64,000 nt of DNA from Diplolepis rosae (taxonomy: Eukaryota; Arthropoda; Insecta; Hymenoptera; Diplolepididae). The stretch covers positions 2,856,501 through 2,920,500 of the forward strand of contig JAPYXD010000391.1 of the NCBI GenBank assembly GCA_030998225.1. The letters are read 5' to 3'. Every line of letters begins with the position of its first letter. Within the stretch, counting starts at the first letter, position 1. Position numbers and translations under genes: made by a program. This document shows positions 1 through 64,000 of the stretch, in pieces. Under the pieces are notes generated by a model. It saw only the letters and a list, made by a program, of their open reading frames with translations, ran no database searches and was not told where the DNA came from.

Positions 1-200
1 TTTCGTTCTTTGAATGTGCTTGAATTAATCTGGGACATTCTTTCTATCTTTTTCGATGAAGTTCTAAGCTTCTACATAAAAAGTATATAGGATCTGAAGA
101 CAAATTTATCCTGTCCAAAAGTTGAGGACTGCCAAGTAAATTTCCCAGTACTTATTTTTTCCGTGTACCTTCCCTACCTTAAACCTAGCGTAAAGTCAAG

Positions 201-445
201 TCAAAAATTCAGAAAACAAAATGGCGAATATAATATGGTGGACGAGTATGCTAAATACATTTTTGATTCTTTTCAAAATTGGTATAAGGGGTTTTTTGGG
301 GTCGCTGATTACGAATTCGATGTCAAAAATTCAAAAAACAAAATGGTGGATCCAATATGGCAGACGGGTTACCTGAAATCATATTTAATTTTAATATTAA
401 TCGAAATAAGGGGTATTTTGAGGTCACTGAATACAAATGAAAAAT
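201..445. repeat. Two-unit tandem repeat, period about 122 bp
   Basis: Two diverged head-to-tail units start at about 201 and 323, each opening with tcaaaaattcaraaaacaaa followed by atgg. Their translation is open by chance and gives a repetitive peptide containing QNGEYN / KNKMVDPIW. The pattern is of a degenerate minisatellite of pseudo-coding appearance, not a gene. The flanks (1-200 and 446-600) hold nothing I recognise. Confidence 0.55.
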
Positions 446-603
446 CTAAATTAATAAAATATATTTCTTGGAAGACTTAGAAGTAAGAGATACATAAAAA
501 AATTAAGTGCTTCAATTTTCGTCAGAAGAAGATTCAGATTCAATGTCTAAACACTCGCTAGCTTCATGAGAGGACGTCTCCTTCATTTTCATATCAGGCG
601 CAA

Positions 604-1565
604 TTAACAGTCTAGCTCCTTCTGGTAGCAACGAATCGAATTTTTACGGGGTGATTTACGCTGGCTAGAAATGAGTGGGCCAGATGTGAGTAGTAAGAGT
701 GGGGAAATGTCTTCCATATTTTTTAAACGTGAACACTTTATTATTATTTCTACCCCATGAATTAGAAGTTTAAGTACAGATGTTGGCATGCAATACCATG
801 GATATAGCTACACAAAGTCGCTAGCTGTCGGCAAAGCGTAAACTTGAAAGCTGATAAAATTAATATCATAACCACTTGAAATTGCTTTCAAGATAACGTA
901 GAATCTCCTGATCAAATTCTTATCAAATCTTGTTATAGATGAAGAAATATCTGCATTTTCTAAAAAAAACCAAGCAGTGTTCCCGTCGTTTATCCTACCA
1001 AATCCAGGTTTCAGTTGATCGATTATTAGACCTAACGGCAAACGAAAACCTTTTTGTATGTTTTTTTACGCTTCTCTACCTTTTCTTTATCTTCACTACC
1101 GCGGTTTTGCTATTTTTTTACAACTAGTTTATATGATACATGCAGGCAACACTCAAAATATCTAATCCAGACATGCAATGTGGACAATCCGTATTTTAAA
1201 TTTTCATCAAACACTTCTAATAGCAGAATTTCATCGATCCTGTTAAAGTCTTCAGAGATGGAGTCGCATAAATAACAACGTTGCGTAGATTCAGTACCTG
1301 TGATTGCATTACACACTTTTCCGTCTAGCATGGTCAAAGCAAGCTGATAAGAAAAGGAAATTTCTTTATCATCTACAATTTTTTCGAAAAGGACAAGCTT
1401 ATTAAGTCTTTGCAAGTGCTATTTCATTAATTGATACAATCTTTAATGGTGCAAGAGATGTAAAGAAAATATTGGCATCATCAAATTCACCCACGTAATC
1501 ATCAGTGAATTCCTGCTTATATCTACTCTGACCTGAGGTACCGTCACAACCCCATTTACAAATCA
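604..1565 (-). pseudogene. Fossil transposase, RAG1-like/Transib type (tentative)
   Basis: Read on the minus strand, collinear protein blocks lie in different frames with stops between them: CKWGCDGTSGQSRYKQEF (about 1560-1505), a block with LTMLDGKVCNA and RCYLCDS (1415-1110), a block with PGFGRINDGNTAWFF (1041-808), and a block with MPTSVLKLLIHG (789-604). From memory of the family, these resemble a RAG1-like transposase: an early Asp in a GCDG context, a CxxC zinc-binding pair comparable to the CTLC of RAG1, and a later His/Leu-rich block ahead of the last catalytic Glu. That Glu region is too decayed to place. Stops at about 1405 and frame changes make it non-functional. It could belong to another transposase family sharing these blocks; the order and spacing are seen, the family name is inference. 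Confidence 0.45.
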
Positions 1566-2790
1566 AAGTTAAGTCTTAAAGTTTTTCTGTGGGAAAAGTC
1601 TTTATGACCTCCATTTGAGTCGCCAGAATACGATCAATGGTGTGATTTGGAGGGGCCTGTGCGTTAACTGCTGCTTTAGTTTAAGTTATAAGTTTATCTT
1701 ATTTCCAAGGGTAGCATTTGAGTTTGGACTTGTATATAGATTTATACGGTGGATACAAATTACAATTATTTTCCTGACTAATATTTCGGAGACCCTGATA
1801 CTGTGATTTTGATAACTTATGCTCTACAATTAGTGAAACAGCCGCATCAGGAGAGAGAGTACTCTCAGAAATAGATGCTAATGATTTCCTACATTTCCTA
1901 CCTTTGGAAAAACTTCCTAAAGCGACATCTTGAACGACTTTGTTGCATCCAACTTTCCAATCAATCGAAGACTCATTTAGGTAGCATAGGACAATTCTTC
2001 CACGCTTACCTTGATCTTAAGCACTCAGTTCCCCTTTGTTTCGGCCGATCACAGAATGTTGCAAACTCTAAGCTGGATCCACCGGTAGGCGCTCCCATTG
2101 TTACGCTCATTATTATTCATTGCTATCATTATTATTATATTACATATTTATAATTTTGAAATTATCATTAATAATTTCAATTCACAATTCGTAGAAATGC
2201 AACATTACATTTTCCTGAAACACCGCACATACATATCATACGTGGAAAAAATCGATATTTTAGGACTTTTTATACAAAAAGTTGAAAGTAAATCGCATGG
2301 GCACGTGTAGGTAGCGGATTATTTTTGGTTCCTATAATTTTTAGTATACTTTATAAGATCTGATGGGTCCGGTAGTCGAACAACGCGGAGCAACTCAACT
2401 TTACTCTAAATGTTTGCTTAATTAGATTCAATTTTATCTTACTTTTACTCACAAATCGTATAATTTTTTATACAGTAATACTGTAACTATTATACTAGTG
2501 ATTTATATTCAAATAGTAAATACCGCTAGTGCATGAATCCATTTTTCAGAATTGAAAAATCTTAATTCTATGATTTGCTGAAAGTTCCGAAACACAGAAC
2601 CAGTTTTAGCACCACGAAACCGACACGTGTTCACAAAGCGAAGGCCACTTCTAAAATGCCATAGAGAGAAAGTTTATAGCGATAGAGACCTCTATGGCGT
2701 AAATTCTGAAACCTTGATTCTTTCTCTACAAAAAATACCTTTTTCGAAATCGAAAATTTTGTTTTGTACTTTTGGCCAGCTTTTCGCAAT
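1566..2790. other. No recognisable gene
   Basis: AT-rich sequence with only short chance reading frames. A part-inverted AT stretch (2110-2180) and no coding signature I can name. It lies upstream of the SURF1 exon and may be intronic. Confidence 0.5.
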
Positions 2791-2794
2791 TTGG

Positions 2795-2992
2795 TTTCAC
2801 TGTAGGTCGACGCGATATTGCAAAACCGGTGAAAACCTACTTGGAAACGTTTAAATTGGAAGTCTTAACCCACTTGACGTATTTTTCAGGTATTTCTCGT
2901 TTTGATTACCACTTGTTTCGATCGATGACTCATGGTCTGTTTGAGCAAGGCTACACTTTTTATAAAGATACCAAAAAATGGGTCCCAATATA
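2795..2992 (+). pseudogene. Mariner transposase, C-terminal fragment
   Basis: The frame contains VGRRDIAKPVKTYLETFKLE, then FDYHLFRSMTHGLFEQG and YKDTKKWV, which match the C-terminal part of mariner (Tc1/mariner superfamily, DD34D) transposases after the second catalytic Asp. The usual YSPDIAPSDYHLF context of the third Asp is changed here to SGISRFDYHLF, so the catalytic Asp appears lost. The N-terminal and middle parts are absent just upstream (2600-2790 is not readable as mariner). It ends shortly before the SURF1 exon and is probably an intronic insertion. Dead copy. Confidence 0.75.
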
Positions 2993-3278
2993 ATAGTATT
3001 AGTAATATGTATGCGAGAATAGCTAAATTCACCATGCTACAATTCCTCGATTATTCTGCTTATTTATCATAATGTAAAATCATGAGATATAAACAATCGC
3101 GCAGCATGGTGGATACAGTACTTTTCTTCTACATGGTACTCATGTTATTTAAGTCAAATTAATTTTTCTGTGTACAAAGAAGATACATTAAAATTAGCTT
3201 TATGCCTTTTTAAATTGATTTCGTGCTGATTCTGATTCGTAAATGTATGTAAATAAACTGTATGTTTCTTATATGCAG

Positions 3279-3400
3279 GCTATACCCATTTTGACTTTTT
3301 GCCTCGGTAGCTGGCAAATTCACAGACGCAAATGGAAGTTAAACTTAATGGAAGAAGTGGAAAGAAAATTTCGTCAGGAACCCCGAGATTTACCTACTAA
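3279..3400 (+). CDS. SURF1: SURF1 internal exon (cytochrome c oxidase assembly factor)
   Basis: A 122 nt exon bounded by a good acceptor (ttcttatatgcag at 3266-3278) and donor (aa|gtatgt at 3401). It encodes AIPILTFCLGSWQIHRRKWK and continues LNLMEEVERKFRQEPRDLP. This matches the conserved start of SURF1 after its first membrane segment, with the LGxWQxxRRxWKxxL signature. SURF1 is an inner-mitochondrial-membrane protein needed to assemble cytochrome c oxidase. The exon enters in phase 0 and leaves in phase 2. No other SURF1 exon was recognised anywhere in the window, on either side. Either the gene has very long, transposon-filled introns (more than 60 kb downstream if the gene continues on this strand) or this is a stranded gene fragment. 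The coding sequence is intact with no stop, which favours a live exon. Confidence 0.75.
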
Positions 3401-3612
3401 GTATGTATTTAATCCTATCATAATATGTTTTTCTAATATCAGGTTTACAAATAAGTTTCCGCCATTTGACAAAAGTTGGTGCCACCAGTAAGTTTTGGTT
3501 GAAATTTACAGATGCGAAACGTCGCTGTCGTGATGTTAGACACCTGTAGACAACATAACCTTGAAATATTAGTGAATTTTCACCAGTATAATATATTCTT
3601 TTGTGTGCGAAA

Positions 3613-3912
3613 ATGTCGAGTTTTGAGCCGAATAAGCGTCATTTGCGGGAACTTTTAATTTACTTCTTCAATTTGAAGAAATCTGCAACTGAGGCGCATC
3701 GATTGCTTGTAGAAACATATGGCGAGGCTGCCTTAAGTGAAAGAAGTTGTCTTGAATGGTTTCAAAAGTTTAAGATCGGTGAATTTGAAATTGAAGACAA
3801 AGAACCAAGCGGAAGGCCGAAAGTGTTCGAAGACGCGGAATTGGAAGCATTATTGGATCAAGATTCATGCCAAACTCAAGAAGAACAATACGATGGACAA
3901 TACTTCGAATAA
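3613..3912 (+). pseudogene. Mariner transposase, N-terminal fragment
   Basis: The ATG at 3613 opens a frame beginning MSSFEPNKRHLRELLIYFFN, followed by KSATEAHRLLVETYGEAALS, CLEWFQKFKIGEFEIEDKEP and SGRPKVFEDAELEALLDQDSC. These are the HTH DNA-binding domain and the GRP-like linker of mariner transposases. The frame leaves the family pattern at about residue 93 (EEQYDGQYFE) and stops, so the whole catalytic domain is missing. It follows the SURF1 exon by about 200 bp on the same strand. It is a different copy from the C-terminal fragment at 2795-2992, because the exon lies between them and the order is reversed. Confidence 0.8.
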
Positions 3913-4440
3913 AACATAAGGTTACGTTCTTTGATAATAAATGCCCAGTTTTTGATCAAAAACAGCGGAAATTTATTTGTACACCTGATACTTAAGTAAA
4001 AATATCCAAAAACCATAACTGTATAGGAGAATAATTATGCACAATTTTTTTGGACATGAGCTATTGAAAAATAGTAGTGAATTGTTTCATTAAAAAACTG
4101 CCTAAATTTATACACATTCAAAACTTGGTAGTAAATATTCGTGTAGAAATAAAAAATTTCCCTATCTTGATTTGTACAAACGAATATATATTTCGATAAG
4201 CTATGTGGAAAAAAATGTAATATCAAATTTCGATAGATGGACGCCCCTTAATTTTGGTAAAAACTACCAAAAAACTATAAGATATATATGTTTACATTTA
4301 AAAATATAAATTCAATTATCCATGAAAAAAATATTTGCGTGAATAAACCTTATCAAAGACCGAGGCCAAGCTCGATAAATATTCTTTGGACTCTGTTTTG
4401 TCGTATAAAATGGTTCAGAAGTGATTTACCGAATTTCTTT
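3913..4440. other. No recognisable gene
   Basis: AT-rich spacer between two mariner fossils; short open frames on both strands show no family resemblance. The last part (4345-4440) may be decayed 5' sequence of the next mariner. Confidence 0.5.
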
Positions 4441-4457
4441 ATAGTTGTACGAGCACA

Positions 4458-4950
4458 GAAACTATACCAAGTCCAGGTCGTCCAAATGGGATCTCTACAC
4501 CAAAAATGATCAATAAAATCCATGATATCGTTTTAAATGACCCGAAAGTAAAAGTGCGTGAGAAAGCTGAGATCGTATCCATCCCAACTGAGCGTGTGGT
4601 CAATATTTTGCATATATATTTGTGTATGAGAAAGCTCTATGCAAGATGGGTGCCGGGATTGCTCACAATCGACCAAAAATGCATACGCGTGACCACTTCG
4701 GTTCAAAATTTGGCCTATGTGAACCGAAATTCGAAAGAGATTTTGCATTGACTTGTGACGATTGATGAAAAACGGATCCACCACTATACTCCGGAATCAC
4801 GTGAAGGGTCAAAACAGTGGGTTAAGCCTGGTGAAAGTGCAACAAAGCGTCTACAAACGCAACAATCGTCTGGTAAAGTTATGGCTAGTGTTTTTTGGAA
4901 TGCACGTGGAATAATCTTTGTTGACTATCTTGAGAAAAGAAGGATTCTGA
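4458..4950 (+). pseudogene. Mariner transposase fossil (HTH linker plus first catalytic block)
   Basis: The frame runs through SPGRPNGISTPKMINKIHDI and VLNDPKVKVREKAEI (second HTH region with the GRP linker) to KEILH, where it stops at 4749-4751. The next part, in another frame, starts at 4755 with the first catalytic Asp in TIDEKRIHHYTPESREGSKQ and continues WVKPGESATKR, SGKVMASVFWNARGIIFVDY and LEKRRILN. The second and third catalytic residues are absent because the mariner sequence ends at about 4950. It has one stop or frameshift and is truncated at both ends. Confidence 0.8.
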
Positions 4951-4959
4951 ATGATTCTG

Positions 4960-5102
4960 GTAGATTGTTAAATTTCATATCAAGTCATCCCTTTCAAAAT
5001 AAAGTTGCTATTATTAAATGTCTGGTTGACAGAGATGTTTGTTTGTCTCATGAAACATTCCATTCTGAAAATTTAGATATTGTTAGAAAATTTTTGTTTT
5101 AA
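4960..5102 (+). pseudogene. Retroelement scrap, possibly Penelope-like reverse transcriptase
   Basis: The open stretch reads ISSHPFQNKVAIIKCLVDR, then SHETFHSENLDIVRKFLF, and stops at 5102, two bases before the LTR. The SxHPxxxKxxxIxxLxDR pattern followed by a basic hydrophobic stretch resembles the region downstream of the palm in Penelope-like elements. Only about 45 residues remain. It is in frame with the preceding mariner by chance. Confidence 0.4.
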
Positions 5103-5351
5103 TTGTTACGTCCCGAGCTAAGGTGAGGGTAGATTGGGGAAGTTAGGAAAGGGGAGGAAAGTTTGCTGATTAAATCAGAGTTGTAAATTCTGATTATTTA
5201 TATTTTTGTGGGATCGTGGTCACTAGTCAAACCTATGCGGCTCGAGTTGTTCACAATAATAACAAATTTGATTATATTGCGGTGTACAAGCTTTATTAAT
5301 TAAAAGATAGGTATACAATAAGTTTTGAGATGCTTATGTGTATGACTTATA

Positions 5352-6108
5352 AAGGGTTTCCCAATAAGGGTGATATGTTTTGAAATTAAAAAAAAACACT
5401 GAATATTCATTCGGAATTGATCGAAATCTTTTTTATTATATTGGATATTCTATGCCATTTATGATTTAAACAATATATCGGCCAAATGTCCCCCGAGACT
5501 TAAGCCAAAAATGCGCCTCATCAGAAAAGATAATTTTTTGATGAAAATTGGGATCATTTTCAATTGATTCCAGAGCCCAATCCGCGAACTCCCGACGCAA
5601 ACGATGGTCATTAGGCTTCAATTCTTGGGCCAGAATCATCTTATAGGGATGCAGGTCAAGATCCAATCGCAAAATACGCCAGGTAGTCATCCTGGACAGG
5701 CCCAATTCCTGAGATCGGCGTGGCACGGACAATTCACGGTTTTCCTCGATACTGGCCTGTACGGCGGCTATATTCTGTGTAGAACGTGCGGTACGCATAC
5801 GATTTTTAGGCTTAGTATCCAATAGAGTAAATTCACTCTCCAACTTATCGATTATTCGACGAATTGAGAGCGCGGATGGAGCAGAATGACGACCATATTT
5901 TGCACGATATGCTCTTTGAACACCGACAAAACTTCTCGAATTTTGATAAAATAATTGGACAATTTCCAAACGTTGTGGAAGCGTGAAACTACTCATGATT
6001 AAATGGCAAACCTTACTGATGACAACTGACAGCAGACGTCAAAAATTTCAGTTCAAATGAGCCCGATAGGGACATTCAAAATCATATCACCCCTATTGGG
6101 AAACCCTT
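5352..6108 (-). mobile_element. 757 bp DNA transposon in the LTR, TA target site
   Basis: The element has terminal inverted repeats beginning aagggtttcccaatarggg, about 26 bp with one mismatch, and is flanked by TA at 5350-5351 and 6109-6110. The other LTR shows the empty site (acttatactac at about 23061-23071), which proves both the boundaries and the 2 bp duplication. Tc1/mariner/IS630-type by its TA target and its transposase. It carries only the N-terminal part of that transposase, so it is an internally deleted, non-autonomous copy. Confidence 0.9.
5466..5996 (-). pseudogene. Truncated Tc1/mariner-superfamily transposase (HTH plus first catalytic Asp)
   Basis: A 176-residue open frame starts MSSFTLPQRLEIVQLFYQNS. 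An N-terminal helix-turn-helix region (residues 1-60; RLEIVQLFYQN, SALSIRRIIDKLE) is followed by a second HTH (residues about 80-110; ELSVPRRSQELGLSRMTTWR) and the start of the catalytic core with the first Asp in KIIFSDEAHFWL (residues about 155-165). The frame then stops. Family members are normally about 330-350 residues, so the remaining catalytic residues are missing. A related copy at 45189-45679 has kept the catalytic half instead. Confidence 0.8.
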
Positions 6109-6164
6109 TACTACTTCTCAGGATGAGAAGGCAATATTAAGGGTTTTATGCGTTTATGAGTTAG

Positions 6165-6445
6165 TAATACAGGTTTTGAGATGCCTATATATGTAACTCA
6201 CGCATTAAAAGTGTGCGTCTATATAAGTCAATAATACAGGTTTTGAGATGCCTATATATGTGACTTCCGCGTTTAAGAGTGTGCGTCTACAAGTTATTAA
6301 TACAGGTTTTGAGATGCCTATATATGTAACTTGTACGTTTTATGCAAATATACTAGGTTTTGAGATGCCTAGGTATACAACTCACGCACTACAATTGGCG
6401 TTATAGTTAATATAATAAGTTTTGAGATGCTTATTTATATAACTT
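6165..6445. repeat. LTR tandem repeat, five units (sixth unit at 5316)
   Basis: Units of about 50-70 bp share ggttttgagatgcctatata followed by tgtaactya, starting near 6170, 6237, 6304, 6353 and 6418; a sixth lies at 5316 on the far side of the inserted DNA transposon. The same array is at 23032-23400 in the 5' LTR. Repeats of this kind inside an LTR are candidate enhancer or protein-binding arrays; function is inference. Confidence 0.75.
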
Positions 6446-6935
6446 ACGCTTTTTCCTTGCTTGAGAAGGCAAGAGAAAGAGTTTTGTCGTATATTTCTCC
6501 TTGTTGATAGCTGGATAACGGCACAATCCTGGCTGGAGTTAAGTAGTGCTAGTCAAGTAGTACAGGAAGCGTATCAGACAATCCAACTTGCTTGCTAAAC
6601 ACTGGTTAAGTTCGTTTTCTGTAGATTTAACTCTCAGGACTCGACTTAATACGACGATACACGTATTTAACGGCACTTATCAGTTCACGACCACCGGACT
6701 TGCACCACTTAAGGACCAGGGATTTTATTTACCAAGTACCGAGGTATTCCTTGTGTAAGGTACCGATTTACGAATATCGAAGGGTCAATTCGTGACACCG
6801 ACAGTATGACTTGCGGACGGAGTGATTACCGACGTTAAGATCTTGAAGACTGAACAGCTACTAGCGAAAAGACAACCTCCAGAGGTAAATCTGGGGTTTA
6901 TGTATTATTGATTATTCCCATGGTGGGAGAGTGAC

Positions 6936-7012
6936 TGCTAATTTGTAGATCGGCACGTACGTTGCTAATTTGTAGATCGGCACGTACAGTGATAATTTGT
7001 TGATCGGCACGC
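6936..7012. repeat. LTR triple repeat, about 26 bp period
   Basis: Three consecutive copies of taatttgtwgatcggcacg at about 6938, 6964 and 6990, repeated identically at 23892-23970 in the other LTR. A candidate regulatory array within the LTR. Confidence 0.75.
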
Positions 7013-7691
7013 GTCTGGCGGCAATGTCGATGACCATGCTTGCTTACAGTCGCGTAAACTCGTGAACTCGCGGCTAGTTCTCACGCAGGTCATACTATCG
7101 GGATCAAAGTCCATTGATGCTCGGTGCTGTATCTCTTTCTCTCGTCTTTTCAGCTATGTTATTTAATATACATATGTTGACAGGTCAGTGCAATTGTACT
7201 AGGTCATAATTGCACTGACTCATCTATTATTTTACAACTTGGTTTATATTCTTATAGTATTTATGAAGTACATGAATTTTTGGTGTTTATATTCTAAAAT
7301 ATTATTCAAGCTAATTTGCGGATCCCCAATAATGTGATTGATATTATTGATTGATTATCCATTATTGGTTATCGCTGATTATTATGTGCTGTTGTTTGAT
7401 TATTATTACCAATCATTTAATGGCTGTTCTTAACAATAATGAATATTATTGTTATTTTTATTAAATAATTATTAATTTTTTATTGCCTTGGTTCTCTACA
7501 TTACCGACGGTAAGGTAGTTTTCCTATTTTATGCAACTCAACTGCCTTGTCGATCTCAGGTAATTATCCTATCGACAAGTAGTTATCATCGCAGTGATGT
7601 GATTTACGTTCGTCAATCGCCTGGTTGTATGCCGGGTTGCCTTGCTGTAGGCGTGATTTTAAATTTTTATTAATTTTTACGGGATGTAACA

Positions 7692-7706
7692 GTCCTCCCT
7701 CCTTAG
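7692..7706 (-). promoter_or_regulatory. Polypurine tract of the errantivirus-like element
   Basis: On the minus strand the sequence is ctaaggagggaggac, directly abutting the LTR start TGTTACATCCCG. This is the expected place and composition of the primer for plus-strand DNA synthesis. The same 15 bases, with similar following sequence, recur at 10703-10717. Confidence 0.8.
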
Positions 7707-7822
7707 AATAGTCATCGTCCTCGATGACAAAAGTTAGTAATTAGTTGGCGATTGACGCTCGTAATTCATTTTATTGTTAATAACGATCAGGTTATTTTCC
7801 TTATTCTTGTTTGAATTAAATC

Positions 7823-8062
7823 TTATTTTCGCAAGTTATCGTTTTCTATATTCCTGCGGATTCTGTGAAATGAGTGTATTTTTGTTATGTCTAGTGTATC
7901 GTGTCTTGTGTCATCCAGAAGTCCCAAGCGATTCAGGTAAGTGATACTATTTCTTGCATTTGTCTCATATTCTTCATAATTTAGTTTATTAATTTCTTCA
8001 GTTCCAATTGTGCATAGTAAGATTTTGTAATCATCATCAGTTTGTGAGATGGGCAGCTGCAC
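7823..8062 (-). CDS. Unrecognised 79-residue frame, sense strand of the retroelement
   Basis: The frame starts MQLPISQTDDDYKILLCTIG and is rich in Asp, Asn, Arg and Ile. It lies between env and the 3' LTR on the same strand as gag and env. It has no signal peptide, membrane segment or motif I recognise. It could be a small accessory frame, the remnant of a displaced env or pol end, or chance. The antisense gene starts just beyond its 5' end. Confidence 0.25.
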   Translation of the reverse strand: MQLPISQTDDDYKILLCTIGTEEINKLNYEEYETNARNSITYLNRLGLLDDTRHDTLDITKIHSFHRIRRNIENDNLRK

Positions 8063-8104
8063 TCTTTTGTGTCGAGGATGTGTTAGCTGTCAGTTAATAG
8101 TTAA

Positions 8105-8225
8105 CCTTCGAGAACCAAGGATCATCTTCGAGCGGGTCAGCCACCATCCCCTACTCCCCTTGGATTGAGAACAACTCTCATTTGCCCTACAATCTTTTGG
8201 TGGATCGTGGGGTACCTCGTGATCT
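8105..8225 (+). other. Candidate 5' untranslated exon of the antisense gene
   Basis: More GC-rich than its surroundings and ending in a strong donor, gatctag|gtgagt at 8226. It lies about 150 bp upstream of the first good ATG (8377). The transcription start is not defined. Confidence 0.35.
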
Positions 8226-8376
8226 AGGTGAGTGATCTTCTCCTTCCTTCTGTTTTTTTTTGTGTTTCGTTAAGTGGGGTGTGTTATATAATAGCTTCGG
8301 TTTATTCCCATTATTTCTCAAAAGTGTCTTCGCGAGTGCCTTCGTTGTTTCCCTTTTTTGTTACTTCTCGGGCCGA

Positions 8377-8833
8377 ATGATGGATGTTCCTGGATCTGAA
8401 GAGGCCGTTGCTGATTTTGATTTATCATTGCTGGATGATGTGGCTCAGCAATATCCGGTTAACGGGGGAGACGCGTCTTCTTCTGGCAGTTCTTCAGATG
8501 CATATATAAATTTCTTTGATTTCTCGACTGGTGCTGGGCGATGCGTTTCGAGATCGGATAGTTTATCTCTGCGCATTTCGTCGATAGAGGAGCGCTTAAG
8601 GATTTACCACGTTGCTGTTTGGGGTGTCAGGGCGGATACTATTCTCTCAACCTTCGCGGCTTGTTGTTCCGAACTTTTTGGATGGTCTGTGTCTGTTTCG
8701 GACTTCACGGTAATCCATAGGTTGGATGCTCGTCGCACGGGGTTTTTGCTGAGTGTGTCATCCCTTGCCCTTAAGCGGCAAATTTTGTTGAAGACTGCCG
8801 ATTTTCAGCTTCGAGGGTTCTTCGTAGGAATCT
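8377..8833 (+). CDS. Antisense accessory gene, exon 1 (unknown function)
   Basis: The preferred start is the ATGATG at 8377; an upstream in-frame ATG at 8260 falls in what looks like intron after the donor at 8226. The frame reads MMDVPGSEEAVADFDLSLLD, then a Ser/Asp-rich acidic stretch and a basic, hydrophobic part (SIEERLRIYHVAVWGVRAD, SSLALKRQILLKTADFQLRG). It stops at 8836-8838. Splicing into exon 2 needs phase 1. The only late donor in that phase is a weak tct|gttgac at 8834; a better-looking gtagga at 8824 is out of phase. The 3' junction is therefore unresolved. It lies opposite to gag and env, between env and the 3' LTR. No family recognised. Confidence 0.45.
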
Positions 8834-8965
8834 GTTGACATGTGTGTGGCTGTTGCTCTTAATTTATTTTTTTGAATTCCAATGTCGTTGTTTTTATTGC
8901 TAATTTTGTTTAGTTGCTTCTTATGCATATGTGCAATTAATTAAAATTCTTTTTTTTCTTTTCAG

Positions 8966-9287
8966 GTTCTTATATTTGTGCGCCTCAAATTCCACCTGCC
9001 AGCTCTATGAGGCAGGTGTACAACTTAACCTCCTCCTTGGTGCCTTGGATGCGTTTTTTATGGTTCCTGACGCAGGAACTGGTGTCAGGAGACCAGTCGA
9101 GTGGTGGAGCAAGCCGTGGACTCGAGCGAAGTGTGCATGTTGATCTGCACACTCTGGCGGAGGCTTGTCGGGAGTCCCTTCACATAGTAGAAGGGTTGAA
9201 CCGACTGGTGGTGGAGGACATCTCGCCCTTGCCTGCGCAGTATCGCCGAGTTTGCTGCCATTCGGTTCCTTCTGACATTTGTCTGGG
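8966..9287 (+). CDS. Antisense accessory gene, exon 2
   Basis: The acceptor is a pyrimidine-rich tttcttttcag ending at 8965; the donor is ctggg|gtaaat at 9288. The open frame enters with two bases of a split codon and reads SYICAPQIPPASSMRQVYNL, then LVPWMRFLWFLTQELVSGD and LHTLAEACRESLHIVEGLNR. Without splicing it would stop at the TAA created by the donor (9289-9291). It leaves in phase 2, which matches exon 3. It is rich in Leu, Arg and Glu and probably helical. No known domain is recognised. Confidence 0.55.
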
Positions 9288-9393
9288 GTAAATATCATTT
9301 TTTTTATTACTATCATTATTTTTATTATTATTGTTTGTGTATATATATTTTGATTCATTGTTCATTTCTTTATAATTCTTTGTTTGTTTTCAG

Positions 9394-9500
9394 CGTCCAG
9401 GGTACCGAAGATAGGTTCTGTCGCTGTGGACGATACGTGAGGATATCGACGTCGGAGCCTGTTCGATGTTCCTGCGGGTCCTTACTGGCTAGTTACGAAG
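9394..9500 (+). CDS. Antisense accessory gene, exon 3 (Cys-x-Cys pairs)
   Basis: The acceptor is tgtttgttttcag ending at 9393 and the donor is gaag|gtaatt at 9501. Joined to exon 2 the frame stays open and reads VQGTEDRFCRCGRYVRISTS, then VRCSCGSLLASYE. Two CxC-G pairs about 17 residues apart (FCRCG and RCSCG) look like a four-cysteine zinc ribbon or knuckle. It leaves in phase 1, which fits both exon 4 and the alternative exon at 10350. Confidence 0.6.
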
Positions 9501-9591
9501 GTAATTAAACTCCTTTCCCTTTTTTTTCGTTTGGTACTACCCTTTTTCTTTTCAAATTTTAGATTTTTAATTAATTATTTGTCTTTTTCAG

Positions 9592-9689
9592 TACCGCGGC
9601 GTGAGGTAATTTACTGCCGTCGGCCAGTGATCAGAGGACATCGGGCGTTTCCAGGACTGCGGAATTCTCCGTATCATCCACGGATCTGA
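9592..9689 (+). CDS. Antisense accessory gene, exon 4 (terminal)
   Basis: The acceptor tttgtctttttcag ends at 9591. The frame continues from exon 3 with PRREVIYCRRPVIRGH and ends with RNSPYHPRI and TGA at 9687-9689. It is strongly basic (Arg-rich), as in nucleic-acid-binding tails. About 330 residues are predicted in all if exon 1 is joined. Confidence 0.55.
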
Positions 9690-10349
9690 CGTGTTTGTGT
9701 GGTTTTGTTGTATGTGTTTGTGTGTGTATGTTTTACGTATTTTATGTATATTTTATATGTGCAGTATTTACAGATTTTGGCTTGTAAAAACTTGTTATTT
9801 CTCTTTTTGAATATTTAAATATATATTAGGAATTTAAACTGATCAATCGGTAGAATGTATTGAATTGATTCAATTTAATAGAATTTTATTTTTTTGTTCT
9901 CATAATTATTTCGTGGGATTTGTAATTGTATCAATTCAATACATTTTATTTTCTTTGATTTATCCTTCCAAGCCATTTCCTTTTCCTATCATAATTCGTG
10001 TTCAAGTTTATTTACTATTTTTAATTTTACTAAATATTTTTAGTATTATCCACATATCTATGTAGGCATATGTGTGTAAAATTTTGTGTATACCCTATAG
10101 GGTTTTCATTTTCAATAATCTATACATATGCGTACATGTATATTATTCATACTTCTATAATTACTAGTGTTTGGTTGGTCAAAGGTTCGTTGTCCTTTAA
10201 TTAATTTTAATATTAAATTTTCTTCCTCTTACTTTTTTTTTTTTTTAATAAAATTCTTTATTATTAATTCTTAATTAAGAGAAATGAATTTCTGTTAATT
10301 AAGCCTTTATTATTAACTTTTAATAAAATTGGAACGAACTTTTGATCAG
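9690..10349. other. No coding signal; AT-rich
   Basis: Follows the stop of exon 4. It contains T-rich runs (10228-10245) and several aataaa/attaaa-like hexamers that could serve as polyadenylation signals for the antisense gene. No family recognised. Confidence 0.4.
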
Positions 10350-10585
10350 GAAAACATACTGGTGAGAATGTTGCTGACGATGATAGGCGTGCTGGTCATC
10401 TAGTCGCTCCCATTGACGTAGAGAGGCGGATCGTTGTTCTTCCTCTATCTGTGGTGTCAGGTTGCATGCTCGGTGCCATACTGCTTACTGCTTCCTCTCT
10501 TCGCATGATTATTTTTCTCGCGCTAGTCATTTTGTCGGGAGCGCCTTATCTCGTTGACGTAAGTTTATCCTGCTGGACTGCATAA
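10350..10585 (+). CDS. Candidate alternative exon encoding a hydrophobic C terminus
   Basis: The acceptor is ttttgatcag at 10340-10349. The frame entered in phase 1 (compatible with exon 3) is open for 77 codons to TAA at 10583-10585. It contains RRIVVLPLSVVSGCMLGAIL and MIIFLALVILSGAPYLV, two hydrophobic runs that could be membrane segments. A strong donor (gttgac|gtaagt at 10559) lies inside it, so it may instead be an internal exon of 209 nt. Together with exon 4 this would give soluble and membrane-anchored forms by alternative splicing. This is inferred from frame and splice sites only. Confidence 0.35.
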
Positions 10586-10702
10586 ATGCTTCGCAGGTTA
10601 ATCTAATTACAGGCGTCGCTGACTGGTACTGTAGAGTTCTTTCATTTTTATTTATTTTTTTGATGAAAAAAATTTTTTTTTTTTTTTCGTGTAACTTTCC
10701 GT

Positions 10703-10717
10703 GTCCTCCCTCCTTAG
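10703..10717 (-). promoter_or_regulatory. Second polypurine tract copy
   Basis: The same 15 bases as 7692-7706 (minus strand ctaaggagggaggac), followed by a similar block (gtcctcggtgaca versus gtcctcgatgaca). It lies just downstream of env, so the two copies bracket the antisense gene block. Confidence 0.65.
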
Positions 10718-10812
10718 ATTTGTCAGCGTCCTCGGTGACACAGGAGGTGGTATTTTAGGCAATTCGGATATTTCGAATTGGAAATTTAGTAGTTTCTGTT
10801 TGTACTCGAATT

Positions 10813-12172
10813 TCAGGGATGTTTACTGTATGTAAGTATTGTAGTTCTGTTGGTGCCTCTTCCTTTTGAGGGGTTCTTTAAACATTTTAGGATTGAATTT
10901 TTTCCAAAATAAATCATAATTATTATTATTATGATTATTATTGCACTAGATCCTCCTGTCCAGTATTTATTATGTAATTGTTTATTAAAATTTTGTTCTT
11001 CGAATTCTGTCAATTGTTCTTCTATGGTTGAAAGTGATTCGTCTGTGTGGAGCCTTTTCCAATTTTCTATGTGAGATTTTTCCCACGTAAAAGGTTTTAT
11101 TTTAGGAAGTTGTTGAATTGTGTCCAACTTTGGAAGAATTTCAGTTATATTGAAAGTAAAATTAGGGTTGTAAATATATTCTTCTGTCCTTTTATTAATC
11201 TGAGTTCCGGTTAGGGTGGTATATTTCGTCCTTGCAGTACATCCTGTACCTAATCGGAGTAGTCCTGAATTGCTGAGGTAGCCTTTTTCCAGTTTTCCTT
11301 TTATGCAGTTGATGCTTATTGGCTCTGGATTTTTTGTTGAATAAATCCAGGCAGATAACGAAGGGATGTAGTTCCAATACATTTCTTCTTCTATTTTCAT
11401 CCTGATGTCACAAAGGTGAATGGTATCCTTTGATGGTCTTATCAACATCAAACACTCGCATGAGTTGGTTGTGGAAACTTCGTGCTTGGGCTGGGTGTTT
11501 TCGCAGATGGTGTTGTAAAAGGTTTTTTGACAATTATCATAATATTCTTTGCTTACGAGAAAGAATTTTCTTTCATCATTTGCCAGGGCAATATACGGAG
11601 TTTTAGGTATTATATAAATAGATGCTGTTGTATTCGGAGATATTTGTTGATACACTGGATGTGCATAAATTTCATAAAGCTGATACCCTGCCTTATCAAG
11701 TAAGGGTATGTCGACGGCGATGAGCAGTCGTCCAGAGCTGATTCTAACATCTGTTTTTCCTAATTTTGATAGTTCTTCTGCTCGAACATGTGAGGTGGGT
11801 ATTGGAAATTCGTTTTCACTTAATTTAAAATGTATTTCGGTAATGATTTCTTGGAGTTGTTCTTTAGTGAGAAGGAGTGGATGTAACTTGTTTTTTCGTG
11901 CTGCTTCTACTATTTTTATAAATTGTTTCAAACTTTCGGCTAAGTGATTAAGTTTTATCTCGATATGGTCAGCCCATTGTCTTATTTTTCTGAAATATAT
12001 GATGTTACTCCAGAATTGATTATGCGATTCTATGTTTTTAATGGTCTCGTTTAGTTGTTGTTGTATGTTGGCGATCTCTTGCGATTTTTGATTCAATTCT
12101 AGGTGAATGTTGTTGATTTCTGATTTGACAATGTGGGTCTGTTTTCTCAAAATTTTGCTGAGGTTATTTTGT
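10813..12172 (-). pseudogene. env: Errantivirus-like env, 3' part (transmembrane subunit), split by insertion
   Basis: The frame is open from the insertion site to the stop at 10813. It has a Gln/Asn-rich helical region after the junction (NNLSKILRKQTHIVKSEINN), a Cys-containing ectodomain (NSCECLMLIRPSKDT), and near the C terminus an isoleucine-rich membrane anchor (SSAIIIIIIIIMIYFG, about 10967-10908) followed by a basic tail of about 30 residues. This matches the membrane-anchoring subunit of insect errantivirus Env, related to baculovirus F proteins. The isoleucine run is encoded by an ATT/ATA microsatellite. The 5' part is at 18247-18788; the two parts total 1902 nt, a multiple of three, so the only visible break is the 6 kb insertion. 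Confidence 0.8.
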
Positions 12173-12180
12173 CTGTCATG
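12173..12180. repeat. Target site duplication of the 6 kb element, left copy
   Basis: CTGTCATG lies at 12173-12180 and again at 18247-18254. It is part of env, duplicated on insertion. An 8 bp duplication is typical of hAT elements (also P and some others). Confidence 0.9.
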
Positions 12181-15100
12181 CAGTGTGCACAGATCTGATA
12201 CCGACGCAGTCACAACTACAGAAGCACCTCCTGTCCGTGAGGAGCGAGTAGGGAAAGGCGGTGGCGCGCGCTGCCTTTCTTTCTTCCTCGTCACTCTGGC
12301 ACGCGAGAACGACTCATCCCACTTCTCCTTATTCTCCTCGCTTCCTCCATGCAATGCTATTTTTAGATTTCACATTTTACGCTTTCAGTTATCGAGTCGA
12401 AATTGAGAATTGTATTTCTCTCGACTCCGTGCAAAAGAGGCGCGAAGCAGACGACAATTTGAAATGTATGAAATATGTTATTTGAGAAACAACACTTTTT
12501 TTTCAAATACATTGGAAAAAATCTGCCTGAAATAAACATCTAAAAGATCGTGCAAAATTTTATAAGCATTTGAACATTTCAAAAATAAACTTTCAGTAAA
12601 ATTTCTTGCCAATAAATGTTCAAAATTTGAATCAATATATATTTTTCTATTTAAATTTTCATACTTCTAATCAATTTTGTACATTTAAAAAATTTTCAGT
12701 TAGAAATATATTCTATTAAGAAAAAATAAACATAAAATTCAAGTTTAAAATTTACATTCTCAGTTTTATGTTAGAAATATTTTCATCTTACATTATTTTA
12801 GACTAGGCACAGACTTTTCATTTAAAAAACGAAATGTTCTACAAAAAAGGAAAAATTTTCTAATAGAAGTGGATAAATCAAAAAGCTAAAATATGTGTTA
12901 TCTTCATATGAACAAGTAAATATTTACCAATATCAATTTTTACATGAACATTTTTGTTCGAAGTGTTGAAATCTTGTTACAATTTGACAAGATCATATGG
13001 ACAAGTTCAATCTTTTAAATGAAATATCTTGTGATTTTTAATTTGTCTGTTCTTCTGAAATCGGGGGAAGATTTAAAAAGTAAAAAAAAAAAAATTTCCA
13101 ATGGAATCCAAGGTCAATAAATGCTAAAAGTTTTAAATCAAGATTTTAATTACAAAATTTTGAAGCTTTGTAATTAGCTTTATAAATGACTACTTGTATC
13201 AGAAAGTAATTCAGCTCTGTACAGCATTTCTATAATTTGAATTCAAAATAGGTGCTTAGGCCAGAAAAAAGTAAGATAAAAATTTTTTCACCATAAAACT
13301 AAGAATGTAAATTTTAAATTTATTATGTCATATGTTTATCTCTTCTTATTGGAAAATACTCTGCACATAATTCTCTGTTTCGATATTTTTTAAATGTACG
13401 CGAACATTTAAGAAATTCATAAGTATTTCACCTTTTTATGAAAATTACAAATTTCCAAATAACACTTTGATTGACAAAGCTAAAAATTCGTCAATAATTT
13501 GTATATTGTATTGTAAGTTTAAAAATAGGATGACTTAAAATTTCACAATGACTTTATTTTTCAAGTACTTGAACCTTTCTTCAATTTTGAGAATTCCTTC
13601 AAAGGTTTATTTCAGGTGAGTGACTTTTTCTCTTTTTAATGAAAAATTTTATAATTCTAAATTTGACTCATCTTGTATCATTGTAAAAAGATTTTGAAAC
13701 CTCAAAAAAAATTTTTCAGTTTAATTCAAAGTCAATAAATATTCAATGTTTGAAATTGAAATATTAAGTGAAAGATTTTCAAGCTCTGGGAATCAACTAC
13801 TTTAATAACACAATTTTTCTTCTTCGTAAAGCATCTCAATTTTCAAATTAAAAGTCTCCGCATAGGTTACAAAAACGTAAGATGAAAATACTTTATATTA
13901 TAAAATATAAAATATCGATTTCAAACTCAAAAATTATTTGTATCTTACATATTTCACGAACTTAAGTATCTATACTAAAAACCGGAAAGGCCATCTACTT
14001 TCCTCAATATTATAATACCGGTAACACCAAAATGTACAAAAAAAAATTATGTGTCTGAAATAAAAGTCTTGAAGATCTTGAAAAAATAATAGGAGACTTG
14101 AATACTTTTAAAATAAACTTTCAGTGAAATGGTGAACTCAATAAATGTTCAAAACTTAAATCAAGATATCAGTTTACAAATCTTTAGTTGCGTAAATTGA
14201 CTACTTCAATTTGAAAATTACTTGAAAAAATATTATATTTAAAAAATTTAGCCACATAAAATAACGGTTTGAAATCCACATTCATAGATTCATGGTAAAA
14301 GCAGGTCAAAGTTTATTAATCTTACGTCTTAGTGGCGTATGCGCAGACTTTTAATTAAAACAATAAAATGCTTTACAGAAGGTCGAAATTTTCTTATTAC
14401 TGTAATTGATGAAATTTATGGAGTTAAAACAATTTTTAATTGATGTTTTTGCACAAACCTTCAAACATTCATTAATTTAAAATTTTACTCAAAATTTACT
14501 CTTTCAGCGCTCAAATCTTTTGACAATTGTACAAAATCTTATAAATATTTATTTTAAGCATATGTTTTTTATAATATTCGAAATATAAGTGTAATTATTT
14601 TAATTGAATATTTCGTAAAATTTTGAATTTAGTTGATCTTGCGAAATTGTTGAAAGATTTGAACACTGATCAAAGAATCTTTTAATGAAATTTAAAGTCA
14701 ATAAATGCTTAAAGTTTTATCTCATGCTTCTTTGGTTTAAAATGAAAATATTTTGTACCGGATTTGAATTTAAATTTCATCCTAATTTTATGTAGTCTAA
14801 GCACAGACTTTTATTTTAAAAAATATTTATTGATTTCAACTCCGTCATAAAATTTTATTTCGAAGTGTTTAAATCTTGTTACGACTTCACAAGATCTTAT
14901 GGATGTTTTTCCAAATATCAAGAAAAAAATTGTAATCTTTAAAATGAAATAATTTGTCAGTTTCAATTTTCCTATTCTTGTGGATTCGCAGAAAAATTTG
15001 AACACTAAACAATGAATTTTTCAATGAAATACAAAGTCAATAAATGCTTTAAGTTTTATGTAAAGATATTAATTACAACATCTTCAAGTTTTATGAATCA

Positions 15101-18100
15101 ACCACTTGATTTAGAAAATACATGTAATTACTGTTTTGAACGTTCATTGAACGATAAAAAATTTTTTCTTTCAAAACAAAATTAGTTATTATTCACTTAG
15201 AAAAAGATTTGATTGAATCAGAGAAAATGATTGTTTGAACGACTTTCTTTGATTCAAACAAATGATTTATTGAAATGAAATAAAATTTATTTGATTTATT
15301 TATTAAATGTTTGTTTGGATCAAATTAATTTTTCTTCAAAACAAAGAAATTAGTGCATTGATTTATGGTCAAACATATAATTTGTTTGATTTACGGCAGA
15401 AATTTATTTGATTTGAAAAAATATTTATTTGGTTCAAAGATATTTTGTTTGAATCAAATAAATTTTGGTTCATTAAAACAAAACATTTCTTTACGTCAAA
15501 GAAAGTGTTTCAAACAAATAATTTTTTTGCTTCAATCAAATATTTTTTCTGAGTGTGTATATATTCAGAGCCTTTTAAAGATACAATCTGTTATTAAATA
15601 TACGCTATTTTTTAATTTAATGAGGAAGAAACCAATCATTTAGTTTGCAAAAATAATATTTTGTATCGTTCAATGAACGTTCAAAACTATAAATATATGA
15701 AAATATTTCAACTTTGTAGAGCATTTTTATATGTTGAATTCAAAAACTGTGCTTAGGCCACAAAAACGTGAGATGAAAATAGTTTTAGTAAAAAAGTGAA
15801 TATATCAATTTTGAATTTAAAAAGTACTTGCTGAAGAAAACTTCTGGAAAATATTGTAGAAATAATGGAAGATTTAAAAACTCGAAAAATAATTTTTTAG
15901 CAAAATGAAAATTCAATGAATGCTTAAAGGTTTCAAGTTAAGATATCAATTGAAAAAGTTTTGTAGCTTTGTAAGTCAACTGTACTTCAATTAACAAAAT
16001 TTTCTTTTTCTTACAGCATTCAATTTTTTCGAAATAAAAGTCTGTGCTTAGACTACATAAAATTAGGATGAAATTTAAATTCAAATCCGGTACAAAATAT
16101 TTTCATTTTAAACCAAAGAAGCATGAGATAAAACTTTAAGCATTTATTGACTTTAAATTTCATTAAAAGATTCTTTGATCAGTGTTCAAATCTTTCAACA
16201 ATTTCGCAAGATCAACTAAATTCAAAATTTTACGAAATATTCAATTAAAATAATTACACTTATATTTCGAATATTATAAAAAACATATGCTTAAAATAAA
16301 TATTTATAAGATTTTGTACAATTGTCAAAAGATTTGAGCGCTGAAAGAGTAAATTTTGAGTAAAATTTTAAATTAATGAATGTTTGAAGGTTTGTGCAAA
16401 AACATCAATTAAAAATTGTTTTAACTCCATAAATTTCATCAATTACAGTAATAAGAAAATTTCGACCTTCTGTAAAGCATTTTATTGTTTTAATTAAAAG
16501 TCTGCGCATACGCCACTAAGACGTAAGATTAATAAACTTTGACCTGCTTTTACCATGAATCTATGAATGTGGATTTCAAACCGTTATTTTATGTGGCTAA
16601 ATTTTTTAAATATAATATTTTTTCAAGTAATTTTCAAATTGAAGTAGTCAATTTACGCAACTAAAGATTTGTAAACTGATATCTTGATTTAAGTTTTGAA
16701 CATTTATTGAGTTCACCATTTCACTGAAAGTTTATTTTAAAAGTATTCAAGTCTCCTATTATTTTTTCAAGATCTTCAAGACTTTTATTTCAGACACATA
16801 ATTTTTTTTTGTACATTTTGGTGTTACCGGTATTATAATATTGAGGAAAGTAGATGGCCTTTCCGGTTTTTAGTATAGATACTTAAGTTCGTGAAATATG
16901 TAAGATACAAATAATTTTTGAGTTTGAAATCGATATTTTATATTTTATAATATAAAGTATTTTCATCTTACGTTTTTGTAACCTATACGGAGACTTTTAA
17001 TTTGAAAATTGAGATGCTTTACGAAGAAGAAAAATTGTGTTATTAAAGTAGTTGATTCCCAGAGCTTGAAAATCTTTCACTTAATATTTCAATTTCAAAC
17101 ATTGAATATTTATTGACTTTGAATTAAACTGAAAAATTTTTTTTGAAGTTTCAAAATCTTTTTACAATGATACAAGATGAGTCAAATTTAGAATTATAAA
17201 ATTTTTCATTAAAAAGAGAAAAAGTCACTCACCTGAAATAAACCTTTGAAGGAATTCTCAAAATTGAAGAAAGGTTCAAGTACTTGAAAAATAAAGTCAT
17301 TGTGAAATTTTAAGTCATCCTATTTTTAAACTTACAATACAATATACAAATTATTGACGAATTTTTAGCTTTGTCAATCAAAGTGTTATTTGGAAATTTG
17401 TAATTTTCATAAAAAGGTGAAATACTTATGAATTTCTTAAATGTTCGCGTACATTTAAAAAATATCGAAACAGAGAATTATGTGCAGAGTATTTTCCAAT
17501 AAGAAGAGATAAACATATGACATAATAAATTTAAAATTTACATTCTTAGTTTTATGGTGAAAAAATTTTTATCTTACTTTTTTCTGGCCTAAGCACCTAT
17601 TTTGAATTCAAATTATAGAAATGCTGTACAGAGCTGAATTACTTTCTGATACAAGTAGTCATTTATAAAGCTAATTACAAAGCTTCAAAATTTTGTAATT
17701 AAAATCTTGATTTAAAACTTTTAGCATTTATTGACCTTGGATTCCATTGGAAATTTTTTTTTTACTTTTTAAATCTTCCCCCGATTTCAGAAGAACAGAC
17801 AAATTAAAAATCACAAGATATTTCATTTAAAAGATTGAACTTGTCCATATGATCTTGTCAAATTGTAACAAGATTTCAACACTTCGAACAAAAATGTTCA
17901 TGTAAAAATTGATATTGGTAAATATTTACTTGTTCATATGAAGATAACACATATTTCATACATTTCAAATTGTCGTCTGCTTCGCGCCTCTTTTGCACGG
18001 AGTCGAGAGAAATACAATTCTCAATTTCGACTCGATAACTGAAAGCGTAAAATGTGAAATCTAAAAATAGCATTGCATGGAGGAAGCGAGGAGAATAAGG

Positions 18101-18246
18101 AGAAGTGGGATGAGTCGTTCTCGCGTGCCAGAGTGACGAGGAAGAAAGAAAGGCAGCGCGCGCCACCGCCTTTCCCTACTCGCTCCTCACGGACAGGAGG
18201 TGCTTCTGTAGTTGTGACTGCGTCGGTATCAGATCTGTGCACACTG
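12181..18246. mobile_element. 6066 bp giant inverted-repeat element, hAT-like ends
   Basis: The ends are CAGTGTGCACAGATCTGATA and its exact reverse complement, flanked by CTGTCATG on both sides. The left arm is 12181 to about 14816 and the right arm about 16030 to 18246; they are near-identical inverted copies, except that the left arm has about 415 bp (12478-12893) missing from the right. The loop is about 1.2 kb (14817-16029). There is no transposase; reading frames in the GC-rich tips are mirrored in both arms and look fortuitous. The CAGTG terminus and 8 bp duplication suggest hAT. The structure would fold into a hairpin of more than 2 kb and is a likely dsRNA source if transcribed. Confidence 0.88.
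15130..15692. mobile_element. Nested MITE-like element in the loop of the 6 kb element
   Basis: It has inverted ends ttttgaacgttcattgaacg at about 15132 and the reverse (cgttcaatgaacgttcaaaa) at about 15668-15687. The interior is a low-complexity run of tttgatt/caaataaa motifs. No coding capacity recognised; superfamily not assigned. Confidence 0.6.
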
Positions 18247-18788
18247 CTGTCATGTAGTTCGTTGATAGCGTTATCATATTCTTCTGCGTCGTCGGAAGTC
18301 ATCACTCCTATCACTGGTCCAATTATTGATCCGATAAAGCCTAATAGGGGTGCTCTTCGTTTCTGCATACTTGGGGGTGGGTTTTCTGCTTCTGGTGTAT
18401 CTGGTTTTATTTCTGCTAACATATTTTTTAATTCTTCATAGTTATTTTCGATTTGTTTGACTTTTCCATTCAACAGGTCTAGTCTAATTTCACTTCTGCA
18501 GTCTTCTTCTAGGGATTGGTCCAAACATGTTGAATATACGTTGTTTATATCAGTTGATATGTTTTTAGATTGGAGATGGGCTTGTAGGTGCTGTGGATCC
18601 ATATACACGACAATCCTCCAATATGTATTGGTAATACGCAAGGGCTCAACTTTGGCGTAAAATAGTCCAGGGTTGTTTCTCAATGGTTGAATTTCATATT
18701 GTGTTGGGGTGACTGGGGTTGCAAAAATAATGCCGATCAAGATCCAGGTCCATTTTTCTCGGCCTTGGGTGGGGTGTTGTTGGTCCAT
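18247..18788 (-). pseudogene. env: Errantivirus-like env, 5' part (surface subunit, cleavage site, fusion peptide)
   Basis: The start at 18788 opens MDQQHPTQGREKWTW, with a hydrophobic signal segment at residues about 14-25. A surface-subunit region follows with two visible cysteines (CLDQSLEEDC). At residues 142-145 lies a furin-like basic site QKRR, followed directly by a Gly/Ile-rich fusion-peptide-like segment (APLLGFIGSIIGPVIGVMT, residues 146-164). The 6 kb element interrupts the gene near residue 180. A candidate splice acceptor (tttctgatacgcag on the minus strand, about 18805) lies just upstream of the ATG, as expected for an env made from a spliced RNA. An old insect retrovirus-like copy; disrupted. 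Confidence 0.82.
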
Positions 18789-19429
18789 TCTGCTACTGGA
18801 AGATGCTGCGTATCAGAAAATGTATATAAGTACTTTTCAAGATAGGTTTTATTTAATCTTATCCCTTTACTCTGTTAAATTACTGTACTGTTGAATTTGG
18901 GGTTTTTGATTTATCAAAATTAAATTTTATGATTTCAATACAGTTTATTTTGATTCTTTTTAGTATACTACATGATCTTTAATTATTATTATAATTGATG
19001 CATATATATGCCTCTGCTGGACAAATACTAAAAATGTCTTCGTACTTCATTTATTTTGTCACAGTAATCTAAAAAAAATTTCTATTATTTTCCTGAAAAA
19101 GTTTCAATTAAACAAAAGTATGTTTGATGCGGTATAGTACATGTACACGATTTTGCGTGAAATTACTCTGTGTGTTTTGAAATTATAAGCATGGAACTAG
19201 AATAAGTAGCAGATATTGATTTATCTCAAATTTTCTACATAATTTCTATGCAAAGTTTTTATTTAGAGAAATTATATTTAGACAGTTTTCGTTGGAAGAT
19301 ACTTATCATTAGGTGATTGCATTTTATTCATTTAAAGCGAACAATAAAATTTATACATAAACCGTTCGAGTGAGTTAAGCCATAGTGTTACCTGAGAGCG
19401 ACCATGTTAGCCGGCTTATGATTTCACTA
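18789..19429 (-). other. Gap between env and gag: no pol
   Basis: Only about 640 bp separate the gag stop from the env start. The stretch is AT-rich, has no frame with protease, reverse transcriptase, RNase H or integrase motifs, and is far too short for a pol gene of about 3 kb. Just after the gag stop there is a good donor (minus strand ctcag|gtaaca, near 19390), so the segment may act as the env intron. Confidence 0.75.
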
Positions 19430-20980
19430 TTAACCAATACCACGTCGCTCCTGTCCAGTGTTCCACTGGATTGCGTTCCATGATTTTAGAAGACTGTACG
19501 GTTCTAGAATATCTTGCTTGTCGTATCTTTCAGGTAAGACAAAAGGTTCACTAGCCAGTGACGTGTAAAGATTGTCAGGTATTGGTGAGATTGTTTGGAT
19601 ATCAGATCCATTTATCGTCCTGGCGGGAGTGCTCGGTTGATGCACTTTCGTCAGACCAATCCTTTTTATTGGGCTTAGATTTGTGTCCAGAATTACAGAT
19701 GTGTTGTTTTTTCGTTTTCTTGAATTTGATATCAGCTCTGATTTAACTTCCGACATTTCTTCTTTAAACAAGCTATTGGGATTTACCAGAGACTGGCAGG
19801 ATGATAGTTTTTGTGACCCCGTTTCAGTCACAATGACTTCCTTTTCTCTATTCTCTCCTTTTTCGGTTTTACTATTGGTTAATATTGTAACTTTAGGAAT
19901 GATGTTCTCTACTGTTTTTGATTCCTGAATGTTTAATGACGAGCCTTCTTCCTGCCTTATTTCTTGTTTCAGGAGATTTCTACGTTGCATTAGGATTTTA
20001 ACACTTATTCCAGGTTCCTTTTCTTCCTTTTTGGCTGATGTATTTTCATATATTTTGTTTCTGAAGTTTGGATAGCGATTAGTTTTATGATCAAATAAGT
20101 GGTCTTCATTAGTCTGAGACAATGGCATGTATGAGAAGATAGTGTAATCTGTGTGAGGAGTACACTGATACTGAGAGTCGAAAGCGCTTGTATTCGTTTG
20201 AATTTGAATGTGTTGGGTTGCTTTTGGTGCGGGATTCGTAGCATCCTGTCCATTGTGCGATGGTGTAAACTGCGCTCGTGGACTACTGCCTCTGTCCCTT
20301 AAATCAAAACTATCTTGCTGCTGCAAAATTTGACTATTGGTTTGATGTTTTGCTTTATAGTCAAGGGCATATTTTAAGGCTATTTCTGACGTATTTGGAT
20401 ATTGAGATTCTACGAAAGCTGACATTTTGTCCGGCAAGCCGCGAATAAATGCTTCCAAAGCGCAATCATTGAGAAGCAGACAATGTAAGTTGACGTTCTC
20501 ATATTTGTCCTCGAGAACCGCCTGTGCTCCTAATCTTAATGATGTTATGCGGTCGTAAAAGTCGCTTACATTTTCACCGCGAGAAAGTTGAACAGTAGCC
20601 ATTTCGCTTATATACCACGAGTATGCCTTGCGAGGAGCGTATCGTTGCTTTAAATGATCACTAAGTTCTTTGAGGTTTGAAAAGGTTCTTCCATATGTAC
20701 TGCTTCTTGCAGTACCCTTTAAACGTGACAATACTGCCGTGACATATCGTTTTTCACATTCAGCTGGTACTACTAACGCGCCGTTCATGACATCTTCAAT
20801 AAAATCTCTAACAGGCATATTTTCACCGTCAAATACCGGAACGTTTATAATGCCTTGCTGTATAGAGAAACATTCTATCATCGATCTTATCATGGATTCA
20901 TCAAGGGTGTGGGTGAAATTGCTGATAACCTCGTGAGCCTGATTGTCATCTGTTCTAAAATCACCTCTAAGCTGTGACAT
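19430..20980 (-). CDS. gag: Errantivirus-like Gag, 516 residues
   Basis: The frame is intact from ATG at 20980. Residues about 40-220 match the Ty3/gypsy Gag capsid pattern: NVPVFDGENMPVRDFIEDV, YVTAVLSRLKGTARS, LKELSDHLKQRYAPRKAYS, then a MATVQLSRGENVSDFYDRIT block and CALEAFIRGLPDKM. The C-terminal half (residues 230-516) is low-complexity, rich in Gln, Ser, Lys and Glu, with no zinc knuckle, as is usual for errantiviruses. It has no frameshift or stop, in contrast to most coding fossils here. There is no pol behind it; env follows after 640 bp. The protein would be expected to form capsid-like particles in the cytoplasm, but any reverse transcription would need enzymes from elsewhere. Confidence 0.85.
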   Translation of the reverse strand: MSQLRGDFRTDDNQAHEVISNFTHTLDESMIRSMIECFSIQQGIINVPVFDGENMPVRDFIEDVMNGALVVPAECEKRYVTAVLSRLKGTARSSTYGRTFSNLKELSDHLKQRYAPRKAYSWYISEMATVQLSRGENVSDFYDRITSLRLGAQAVLEDKYENVNLHCLLLNDCALEAFIRGLPDKMSAFVESQYPNTSEIALKYALDYKAKHQTNSQILQQQDSFDLRDRGSSPRAQFTPSHNGQDATNPAPKATQHIQIQTNTSAFDSQYQCTPHTDYTIFSYMPLSQTNEDHLFDHKTNRYPNFRNKIYENTSAKKEEKEPGISVKILMQRRNLLKQEIRQEEGSSLNIQESKTVENIIPKVTILTNSKTEKGENREKEVIVTETGSQKLSSCQSLVNPNSLFKEEMSEVKSELISNSRKRKNNTSVILDTNLSPIKRIGLTKVHQPSTPARTINGSDIQTISPIPDNLYTSLASEPFVLPERYDKQDILEPYSLLKSWNAIQWNTGQERRGIG

Positions 20981-22794
20981 TTTTCCTGCTGTTCTTGTGG
21001 TAAAATAACTTGATTCGCTTAGTTATGTTGACAGGTGTGCTAGTTGATAATAATAATTTTTAACTTGAAATTATGTTTGAATAAATTTTGAATATAATTT
21101 TGCATATTATTTCAGCTGACGTGGGTATTCTTGAATTTTACCAAATATTTCCTTTATCTGTGCACAATAAAATAATAACTGCCTGAATCAATAGTTCTAT
21201 GTTGTTTTGTAAGTCAAAATGACTTAATTACATTAGTCCGAAAATATTTAATTATTCAAGATTTTAATTTTATTATTACTTGAGATTGTTTAGTTTCCGT
21301 ATAACGTAGTCAACTTTTTATTTGTTTGTTAAGTATAACAATTGATTTTGAATTTCAATTTGTTTTTGTTAAAGAATTTATGCTGTAGTTTTAACGCACT
21401 GTCGATTTTGATCGCGATGTATGCAGGTACTCTACGTTCTTAGCCTTGAATGCTATGATTTCAGTGATGCAAAGGGGGTCAGGTCAGACGTATTTAATAT
21501 TCGCCTGAGAGAATTTTACACTTGTTATTTTAATACTTGTTTAAGAGAATTAACAAAAGTTATTTTGAGCGATATGAAATTGGACAAGTTAGATTTAATG
21601 AAAATGCGTGAATAATTCTGACAATTATAAAATTTGTTTATTGCTAACAAATAACAAAATTGTTTATTTTTACAGAATTTTAGTGATGTAAGATTGGACA
21701 AACTAGACTCAAGCACAATTTTTGGACAATCTTCACATTCAAAAATATTCTGTTAGTTAATTAAGTTGAAAATTGCAGTTTATAAACAATACAATACGAG
21801 CACTTCAAATTTTGCCTTACCCAATGATCGAAATCACTGGTGACCGTTCAACGTACCTAAAAAGGACTTATACTCTTGAAGGCTGTTTTTTGTTTGTATT
21901 AAACTCAATCTGAAACTTAGTTAACAATTTGTGATTGGAAACAAACTGTTATATTTTAAGTAAATTTGATGAAATGTTCACTGTTTAATTTATTTTTGAT
22001 TTGATTTTACTGTGATATCAATTTTATTTATTTCGTTTGCCTTTTTATGTGTTTTTATTTATTTTATTAGATTTCAATAATTTCAGTTATTCAAGATTGG
22101 GCAAACAAAATCTTGACTAATTTTAGGAATTAGAGAAATTATTTAGTTGGGTATAAATTATTGGCAATTATTAGTTTAAGCAATGCAAAATTAGACAAGC
22201 ATGACTCAAGCACAAATTCCTGAATAATTTTTTGCATTCACAAAGCTACAATATGTCGATAATTTAATTATTTATCGAATACAATTGAGAATTTTAGTGA
22301 TGCAAGATTGGACAAACCAGACTCAAGCACAACACTTTGGACAATCTTATGCAATCACAAATATTCTTTCAATTGTTTAAAGTTAAAATAAAAGTTATAA
22401 ACAATACTTGACACACACTACGAACTTTGCCTTGCCCAGATGATCGAAATCACTGGTGACCGTTCAACGAATCTAAGAAGGACTTATACTCTCGAGTGCA
22501 GTCTTTGTTCTGTTTAAAACTTAGATAATAACTTATTTTATTTAAATAATTATTCCAAAAATGTTTTAATTTTGAAAAGCGGGAATAATTTTTAATTAAT
22601 TCCGACTATTTGAAATTCAACAATTTTAAATGTATTTATTTCAATTTATTTATTAATAATTTAGCAAATTTCGAAAATGTGAAGCTTAATAGTTATGTAA
22701 CAATCTAAATTTTCCGAAATGATTGTACATATAATTTTGTCGCTTCAAATTATAAATTTGGAATTTATTATTAATTGTGACAACAATAGTGACG
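20981..22794 (-). other. Retroelement leader, AT-rich, with internal duplication
   Basis: About 1.8 kb between the primer binding site and gag without a convincing coding frame. Most of it is very AT-rich. It contains a direct repeat described separately. Confidence 0.6.
21676..22515. repeat. Direct duplication in the leader (units at 21676-21900 and 22295-22515)
   Basis: Two units about 615 bp apart share gatcgaaatcactggtgacc followed by gttcaacg, the cue gcaagattggacaaac, and aaggacttatactct. They are diverged. Possibly a duplicated packaging, promoter or splice region of the leader. Confidence 0.7.
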
Positions 22795-22812
22795 ATCCCA
22801 CCGCTGCCACCA
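22795..22812 (-). promoter_or_regulatory. Primer binding site, tRNA-Leu type
   Basis: On the minus strand the 18 bases tggtggcagcggtgggat start 7 nt after the LTR. Their complement, atcccaccgctgcc plus CCA, matches the 3' end I recall for eukaryotic tRNA-Leu(AAG/TAG). This fixes the 22820-24648 copy as the 5' LTR. Confidence 0.75.
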
Positions 22813-22819
22813 AATCAGC

Positions 22820-24648
22820 TGTTTCGTCCCGAGCTAAGGCGAGGGTAGGTTGGGAAAATTAGGAAGAGGGAGGAAAGTTTGCTGATTAAATCAGAGTGGT
22901 AAATTCTGATTATTTATATTTTTGTGGGATCGTGGTCACTAGTCAAACCTATGCGGCTCGAGTTGTTCACAATAATAACAAATTTGATTATATTGCGGTG
23001 TACAAGCTTTATTAATTAAAAGATAGGTATACAATAAGTTTTGAGATGCTTATGTGTATGACTTATACTACTTCTCAGGATGAGAAGGCAATATTAAGGG
23101 TTTTATGCGTTTATGAGTTAGTAATACAGGTTTTGAGATGCCTATATATGTAACTCACGCATTAAAAGTGTGCGTCTATATAAGTCAATAATACAGGTTT
23201 TAAGATGCCTATATATGTGACTTCCGCGTTTAAGAGTGTGCGTCTACAAGTTATTAATACAGGTTTTGAGATGCCTATATATGTAACTTGTACGTTTTAT
23301 GCAAATATACTAGGTTTTGAGATGCCTAGGTATACAACTCACGCACTACAATTGGCGTTATAGTTAATATAATAAGTTTTGAGATGCTTATTTATATAAC
23401 TTACGCTTTTTCCTTGCTTGAGAAGGCAAGAGAAAGAGTTTTGTCGTATATTTCTCCTTGTTGATAGCTGGATAACGGCACAATCCTGGCTGGAGTTAAG
23501 TAGTGCTAGTCAAGTAGTACAGGAAGCGTATCAGACAATCCAACTTGCTTGCTAAACACTGGTTAAGTTCGTTTTCTGTAGATTTAACTCTCAGAACTCG
23601 ACTTAATTCGACGATACAAGTATTTAACGGCACTTATCAATTCCCGACAACCGTACTGGCACCATTTAAGGACCAGGGATTTTATTTACCAAGTACCGAG
23701 GTATTCCTTGTGTAAGATACCGATTTACGAATATCGAAGGGTCAATTCGTGACACCGACAGTATGACTTGCGGACGGAGTGATTACCGACGTTAAGATCT
23801 TGAAGACTGAACAGCTACTAGCGAAAAGACAACCTCCAGAGGTAAATCTGGGGTTTATATATTATTGATTATTCCCATAGTGGGAGAGTGACTGCTAATT
23901 TGTAGATCGGCACGTACGTTGCTAATTTGTAGATCGGCACGTACAGTGATAATTTGTTGATCGGCACGCGTCTGGCGGCAATGTCGATGACCATGCTTGC
24001 TGACAGTCGCGGAAACTCGTGAACTCGCGGCTAGTTCTCACGCAGGTCATACTATCGGGATCAAAGTCCATTGATGCTCGGTGCTGTATCTCTTTCTCTC
24101 GTCTTTTCAGCTATGTTATTTAATATACATATGTTGACAGGTCAGTGCAATTGTACTAGGTCATAATTGCACTGACTCATCTATTATTTTACAACTTGGT
24201 TTATATTCTTATAGTATTTATGAAGTACATGAATTTTTGGTGTTTATATTCTAAAATATTATTCAAGCTAATTTGCGGATCCCCAATAATGTGATTGATA
24301 TTATTGATTGATTATCCATTATTGGTTATCGCTGATTATTATGTGCTGTTGTTTGATTATTATTACCAATCATTTAATGGCTGTTCTTAACAATAATGAA
24401 TATTATTGTTATTTTTATTAAATAATTATTAATTTTTTATTGCCTTGGTTCTCTACATTACCGACGGTAAGGTAGTTTTCCTATTTTATGTAACTCAACT
24501 GCCTTGTCGATCTCAGGTAATTATCCTATTGACAAGTAGTTATCATCACAGTGATGTGATTTACGTTCGTCAATCGCCTGGTTTTATGCCGGGTTGCCTT
24601 GCTGTAGGCGTGATTTTAAATTTTTATTAATTTTTACGGGATGTAACA
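22820..24648 (-). mobile_element. 5' LTR of errantivirus-like element
   Basis: A 1829 bp copy running TGTTTCGTCCCG...CGGGATGTAACA. It contains the same repeat arrays as the 3' LTR (23032-23400 and 23892-23970) and the empty TA site of the DNA transposon found in the 3' LTR. Only scattered base differences from the 3' LTR were noticed by eye. It abuts an R1-type LINE at 24649. Confidence 0.9.
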
Positions 24649-26910
24649 ACTAGAAGAAAGACTCCGGGCCTGGACAATCCCGATCGAGTCAAGTACATTG
24701 TGCGTAGCTTGTTTCCACACGTGGGGCCGTTCCAAAGACAGGACCGAAGTTCTTGCGTGGTCCAGCGCGAAGAACTCTTCACTCTCGAGGAACTAAAGAG
24801 AGCGGGTGGGAGGCTTAAGTCGAATACAGCGCTGGGGATTGACAGAGTGCCAAACGAAATCCTCAAAGAGGTGATCGGGGCATACCCGGAGATCCTCCTA
24901 GGAGCCTTTAACTCCTGTCTTCGGGAGGGGAGGTTCTTCGTAGACTGGAAGGAGCAGAGGTAGGTCCTGATGAGGAAAGGCAACAACCCTCTAGGGGATG
25001 CCTCATCGTATAGACCAATAAGTCTATTGGATACGATGGGGAAGCTTCTGGAGGAGTTGATTCTACAACGGCTTCGGGCCCTCTTGGTCGGGGAGAACGG
25101 TCTCTCGGAAAACCAGTTCGGATTCAGGAAAGGCAGGTCCACTGTGGACGCTACCCAAGCTGTGGTTTACATCGCCACAAATGCAAGAAAAGGAACTGGT
25201 AAGCGTAAGGGATTCTGCGCGTTGATCAGCATTGACATACGCAATGTGTTCAATACCGCGAGATGGAATATCTGCATCGAGGCGATGGTGCGAACAAAGG
25301 TTCCAGACTACCTGTTGCGAATGATAAATGACTATCTGAGCGACAGGTGGGTGATGTACCAGGGCAACAAATGGTCTCTCAAAGAAGAGATGACATGTGG
25401 CGCCCCTCAAGGGTCGCGGGTGGGTCCACTCGTTTGGAACGTCATGTATGATGATTTCCTGCGCATGGACCTACCAGCTGGAACGAGCATCATCGGCTTC
25501 GCGGATGACGCACTTCTCGTGTGCGCCGCTGATGATGTCGGAATCCTAGAGCTGAGGATCAATGAAAGTCTACGGCGGGCGAAGCGTTGGTTGGATAGCA
25601 GAGGCCTGAAAATGGCCCCTGAGAAAAACGAGACTTTGCTCGTCACGGACAAGAGATCCTTTCAGTACCCGAGGATCGCTCTCGGAGAGCATGAGGTCGA
25701 GTGGATAACAAGTATAAAGTACCTGGGAGTGCAGTTGGATCGTAGGCTTAGCTTTGGCGAACACCTAAGGATCGCAATTACCAAAGCTATCCAATGTGGA
25801 GCAAACTTGGCTTGGCTTATGTCAAACATTGGTTGTCTCAGGGAAGCTAAGAGAAGGCTGGTGTCGAGCGTGGTAAATTCAAAGCTGCTTTATGCAGCTC
25901 CAGTCCGGGCTAATGCCCTGCAAAACCATGCTATCCAGAAGAGGCTGTTCTCGGCGCAGAGATCTGCTGCGTTGGTCCTGGCGAGCGTCCCGCCAATAGA
26001 TTTATTGCTGAAGGAAAGGCAAGAGACCTTTCAGCTCCGCAAGGAGCTTACCTCTACCGATCTGCAGGAAATCGCTCATGCGAAGGATGTCATCCGCAAG
26101 GATGGAAGGCACAGACTCGTCGAAAAATGGCAGTTGAGATGGCATTTTGAGCAGACCGGGAGATGGACCTACCGCCTGATCCCGGAGCTCGCTACCTGGC
26201 TGAACAGAAATCACGAAGAACTCGGCTTTTATTTGGTGCAAGCGCTCTCGGGCCATGACTGTTTTAACGCGTACCTGAAGCGCTTTGAGAAGAGAGACGA
26301 GGAGATGTGTTATTACTGCAATTCCCCTGTGGATAATGCAGAGCACGCAGTCTTCGTCTGCGCAAAGTGGGGCGCGGCAAGGGAGGCCCTCGTTTAGGCA
26401 GTGGGTGCCGAGCTCACTCCTGACACGATGGTCTCTCTGATGCTCTAGTCTGAGCGGTTTTGGACGCTGATCGAGTCATTCGTCACACTTGTGATGTGGA
26501 CCAGAGCACTCGATGGGCGTTGGGAGCGAAACAACGGGGAGGGCCAGTATAAATCGCATCGGGATCTGCACCCACGGTCCTGCATCTTGGGTGGACTTGG
26601 CTGTCCGCGTCGTTCGGTAGAGGAATCTCTTGTTTCCTTCCCTGGCTGGCGCGGCTAGTCGGTTTGCCTAACGGGCGCGTAACCGCGGGTGGAAGTTCCG
26701 GGCGAACGGATGAAGGAAGAGTCGTACGCGACTTTAAGCTGGAACCAACCACCCGTGAAGTTTAAAGCCGAAAGGCGGTTCCGCGGGTGGTGTATTGGTT
26801 CAAGAGAGGGGGTTTTTGGTTTTAACAGGTATGCCTAGACCCGTCCTAGGAGAGTCCTGTACAACGTCTATAAAAGTTTTCGTCATTTTTCCTCCTCACC
26901 AAAAAAAAAA
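24649..26910 (+). mobile_element. R1-clade LINE, 5'-truncated copy
   Basis: It starts abruptly in ORF2 coding sequence at the LTR edge and runs through the 3' untranslated region to an A-rich tail (26900-26911). The 3' region with gaaaggcggttccgcgggtg is shared with the copy at 57159-58667. No target duplication is visible, because the left edge is an LTR junction. Confidence 0.85.
24652..26397 (+). pseudogene. R1-type ORF2 fragment: reverse transcriptase and C-terminal zinc motif
   Basis: One frame with a TAG at 24961-24963. The upstream part has the pre-RT block (LDNPDRVKYIVRSLFPH, NTALGIDRVPNEILKEVI). From 24970 the RT palm and fingers follow: SYRPISLLDTMGKLLEELI, NQFGFRKGRSTVDA, SIDIRNVFNTARW (first catalytic Asp), TCGAPQGSRVGPLVWNVMYD, and GFADDALLV (catalytic DD, about 25497-25523). 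After the thumb, the C-terminal zinc motif CYYCNSPVDNAEHAVFVC is at 26306-26360. Two further TAG codons (26395-26397 and at about 26446) stand where the other copy has CAG. About 45 nt present in the other copy (RIVSAYRTISTSA region) are missing. The endonuclease is absent. A dead copy. Confidence 0.85.
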
Positions 26911-27433
26911 ATACAGTAATAGAATATTAGTGGAACTTGCGCCCGACGCCGTCGATCGAAGATCGTGATTCCACGCGCATCACTTTACAAAAAAATTCAT
27001 ATTTCGCACAATTTTTGAGTGCGCACCTTAATTATATACCTAAAGTTTGCGTAATACTTGGGGCTATCACTATGAATTTTTTCAGATTTTTCAAAGATGG
27101 CGTTTTCTCAAAAAATCAATTTGTTTAAAAAAACATTTTTTTTATTATTAAATTTGGAGCAAAATTTTTTCCAAAAAATACTACTACATCGGACATTTAA
27201 TGATACGTTTGTGTAATTTTTTTCAGAATTTTTCCGAGTTTCAGTTTTTAAATAATTGAAAAGGAACAAAAATATTTTTTTTTCGTTTATCCCATAACTT
27301 TTCAAATAATGCATGAAATAATCTCAAATTTTGGGTTTCTTCATTATTTATATTAGTCTATCAATCCTTAAAATGTCAAGTAAATCGGAAACATGGAGTC
27401 CTGAACCCGTCCGATTTGCCATGGAACACATCA
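26911..27433. repeat. Non-coding repeat A, copy 1
   Basis: The stretch with gacgccgtcgatcgaagatc (about 26945) through gaacccgtccgatttgccat (about 27403-27422) recurs inverted at 37373-37521 plus 41700-42050, where an LTR element has split it. AT-rich, no coding capacity. The end points are approximate and no terminal inverted repeat was identified. Confidence 0.7.
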
Positions 27434-28923
27434 TATATACGTTGACAGGTCGGTGCAATTGTACTAGGTTATAATTGCACTGACTCATCTATTATTTTAT
27501 ACATTGGTTTTTTTCATCTTATTCTCATAGTGTTTATGTAATACATGATTTATTAGTGTCTACATTTTGGAATTTTGTTCAACTTATTTTGCGGATGCCC
27601 CGTAATGTGATTGATGTTATTGATTGATTATCCATTATTGGTTATTGCTAATTATTATGTGCTAGTGTTTGATTATTATTATTGACCATTTAACGACTGT
27701 TATTAACAATAATGAATGTCATTGTTATTATCGTTAAATAACACTGGTCTGCAAGGTTTTGTTGTTGAAAAGATATGGGTCGTTTCCGGAATAATTTTTG
27801 ACGAAGAATCCGAATCCGGAATCAGAATCAGCCTATCACGTCAGAATTTTGAGATATTTGAAGTTATGTGCTCGAAAAATGGCGTTTTCGTTAATTTTGA
27901 GGTTATGTACAGGGTGCAAGAAATTTTTTTGGTTTTTTCTCAAATCTCATCATTTAGCACTACTCTTTTCCTTCTAAATGTGCTATTAAACAGTCACGAG
28001 CGATTTTTTTTCACAAAGATACGGCCAAATCAAGTTTTGACCTTTTTCCGAACAACCTTATGAGCATTCACATTGACTCTATGGTGCAAACCATTTTGCA
28101 TTCGAAAATTTATCTTGAAAATTTGTGCATGCGGGTTTCGATGGTCTGTGAATAAGAACTTACAGTCAGAAAATTGACATTAGAGAGCGAAATCGTTTAA
28201 TTTCGTAAATTTCGATCCACCATTTTGTATCGGCCATCTTAGAAATGGAAATGTCAATTTCCTGACTATAAATTCTTATTCACAGACCATTAAAACCCGC
28301 ATGCACAAATTTTCAAGATAAATTTTCGAATGCAAAATGGTTTGCACCAAAGAGTCAATGTGAATGCTCATAAGGTTGTTCGGATAAATGTCAAAACTTG
28401 ATATGGCCGTATCTTTGTGAAAAAAAATCGCTCGTGACTGTTCAATAGCTCATTTTGGGGGGAAAAAGTAGTGCTGAATTATGACAATTGAGAAAAAAAC
28501 TAAAAAATGTCTTGCGCCCTGTACATGACCTCAAAAGTAGCAAAAACGCCATTTTTCGAGCACATCACCTCAAATATCTCAAAATTCTGACGTGATAGGC
28601 TAATTCTGATTTCGGATTCGGATTCTACGTCAAAAATTACCCCGGAAATGATCATTCGTTTTCCAACAACAAATACAAACTCATTATTTGAGACCTCTGT
28701 AATTATTAATGTTTATTGGTTTGGTTTTCTACATTACCGACGGTAAGGCAGTTTTCTTATTTCATGCAACTCAACTGCCTTGTCGATCTCGGGTAATTAT
28801 CCTTTCGACAAGTAGTTATCATGGCAGTGATGTGATTCACGTACGTCAATTGCCTGGTTGCATGCCGGGTTGCTTTGCTGTAGGCGCAAATTTAAATTTT
28901 ATTCAATTTTACGGGATGCAACA
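27434..28923 (-). mobile_element. Third, partial LTR of the errantivirus-like family, split by a foldback element
   Basis: gttgacaggtcggtgcaatt at 27434 and the following sequence match 24135-24648 in the 5' LTR with more divergence than the main pair. It ends in acgggatgcaaca at 28923. The 5' part of the LTR is missing. No polypurine tract follows, so this is an old solo or truncated LTR. Confidence 0.8.
27742..28699. mobile_element. 958 bp foldback element with CACTG end, 3 bp target TAA
   Basis: It begins CACTGGTCTGCAAGG and ends ...GAGACCTCTG, flanked by TAA at 27739-27741 and 28700-28702. The corresponding uninterrupted LTR sequence (ttaaataattattaat at 24416-24431) has a single TAA. 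The two halves (about 27742-28200 and 28240-28699) are imperfect inverted copies; catttgcattcg-type and aaaatttatcttgaaaattt blocks appear on both arms. CACTG ends and a 3 bp duplication suggest the CACTA/CMC group. Non-coding. A second copy is at 46163-46713. Confidence 0.78.
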
Positions 28924-29021
28924 TAATCATTACACGCAAAATTTGATTGAAAAACATACAAAAATTAGAATTGAAAAAGTCAAAAATAGACAGGGTAGTT
29001 ATAACTTTGCGTAAAAACCTC
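28924..29021. other. Short unannotated spacer
   Basis: No feature seen between the partial LTR and the TTAA palindrome. Confidence 0.4.
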
Positions 29022-29102
29022 TTAACCAGTTAACTGTGATTGACGAGTATACTCGTCATAAATACATGGAACTTGCCATAGTCGCCACAGTTAACTGGTT
29101 AA
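29022..29102. mobile_element. 81 bp palindromic MITE at TTAA
   Basis: TTAACCAGTTAACTGTG at the left and its reverse complement at the right, each ending in TTAA. The inner GACGAGTATACTCGTC (29042-29057) is a perfect 16 bp palindrome. TTAA targeting suggests a piggyBac-type MITE. Confidence 0.6.
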
Positions 29103-29149
29103 ATAGATTTGGAAAAAATGGTGCAGTATGTTTCCGGTCTAACTAAGGA

Positions 29150-29800
29150 AAACACAGTTTTTTCGAGAAATTCGACTTTATTTATCAACATAGTTTCCTT
29201 TAGGTCTAATACATCCATTCCAACGCTTCTCTAACTTTTCGATGCCTTTTTTATAGAATGATTCGTCTTTGCTCTCAAAATAGGCCACAGTTTCGGAAAT
29301 CACTTCTTCATTGGAGCTAAATCTCTTTACCTGGAGCTTTTTTCTTCAGGTCAGCAAGGGGCCAGTGGTTGCTGGAAGCCAGATCTGGAGAATATGGTGG
29401 GTGAGGAAGCAATTCGAAACTTAAGTCATTCAATTTGACCATCGTATTCGTGATTTCTGCGCTCAATCGATCTAGTAATGCCATATAATAGTCGCTGTTA
29501 GTGGTTTTACCTTTCTCAAGATAGTCGGTAAACAAAATACCATGCGCGTCCCAAAATACGGATGCCATAACCTTGCCAGCCCACTGTTGAATTTTTGATC
29601 GTCTTGGACGGCTTTCACCAGCTGCTCTCCACTCAGCTGACGATATTTTTGTTTCAGGTGTGTAGCGATGGATCCATTTTTCATCCATTGTCACATACCG
29701 ACGGAGAAACTTCTTTTAACCTCGCTTGAACAGCTACAAACAGCGTTCTGAATACTCGACACATTGTTGTTTTGGATTGGGTGTGAGCAAACGCGGCACC
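29150..29800 (-). pseudogene. Mariner transposase, internally deleted
   Basis: The minus-strand frame from 29694 has the first catalytic Asp in MTMDEKWIHRYTPETKISSA, then SGEQ/WRAAGESRPRRSKIQQ and GKVMASVFWDAHGILFTDYL. It then jumps to ITNTMVKLNDLSFELLPHP and YSPDLASSNHWPLADLKKK. The block with the second catalytic Asp (normally a HQDNA-type motif) is deleted. In another frame from about 29316 to 29180 the C terminus continues with NEEVISETVAYFESKDESFY and KKGIEKLEKRW. The N-terminal DNA-binding part is not readable. Inactive. Confidence 0.8.
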
Positions 29801-29938
29801 CACTTCGAAAACAACATACGCATCCCCAAAGATTCGTGCAAAATTGTAAACACATTACTTTCTGATATCTTTTAGGTTTCAGCTATTTCACGTAACTTTA
29901 ATTTACGTTCGCCCAAAACTCATTTGTGTCATTTGGGA

Positions 29939-30064
29939 GGTTTATTTGGCGCAATAACAAATACCTACGTTTCTCTGTTCCCTCTGGAGATATCTTCAGG
30001 GCTACAGAACCATTATTAAGAATAAAAGCAAAACGTAGGTATTTGTAATATCAACAAATAAACC
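29939..30064. mobile_element. Short palindromic MITE-like element
   Basis: ggtttatttg...aaatacctacgttt at the left is repeated inverted as aaacgtaggtattt...caaataaacc at the right, about 126 bp in all. Target duplication not identified. Confidence 0.5.
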
Positions 30065-30213
30065 TGTCCAAATACCTCAACAACTGTGTTCTTTCTTCTT
30101 TCCTCTTTTTAGTTATTTTCCTAATAGAACGTATAGAATAAGAAAAACTTTTGGTATCGTCATATAGTATAGGGAGAAATGAACATTTTCCAACAGAGAT
30201 ATTATTGTTGTTG

Positions 30214-30215
<2 letters not shown>

Positions 30216-30254
<39 letters not shown>

Positions 30255-30255
30255 G
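30216..30255. repeat. (TTA)n microsatellite, left boundary
   Basis: About 12 TTA/ATT units ending at ...ttattgttatttccgg, directly before the ORF1-only LINE. A similar run follows that element at 32168-32210. Confidence 0.85.
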
Positions 30256-30257
30256 TT

Positions 30258-32167
30258 ATTTCCGGTCCTGCATTGGTTTCTTCGGAAACCGATCAGGGGG
30301 CCCTAGAACAGGCCACCGGGCGCGTCCTCAGGTTGCGGATAGAGGGGCCCTGTCGCGGACAATGTACCAGGCATGGTGCCGAAGGAATAACCCCCAAGCC
30401 AAGGTGTTAACTACCATGCCGAGGGCTGCATGGCACCAGGGAGTGGTGTCTCACACGGTGTCTCTAGGAAACCAGGCCACCTCCTGGAGTATTGAGGCCT
30501 TACCCCTGCATGCGGGGCTCTGCAGGGGCGGACCGAATACTTCCCTAGCTACTCGTGGGACTAATCATGGAGCATTTAAATTTAAACAAAACGATGTGTG
30601 AGAAGATGTTTGGAGGGGAGTTAGATGTGACGGAGGAGACGCCGGATCCGTTCGAGACGGACAAGTCTCAGGTACGGCAGTACCGGAACTGGCTACACCA
30701 GCGGAATGAGCAGCAGCTGGAGATCCTTTCGAAGGTGGAATCGGCCCTGGAGAAGATGGAGAACTTTTCCAGGTTCAAGAAGAACATGCACCTCCCTATC
30801 AGGGATGTTATACAGGGGATGAAGAAGGGGCTCGGGGCGCTGCGGTACGACATCGACGATACCGTATGCTACCTCGACTCCTTCGAGCACTTAATGAGAG
30901 GCCTCATGATACAGAAGATAAAGGAGGTAAGACCGCCAAAACAGAAGCGAATCCTGGACGAGGGGAGCCAAACCCTTCCACATCCGGCTGCGAGGTCCAC
31001 GTCGGACACACGCAAACGGATCAGAGAGCCGACTGCGAGCCCGGAGCAGTCTGCAGTAAAGAAACCGGTGGAGAAGAGGCCTAAAGCCTCCAATAAAGAA
31101 GAGGACTGGGTCGAGGTCCCCAAGAAGAAAGGCCTCCGGAAAAGGAACGTGAAGAAGCCTTTCAAAACGCCGGAGAAACCTCGCCGTGCGCGTTCAGAGG
31201 CAGTACTCATCAAAGCGGCAGAGGGGATGAGCTACGCCTCAATCCTGCGCGAGCTTAAGAAGCGCGTCAACCCTGACGAACTGGGCGCCACAGTCCAGGG
31301 AATCAGGGAGACGCGCTCCAAAGACCTACTGGTGGAACTAAAATGTTCCACAAAAAGCAGAGGGAGGCTAGACACTGCCTTGAAGAGGCAGTTGGATCTA
31401 GGGGGACGGTTCGTCATCTCATCACCCGGATCGAGGTTGAGATCGCCGACCTGGATCCAAGCATTGGAGCCGGATACGTCGAGGAGGCTGTGAAAGGTTT
31501 CATCGAGCTAGAGTTGAAGATAGAGCTCACGGTCTCCTTAACGAAGATACCCTACAGAGGAAACAGGAAGGCGTTTGTTTTATTAGAGGAGGCAAAAGTC
31601 TTGAAACTTCTCAAGGCAGCCCACATCAAAATTGGGTGGGTAACGTGCAGGGTTCGCAGGAAGAAGGAGCTTAACCGGTGCTATCGCTGCCTTCGCTTTG
31701 GACACATAGCAGCGGACTGTCGTGGACCAGACCGAAGTAGGTGCTGCTGGAGATGCGGCGAGGAGGGACATACTTCGGGGTGCTGCACAAGGCAACCGCG
31801 GTGCTACCTCTGTGCCGCAATGGAAGAAAAGCCCCGGAATGATCAGATACCGGGGACCATGCGTTGCGCGGCCTTTAGGGAGGCAGCCCCCAACAGGAAG
31901 CCTCAGGAAGTCCTCCATGGAGAAGAGATCTGGAGGAGCAAGCCCAGGAAAACAGAAGAAGAAAGGAGGAAAGGCTAACATCGCCTTAAGATGGCCCCCA
32001 CCCTGAAGTAATGCCTAACGGCGGTTCCGGGGTGGGATTCCACGGCCTAGAGACAGGGAGGGAGTTTTAGTGGGTAGGGCTGTCCGAGCAGCAGAGTCCC
32101 ACACACCAGGGGGGCACGGAGTTCCCTTGACGGTGCATAAAGCATTTCTCCCTTCCTACAAAAAAAA
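30258..32167 (+). mobile_element. ORF1-only R1-type LINE inserted in (TTA)n
   Basis: GC-richer unit with a 5' leader (30258-30554), a Gag-like ORF1, and then directly a 3' untranslated region with ggcggttccggggtgggatt, similar in style to that of the R1 LINEs here, ending ccttcctacaaaaaaaat. There is no ORF2. It is bounded by TTA/ATT repeats on both sides. This is a non-autonomous, HAL1-like arrangement. Confidence 0.72.
30555..31978 (+). pseudogene. R1-type ORF1 (Gag-like) with three zinc-knuckle-like motifs, frameshifted
   Basis: The first frame (30555 or the ATG at 30567, to about 31400) has an N-terminal acidic/helical part (QQLEILSKVESALEKMENFS) and a Lys/Arg/Pro-rich linker (KKPVEKRPKASNKEEDWVEV), then an RRM-like start (GMSYASILRELKKRVNPDEL, GATVQGIRETRSKDLLVELK). 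A one-base shift near 31400 moves to a second frame that continues HLITRIEVEIADLDPS and RKAFVLLEEAKVLKLLKAAH. It ends with the knuckles CYRCLRFGHIAADC, CWRCGEEGHTSGC and a CYLC partial (31678-31815). The protein would bind nucleic acid. The frameshift makes this copy defective unless it is a programmed or assembly event. Confidence 0.78.
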
Positions 32168-32170
32168 TTA

Positions 32171-32210
<40 letters not shown>
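32168..32210. repeat. (ATT)n microsatellite, right boundary; 3' tail of minus-strand LINE
   Basis: About 13 ATT units. On the minus strand it reads (TAA)n and forms the 3' end of the LINE at 32211-35219. The ORF1-only LINE abuts it on the other side. Confidence 0.8.
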
Positions 32211-32211
<1 letters not shown>

Positions 32212-32795
32212 TCTCCATCATTACAGATTTCTCTATTTTATACCAATGTACTGCCGTAATGAACACACCCATCACAATTCTGTCCTATATACAAGCAACT
32301 TTATCATGCTGTCAATTTCCTTTAACATTGCACACCACTTTCTGTCAATGCCCTCCCCACGTTTCCGCACTAGCTTCTGTCTCCATTCTGTTTAACTGTA
32401 TGCCTTGGTCCTCTTTTATCTCGACTAACTTCTGTGCCCTTCTCTCTATCTCGCGCAATGGTTCCCGTTTCCACAATATTCTGATGATCAAACCATCCCC
32501 TAATTCTTCTAGGGTTTTGGCAATTAAACCTCCCCAATAACTTGGTTCCCATTCAAAACTCCTCTAATCTCTTCTCTCATGCACTTATATGCCCATCTCT
32601 CCTCATTCAGTCTTGCTAACTTCAAAAGGAAACCCACAGCCCTTCTCGCGCGTTCAATTCAATTTCTCTTCTACCTGCTCCCATCTTCCATATATAGTCT
32701 GGTGTATTTTTTGGAAAACCCAGGCATGCCTTCACAAATCTTGCCTGCCCCCTTTCAATTATTTCTCTTCGCTGCCAGCCCCATATTTCCACAAC

Positions 32796-33525
32796 TTACA
32801 GTGCTTCTGCTTTCACCGTCGTGTCCTTTAAAAGTAGCCTCCTTGCCAAACTTTTCACCGCTGCTCTCCTTATCTCTCCCCAAGCCTTATTAATAAGCTG
32901 CTGCAACCTAGCCGCCACCTTCCTCGTGTGGGTACCATATTGATTCCTTGTCGCGAACCAGAAACCAAGGTACTTAAATTCTTTCACCTCCTCTAACACC
33001 TTCCCTGCAAATTTCCACGACGTTACCCCTTTCCTTCTTCTGCCACCTCTCCTAAAGGACATTACCTTCGTCTTCTCAGTGCTCACCACCATTGAGTTTC
33101 TTATTGGCCACTTTTCCAACGTCATCAATATACTCTGCAAACCATCTTCGTCCTCTGCCACACTAGCCAGATCATCGGCATACATTAGCGCGGAGATCTT
33201 TATTCCCTTATTCGCTGACCCTATACCTGTCCCTCCCTCTCTCTTTCTCCTTAATTCTTCCTCCAAATCGTTTATGTATATTTAACATATTTAGGAATCT
33301 TCCTTTAATCCCCATCTTCTGCATCTTCTTCCATAGGGTTCCCCTATTTACTTTATCGAAAACCGCCGCAAAGTCTACAAAAGCTACATGCAGCTTTCTG
33401 CCTTTTCTCTTCAGTCGGTTCCCTATAATAGTATTTGATACAAAGACTTGATCCATTGTGACCCTTCCTTTTCTAGAACCGGCCTGTCCTTCCGATAGTT
33501 TTCCCTCTTCCTCGACCCTAACCAA
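32796..33525 (-). pseudogene. LINE reverse transcriptase, two frames
   Basis: The first frame (33525-33208) has EEEGKLSEGQAGSRKGRVTM and KLHVAFVDFAAVFDKVNRGT, with the first catalytic Asp in FVDF. The second, overlapping frame (33266-32796) has IKISALMYADDLASVAEDED (catalytic YADD), then VVSTEKTKVMSFRRGG and EVKEFKYLGFWFATRNQYGT of the palm/thumb. The block between (normally with GxPQG) is damaged at the frameshift near 33240-33280. Inactive. Confidence 0.8.
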
Positions 33526-33629
33526 TCCCCCTTCCTTGCCACCACATACTTATTAGCCTTCCTCTCATTCCACTTCATCCTGTCTTGTATCTTGTGTCCC
33601 TCTCTACTATTGTGCTTAGTCCTCCCCTT

Positions 33630-33827
33630 TCATTCTACCCTAAATATCACCGGCAGATGGTCCGAGCCTTCCTGTGCAGTAACCCTTAGCTCCTTAAACC
33701 AATCTGGTATTTCCAGGTTCTCACTTATATTAACCATAACCAAATTCAAAACTGATCCCATATTTAGCCATATCCAGCCATATCTAGCCATATCTAGCCA
33801 TTGCTTTATCCAGGTCTTTATTTGCAA
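33630..33827 (-). pseudogene. LINE endonuclease, C-terminal fragment
   Basis: The frame ends with WFKELRVTAQEGSDHLPVIF. GSDHLPV is the conserved last motif of apurinic-like LINE endonucleases. It contains a short internal WLDMARYGWIWLNMG stretch encoded by a repeated tatctagccat unit (33765-33800). The N-terminal catalytic half is missing or unreadable. Confidence 0.65.
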
Positions 33828-34126
33828 TCCACGTCTCCTGTAGCATTAATATATCCGCCCCTCTCAACAAATCCCAGATCTTCTTTAAATTTTTGATGCC
33901 TCTTATGTTCCAGTGTAAAATTCTTAATTTATTCTCTATCGTTTCTTTTGTTCCCCCTGTTCCGAAATTAATTCTTCGCTTTCTCTCTTATCTCTGTCAC
34001 CAAGATCAGTTCGCCTTCTCGTTCGTCCCATTTCAACCAGGTACCGTCAATATACATCTTCATGTACTCCGTTCTTGCCATTACCCCTCTCCTTTTCCAC
34101 GCCCCTGCTTCTCTTTCTAACCATCC

Positions 34127-35219
34127 TTACACCTCTTTCTGCCTTTCCGTGTGGTCATTTGCGATCCACTCAACCCAATTCTTCTGTCCTAACTTGGCCT
34201 TGTTTTTCATCAACTCCACCTTCTTCTCCAGTTCTTCCAGGCGCACCTTCCAACCCCCTTCTATTCTCTCCATTCTCATTTTCACTCTCATCTCGTCCCA
34301 TACCCATTTTTCAAATTCTTCTTTCTTTTCTCTTGTTATTAATGTAAGACCTTTAACTATCACATTTTTCCATCTCTCTTATCTCTCAGCCTTCTCTCTC
34401 TCCCACTCCACTTCATTCAAACTATCTGGAGGCTTATGCATTGTCCCTCCTTTCTCCTTGTGCTCTCCTGCCCGTCCTTTTCTCCACCGTCCTCGCTTCC
34501 CCCAACTACATGACTCACCCTTCCAGCACTCCCACCAGCTTGTCTTGGTCACCCTCTTTAATATTTTTCCATCGCCTAGTTAATCTTCTAATTTCATCTG
34601 TCATAGCCCTATCCTCTTCCCTTAGTCTGTTTAATTGCCCTTCTATCTCTACTATTTTTTAAATGACTGCCTCTGATTCCTGCACTAAAGCCTCAGACCT
34701 TGTCTGAGCATTCACTAGTTCCCTTCTCATTCTTTCACTCTATTTTTCACTTTTTTTGGCTGCTTGCTTCAGACTTTTATTTTCCTTTCGCAACAAACTT
34801 GGTTCTCCAATTCAGTCACCTGCTCCTTGACATACCTGCAATTCTCGCACTCTTGATCTTTATTGATTTTTCTGCTATCCAGACCTTTACCTATTTCCTT
34901 TATTATTATTATTATTATTATTGTTATTTCGAGGTCAACCATTTGTTCCTCCCATTTTCTCTGGGAAGTTTTCTCCCATGTTCTTGACAGGGGACAAGTC
35001 TCCTGTCGCCCTCTGATGGGACTCACTTTCGTTATCTATATTATCTTGTGAGCCCGAACTTTCTTTCTCCGCCACACTGCCGCTCGCCTCGCCAACCTCC
35101 ACGTCATCTTCCGCCCGCCTCTTCTCTCCCTCAGCCATAACCTCACTTTTTCTTTCGCCAGTGAAAAACACTAAAAAACGAGTCTCGTGTTGTTCACTCA
35201 CTGCTCTCTTATTAGTCAC
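34127..35219 (-). pseudogene. LINE ORF1 fragments with coiled coil and poly-isoleucine insertion
   Basis: The first part (35219-34769, with a frame change) has an acidic N-terminal stretch (GEKRRAEDDVEVGEASGSVA) and KEQVTELENQVCCERK. The second (34363-34127) is a charged helical stretch (EEFEKWVWDEMRVKMRMERI). An ATT repeat (34898-34925) encodes seven or eight isoleucines in frame. No zinc knuckle is seen. Typical of a coiled-coil ORF1 rather than a knuckle Gag, but decayed. Confidence 0.5.
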
Positions 35220-36379
35220 ACCACTCTACCCTTGCCGCTTCTCAGTTTTGTACCTTATTTATAATTTTATTATACTATTATCTTCCCAATCAGACATTTT
35301 GTTTCACACTTTCACGAGACAAACAACCTCCTTCGACGCTTTCCCAACAGAGATATATATGTGCCTTAATTTTGTACCAGAAAGAATACGGACTGCGTCA
35401 GACGAATTTCCACGTCTAATGTAATTACAGTTTATTTTGCATTCTTTAGTGCGTACGAAATTTGAATTAAACCAAACTGACTCTGGACTCTACTTTCATA
35501 CCAGACAATATCGTTTGATATTATCAAGTTTAAGCATGAATGTATAAGGTAACTGAAGAAAAAGGGAGGGGGGGCATTTTGCTCTCGAAAAAATATAACC
35601 AGGGGAGTGCACCTAATAGTCTGGGGAAAATCTCGCGACTCACAAAATTTTATAACTTAGCAGCTCAGTCGGGAAGGGGGGAGAACTCGTTACGCGAGAA
35701 GTGCTCCAGGGCTAGTCACAATCACCTTATAATCTTCCAGGGTCTAGCTGGAGAATCTCAAAAACGTGCACGGTCCTATATTATTATTATTCCGAAAAGA
35801 GGGTAGTTCAAATACTGCACGCAAAGGCACGTGCCGCGGGGATTCCGTCGCTCGAAAATAATAATTGAACTCATACCTTGCTACTAACTCACTCTTTTCA
35901 CAATTTTTCGTCTATTTTCCGAAGCGTCTACAAATTGTCCTTTACGTCACTCCTTTCTTTTACAAATTTCCTTAATTTTCCCCGCCAACTGTAACAATTT
36001 TTCCTCAAAAATTTCCAACAAATACTCCTTGAAGTTCTCCACAATTCTCTCTCCAAAAATCTCCAACACTCCTTTTTCCTTCCACAAAATTTCTCCTCAA
36101 AATAGCTCGAGAAAAGACCACAAAACTGTCAGACGCTAGCCAACAACTAACAGAATGAATATCCTTCCCGCCTGACGTCACCAGTTCTGCTCCCGCCAAA
36201 ATCTATTCCTCGTCTTCTCCACTAGGATTATCCGAAGGCGAGTTCACACTCGTGCGTCGTTGCGTTTCTCGGGATTCAACGACTAAAGGTCACTCCACAA
36301 TGTTAATCTCAGGGAGATTATCCAAGTCGGCCATTTTATGTTAACTATGAGGTGGGTTCTCAAAACGTCTTATTATAAT
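35220..36379. other. No gene recognised; possible LTR-type sequence
   Basis: Moderately GC-rich stretches (35560-35830, 36180-36330) without coding family resemblance. It may be the 5' portion of the LTR-like sequence that follows. Confidence 0.4.
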
Positions 36380-37319
36380 AAATCAACCCCTGTTCTCAAC
36401 CGGAACTTGCCTAGTGTCTAGAACAGGGTTGAGTCGTCGTCCAAATGTATCTAATTTCCATCCCGTGTTCGCATCTGGTACTTGCCTTGAGTCTTGAACA
36501 GGGCTGGGTCGTAAAAGATCTGTAATCCGCCAGGTTGGAGTCGTAAGTCTTCGGTCGCCTCCCTGGTAGTTTGTCACATGGCAAGTGTCACGGATGGGGT
36601 TGTACAGTCCCCATCCTTATCCGTACTCACAGGCTGTAACTACTAAAAGGGCTCTGCAGCCCCGCTACTTTTCTCCGCCAAGTTGGGATCCCGTATATCT
36701 TTCCAAAATCATAACTTGGACCATCGCCCGAGGCCTTCGGTAATGGTCCCATCTCAATTGGGCATTAAAAGCCCGAGATATATCTCAATTTTTATATGTA
36801 GAGAAAAATCTGACCCATTCCCATTAGTCAACATGCAATGCATTTATCAGACTTTCTCTGTCTATTACTGTATGACAGGGAGTAGTGCTAACTTCGACTT
36901 CTTTATCATGGGGTGGGGTTGTGGTGGTGGGGTTGTGGAGTGCCCATATGTCCTCTAATTGGTCTCTTCGACGAAGGTGTAACCCATTTTGGCTGCCATC
37001 TTGACTCTGCACTTCTCACTCTGCAGTCACGTGTCCAAAATAGTTGTGTCTTCCTCGGATTCGTGTCTTCTCTCAATGGTTTTACATAACATTTGATAAA
37101 TAGACGTATCTTTACCAGTCCTGGAGCAACTTTCGACTTAATATCCGTAACAAGACGTAAATCGGTAAGTTACCGAAAGTTAAGTAATTTGTACTCAAAA
37201 TTGCTTTGAATTGACTAGATAAGCCTCGGCAACCATCCAATTCCGTTCTTACACATCTGTTACGGCGGAACTATGCATTACAGCCATCTTGTGATGTGCA
37301 AGAATTTTGCAACATCACA
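36380..37319. repeat. LTR-like sequence with degenerate ccggaacttgcctag repeats
   Basis: Copies of a roughly 35 bp motif (ccggaacttgcctagtgtct followed by agaacagggttg) occur at about 36400 and 36475. The same motif occurs at 55390-55620 in the solo LTR. The end gcaacatcaca (37309-37319) resembles the gcaacgtcaca end of that LTR. The left boundary is not defined. Confidence 0.45.
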
Positions 37320-37372
37320 ACATATTAGGTTTGTAATTGCCGGCGACTTTTTTATATAGCTGTATTTGAATA

Positions 37373-37521
37373 TATGGCGTGTTTCATGCCAAATCGGACG
37401 GGTTCAGGACTCCATCTTTCCGATTTACTTGAAATTTTAATGATTGATAGACTAACATAAATAGTGAAGAAACCCAAAATTTGAGATTTCTGTATGCATT
37501 ATTTAAAAAATTATAGGATAA
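37373..37521. repeat. Non-coding repeat A, copy 2, left part (inverted)
   Basis: Reverse complement of about 27290-27433 (caaatcggacgggttcagga). It continues at 41700 after the retroelement insertion. Confidence 0.7.
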
Positions 37522-37525
37522 ACAA

Positions 37526-37860
37526 TGTGACCGGGATCGCAAACTGAGGAGAGGGAAGGAGGGGACGCCGAGAAGGTGGACACAATCAAAAAGCGTAATC
37601 GTGATAACAAGGTTTATTAGGACTTACAATTCTTTGGCACAATACCGCGAAGCAAAGTCAAACAGAAGAACGACACTCGGGGCTCACGGCCAAAAACACC
37701 GCAGTAGATTCCTAGCGACACTCTGACCTAGATTCCACTGACTACTGGGGCGCAGAAAACCGGCGACAGCGCGTGATCGCAGTGCATGCCGGGCCGGGTT
37801 CCCCCGAATTCTGGTCGCAGGGCTGTGTCCCCACTGGGCACTGGTGTAACTCCGTTATAA
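37526..37860 (-). mobile_element. Probable 3' LTR of the gag-protease element
   Basis: Starts TGTGACCGGGATCG inside repeat A and ends at a pyrimidine tract ccccccctctcccc-like run (37861-37873), which on the minus strand is a polypurine tract. About 335 bp. No matching LTR was found at the gag end, so the element is truncated there. Confidence 0.55.
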
Positions 37861-37873
37861 CCCCCCTCTCCCC
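37861..37873 (-). promoter_or_regulatory. Polypurine tract of the gag-protease element
   Basis: On the minus strand ggggagagggggg, adjacent to the candidate 3' LTR. Orientation agrees with the minus-strand coding frames. Confidence 0.55.
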
Positions 37874-38415
37874 AACTGGGTTTGGTTTATTTCCTTCTTT
37901 CGTTTTTTATTTTTTGTATTTCTTTTTCGAATTCCAGCCAGATTGGGTCTGTTTCGATGTCTAGTGTAATGTATGTGTCTTCCTCATTCTGGCTGTTTCT
38001 ATTCGTTGGGATTGTTTTCTTTTCCACGCTAATTTCTATGATTTTCTTGAATTTTTTACTTATTTACATCCATCCACCCCTGATATATTTGGTTTTCGCA
38101 CTGTTTGGTGCTTTATAGTAGTTTCTAACCCTGTTTGGTGTTTTCTTGCAGAAGGTGTCATGGAATATATATAACTCTTTTGGCTCTCTTCCGCAGAACC
38201 TGCACTCCCACATTTCGATGCCCTCCATTGCCGTACCTGAAATCGAATAGTCTACCTATTTCTAAACGTTTACACTATTATATTACTGTTAAAAAAAAAC
38301 GATTCGCTTGCTTTTATTTATTTATTTTATTTGTTTATACAAAAAAAACTTTTATTATTTTGATCATTTTACCAATTAAACAGATATAACTTTCTTAAAC
38401 ATAACTTTCTTAATT

Positions 38416-38679
38416 TTAGTTTTTATTTCCTTTATATATCACTGTCTGAGTCGAATCGTCTGATTCTGTGTCGCTGTCACTGTCTGTCTTTGTACCCCTG
38501 TCTGTGTCTTTCTCTTTCTCGTCTTCTTCTAATTCTTTCAGTGCTTTTCTTAATTCTTTTTCCCTTTCTTCACGTTCTTTCTTCTTTCGTTCTATCCCTT
38601 CGTTCCATACTCTTCTTTCCTTTTCTTCTTTTTCTACTTTTATTTTTTGAAACTCTTTAAATATTGAATTTATTTGCAT
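38416..38679 (-). CDS. Charged coiled-coil frame, 87 residues
   Basis: Reads QINSIFKEFQKIKVEKEEKE, then a Glu/Lys/Arg helix, and ends with a Ser/Asp run (TDSDSDTESDDSTQ). It stands downstream of the protease in the position where reverse transcriptase would be. No RT motif is present. Possibly a displaced Gag-like tail or a filler frame of a non-autonomous element. Confidence 0.35.
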   Translation of the reverse strand: MQINSIFKEFQKIKVEKEEKERRVWNEGIERKKKEREEREKELRKALKELEEDEKEKDTDRGTKTDSDSDTESDDSTQTVIYKGNKN

Positions 38680-38842
38680 TATTTGCGATATAAGAGTTTG
38701 AAATTGTCTACGAGGACACCTGTCGACAACCTATCCTATCTGATACGCGACTAGTGATCCTCCGATAATGTAGGCAGTGACAAAAATTTCAAACTCAACT
38801 AATTAATTATTTTCTTTTCTTTCTCTCTTTCTCTTTCTTCCT

Positions 38843-39580
38843 TCAAGGCTCTCCTTTCCTACTCTTGCTTTTCTCCCAATCTTCTAAGTTCTTCTCTTTG
38901 TTTCTTCCATTCACTTTCATTGTTTCAGTTGTTTGTACTGCATTTTCTTTTTCTAAGTGACTAGAACTAGGGGCTTCCTGCCTCTGTTCTTTATTTTCTC
39001 GTGAGATTAGACTTATCTGTCTCACTGGTATTTTGGACCATCTTGTGTCCATTATCTGGCCGATTTCAGGTAGGGTATGGTTGGTTGGGGTACTAGTGGG
39101 TACTTCTCCCCATTGTAGGTTGTTTGCTGGTCTTACTTCTTGATTTCGCAACTTTATTTTATTTTTTACTCTCGTTCTTTCTTCTAGACTATCCTTTCTT
39201 GGTTCTCTTTCCTTTTCATCCTCGTTCCATATCACTCTTTTTTCCTTTGGGTTTGCTTCTATTTCATATCTAATCTGTGGTTTTTCTGGTAGATACCACA
39301 TTTTCGTTTCTAAGTCTAATTTTAATCCTAGCCTTTCCATCATGTCTGTTCCTAAGATTCCTACAGATCTTAGTTCTGGTACCAGTCTAAATAGCAAATA
39401 TTTTTTAACATGACCCACTTCAATAGGAATCAATACTTGTCCTATTATTTGTAATTGCTGGCCGTTTGCTACTATTAACTTGTCATTATTTGGTTTCTTA
39501 ACTTCGTAATCTAATTCCTTTGTTTGTTTAAAAAATTGTTTGCTAATATTGGAGTGGGTTGCCCCTGTGTCTACTAACAT
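38843..39580 (-). CDS. Retropepsin-like protease of an LTR element
   Basis: The frame starts MLVDTGATHSNISKQF, where DTGA is the catalytic Asp motif of retroviral-type aspartic proteases. The flap region follows (DKLIVANGQQLQIIGQVLIP), then VGILGTDMMERLGLKLDLET, matching the ILGxD motif near the end of retropepsins (residues about 70-90). The remaining 130 residues are Glu/Lys/Arg-rich. The real start is probably upstream in a Gag-Pro frame. The enzyme would process Gag. No RT or integrase follows. Confidence 0.75.
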   Translation of the reverse strand: MLVDTGATHSNISKQFFKQTKELDYEVKKPNNDKLIVANGQQLQIIGQVLIPIEVGHVKKYLLFRLVPELRSVGILGTDMMERLGLKLDLETKMWYLPEKPQIRYEIEANPKEKRVIWNEDEKEREPRKDSLEERTRVKNKIKLRNQEVRPANNLQWGEVPTSTPTNHTLPEIGQIMDTRWSKIPVRQISLISRENKEQRQEAPSSSHLEKENAVQTTETMKVNGRNKEKNLEDWEKSKSRKGEP

Positions 39581-40347
39581 TTTATACTTTGTTTCTTTCC
39601 ACTTAATTGTTACGTGACATCTAGTTTCGTTTGCGGCGTCGCTGTCCGCTTCGATATATTCGGACGATATGGTTTGGTATTTACATTGGCTACTACTCGC
39701 CCCTAGTAGCCTTCATTTACGTTTCCCTGACTGTACCAACAGTCCCGTCGAATATGTCCTTTTCCTCCGCAATTATAACATTTTATTGGTTGTTGTGCTG
39801 TACTATTTTTGTTCTCTTTATTTTGTTTCTTTGACACGGTGTACTCTCGCGCACTTGGATTCAGTTCAAATTTTCTATTATTCCTTTCTTTTTGGTTATC
39901 GTCTTCCGCGTTATATGTTAGTTCTGGCCATTTTGGAATGCTTTCTATTTATTGTCTGTTACTGTCTTCAGATGTTTGGTTTTCCTTTCTTCCGAACCAT
40001 TTGTTTGGATTTGGGTATCTGAAACTACGGTTGTAGCTAAACTTTGTTCTGTTTAGGAATTCATTATTATCTTGAATTCGAATTGTGGTCTATACTGTGT
40101 GTTTTGTAATTCACGCCTAAAATTATTCTGTCTTCTATAATTATTTCCATAGTCTTGACTATGCTGTTGTTCCTGGTTTTTATCTTGTTCCTTTCTTTCT
40201 TTTGTATAATATCTGACGTTCCCGTCATTTTATATTATTTTTATTTGTTGTCCTGTTATTCTAGATTTTTCCATTTCAGCTTCCCACTCTCTTCCTACTA
40301 TTTCTAATTCTGTAAAGTTTTTGAATGAATTTCTTGTTATCTAAATT

Positions 40348-41559
40348 TTATATTCGATTCTTAGATTCTCGTAAACTTTCTTTAATTTTGTTGTGAATTA
40401 TTTCTGGGTATTTTTCATTTAAATAGACTTGTTTGAATTCTTGTATGAAATTTTCCAGGTTATGCCAATTTCTTTTATTTACTTGGTACCAACTTTGAGC
40501 CTCTCCTATAAACACGGCGTCTAAATTTTCTAAAGTATCCGGTTCGTTCATTTTGTATCCCCTTTTAAACCTTAATAAGTTACTTAAGAAAATTGTTGGG
40601 CTGTCATCTGTATTTTTTCCAAATTTAACATGATTTGGAAAGGTTTTTGGACCACTCCGAATGGGAAGAGCGATACCCGCATTGCTTGTAATTCGTTGTC
40701 CTGTATGCTTGTATCGCTTAGATTGTTATTCTCTCTACTTTGGTACTTTTTAAGATTCGTTCCATTTTCTCTTTTAATGACTGTATTTCTAGGGTTAATT
40801 CTGGAATTTTTGACTTATCGTTTTTTTTTCTTCGTTTTCAATTAGTATTTCTGCTTCTTTCCAAAATTTATTATTCGTTTCTATAAACGAGTCTATTTTG
40901 AATGTTCTATCTTCTTCCTTCCTTTGATTTATTTCGTATATGTCTCGCTATAATTTATCCCTTTCTAACTTTTCTTCAATTATTCATTCGATTTCTAACT
41001 TTTCTTTTTCTAATTTCTCCATTTCCCTTTCTCTTACTTTACGTCCCCTTCTTAAGTAATTCAATTCTGTTTCCCGCAATTTAATTCTATCTAAATCTAC
41101 GCTTTATTCTTCTAATGTCCGCTAATAACCTACCGTATTTTCCGTATTAGGAGAGAGCATGCCTTTGTGGGTACTATTTATTATTTCTGTGTTTACGTTA
41201 TGTTTCTGTAGTGTGTCCTTGCTTTGTCCGTCTTTGTCACGTGATCTTGAAATTGTCTCTATACTACGTATTGTGGCTTCAGGTATTGTACCCGTTTTGT
41301 TGGCATGCTGTCTCTCTCTAACCTCTAACTCTATTCTTCTATCTGTCCCTACTTCTACCTCTTTATTTCTTATTTCTACTAATTCTACCTTTCTTATATT
41401 ATTTCCCGATATTTCTCTATTTTCGCTCTCTTCACCCCTGAATTTATTCTTCGACAATTTATTTTCCAACTCTGTTTCTTTTGTTTTTTTATTTTCGCTT
41501 ATTTCATTTTTATTGGCCATTTTTATATTTTTCTTTATTTTTCCTGACCTTAATTTCAT
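40348..41559 (-). pseudogene. Decayed Gag of the gag-protease element
   Basis: The N-terminal frame (41559-41122) starts MKLRSGKIKKNIKM and is charged and low-complexity. A later frame (40551-40348) has TLENLDAVFIGEAQSWYQVN and WHNLENFIQEFKQVYLNEKY, a typical Ty3/gypsy Gag capsid pattern (ALxGxAxxW...F...). Several stops and frame changes separate the two parts. No zinc knuckle found, although 39700-40250 could hide one. Confidence 0.6.
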
Positions 41560-41699
41560 TAATCTATTTCTATCTTACTCACTTGTGGTGTCTGCTATTC
41601 CTATTATTTATTTTTAGGTCACTTTCATCATTTACTCACTGAATTTTTTCACTTGGCAATTTTCACTGTTATACGTGCTTTCTCGGCTGAAGGACTTTG

Positions 41700-42050
41700 T
41701 TATATGTTTTTGTTCTTTTTCAATTATTTAAAAACTAAAACTAGAAAAAATTCTGAAAAAAATTACACAAACGTATTATTAGATGCCCGATGTAGTAGAA
41801 TTTTTCAGAAAAATGTTTACTCCAAATTCAATAACAAAATAATTTTTTTTCAAACAAATTGATTTTGTGAAAAAACGCCATTTTTGAAAAATCTGAAAAA
41901 ATTCATAGTGACAGCCCCAAGTATTACGCAAATTTAAGGTATATAATTAAGGTGCGCACTCGAAAATTGCGTGAAATATGAATTTTTTCGTAAAGTGATG
42001 CACGTGGAATCACGATCTTCGATCGACGGCGTCGAACGAAACTTCCACAA
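41700..42050. repeat. Non-coding repeat A, copy 2, right part (inverted)
   Basis: Reverse complement of about 26925-27280: shares gatcttcgatcgacggcgtc and taaggtatataattaaggtg-type blocks. With 37373-37521 it gives the whole repeat. Confidence 0.7.
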
Positions 42051-43587
42051 ATGCTGTATTACTGTCTACTTTTTCGAGAACGTTATTATCAAAAGTTTTG
42101 ACAATAATAAACATATTGAACATTAGCTCGAAATTTGTTGAATTTTTGAGGACTAGTACATTTTGTAAGATAAATACCCGAAGTGTTCGTGAAAATGGAA
42201 GAAAAGCGCCACCTACTATTAAAAACGTTTCATTTGACAGATCAAAATTATATGAATCAAATATAATACAATTATGATGCTGATAATGTTATTCAATTAT
42301 TACTCGAATATTAACACTTTTTTTGCTAGCTCAATAATAATCTATACCTCGTTTCTGGCTTTCTTTACGATATTCCAGCTCCAGTTTTCGGGATTCTTTG
42401 ATCTTTTCCTCCCAACTTCAGGATTTGTTTCATGGAACCTTTTCACGACCAGAGTAATAAATTGTTGACAATTTGTTAACTTATTTAATGCAATAAATTA
42501 TTGTTGTTCGCGATGAATTACGAGTTTTTTCTTCAAAGGTAAATCATGAATTGACTTAAAAAGAATAAAACACAGAAAGGCTTCAGAATATTTTTCGAGA
42601 AATTATATTCCGAACCGGCGTAAGCAGAACTGTTCCTGGAACTCTGAACATAGTGCATTTTTAAAGTTCTCTAATGCATTTTGTTATATTATTGTCAATA
42701 TCAAGTGTACATATATATCATTTCTTCCCATTCGTCTAGAGTATTTCTGAATAATTTTTACAGAATAGATATAAATAAAGAAAACGAATTGGCAAAAATG
42801 ATGTTGCAACTCTGTCGAATTGCGTGCTCTTGACATGGGTGCATCTTTCTTTCTCCTGTGTTCGATCGATATACCTCGCGACGGTATCAGTGCGCTCGAG
42901 TGCAGTTAAGTAATAAATTCTCATCCTGACCGCAGTTTTGGATTCAAAAATCTCAAAATATATTTAAAAATGCCTGAAAGCCTGCTGAACAACTGTCTAG
43001 CTGAAAGTTCTCTCAACTCTAAACTTCCTCGCACACTTTTTTTCTTTGAAGTTGAAACATGAGAATTCTGCGAGCCGCAACTGTTATAATAAAAATTATA
43101 AACAGATTGAGAATTTTGTTATGTTGAACATAACCATCTGAAGCTCTAGAGTTTTTTGAGTCTGTTGATAAAATTTCAGACTATTCCGAACAAATATGTA
43201 CGAAAAACAGAGAGTTGATTGTAAAAAATCGATTGATTTCGTACCTTCAAAAAATACGGTTTTCTTCGATTATAAAAAAAAAACTAGAATTCTGAACCAA
43301 TAATGTATGGAAGAAAAAATATGCGGAACGACATTTAACATGTACTGACATGTTTTTTGATCATTTTTTCAAATTTTTTATTTAAATGAAAAAAAACGTT
43401 TGCGCAATGCGGTATCGCGTCTTTTGCCTGTTAGGCCACGCGCTCCGTCGGTTATGGAATCCGGAGCCTCAATTTTGCATCAAATCTTGGTTTTAGTGTA
43501 ATAAGTAAAAATCAAAAATATCTGTGATTTGTATTTTTATTTTCTGAAGATACACAGAATATTTTCCTGCGCAACAGACTGTAAGCC
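42051..43587. other. No gene recognised
   Basis: AT-rich. A weak tRNA-like or SINE-like segment at 43395-43470 (minus strand) was considered and rejected. No long coding frame. Confidence 0.4.
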
Positions 43588-44262
43588 TTAAACTTTTAGC
43601 TGCGGGGGTGGTCGATATATCGACCACTCAAGAGGCACAAAGTATTTAATGTTTTTAGGAAAAATTTGATGTTTTGAATACGTAAAAAATAGTTTTAAAA
43701 TTCCTCGAAACATTGTTGACCTTGAAAATCGGTATTCAAGGTCAAATTTCATTTCTGATGGAAGTGAGGATTTCAGAGTGTTTTCCTACGTAATTTGGTG
43801 GAATGAATACGAAAAAAATACTGAAAAAAATCACTGAGGTATCCTTGACCTTGAAAATCTACAGTCAAGGTCACATTTCGTTTTTTGCATGAGCGAAAGT
43901 TGAAGCTGGGTATTCAGCGCATCAAACTGCATACGAAAACCTTCTAAAAACTTGGCTAACATTAGAATTAAAATTTGACCTTGAATTAGCGATTTTCAAC
44001 GTTAAGGGTGTTTGCGTGAATTTTTTTACTATTTTTTTCATATTCAGCACGTGAAATTCCATAGAAATACCCTATCAAACCTTCATGACCATTGAGACAA
44101 ATTTTTAACATTGCACTTTACGTTGCCTGCGGGGCTGGTCGATATATTGACCAGCAGTCAGGTTGGGGACTCTACCTGAGATATCCAGTGATTTTATGTA
44201 TAAATTTTGCATGTTATAAGAGGTCAATTTGTACTGAAATTCCCCCGCAGCTAAAAGATTAA
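43588..44262. mobile_element. 675 bp MITE at TTAA with cttttagctgcggggg ends
   Basis: TTAA plus acttttagctgcggggg at the left, and cccccgcagctaaaaga plus TTAA at the right. Near each end lies a palindrome, GGTCGATATATCGACC (43610-43625) and CTGGTCGATATATTGACCAG (44135-44154). The interior repeats gaccttgaaaatcg/gaccttgaaaatct with tcaaggtca. Non-coding; TTAA suggests piggyBac type. Confidence 0.72.
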
Positions 44263-44613
44263 GGTTATGTGATACCTAGGATATTAGCAAATTTTATTGA
44301 TTTAAGGTTTCTACATTTTTGTCTCTAAAGCTCGTGAAATAATGTTTCTCAAATTCGGGAAATGGTAGAGAAGATAAAAAGCGAAGTAGATTTGATTTTG
44401 ATTTCAAAATTGTAAAAAAGTCCAATTTTATCAAAATATATCGAAAACTTTTTTCATTTTTGAAACCAAAAGTTATCTATCTACGTCCGTTTTTATCTTC
44501 TCTACCATTCTTCCAATTAAAAACAAATATTTATATATTTCGTTCAGAAAAATGTAGAAAATGGACCAAATTGTTCACATGAACTTGCTACTTTTCAAAG
44601 GTATCACATATCC
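44263..44613. mobile_element. 351 bp foldback MITE adjoining the previous one
   Basis: Ends GGTTATGTGATACCT / AGGTATCACATATCC. The inner inverted pair ggtagagaagataaaaa (about 44366) and tttttatcttctctacc (about 44490) forms a second stem. Non-coding. It starts directly at the TTAA of the neighbour. Confidence 0.6.
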
Positions 44614-45188
44614 TCAAACACTTCCTTCTGCTGGAAAATTAATGTTCGCATCACTTTGATATGACATATCACTGCCTGACGGCAAATTCAACGTGGGAAC
44701 AGCACTGCACTTTGAAGGAAAGGTACCATTTGTCTTTTAATAGTAATATCGTTCATAGAAATGTCGATTACAAACAAGATATTGCCTTTCTACTACTTGC
44801 AGGTATTCTAACCTCGACAAGTAAGAGTTCGCGCAAGCTTCTATCCATCGTCGTCTTACATCTCCTCTCTTCGGAAACCGATGAATGGGCACACATTCCT
44901 TCTGACGTTTTTTGGTTGTTCACCCACGAACAGCTCACTAAATTGCGTATTTTTTATCCACGATAACGCACAATGAATTGTTGAATACTTATAATGACTA
45001 GTAAATAACAATGGCGAAACACATACGAAGCCAGTTCCCATGGAGACTAGATATAAGGAGACCAATCTCTTATGGCCGTACTTCACAAAACATGAAATGA
45101 AGTTCTGCCATGTACATAGTTACAAAACTTCCCGATGAGGGCTTGTGTGTTCCCAGGGAGCAAAATGGCGAAGCCCAATACACGGTGC
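44614..45188. other. No gene recognised
   Basis: A 101-codon frame (44661-44966, +) has no family resemblance. Moderately complex sequence; could contain decayed transposon flank. Confidence 0.35.
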
Positions 45189-45679
45189 TTATAAACCGTG
45201 GGTACCATTTCTCGAGATAACACGTTCACCGAATTTGCCTTTCAATAAATCGATTGTAATACGTGCTGTGTGGCTAGTGGCACTGTCTTGTTGAAACCAC
45301 ATATCGTTGATGTCAAGTTCATCCAATTCTGGCCACAAATAATCTTTCAACATATCACGATAGCGCTCTCTATAGACAGTAACATGACGGTCGTTTTCAT
45401 CCACGAAAAAATACGGCCCAATCACACCTCCGGCATGAAAACCGCACCAAACAGTCACTTTTTGCGGATGCAACGGTGTCTCAAGAAGCATATTTGAGTT
45501 TGTTGCTGACCAATAACGCATATTTTGCTTATTAAAAAAGCCATGGAGCCAGAAATTAACTTCATCGCTGAAGATGATTTTTCGATGAAATTCTTCATTT
45601 TCATCAAGCTTTGCCAAAGTTAATTTCGGTAGTAATTTTTAATAATTCCCAAACGTTGCTGGTTCGTGAACTTTACCAT
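45189..45679 (-). pseudogene. Tc1/mariner-superfamily transposase, central deletion
   Basis: The frame at 45679 starts MVKFTNQQRLGIIKNYYRN, matching the start of the transposase at 5466-5996. It then jumps to LAKLDENEEFHRKIIFSDEV, so both HTH domains are mostly deleted. The catalytic part follows: first Asp in IIFSDEVNFW, PQKVTVWCGFHAGGVIGPYF, and second Asp in DMWFQQDSATSHTA. The frame stops at RNGTHGL before the third catalytic acid can be seen. The right terminal repeat (gtccctatgggaaaaccctt at about 45774-45793) resembles that of the LTR-borne element. Confidence 0.78.
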
Positions 45680-46162
45680 GATGAAAATGTTGACTTTAAC
45701 TAACATTTTGACATCGACAGTTCATTAAAAAAGTTTAAGGGTGCGTTCATATAAAGATACGAAATTGTTATGTCCCTATGGGAAAACCCTTTTTTTACTT
45801 GACGGAAGGAGCATGGAAGGCCATGCAATTGATTAAATTATTCCACGATTCTATCCAAAAATAATTCTTTCAAAATGCTTTCCAACTTGATTCAATATGT
45901 TGACGTGTAATTGTGTTTAATTTTTTGATGTGTTCTGATTAATAAATTCCATTATTTATTTATTTTCTTATTCTTTATTTGAACGGGAAATTTACCATTC
46001 CCAGTAATGTTACCAATATTCTAGGTCAGAATACTATAACCTGCAAATTTACAATTAATTGTGATTTTACCAGCCGTATTCATCAGCCCGTATTTCACGA
46101 TTCTAACTTGACCCCCTTAGTGTCTTAAGTTGAATTCCTAAGTTAGTTTTGCCGAACCGCAA

Positions 46163-46713
46163 AGATGCGGCCATATCAAGTTTTGACATTTATCTGAACA
46201 ACCTTATGAGCATTCACATTGACTCTTTGGTGCATACTATTTTGCATTCGAAAATTTATCTTGAAAATTCGTGCTTGCAGTTTTTGATGCTCTGTGAATA
46301 AGAATTTACTAATGTCAATTTTCTGACTGTAAATTCTTATTCAGAGACCATCAAAACCCGCAAGCACAAATTTTCAAAATAAATTTTCGAATGCAGATTG
46401 GTATGCACCAAAGAGTCAATGTGAATGCTCATAAGGTTGTTCGGATAAATGTCAAAACTTGATATGGCCGTATCTTTGTGAAAAAAAATAGCTCGTGACT
46501 GTTTAATAGCTCATTTTGAAGGGAAAGAGTAGTGCTAAGTGATGAGATTTGAGAAAAAAAACCAAAAAAATTTCTTGCGCGCTGTACATAACCTCAAATA
46601 TCTCAAAATCCTGACGTGATAGGCTGATTCTGATTTCGGATTCGGATTCTACGTCAAAAATTACTCCGGAAACCACCCATAGCTTTTCAACAACATAACC
46701 TTGCAGACCAGTG
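46163..46713. mobile_element. Second copy of the CACTG foldback element, left-truncated
   Basis: Shares long blocks with 27985-28699 (gaatgctcataaggttgttc, tgacgtgataggctgattct). The right end ttgcagaccagtg (46701-46713) is intact and is the reverse complement of CACTGGTCTGCAA. The left end is lost. Confidence 0.75.
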
Positions 46714-47000
46714 TTATGTTTCTCTCGACTTCGTGTAAAAGGCACGCGAAGTAGGCGACAAATTCAAAATGCCAAAATAAATAATTCAAGATATTACCCT
46801 CCTTTTTTAGATATTTTGAAAAACATTCACAAAAAATAAATATCTAAAAGATTTTTTTGAATTTTAGGATTATTTGAACACTTAAAAATTTATATTCTAT
46901 TGTAATTTAAAGTCAATTAATTCTTAAAGTTTTAAAACAAAACATTAATTTCGCTATTTTTTATCTTCATGCATTAAATACTTTAATCAGAAAATTATGA
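46714..47000. mobile_element. Diverged fragment of the giant inverted-repeat family
   Basis: tttctctcgacttcgtgtaa and the following cacgcgaagtaggcgac correspond to 12414-12460 of the 6 kb element, with the aaataaatatctaaaagat block after it. No ends present. It shows that the family has at least two members here. Confidence 0.6.
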
Positions 47001-47870
47001 GGAAAATATTTCATAAAAAGATATGATTCCACATGAGATATAAGTTTAAGAAATGAAGGGTTGAAATATTTTTTATAGTATTGTCTCGTATCCATGAAAG
47101 TTATATTATATATTATAATCATATAAAACTATTATGCTATTATATCATATAACACGTTTTATTGTTGCTATAAATATTGTTGCTAGATACATGTAATTGT
47201 TTTTATAAATAATTTCACTATTACTATTAACTAAAATATCAATAAACAATTGATTTTATTGATAAAATACTAATTAAAACAAATATTACCTTTTATTATC
47301 ATTAACTATTATTATTACTGTTGTTAATAATAACAATTAACGAAATGCAACAAATGTTATATAACAACATTATTATTTCAACCTTTATATTTAAAATTAT
47401 TATTAATCACTATTATTATTAATATTTAATATTGTTATTAACATTAATTGTCAAAATGCAACAAATATTAAATAATAACAATGTTACTTCAATTTCTTGA
47501 TTTGCAATAATTATCAATCACTTTCATTATAATTATTTCATATTGTTATTAAAATTTGCAACAAATATTATAATAATGTTACTTCAATTTTTATAATAAT
47601 AATGTTTATAATAATTATCATTATTGTTAGTATTCTTATTTGGTGTTAATCAACAATCAGCAATTAATTATAAAATACGTTCTTTTAATAAGTATTACTA
47701 TTATGTTATTTTATAAACAAAAGCAATGTTTAAATATAAAGATTAATAGAATTATAAGCAAATCATAATCACCATTTATGTACAGCAATTGTATTATAGT
47801 TACTCTATTACTTACCTATGTATACAAATAATGTCATTGACCCTTGCGACTAAATCTACCTAAAAACCTG
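47001..47870. other. Very AT-rich low-complexity stretch
   Basis: Runs of tattattatt, taataataac and similar (47100-47760). No gene. Confidence 0.6.
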
Positions 47871-48470
47871 ATGGTACGGGTTTACACAGCCCTTGAGAAG
47901 ATGTGAGTACACCCACACCACGAAAGCATGACAATATAAGCCAGGCTGCAAGGCCTAAACACCAGTCTGCGTCTAAGTCTGAGTCAGAGTCTGAGTCTAA
48001 GCGAGTCCAAGGGAGCATCGTTAGAACCGGTTTTCGTCGCCGTACCGCAATAAATCTAAGTGGCCGTAATTTCCACGTGTTCGGGAAAACCAATATAATA
48101 ACAACGGAGTGAATTTCAATAAAACTGGATTTAGTGTCATTGTGATCGAGGTATCAAAATAAGGATAGCGGTTAAACAAAAGATTGACCTGCCACTGTTG
48201 GTCAACAAGGATAATTAGGGGAGGTACCCGATTAGCAGAGGATACACAGCACTTGAAGGATTATCGCTTTCAAGAGGCCACCTCATCAAGAACAACCGGT
48301 AAGTCAAATAACTTGTTTTTATTAAAGTTCTCTTTTCTTTTGAGCCCTTTAGACTCACGGTGTGTTTTTCTTTAAGGTTTGACCAATCAGACTCGACCAA
48401 CCAAAGGAAAACAACCTGCAACCAACAACTAAAAAGTCGCTTGGGTTAAAATAAAATTTTTATTTTTATA
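47871..48470 (+). other. Possible exon pair or LTR fragment, unidentified
   Basis: A more complex, GC-richer stretch. A 69-codon frame (47903-48112) contains a Ser/Glu repeat (SASKSESESESK). A good donor (aaccg|gtaagt at 48300) and a pyrimidine-rich acceptor (gtttttctttaag at about 48375) would define a 75 nt intron, and aataaaa-type hexamers follow at about 48450. No family recognised. Confidence 0.25.
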
Positions 48471-48629
48471 ATAAATTATTATTAACAATAATTGTAATTT
48501 GATTCATATGGCTTGTCCTCTACCCGGTTAATTGTTCATTTTAACAATAAACAGAGGAACATAGTCAGGGTAATTGGCTCTAGACTTTAGATAGGAAATA
48601 TATATATTATAATTTAAAACTTAGGACGT

Positions 48630-49660
48630 CACAGTATGTAACATTTATCATATGAAAATTTCGATAAATAAATGTAAATTAGGGATTTCATAATTTTAAA
48701 AAACGAATGAGTTACATCTGAAGTTACATGAGAATTTACACCTTAAATTTTTTTGGTGTGATGCTAAATTCACAAAACTTTACTTTTTAAATTATTATAA
48801 TGTAAAGTACTTTGAATAAAAAATTTTGAAGTACGTAGCATCTCATACATGGCAATTTCAATAAATGAATGTAAATGCAGTGTTTGCAGATTTAAGAAAG
48901 TACATACCTTATATCGGAGTTAGCATATAAATTTATACCTCAAAATTGTCTTGGTATGAATCTAAGTCGACAAACCTTTACTATAGAATAAAATACATTA
49001 GATAAATTTTTTTTTTAATTTATCATCAATTACATGAGAATTTGTATATATAAACTACAATCAGAAATTACAGGGTTACCTGGAGTTTCAACTTTTGTTG
49101 ACATGTCTTATTTTCTGTAATAAAAAGTTAAAACTTTTCCAAAATGATAGCATGAAAGTTAATAAAATGTTGCATCTAATGAGCTCAGGTTTAAAGCAAA
49201 ATATCAATTTTATAGAGAGATATTACGAAAAACGCCAACAACGTCAAAGGATATTAATAAGTCTGTAAAAAATTAACATCTTAAAACGTTTTTTTTAATT
49301 ATGTCTTCACAGTATTTTCTTAACTAATCAAAATATTTTTAGCACTTTTCCCCTAGATGCTATCTTGGGGTTAAACATGATGCAAAAAAATTTCGTGTAA
49401 TTTTAAAAATGTCTAACTTTTTACAAGAAACTTAAAAAAATCGATACACTATAGGTACATAATATTTTAATGAATAGCTGAAACAACAGGTGAACATCTC
49501 ATTTCCGATGGTATGTAAAGAAAGATATTGAATATTACATGAAAAGTATGAATTATATCTGAATTCGCATACGATCTTGCACTTTCAGACTTATTCGGTG
49601 TGAAGAACATTTGACAAACCATATTAGTATAGAGTAAAATACAAAGTACGTTACCGCCTT
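48630..49660. repeat. Diverged repeat, period about 200 bp
   Basis: Related blocks at about 48637 (catttatcatatgaaaattt), 48835 (catctcatacatggcaattt) and 49490 (catctcatttccgatggtat), each followed by aataaatgtaaa-like and later tttactatagaataaaatac-like text. Non-coding, old. Confidence 0.45.
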
Positions 49661-49729
49661 CTTGTGTTTATTCTAGTTCCTTAATTCTACCGGATGTCCT
49701 GGGAGCAAAAGCAAAAAAGAAGAATACGT

Positions 49730-50620
49730 CCTTACTGCTGAAGTCCTGGAGATCCGGGCCAAATTCGATTTAATGTTGCCGTGCTTCCAAAAAGGAACCA
49801 CACTTGTCCTTATGCGACTCACTCGCGCACACACCCTTTTTCTTTACTTCAACCTTGTAGCTTTAAGGTGGGAAAGAAGTGGATAACTTTGAACTAGCAA
49901 GGAGGCAGTACTTTTAAATTGCCGGTCCTTCGCCACTCTTGTCTCACAATAAACCTATTTCTGGTTATAAGGAAAAAACTCCTCGTCGTTTTGAGATTCG
50001 ACGAGATGTAGATTTCCTTAGCTGGTTAGTATTTAACTAGCTAGGTTTTCAACGCCAGGCTGTACACGCACAGTTAACTCTCGCGACTAACAGACCACAG
50101 ACGCACTCAAAATATTATTTCAGCGCGAAGCGTAGTGGTAAAAATTTTACTTGTATAATTTTTTAGCGCGACAACCCCGTGAACGGCTTTTGTTGGAGGA
50201 AAGATTTTAGAAGTATTTACGTCCGTCCAAGTAAAATCCTCAATTTGTGGCCCTGGCTAACATTCTCTACTGTCCGAGTAGTTCTGATTAGTACCAGGTT
50301 GCTCGGGTAACTGCGAATTTTGATTTCAAATTGATTTATTTTACAGACTTGTATCGATGATGCTTAGGTGGGGTATCTTGATGATTTTGGGATTTTTCTG
50401 GGTGACCTGATTTTTGGAAGGAATTCATGCTTACCGGTAATTTTTCAATTACCGATCGTCTAACTACTTGGTAGCCTACTTGTTATTACCTGTTGCCAAG
50501 TAAAGTTTGTGATGAAATGGTTATTTCTGAATAGTTGAAATTTTTGGATTAAATTTCATGACACCAATAAATCAAATATCAATATAAAATAATTAAATCG
50601 ATTCCGTTGATTATTAGTTC
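49730..50620. repeat. Long diverged repeat, copy 1
   Basis: Shares an ordered series of blocks with 52640-53480: gtcgttttgagattcgac, gtagttctg...aggttgctcg.gtaactgcgaattt, and gatgattttgggatttt. Possibly a pair of old LTRs in direct orientation about 2.9 kb apart, or two copies of a non-coding element. Confidence 0.5.
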
Positions 50621-52639
50621 TGGACTCTGACACCTTAAATATTTTTCATAGTTAAAAAAAACAATGGTTCAGATCCTTTTCAGAAATATCGTCTGCACTG
50701 GCTATGGTAACTTGTAGCTATCCAAGTTTGTTTATAGTATTTATAGTTTATAGTGTTTATATATAAGCACCGTAGTACTTATGCGTTTAACAAAAACATA
50801 ATAGGAAATTCGGGAGGGGATATAGGGAAAACTATGAAAAAACTGGATGGAAACTATGGAAAAACTAAACATCATTGATACTCGTGTTCGAGGGATTTTC
50901 CACACTGTGAGTCTGATTTTCAATGTATTCGTATCTCGCGACGTAGAGCTGAAAAACGACTGTGTGCACTAGCGTACTATTTTCAATATTTTGATTCGTG
51001 AATTTATTTCTTTAAGACTTGCGCTCTCCTTCTTGCTTTTACTTTCCAGTCATTCGAATCCTGTGCCAATTCACCAGAATATAGAAATATAAAATATGCG
51101 GTTATATAAGTGCCTGCACATATTTACCTATTAGTTTTCGTCATTTATATTTATAATGATCCTGCGTTTATTTACATTTTAGTTTCAATTTCGAATTAGT
51201 TCGGTAAATTATTACTCAGGTAAAATTTGTTTTAAAATTTGTTGTAAAATAGTGTTTAATTATGATATATTTTGATTGAAAAGTCATTTAATTTAAAATA
51301 AATGTATATCAATTTTTCATAATATACATTTGAATTGACGTTAATCTACCATTCGTATGTTTGAGTACATCAAAATCAATAACATCTTAATGATGAAGTT
51401 ATATAATAATATTTTTAAGTTAATAACTATTTGGCTTAAAGTAGCAAGATTGGAAATTTCCTTCCATTTTGTAAAGTCTTGAACCCGAGCAATGATGAGC
51501 TGCACCAGCGGTCTTGTCAAGGTGTTCAGGTTATGGGCGCTTCAAGTGGCATACAAATTTAATTAATGATTCATTATTATGATTTTATTAACTTCCATAC
51601 TATCATTTTGAAAAAGTTCTAGCTTTAAAAAATGCATTGAATTTCCTTTCAAAGCTTACTTGACAGTTCTAATAGAAATTCAAGATTTCCGGATGGGTTT
51701 CTCAAAGATCTCGTCTCGTCGTTTAAATAATTCAACATATAGTAAACCTTAACATTGCCTTAACAGATCAAACTGTTGCGGATCAAACTGAATACTAATT
51801 TGGGATCAACATGATCCACTTTTAAAAGTCAAAAAATAAATATGTGTACAAGTTCACTCGTATGAATCGCAATCGCTGTGTTTTGTTTCGAACAATGCAT
51901 ACTATTTTTCATAGCAACTGTTTTGAGAATTTAATTTTCGGTACCTGTAGAGCGGGTCGAAACTGCGGTTTGCAACTCTACCTTTAAAGTTTCTTACTTT
52001 TACTTTTCTTACTTATTGTTGAGGTGATCAAATTATACCGCCAAAGATTTTAAATATATTTACTAAATATTGGGAATTATTAAGTAATTAAAATTAAATA
52101 TTAAAATGATTGAAAACTTATGATCTTAAAGCATGTGTTGAAAATTGATCTTTCTCGAGGAAGTTTGGTTAAGAACAGAAATTTATGATGACACTCGGAT
52201 TATTTTTTCAGAAGTCTCGTTGTTGTAGAAATTAAACCTGGTAATCCAGGGGTTTCTCGGAATAGTTCGGATTAATTCAGAATCAATTTCAATCCGAAAT
52301 TTTTCCCGATACATCTTCCTCGGGGAAGGTGTATTATTAACACCTGGACTTTCAGGATTACTTCATTGAATGACGGGACCTTCCAAAAACCATCCAGATA
52401 TCTTAATAATTTAATTTAATTTCTTTACACAATTTAATCATGTTACGTACGGCTATTATCAATTAAATAAACATCAGAAAGTACAGATAATCACCTTCAT
52501 AATATTTTATCAATTGGTAGGAGTACTTATAAAATGGATTTTCACTTTATTTATACTAAACTACAAATATAGAAACCTTACAATTTATAAAAACAAATCG
52601 GAACGATACCGACTTACCAATTTTCTTTAGGCTTATTCC
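50621..52639. other. No gene recognised between the two long repeats
   Basis: AT-rich; no retroelement coding motif on either strand. Confidence 0.45.
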
Positions 52640-53480
52640 TACCAGTCAGGAAGAAGAGAGGTAGAGTATTTCTCACTTATCCTTATGAACTGGGCTTCTG
52701 ATCCTTTAATCCCTTTTTTCGTTGCGGCTTTCGTCGCACTCCTGTCTTTCGCGATTTTTAAACAACACACACGCGAACCTGTCTTTCGCGATTCTGAACT
52801 CTTAACCTTAGAAGAGGCAACAAGATAAGTGGCTTTCAACCAGAAGAGGAGCAATGCATTAAAATTGCTCCACCTTCCTCACTGATGCCTCGTAATAACG
52901 TTAAAAGTATCCCTTAGTGAAAGTATTCTTGTCGTTTTGAGATTCGACAAGAATATTTTCCTCTGAAGATCTCTTTTTTTGTTCCACACCGAGCTGAATA
53001 CGCACTATTAGAACTTGCGGCTAATTGGCCACCGACGCACTTTGAAATTTAAAGAAACGCGAACCTTAGTGGCGGAAGTACTCTACGTCCCGCGTTATCA
53101 ACTTTGCGGATGGCTCCCGTCGGATGAAAGATTTTCCTTATTTTTAACGCTCGCCCAATTGGTTTCGACTCACGAGCGGGCAAGGTAGAATTTTATGATT
53201 TCTACTCTGGAGTAGTTCTGGTCGGTTGCAGGTTGCTCGAGTAACTGCGAATTTAATTGAATATAGATTTGCCTCGAAGACTTGTATGGGAAATTGTGAT
53301 GATTTTGGGATTTTATTTCGGACATGCTGACAAGGAATTTGGACATAGTTGATTTCGAAATGATTGGTAAATTCAAACTCTTTTGAGTCTATTGCCAAAT
53401 GAGAATTTTTGTCAACGTAATCGCTTTCCGATCTTTGGAAATAATTCGGACTCGATATTAATTTGACCCCTTTTTTAATT
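52640..53480. repeat. Long diverged repeat, copy 2
   Basis: See copy 1 at 49730-50620. The order of shared blocks is the same and the orientation is direct. Confidence 0.5.
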
Positions 53481-54029
53481 AAATTTGTTAATTAAAATTC
53501 TGATACCTTTCGTTATATTGACCGAAACTGGTACAGCTTTTATTAACATTGGTCCACTCATTGGCTAGTAGATTATTTTTATTACATTGAATTTAGTTTT
53601 TATTAACTACATGCATCTCATGATTTTAGGAATAATTGGATTGATTTATATATACATTTGCGTAGGCATAGCATCGATACCAGTGGTCGAGGAACTTCAC
53701 GTGCCACCCTTAGGGTGCGTAAGGATAGTCCAAGTACGTGTGTCTAGGCGAGCGTAAATTTAAGGCTCGTATGGTCTTGATGTATGCGTCATACGTGCGT
53801 ATTCAGCTCTCAATTTTTGCTTACGTACCGTGTGTATGTGTTTGCCATTTTCTTCCTCTCTCCTACGTTTTGTCTCTTTTATATTAATTTATTTATTTTC
53901 GCACATTTGCATTCATTCCTATTTTGCCATTTAAAATTTTACATGTGGCGAGAAAACGGCCTTATTCATTCAGACAATCATACCTGTTAATTAACTAAAA
54001 TATATATAAAATACATAATATATATATAA
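53481..54029. other. No gene recognised
   Basis: AT-rich stretch ending in an AT dinucleotide-like run (53995-54033). Confidence 0.45.
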
Positions 54030-54033
54030 ATAT

Positions 54034-56048
54034 TGTGACGTGGCTTTTTTCCAACCTTCCAATTCAGTTAGATAGCCGCGCCCAATTCCGGTTTCCCACT
54101 CTGGTACTAGCTCAAAAAAAGTAATTCTCCACTTCACTTAAAAAAATAAAATAACAGAGAAGAGAAATCAAATGACTCAACTCAAAAAGATGATAACCGC
54201 GGGGCCAGGTCTTTCTTGGACCAATCCTCAACCAGCGTTAAGTTAACGAAAAATACCCAAAAAAATAATATAACAAAAAAGGATTAGAGGACTAGGCACT
54301 GATCCTAGCTCGACAAGTAGTTCGCCTTGCCAACTCGTGGTAGTTAGAAATTCCCGGCTTGGATTTTCTCTCTACCTCGTCCAGACTCGACACAAACCCA
54401 AAATGTCGGCGTCCAGAGTGGGAATCCGACGTGCTGTTAGCTCAGCCTCTTCACTAGAAGAAAGTGGTAGAGGGGAGGGTTATAGACAATAATAAAGCTC
54501 ACAAATAAGAAATATTAAAACTATAATTCTAATCAAGCAAGTGTTCCGTTACAATAGTGTCGTACCACACATTCTCAACATTCGACCTTTTCGGCACTCC
54601 AAATATTTGAAATCTATTATGTACAATTTAGTGTGACTCTACGAAAACTACACTGGCAAAACGGTGCCTTTACATATAGCTCTATTCCCACTAAAAGTAA
54701 ATATGGCGGCGGCAAAATTTCGACGCGATGACTCGACCGCGTGGTTATGCAAACCACACTCTACGGACGACTAAACCAAAGAAAATTCGCGGAGCGACAA
54801 AAGTTGCTTATTTCAATCCCGTAAAATTAGAAAAAAATGCCTACCCACACTCAAATTTTGCACTATTAAAAAAAAGGGACACAATTTCCACCAAAACTAT
54901 TACTTTAATACAGGTTCAGCCAAGGAACCCTTGCCCTGACGCCAATGCGCCCACCAGCCAAGAAAAATTCAAGGAAATATTCCTAGGCTCAACCCGCTGT
55001 AAACAAAGATCTTACCTTTAACAATTATTCCGCTCTGAACATTAGCCTCTGGCAAGACCTCTACAATATATCCGACCCTTTTTTGGTCTTTTCTCCACGG
55101 AAATCTGAATTCAACAATCAACCCATTCACACACTCCGAAGCGCAGCAAGAACAAAAGTGACAGCTCGCTCTTCTCTCCACCGTGGAGTACGCAAAAATG
55201 TCAAGATAGTCCATCGTTGTGCCATGCTTGCAACCTTAAGCCTCGTCCTCAATGCTCGCCGTGGGAGTATGTAACGGTATTGCTGTCTTTTTCTTCATAT
55301 CGTTCTGTCCCTCTCTAGTTGGTGACTGATACGATATGAAGGTCTGAAGGCTTGGGAACTAAATCCACCATTACCAGCGCTGGATATCTGTTCCGTTCTT
55401 ATCAGGAACTCGCCATGAATCTCGAACAGAGTTGGGTAGTTCCCCTCTGTCTTCACCGGAACTAGCCTAGGGTCTCGTACAGGGTTAGGTTTCTCCTCAA
55501 CCGGTATCCATGCTGGTCTCGAAATTAGTATCTGGGTATTCGTGGAAAGTGCGTCCACGGTACTCAGGGCCGGGCAGCTTGCTCCTATTCTCACCGGAAC
55601 ATGCCAAGTTCTTGAATAAGGTCGGGCAACTCCACAGCAAATGTCGACGATTAACTCGAAACTAAACTATTATAGGACCAATAAGGGTGTCTCGACTGTA
55701 GATGTCCCTCCAGCAACGCCAGGGATGGCGATGAGGCATCTTTAATGACCTGGGAGCCAAAATGGCGGCGACTGACCCACGATTTACCCACAGCTTTCTT
55801 GTAACTTCTCAGAACCGACTATAGGTGGCTGATACTGCTTCCTCGATGGTGGATCTCGATATGCGTGTATAATAAAACAAAAGAAAGACAGTTTAACCTT
55901 AATACTAACAACTATTTAATATTATCAGACCATGGAGCGCCGAGCGAGTTTATATGGAGATGGAGCGCAGCTTATAACATAGTGCTACAGATTACTTCCG
56001 CAGGTTGAAAGGTGGTTTTGTGAGTTGCAGAAAATCTGCAACGTCACA
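54034..56048. mobile_element. Probable solo LTR, 2015 bp
   Basis: Begins TGTGACGTGG and ends GCAACGTCACA (TG...CA), flanked by atat at 54030-54033 and 56049-56052, although in AT-rich surroundings. Inside, degenerate copies of ccggaactagcctagggtct occur at 55390-55620, as in 36380-36530. No coding sequence or internal retroelement region accompanies it. Confidence 0.55.
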
Positions 56049-56052
56049 ATAT

Positions 56053-57108
56053 ATATGTATATATAATACATATATATACTATGGCGCGCCTTACCGCACA
56101 CTTAGGGTAATGGCGGCCAAGCGACGCCACAAATTGGCGACCACGTGTCTCTCAATAATTTTTATAGTACGATACACTTTTTCCTTGTACAAAAGGGCGC
56201 CAACCACCCAAAAGGGGTAATGACGAAATCCCCTGCCCGCCTAGCTCTGCGAAGAGGGATTTCGTGGGGGCGAACCCGTGGCGCAGTCACCGCCGGGAGG
56301 CTTAGCCAAATATTAATAGAAAAGGAAAGAAAAGAAAAGAAAATCAAACTGAAATAAACAGACTCACCATATTTACCATTGGACGAAAAAACTGTATTTT
56401 ATTTAACTTCAATTCCCCCCTTTTCGTACAACTCTAATTTTCCCCAATCGCACTCACTCATCCACACCCACACGCACACCAAATCGAATACAAGTTTTCC
56501 TTGCCTTTCGCCTTTCCCGTTTTCTCGAAGACGGAGGAGAGAGTAGAAAAAAACTTTACTTTAGTTTGCTCTGATTCTCTTCCACAAAATTTACTTTAAA
56601 ATCTTGGTAGCGGTTAGGACAAAACTTCCTTGGACGAACACACAAGACAGAATGGCGTCTCTCCTCACGGCCCAGATTCACGTTCCGCGTTCCACGTTCC
56701 ATGGCCGGGAGGTGCTGCTATCTCACGTTCTTGACTTGAACCTTTTATTCTGGAATTGGCCGCCCCGCACGCCTCTCCTCGCTTTTGAACAAGTTATTAT
56801 AATTAAATATGGATTAAGACCTCCTCCCGGCCAGAAAACTGACAAAATGGAGGAGTCTTGTTTCCTTGGTCGTTTTTTTATCGACTTCCAGTCGATCTTC
56901 AGCGTGATTGGTAGAAGACCAGCGGCGAATGGCCATTCAGTATTCTGGCTGGTTGCTATTGATACACCTTCCCGGTCCAGAACCGTGCGCCCTCGCTTTC
57001 AATTCGAAGAGCTGCCATTCCTCCCTACCATCTACCGTCCTTTTTCTTCCAGCATTCATCTCTCTCTCCTTCTTCTTTGGAAAGTTATTTAAATTTACAT
57101 ATTGGCAT
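56053..57108. other. No gene recognised
   Basis: A 162-codon frame at 56604-57092 (+) has no recognisable features. GC-richer part at 56215-56310. Confidence 0.4.
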
Positions 57109-57158
57109 AACAGATATCGTTACAACGGTAGATGTAGATAATCATTCAGAACGTGGAC
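57109..57158. repeat. Target duplication of the second R1 LINE, left copy
   Basis: 43 identical bases (57116-57158, starting atcgttacaacggtagatgt) recur at 58668-58710; with one mismatch the match extends to 50 bases (57109 and 58661). Confidence 0.88.
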
Positions 57159-58283
57159 CTGCCTGCTGGAACGAGCATCGTCGGCTTCGCGGATGACGCA
57201 TTTGTCGTGTGCGCCGCTGACGACGTCGGAATCCTAGAGCTGAGGATCAATGAAAGTCTGTGGCGAGCGAAGCGCTGGTTGGATGGCAGAGGTCTTAAAT
57301 TGGCCCCTGAGAAAACCGAGGCTTTGCTCGTTACGGACAGGAGATCCTTCCAATACCCGAGGATCGTTCTCGGAGAGCATGAAGTCGAGTGGAAAACAAG
57401 CATTAAGTACCTGGGGGTGCAGCTGGATCGTAGGCTTAGCTTTGGCGAACACCTAAAGATCGCAGCCGCCAAAGCCATCCAATGTGGAGCAAACTTGGCC
57501 CGGCTTATGCCAAACATTGGTGGACCCAGGGAAGCGAAAAGAAGATTGGTGGCGAGCGTGGTCCATTCGAAGCTGCTTTATGCAGCTCCGGTCTGGGCCA
57601 ATGCCTTGCAAAACCATGCTATTCAGAAGAAGCTGTTCTCGGCGCAGAGACTTGTCGCGCTGAGAATAGTTTCGGCATATAGAACTATCTCGACGAGCGC
57701 TGTGCTGGTCCTGGCGAGCGTCCCGCCAATAGATTTATTGGCGGAGGAAAGGCAGGAAACCTTTCAGCTTCGCAAGGAGCTTACCTGCGCCGACCTGCAG
57801 AAAATCGCTCGCGCGAAGGAGGCCATCCGCAAGGATGGAAGGCGCAGACTCGTCGAGAAATGGCAGATGAGATGGCATGGTGAGCAGACAGGGAGATGGA
57901 CCTACCGCCTGATCTCGGAGCTCGCCACCTGGCTGAACAGAAAGCACGGGGAAGTCGGCTTTTACTTGGCACAAGCGCTCTCGGGCCATGGCTGTTTTAA
58001 CGCGTACCTGAGGCGCTTTAAGAAGAGAGACGAGGAGACGTGTTGCTACTGCGATTCCCCGGTGGATAACGCAGAGCACGCACTCTTCGTCTGCGCAAAA
58101 TGGGGTGTGGCTAGGGGGGTCCTCGGTCAGGCGGTGGGTTCCGAACTTACTCCTGACACGATGGTCCCCCTCATGCTCCAGTCTAAGCGGTTCTGGACGC
58201 TCATCGAGTCATTCGTCACACTTGTGATGAAGACGAGGGAGCTTGATGGGCGTCGGGAGCGAAACAACGGGGAGGGCCAGTAG
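57159..58283 (+). pseudogene. R1-type ORF2, C-terminal 375 residues
   Basis: The frame is open from the insertion edge to TAG at 58281-58283. It starts just before the catalytic motif (SIVGFADDAFVVCAADDVGI), continues through the palm and thumb (KYLGVQLDRRLSFGEHLKIA, KLLYAAPVWANALQNHAIQK) and keeps RIVSAYRTISTSAVLVLASV, which is deleted in the copy at 24652-26397. The C-terminal zinc motif CCYCDSPVDNAEHALFVC is intact. The upstream RT domain and endonuclease are absent by 5' truncation, so it is not functional. Confidence 0.87.
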
Positions 58284-58631
58284 AAATCGCATCGGGGCCT
58301 GCGCCCGCGGTCCTGCGTCTCGGGTAGACTTGACTGTCCGCGTCGTTCGGGGGAGGAATCTGTTTGTTTCTCCCCTGGGTGGCGCGGCTGGTCGGTTGTC
58401 CTAGTGGGCGGGTGGCCGCGGGTGGAAGTTCCGAGCGAACGGATGACGGAAGAGTCGCACGCGACTTTAATGGAACCAACCACCCGTGAAGTTCAAAGCC
58501 GAAAGGCGGTTCCGCGGGTGGTGTATTGGTTCGAAAGAGGGGGTTTTCTGGTTTTAACAGGTATGCCTAGACCCGTCCTAGGAGAGTCCTGTACAACGTC
58601 TATAAAAGATTTTGCCATTTTTCCTCCTCAC

Positions 58632-58660
<29 letters not shown>
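57159..58660 (+). mobile_element. 5'-truncated R1-clade LINE with long poly(A) and target duplication
   Basis: Contains the 3' third of ORF2, the 3' untranslated region and about 28 A (58633-58660). It is flanked by a long direct duplication. The LINE text at the 5' junction shares tggac with the target, a small microhomology. The long pure A tail and near-perfect duplication suggest a recent insertion. Confidence 0.88.
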
Positions 58661-58663
<3 letters not shown>

Positions 58664-58710
58664 AGAAATCGTTACAACGGTAGATGTAGATAATCATTCA
58701 GAACGTGGAC
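58661..58710. repeat. Target duplication of the second R1 LINE, right copy
   Basis: Pairs with 57109-57158; follows the poly(A) directly. Confidence 0.88.
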
Positions 58711-59208
58711 AAATATAAACCATACGTAACTTAATGAATAAAGAAAGTACATTCTCCGGAAATTAAACGCGGATTCCCAATCAACGCGCTCTCTCTCTCT
58801 CTCGTCGACACCTGGCGGTCCTCTGTCCTAGCTTTAAAATTGATCTTCACACATTTTTAATATGGCTATTTGCAGAACTGCAAGCTGCCACAAGATTGAT
58901 AAATCTCAAAAGCCCATGAAAAGTTTACAAACAGCATTACAAATTAATATATCGATACGACGTACGCTTTAAGGGCGCGCTCGAGTGGAAAGCTGATCTG
59001 GAAGCCGAGAAAACTCTCAATCATCTTGGTCGTTATTGAGTTTAATTGGTTTAATTGATTCAATTTGAGCAAGAGAACATCAAGGAAAAACCTAAAACTA
59101 AAACTAAAGGCGAAAAGAAACTCCTCCTGAGTGCCAACTACGAACTGCAAAGACAGGTGGGTGTGCATAGGAACGCCGGCCTCCGGGCCAGCGTGCTAAG
59201 TTCTAAGC

Positions 59209-60948
59209 ATGGAGTCTCGCTCCCTTAGTGTAGACCGCTTAGAGACACGGTCAGAGAGTGATGATGAACTTGATGAGAGTGTCTCAAACCTAATTCGCGA
59301 TTCTCTAATGAAGGAACTTACCCCCACACAGAAGTCACAAAGCTCTTTAAACCCTAATCCTTGTGAACTCCAAAACCCTAACCTAACTTCTCGAAACTCT
59401 AACCTACCTTCCCATAACCTTGATCTTCAAATGGACACGACGACTACATCTACCGAATCCCAAAACTATCTAGCTCTCAAGGTTAATGAAGCCGAGAATG
59501 TACATGACCATGGGCCTAACTTGCCCTTTAAAAAAGTAAAAACTGCCGGTAAAAGAACTATTATTGACTCTCAGAATGGTGATGGTGGTGCCTCCAAGTC
59601 GAGACACACTGAAAATTCACACCATCCTTCTACCCACGAAACTCTAAAGCCAAGCAATCGCTATTCCAGACATAATAGAGGCCCATATACAGTTGAAATC
59701 GACTGTATTTGCAACCCTCCCATACAAGTGTTGTCCTTGGGTAAGATCTTACATAAAAACTTCAAAGATGAAGTTATCGATTGTAAAAAAAAGGGTTATC
59801 CAGAACTACCATTTTGTGCAAATCTGGCTCCGGAGCCAACAAAATTGTCGAAAACTTAAATAAAATAAACCCTAATCTCAAGGCTCACATCCCTAACTTT
59901 AGAGTCACATGATTGGGAATAATAAGAAATGTGCCTACTGAAATATCACTGGAGGAGATTAAAGAATGTGCTATCAGCTCTGCTCCTATCGTTGAAGCCA
60001 AACGATTTGAGTGGAAAGACAAAGAGGGAAATCCAATTCCTGGTACCACGGTCATGTTAACTTTCGATGGACAAACTCTTCCACAAGATATCAAACTTTA
60101 CTTTCTCTTGCTTCGTGTCGATCCTTATATCTCCCAACCTAAAATTTGTTACTCCTGTTATAGACATGGACACGTTAAAAATATTTGCAAAAACCCGCGA
60201 TGCCTATACTGTGATGAGAAACCTCACGATACAGGCCTCATTTGCCCTAAAATATCCAATGACCCTAAATGTCTTAATTGTAATGGACCCCACTGGGCTA
60301 CTGACAAATCCTGCCATAAATATACAGATGAAAAAGAAATTAGAAAAATCGCGGCCTATAAAAATATCGGAATTAAAAGCGCTGCCTATCTACATAACCG
60401 AGAGAAATCAAGTCCTGGGAGTATCCCAAACCTCCTTCACCGACCTTCACCACATCAAAATCCAACATCAAATTTAGCGACACCTCATTTTGATTTTTCT
60501 AACTTTCCTACCTTGGGAGATGTGAACCTTGATCTTATAAACCAAAATCAGAATTTCGCAGATCGACAATATAGTAGTGCTCTGAATAAGCCTACTTCCC
60601 CAACTCATTGTGCTCATACCCCCCCCCCCTTCCTCTTCCTCCTCTCTCCCTCCTAAAAATAAAAATAGGAATCCACCTCAATCTCAATCCCAACCTTCAC
60701 AATCCTTCTCCTACCTTTACTCGCGTGAACCCAGCCCTTCGGGTAATGGAATTTTCTTACAAAATGCACCTCCTATCTCCCCACCTAGATCTCCTAGTCC
60801 TCCTTCACCTTCTATAAATAATGAAAACCTTATAAACATGATTTCCTCCTTGGTGGATTTACTCCAGCGCTTCTCTCCGATCATCTCCCTTTTTAAAAAT
60901 GGAATTCTTGAACAAATCGTCAAATCTCTTGAGTGTATTAATAAATAA
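59209..60948 (+). pseudogene. LINE ORF1 (Gag-like) with CCHC knuckles, frameshifted
   Basis: The ATG at 59209 opens a Ser/Asn/Thr-rich N terminus (MESRSLSVDRLETRSESDDE). A frameshift near 59820 and a TGA at 59911-59913 precede the next block (GIIRNVPTEISLEEIKECAI, IKLYFLLLRVDPYISQPKIC), an RRM-like region. Knuckles follow: CYSCYRHGHVKNIC, CLYCDEKPHDTGLIC and CLNCNGPHWATDKSC (60153-60318). A shift at a run of nine C (60619-60627) leads into the proline-rich tail, ending SIISLFKNGILEQIVKS...CINK at 60948. RNA-binding, particle-forming role by family. Confidence 0.8.
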
Positions 60949-61018
60949 TTAATTCTATAGTTCCATAACTCCGTTGTAGAACTCAGCAATTCAACAATAC
61001 GTTAAAACTTCATGGTTT

Positions 61019-64000
61019 ATGGGAAGATTGAAGAAACTAAGGATTATTCAATGGAACTGTCGAGGTATCATAAACAAAAAAGGTAATTTAGAAAGAATTT
61101 TACATAACTATGATATCGTATTGTTGAATGAAACTTGGCTCCAGAATAAGACTAACTTCTTTCTAAAAAAAATTTAATATTATTCGGAAAGATCGTCCCA
61201 ACCATATGGGTGGCGGTTTAATCATAGCAATTAGAGAAGATATTCCCTTTACCCAAACTGCTATTTACGAAGTTCCTGACCATCTAGACACACTTGCTAT
61301 CTCTATCCCGTCTGACTGGGGCGAAGTCGTCATAGTTAACGTATATAGAAACCCAAGAGCTTCAAGGGATTCCATTAACTGGGATACTTTCTTCGATTCC
61401 TGCTCTGGCCATTTTCCTTCAATAATTATTGGAGGTGACTTTAACTGCCATCACCAATCCTGGGGATGCGATAATTCCTCTCCTTGTGGAAATAAATTAT
61501 TTGACGCTATTAATGACTCCACTCTTACCATTTTGAATAATGGTTCCTCTACATGTTTTACCCGTCCCTCTGAAGCTAAATCAGCTATAGACCTTACTAT
61601 TGTCTCTAGTAACCTTACCCCCTTAAGTACTTGGAGAGTTGAGCGAGATAAGATGGGCAGCGATCACTTTCCCATTTCTGTCACGTTTGAAATTTCTTGT
61701 TCATTTTTTGAGTTTTTTTCTCATAAATACAACCTAAAAAAGGTTTGTTGGTCCACCTTTCATGACACCTTGAAAGACGAACAAACTGATGCCCAATCTT
61801 ATGGTGTCCCCACCCCTTTCTCAGCGCTCCAATCCTACTATGACCTTTTTAAACTGATTGATGATGCCCTCCACAAAGCTGGTCCTAAAATAGGAAATAA
61901 ACTTTCTCGAGATTACGCAAACTCCCCACCATGGTGGAATGAGGAATGTACTAAGCTTGAAAGACTTAGAAGGGCCAAACTGGGCAGATATCGCCATAAA
62001 TGCAATTACGAGAACTTCCTAGACCTTCAAAAATTTGAAGCCACTACTAAACGCACGCTGAAAAAAACCAAAGTAATGGGGTTTAGATCTTACTGCGAAT
62101 CTCTATCTTCAACCACCAAGATTTCGCATTTTTGGACAAAAATACGAGGTTTCAGGCACAGATTGTTATCTCCACCTTCACCTACCACCTCCACAGCTAA
62201 CACGGAAACTGTTACAAAAATGAAAAATTTTATTGAAAGATTCCATAAATTCAGTGCACCCCCAAATGATCTTCCTCCCATTCCCTCCCTTCCTAGTTCT
62301 CCTCCTCCCTCTGTTGACACCCTAACTTCACACCATCTTACGGCCCCATTCAGGCTTCGGGAAATGAAGCACGCTTTAAAAAACTCAAAAAAAAAATCCT
62401 CTCCTGGCCTAGATAAAATTAACTTTGAAGTAATTCAAAATCTTCCCGATAATATTCTCAAACAACTCTTAAGAGTCTACAATCTAATTGTGAACGAAGG
62501 TTCCTTCCCTGAATCCTGGAGTAAATACCTCGTATTTCTTATTCCTAAACCAAACTCATCTAAATTCCGTCCAATTGCTCTCGCCTCCTGCTTCCTAAAA
62601 CTTTTGGAAAGACTTATCACTAACCGTTTAAACTGGTGGCTAGAAAACCAAATGCTTATCCACAAGTCTCAGTTCGGATTTATAAAGAATCGTTCTTGTA
62701 GTGATAGCCTCGCCATCCTGTCCACAGAGATTCATACTTCCTTTGTGGAGGACTCTTATACAGCTGCTTTATTCCTTGATGTGGAGGCGGCGTATGATAG
62801 GGTGGTCCCTAATATACTAATTAATGATTTACAGGGGTTGGGTGTCCCTTGGAAAGTCTGTAAATTTTTTGAAAATCTAACCACGGAAAGGAACGTATTT
62901 TTTAAAATTAATAACTCAAATGTAGGTCCATATAAATTCCAGAGAGGTCTCCCCCAGGGATGCGTCTCAAGTCCAACTCTATATAACATATACACAATAA
63001 ATATCTATAAACATACCCACCCCTCATGTAAAATCCTGCAATACGCTGATGATATTGCTCTATTTTTCTCATCACGTAATCTTCACGAATGCATTCATAT
63101 TTTACAAGTAAGCCTTAACTTATTACAACATTTTTTCAAATCAAAAGGACTCAATATCTCAGTTGAAAAATCTAAACTTGTAATATTTAACTCCAACAAG
63201 AATCGCATCCCTGAAGACTCTCATGTAACCTTAGATAATCATAGAATCTCCCTTTCTTATGAAGTGACTTTTCTGGGACTGCTTTTCGACTGCGAACTAT
63301 CTTGGAAACCCCATTTTAACCATTTAATGGAAAGAATTAATAAAGTCATTAACATTATTAAATTTCTTAGGGGAACATGGTGGGGTGCAAACCCAAGAAC
63401 CTTGCTTATGCTTTACCATTCTCTTATAAGAAGCGTTCTTTAATATGGCTGCCAAGCCCTAACAATCTATAAATGTAAACCATATGACCAAATTTGCAAA
63501 CTACAAAATCAAATCTTAAGACTAATCCTTGGCTACCGTATATCGACCCCTATTCCAATTATGTTTGCTGAACTCAAGGAACCTCCCTTACTTCGGCGGC
63601 TCCAATTCCTAACAAAGAAATTTATCCTGAAAGTCTTCTCAATGGAAGACCACCCTCTACTTGACTCCCTTTATAGGTTAGAATCTATTACCTCTAAAAA
63701 TAATGCTTATAATTATAGAAATACCTTTCTCTTACTAAATTCTTATATTCATCTAAACAAACTTGAATCTAAAATTATGTATTCTTATACCCCCATAAAC
63801 TATCTCTTAGACTACTCTCTTGAATTTGAAAATCTTAACATAAACCTACAGTTGGGGGACACTTTAATGAAAAGCTCTTCCCCAAACTTAGACTTCAAAC
63901 AATACGTTGGTGGAAACCTTGTAGACACAATAATTCTTTATATAGATGGGTCAAAGAAGGAAGATACTCTGCACACAGGTATTGGAATTACCTGTCCCTC
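61019..64000 (+). pseudogene. LINE ORF2: endonuclease, reverse transcriptase, RNase H (partial)
   Basis: The start at 61019 gives MGRLKKLRIIQWNCRGI, with endonuclease motifs QWNCRG and LNETWL. A one-base shift at an A-run (about 61170) moves to the frame open from 61206 to 63443. There follow GGDFNCHHQSWG, KSAIDLTIVS and MGSDHFPI (endonuclease), then RT: KFRPIALASCFLKLLERLI, AALFLDVEAAYDRVV (catalytic Asp), QRGLPQGCVSSPTLYNIYT, and LQYADDIALFF (catalytic DD, about 63040-63070). A TAA at 63441-63443 interrupts, but the same frame continues to the window end with IILYIDGSKKEDTLHTGIGI, the first motif of RNase H (about 63935-63990). Two breaks make it inactive. Confidence 0.87.

Follow-up and report, generated by a model that had tools for sequence, protein, structure and literature searches.

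The window, the whole 64,000-nucleotide stretch of Diplolepis rosae DNA analysed here, holds an env-bearing Ty3/gypsy-type element on its minus strand (Table 1). Two LTRs of the TG...CA type (TGTTAC...GTAACA) are present, as expected of an errantivirus-type element, matching each other with 98.7% identity over 1587 bp and, in a 248-bp stretch, 96.8%. The bases flanking the element (TAAT and ACTA, compared by eye) differ and form no short target-site duplication; the two ends of the element may have recombined. Env is divided by a foldback element with inverted arms of 299 bp (100% identity) and 1937 bp (99.6%), and its two pieces, scanned separately in Pfam, each match Baculo_F. The putative gag is labelled from its position and its conservation in related copies; in Pfam it matches SCAN only (E 0.038, under the cut-off), and no relatives of it were found in viral_contigs. 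The window copy is defective, with pol and the start codon of the gene described below missing and env interrupted. Gag, pol and env are all present in related copies, and in L048, the one relative scanned by Pfam for pol domains, env lies downstream of reverse transcriptase, RNase H and integrase. These elements also carry a sense-strand ORF for a predicted dsRNA-binding protein, a sequence relative of TARBP2/Loquacious.

Table 1. Features of the element and of the segment that separates env from the 3' LTR, in window coordinates
Feature	Position	Strand	Remarks
3' LTR	5104..7691	-	interrupted by a Tc1/mariner-like insert at ~5352-6105
Polypurine tract, second copy	7692..7729	-	adjoins 3' LTR
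X exon A, presumed 5' exon, non-coding	7692..7936	+	donor CAG/GTAAGT
X exon B, first coding exon	8002..8227	+	donor TAG/GTGAGT
ORF Y, 153 aa	8377..8838	+	inside X intron between exons B and 2
X exon 2 (first of the three originally predicted)	8966..9287	+	
X exon 3	9394..9500	+	both CxCG motifs
X last coding exon	9592..9689	+	basic tail and stop
Two AATAAA signals, possible antisense poly(A) site	10247..10327	+	one in 28, the other in 26 of 39 rows
Hydrophobic frame, originally an alternative exon	10350..10585	+	open in window; unsupported as coding
Polypurine tract, first copy	10703..10740	-	adjoins env
Env, C-terminal part	10813..12179	-	Baculo_F, E 9.5e-35 (Pfam)
Foldback element within env	12180..18247	.	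6-bp target duplication
Env, N-terminal part	18248..18812	-	Baculo_F, E 3.1e-13 (Pfam)
Presumed gag ORF, 530 aa	19430..21022	-	position; 87-99% DNA identity in related copies
5' LTR	22820..24648	-	match to 3' LTR

On the plus strand between env and the 3' LTR, the original prediction had joined exons 2, 3 and the last coding exon, through TTTCAG acceptors and GTAA donors, into one open frame whose product has two CxCG pairs and a basic tail; all of this was confirmed. At default thresholds this is the sole three-exon chain on either strand of the 64 kb, at laxer ones the runner-up has a splice-score sum of 18.2 against 29.4, and 0 of 60 Markov-resampled windows held any chain, the thresholds having been chosen with the observed chain already known and the splice matrices being approximations. 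The three exons are 54-56% GC and their two introns 16% and 24%, a contrast reached in the window by 5 of 62,900 shifts of the layout, all at most 3 bases from the proposed boundaries. Further upstream lie exon B, in which other copies begin coding at the position aligned to 8107, with a consensus donor and a phase that fits exon 2, and exon A, whose 5' end may be inside the LTR. The start ATG, absent in the window copy, is found in 30 of the 32 other copies with letters there. The product of this gene, termed X, in intact copies is 215 aa from four coding exons.

The profile and structure search suggested alongside the original prediction yielded no domain homology for X: its best Pfam match is a zinc ribbon (E 0.03, under the cut-off), and its best match among solved structures has an E of 0.017. 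Exon 2 has no relatives in PHROGs. None of the 14 protein relatives found is a spliced X product; where they extend past an exon, they continue into intronic or other sequence. A conservative-substitution test on protein relatives gave a clear result for exon 2, neutral simulations reaching its observed mean in 1 and 0 of 300 runs; the test was replaced by DNA tests.

About 40 copies of the region lie at different places in the host genome, and 38 stretches, including two of the three C192 copies, were aligned with the window. The module evidently moves together with the element, because the LTR lies on the expected side in 29 of the 38 and env in 25; env is also present in 20 of 20 flanks examined. 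Its boundaries are two copies of the polypurine tract, identical at 34 of 38 bases (local score 56, against at most 28 in 300 shuffles), and since they bracket the module, they suggest that it is an acquired segment. The exon GC content and intron structure of the module are unlike those of env and gag, as they would be if it were a separate mobile element, such as a DNA transposon, lying beside env and copied independently. This explanation is nevertheless hardly credible, given that the same LTR and env neighbours recur from copy to copy, and that the ends are a 38-bp polypurine-tract duplication, with no terminal inverted repeats among the repeats listed.

Among copies with letters at these sites, 92-100% retain the splice dinucleotides of X. 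By exon, this amounts to 32/34 for the exon A donor, 30/32 and 30/30 for the exon B acceptor and donor, 35/37 and 35/38 for exon 2, 37/38 for both sites of exon 3, and 37/37 for the last acceptor, with the stop kept in 33/36. Taken alone, the splice columns show 0 internal changes against 2.8 expected, which is non-significant (P 0.06). X is whole, with its start, six splice dinucleotides and 215 codons to the stop, in 11 of the 38 other copies, two of which belong to the diverged group, and is broken in the remaining 27 and in the window copy.

Selection on X was assessed from nonsynonymous (N) and synonymous (S) variants, ignoring cells in stretches of less than 72% local identity in both the variant counts and the tree, and placing variants found in 2 or 3 copies in neither class of the shared-variant tests. 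In exon B, 11 of 14 shared variants fall at codon position 3. Shared variants in exon 2 number N 13 and S 19, against N 93 and S 30 for singletons (p 0.0004), and in the last exon N 2 and S 9, against N 25 and S 13. When 8377-8832 is pooled with exons 2, 3 and 4, variants common to at least 4 copies comprise N 37, S 50 and one stop, and singletons N 258, S 116 and 20 stops (p 6e-6), an effect missing in the other two frames. A 32-row tree (31 copies and the window, leaving out the seven of the 38 with large deletions, L014, L029 and L042-L046) places N 32 and S 61 changes of X on internal branches, against N 226 and S 128 on terminal ones (p 1e-6). For dN/dS, 12 or 11 diverged copies were picked from the 38, together with 5 pairs among them; X gave 0.21-0.40 when the window was set against 11 diverged copies, and subfamilies with dS up to 0.30 still show values near 0.25.

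Because the splice sites are kept, older changes are mostly synonymous and dN/dS is low, these comparisons show an antisense gene with introns to be conserved in this family, its splicing and function being predicted from sequence. The multi-exon protein gene antisense to gag and env that had been proposed is thereby borne out by conserved splice sites and frame-specific purifying selection; in the comparison with other copies, set beforehand, the frame is not broken at the neutral rate and dN/dS lies below 1. The breakage of X or Y in most copies might be taken to mean that the module is a relic, a gene captured whole with its introns and merely drifting along. We regard this as very unlikely, since the broken copies differ mostly by changes private to one copy, whereas changes that predate insertion preserve the frame and favour synonymous sites, and subfamilies as far apart as those above retain a low dN/dS for X. 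Another explanation, that an antisense non-coding RNA, for instance one steering small-RNA silencing, is what is conserved and the open frames are by-products, has a precedent in the antisense non-coding RNAs of Drosophila hydei micropia (PMC7264820). It too is extremely improbable, as selection follows codon position in precisely the spliced frame and not in other frames.

A conserved antisense gene is therefore the preferred reading of X, and a second frame, Y, lies within its first coding intron. Ten protein relatives share 69-97% identity with Y, and a further one is weak; Y is open in the window and in 14 of the 38 other copies, including L028 with an in-frame deletion; in L044 it is deleted. 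Its dN/dS is 0.21-0.42 in 10 of 11 comparisons and 0.82 in one. The in-frame versus off-frame comparison gave p 0.0003, that of internal with terminal branches was non-significant (p 0.14), and the conservative-substitution test was uninformative, since 25 to 207 of 300 neutral simulations reached the mean observed. The N-terminus of Y is acidic and may be activation-domain-like. An AlphaFold2 model has a mean pLDDT of 53, with a core at roughly 60-82; this putative beta-alpha-beta-beta-alpha core may resemble an FP25K/L1-ORF1-like domain. Foldseek matched the model to nothing at E 0.001, either in the PDB or among viral models, and the protein has no relatives in viral_contigs or PHROGs.

The upstream frame had been noted as fitting the X phases or nearly so, and it does reach exon 2 in phase, though only through a weak donor, GTTGAC. 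As the first coding exon of X it is displaced by exon B, which fits the same phase with a consensus donor, and 8377-8838 is most probably an ORF in its own right. An 8833/8966 junction, perhaps giving an isoform beside that of exon B, appears improbable: the phases fit and 32 of 35 copies retain the GT at 8834, but the donor is not among the 30 best of the region, exon B offers a matching end phase together with an ATG in nearly all other copies, and the stop ending Y is TGA in 33 of 35 copies and TAA in another, the pattern expected of a working stop.

The hydrophobic frame put forward as an alternative exon did not stand up as coding sequence. By the criterion used it is open in only 5 of the 38 other copies, and it shows no protein-level selection; 18 of the 38 differ by one base there and reach a stop, setting the window against well-aligned diverged copies gives a dN/dS of 0.35-1.47, and internal branches carry N 19 and S 7. 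The stretch itself varies little, 32 of 35 copies retain its acceptor, 26 of 39 rows have a GTAAG donor at 10558, and the frame is open in some diverged copies. It may be an older coding or untranslated exon.

Overall, the segment 7692-10702 is best read, with a probability of roughly 80%, as an acquired module between env and the 3' LTR of an env-bearing Ty3/gypsy-type element, carrying the antisense gene X and the ORF Y under purifying selection. Antisense transcription would begin within or close to the 3' LTR and head toward env, the transcripts ending at the AATAAA signals. Fully spliced antisense RNA would yield X, and RNA retaining the intron between exons B and 2, or starting within it, would yield Y. 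Retroelements normally lose introns at every copying round; here, copies at about 40 places share an intron-bearing gene maintained by selection despite that usual loss, presumably because it lies on the unpackaged strand. The packaged RNA would be the opposite strand, in which the splice signals of X go unread, so that the introns would survive retrotransposition. The original prediction went further, holding introns possible solely on the non-genomic strand. They would indeed be hard to keep on the genomic strand, but they are not impossible there, as retroviral genomic RNAs are described as retaining splice sites (PMC10309623).

What the two proteins do can be proposed tentatively at best. 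By analogy with hbz in HTLV-1, both may be regulators that jointly adjust how strongly the element is expressed from its own strand: X a small zinc-binding protein of the nucleus, and Y one whose acidic N-terminus is activation-like. We hold this reading somewhat less probable than not. A broader and unlikely scheme would make these elements complex arthropod retroviruses with two strand programmes, the sense strand encoding gag, pol, the dsRNA-binding protein and env, and the antisense strand giving spliced X and intron-retained Y. In such a scheme, an antisense gene would be affordable because the dsRNA-binding protein would shield the element from RNA interference triggered by overlapping transcripts.

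In agreement with the original prediction, no such antisense gene was found described for env-bearing gypsy-type elements in the open-licence literature. If RNA confirms X, it would be, by that literature, the first antisense gene known to encode a protein in env-bearing gypsy-type elements, and a third independent case after deltaretroviruses and plant elements. Two questions thereby become testable: do antisense regulators arise time and again in LTR elements, and how do such elements escape silencing by the resulting double-stranded RNA?

Among insect elements, Drosophila hydei micropia shares antisense transcription with the Diplolepis rosae element, its antisense RNAs being described, in the cited part of PMC7264820, without protein-coding capacity. 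The MDG1 group of Drosophila likewise carries small accessory genes, sORF1 and sORF2, in gypsy-type elements; unlike X, these are described in the sections cited with transcripts running from LTR to LTR and no splicing evidence, in elements without env (PMC11952523). Closer parallels lie further afield. Deltaretroviruses belong to another virus family and another branch of hosts, yet hbz is also an antisense protein gene in a genome of retroviral type; it is read from the 3' side, and its spliced and unspliced RNAs yield different products (PMC10186651). Like hbz, X lies toward the 3' end of the provirus on the strand opposite env. X differs from hbz in having four coding exons, in hosting a second ORF within one of its introns and in occupying a separate segment between env and the 3' LTR, and neither X nor Y has a bZIP domain or any Pfam match above the cut-off. 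In plant Ty3/gypsy elements, antisense additional ORFs include Grande gene23 and those of RIRE2 and Retand, with the TRP28 domain (PMC11963269, PMC7264820); the Grande protein is nuclear, and the function of plant antisense ORFs is given as unknown in the parts cited. No scanned piece of X or Y matches TRP28 (PF04195), a term search of PMC11963269 and PMC7264820 returned no mention of introns, and the Diplolepis rosae element differs in having a Baculo_F-family env. As in Grande and Retand, many copies share a conserved antisense gene placed after the sense genes and before the 3' LTR, and by analogy X would work most like HTLV-1 hbz and these plant antisense genes.

The exons 8966–9287, 9394–9500 and 9592–9689, which the original prediction had placed on the plus strand between env and the 3′ LTR, opposite the genes of the retroelement, do join through GT/AG sites in one frame, and form the sole such chain in the 64 kb at the set thresholds. 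The search covered both strands and required three exons, acceptor scores of at least 3, donor scores of at least 1.5, introns of 55–200 nt and at least 450 coding bases, these thresholds having been set with the observed case already known. Laxer settings yielded further chains, with score sums of at most 18.2 versus 29.4 for this one, and 60 resampled windows gave no three-exon chain. GC content is 54–56% in the exons and 16–24% in the introns, a contrast that is maximal at the proposed boundaries among 62,900 shifts of the layout. The chain is not a product of chance.

Searching the host genome, 757.7 Mb in 428 contigs, with 8966–9689 returned 44 matches at 85–100% identity, corresponding to about 40 copies, a lower bound. 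Thirty-eight stretches of ~3.3 kb, some ending at contig ends, were taken for comparison; on the expected sides, LTR sequence aligned in 29 and env in 25. Conservation of the splice sites, counted over copies with letters at each site, is listed in the table. On the tree, no internal branch carries a change in the 12 splice-dinucleotide columns of gene X (defined below), where the rate in introns predicts 2.8 (P = 0.06); terminal branches carry five.

Features of the element, of its plus-strand gene and of its relatives
Feature	Position	Strand	Remark
5′ LTR	22820–24648	-	match to 3′ LTR
3′ LTR	5104–7691	-	match to 5′ LTR; interrupted near 5352–6105
presumed gag	19430–21022	-	
env, two parts	18248–18812 and 10813–12179	-	both Baculo_F
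donor	7936	+	kept 32/34
acceptor	8002	+	kept 30/32
donor	8227	+	kept 30/30
acceptor	8966	+	kept 35/37
donor	9287	+	kept 35/38
acceptor	9394	+	kept 37/38
donor	9500	+	kept 37/38
acceptor	9592	+	kept 37/37
stop	9687	+	kept 33/36
dsRNA-binding ORF	L048:2319–2933	-	same place in L047, L049–L051, L053, L054, L057, L060, L062, L064

Gene X, as corrected here, comprises these three exons (exons 2–4) preceded by exon B (8002–8227). From 8101 onward, codon position 3 of exon B holds 11 of 14 shared variants, a bias seen only in the reading frame that continues into exon 2. An ATG is aligned to 8107–8109 in 30 of the 32 other copies with letters there, and is missing from the window copy. At 8101–8109, and in other copies, the frame holds two stops directly before this position, and exon A, the presumed 5′ exon, is therefore read as untranslated. 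Seven of 11 shared variants in exon A fall at one codon position, in a frame ending in phase 1, which the untranslated reading does not explain. The X product has 215 aa (pI 8.8), two CxCG motifs and a C-terminal stretch of 70 residues with a pI of 9.85. X is whole, with start, all six splice dinucleotides and open frame, in 11 of 38 other copies, and not in 27.

An upstream frame had also been proposed as part of this gene. It is indeed an open plus-strand ORF (Y, 8377–8838), lying in the intron between exon B and exon 2. That Y forms part of an isoform of X is unlikely, as the single donor that fits the phase is weak and the stop of Y is conserved (TGA in 33 of 35, TAA in one); for these reasons Y is read, from sequence, as a separate ORF. 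Its ATG pair is kept in 30/35 and 33/35, and the ORF is open in 14 of 38 genome copies. Protein relatives of Y, all from ENA contigs, comprise ten at 69–97% identity, plus one fragment (E = 0.013); truncations or frameshifts affect several of them. Residues 1–60 of Y have a pI of 4.05, and residues 64–152 are predicted, with modest model confidence, to fold as beta-beta-alpha-beta-beta-alpha. A further interval, 10350–10585, is GC-rich and low in variation (0.034 shared variants per site versus 0.11–0.16 across most of the module, the segment 7692–10702 that holds X and Y). As for its suggested role as an alternative hydrophobic exon, no protein-level selection was found there among the copies.

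In a mobile family, private changes are mostly neutral decay, while shared changes have passed through replication. Pooling 8377–8832 with exons 2–4, shared variants comprised 37 nonsynonymous, 50 synonymous and one stop, versus 258, 116 and 20 among singletons (p = 6e-6). Neither of the other two frames showed this effect (p = 0.48 in one; p = 0.08 in the other, with the direction reversed). A tree of 32 rows (aligned copies including that of the window) gave nonsynonymous and synonymous counts for X of 32 and 61 on internal branches and 226 and 128 on terminal branches (p = 1e-6), and for Y of 49/47 and 139/91 (p = 0.14). In-frame and off-frame internal changes differed for both (p = 5e-15 for X, 0.0003 for Y). 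Between the window and 11 diverged copies, dN/dS was 0.21–0.40 for X and 0.21–0.42 for Y, the latter with one exception of 0.82 at dS 0.036.

The two LTRs of the element align in blocks of 1587 bp (98.7% identity) and 248 bp (96.8%). The interruption in the 3′ LTR is a Tc1/mariner-like insert with TA on either side. A diverged partial LTR of the same type (27433–28923; 83–90%) contains a 424-bp inverted repeat. The env gene is split by a 6-kb foldback element (12180–18247), whose inverted arms measure 299 bp (100%) and 1937 bp (99.6%) and which has a 6-bp target duplication, TGTCAT. The window copy has no pol between gag and env (18813–19429). Among 7-kb stretches beside 20 other copies, 11 carry pol-side sequence between spacer and gag, four (L052, L055, L058, L066) have the layout of the window copy, with gag adjoining the env spacer, and five have neither arrangement; RT, RNase H and integrase were identified in L048, the sole flank scanned for them. 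Because four flanks share its layout and 11 carry pol-side sequence, the window copy is assigned, from sequence comparison, to a pol-less group inside a gag-pol-env family.

The antisense module is located between two polypurine-tract copies: the 38 bases adjoining the 3′ LTR (7692–7729) are repeated beside env (10703–10740) with 34 of 38 identical; the score is 56, against a maximum of 28 over 300 shuffles, and 12 of 39 rows have exact matches to both tract cores. This duplication would fit either an insertion of foreign DNA in which the tract was copied or recombination during reverse transcription. Neither X nor Y had a relative outside the element family in the protein, profile and structure searches made.

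In 11 of the 20 flanks, a 204-codon sense ORF lies between integrase and env and encodes a domain for dsRNA binding (dsrm in Pfam, E = 7.8e-11 for L048); it is missing from the window copy. Its closest solved relatives are TARBP2 (E = 3.9e-10) and Loquacious (E = 2.7e-6), and a CCHC-like knuckle was recognised by eye. The ORF is whole in six of the 11, with a dN/dS of 0.17–0.46 between subfamilies. Its product is a candidate suppressor of silencing carried by an LTR element. On a bold reading, a dsRNA-binding protein would benefit an element that transcribes both strands.

Antisense transcription would begin in or near the 3′ LTR and the RNA would be spliced to yield X, with Y arising by intron retention or an internal start. 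A regulatory role for X and Y may be inferred by analogy. The titles, abstract openings and passages of the open-licence papers searched revealed no spliced antisense protein gene in gypsy-type elements of insects or other animals, and in a review of retroviral antisense genes (PMC8622228) a term search found none of the words gypsy, errantivirus, Drosophila and retrotransposon. Neither a bZIP nor a TRP28 domain was found in X or Y. Spliced and unspliced hbz RNAs yield different proteins (PMC10186651), as is proposed here for X and Y from antisense RNA, and the plant elements Grande and Retand also have antisense genes (PMC11963269, PMC7264820). The parallel with hbz, Grande and Retand is one of arrangement only.
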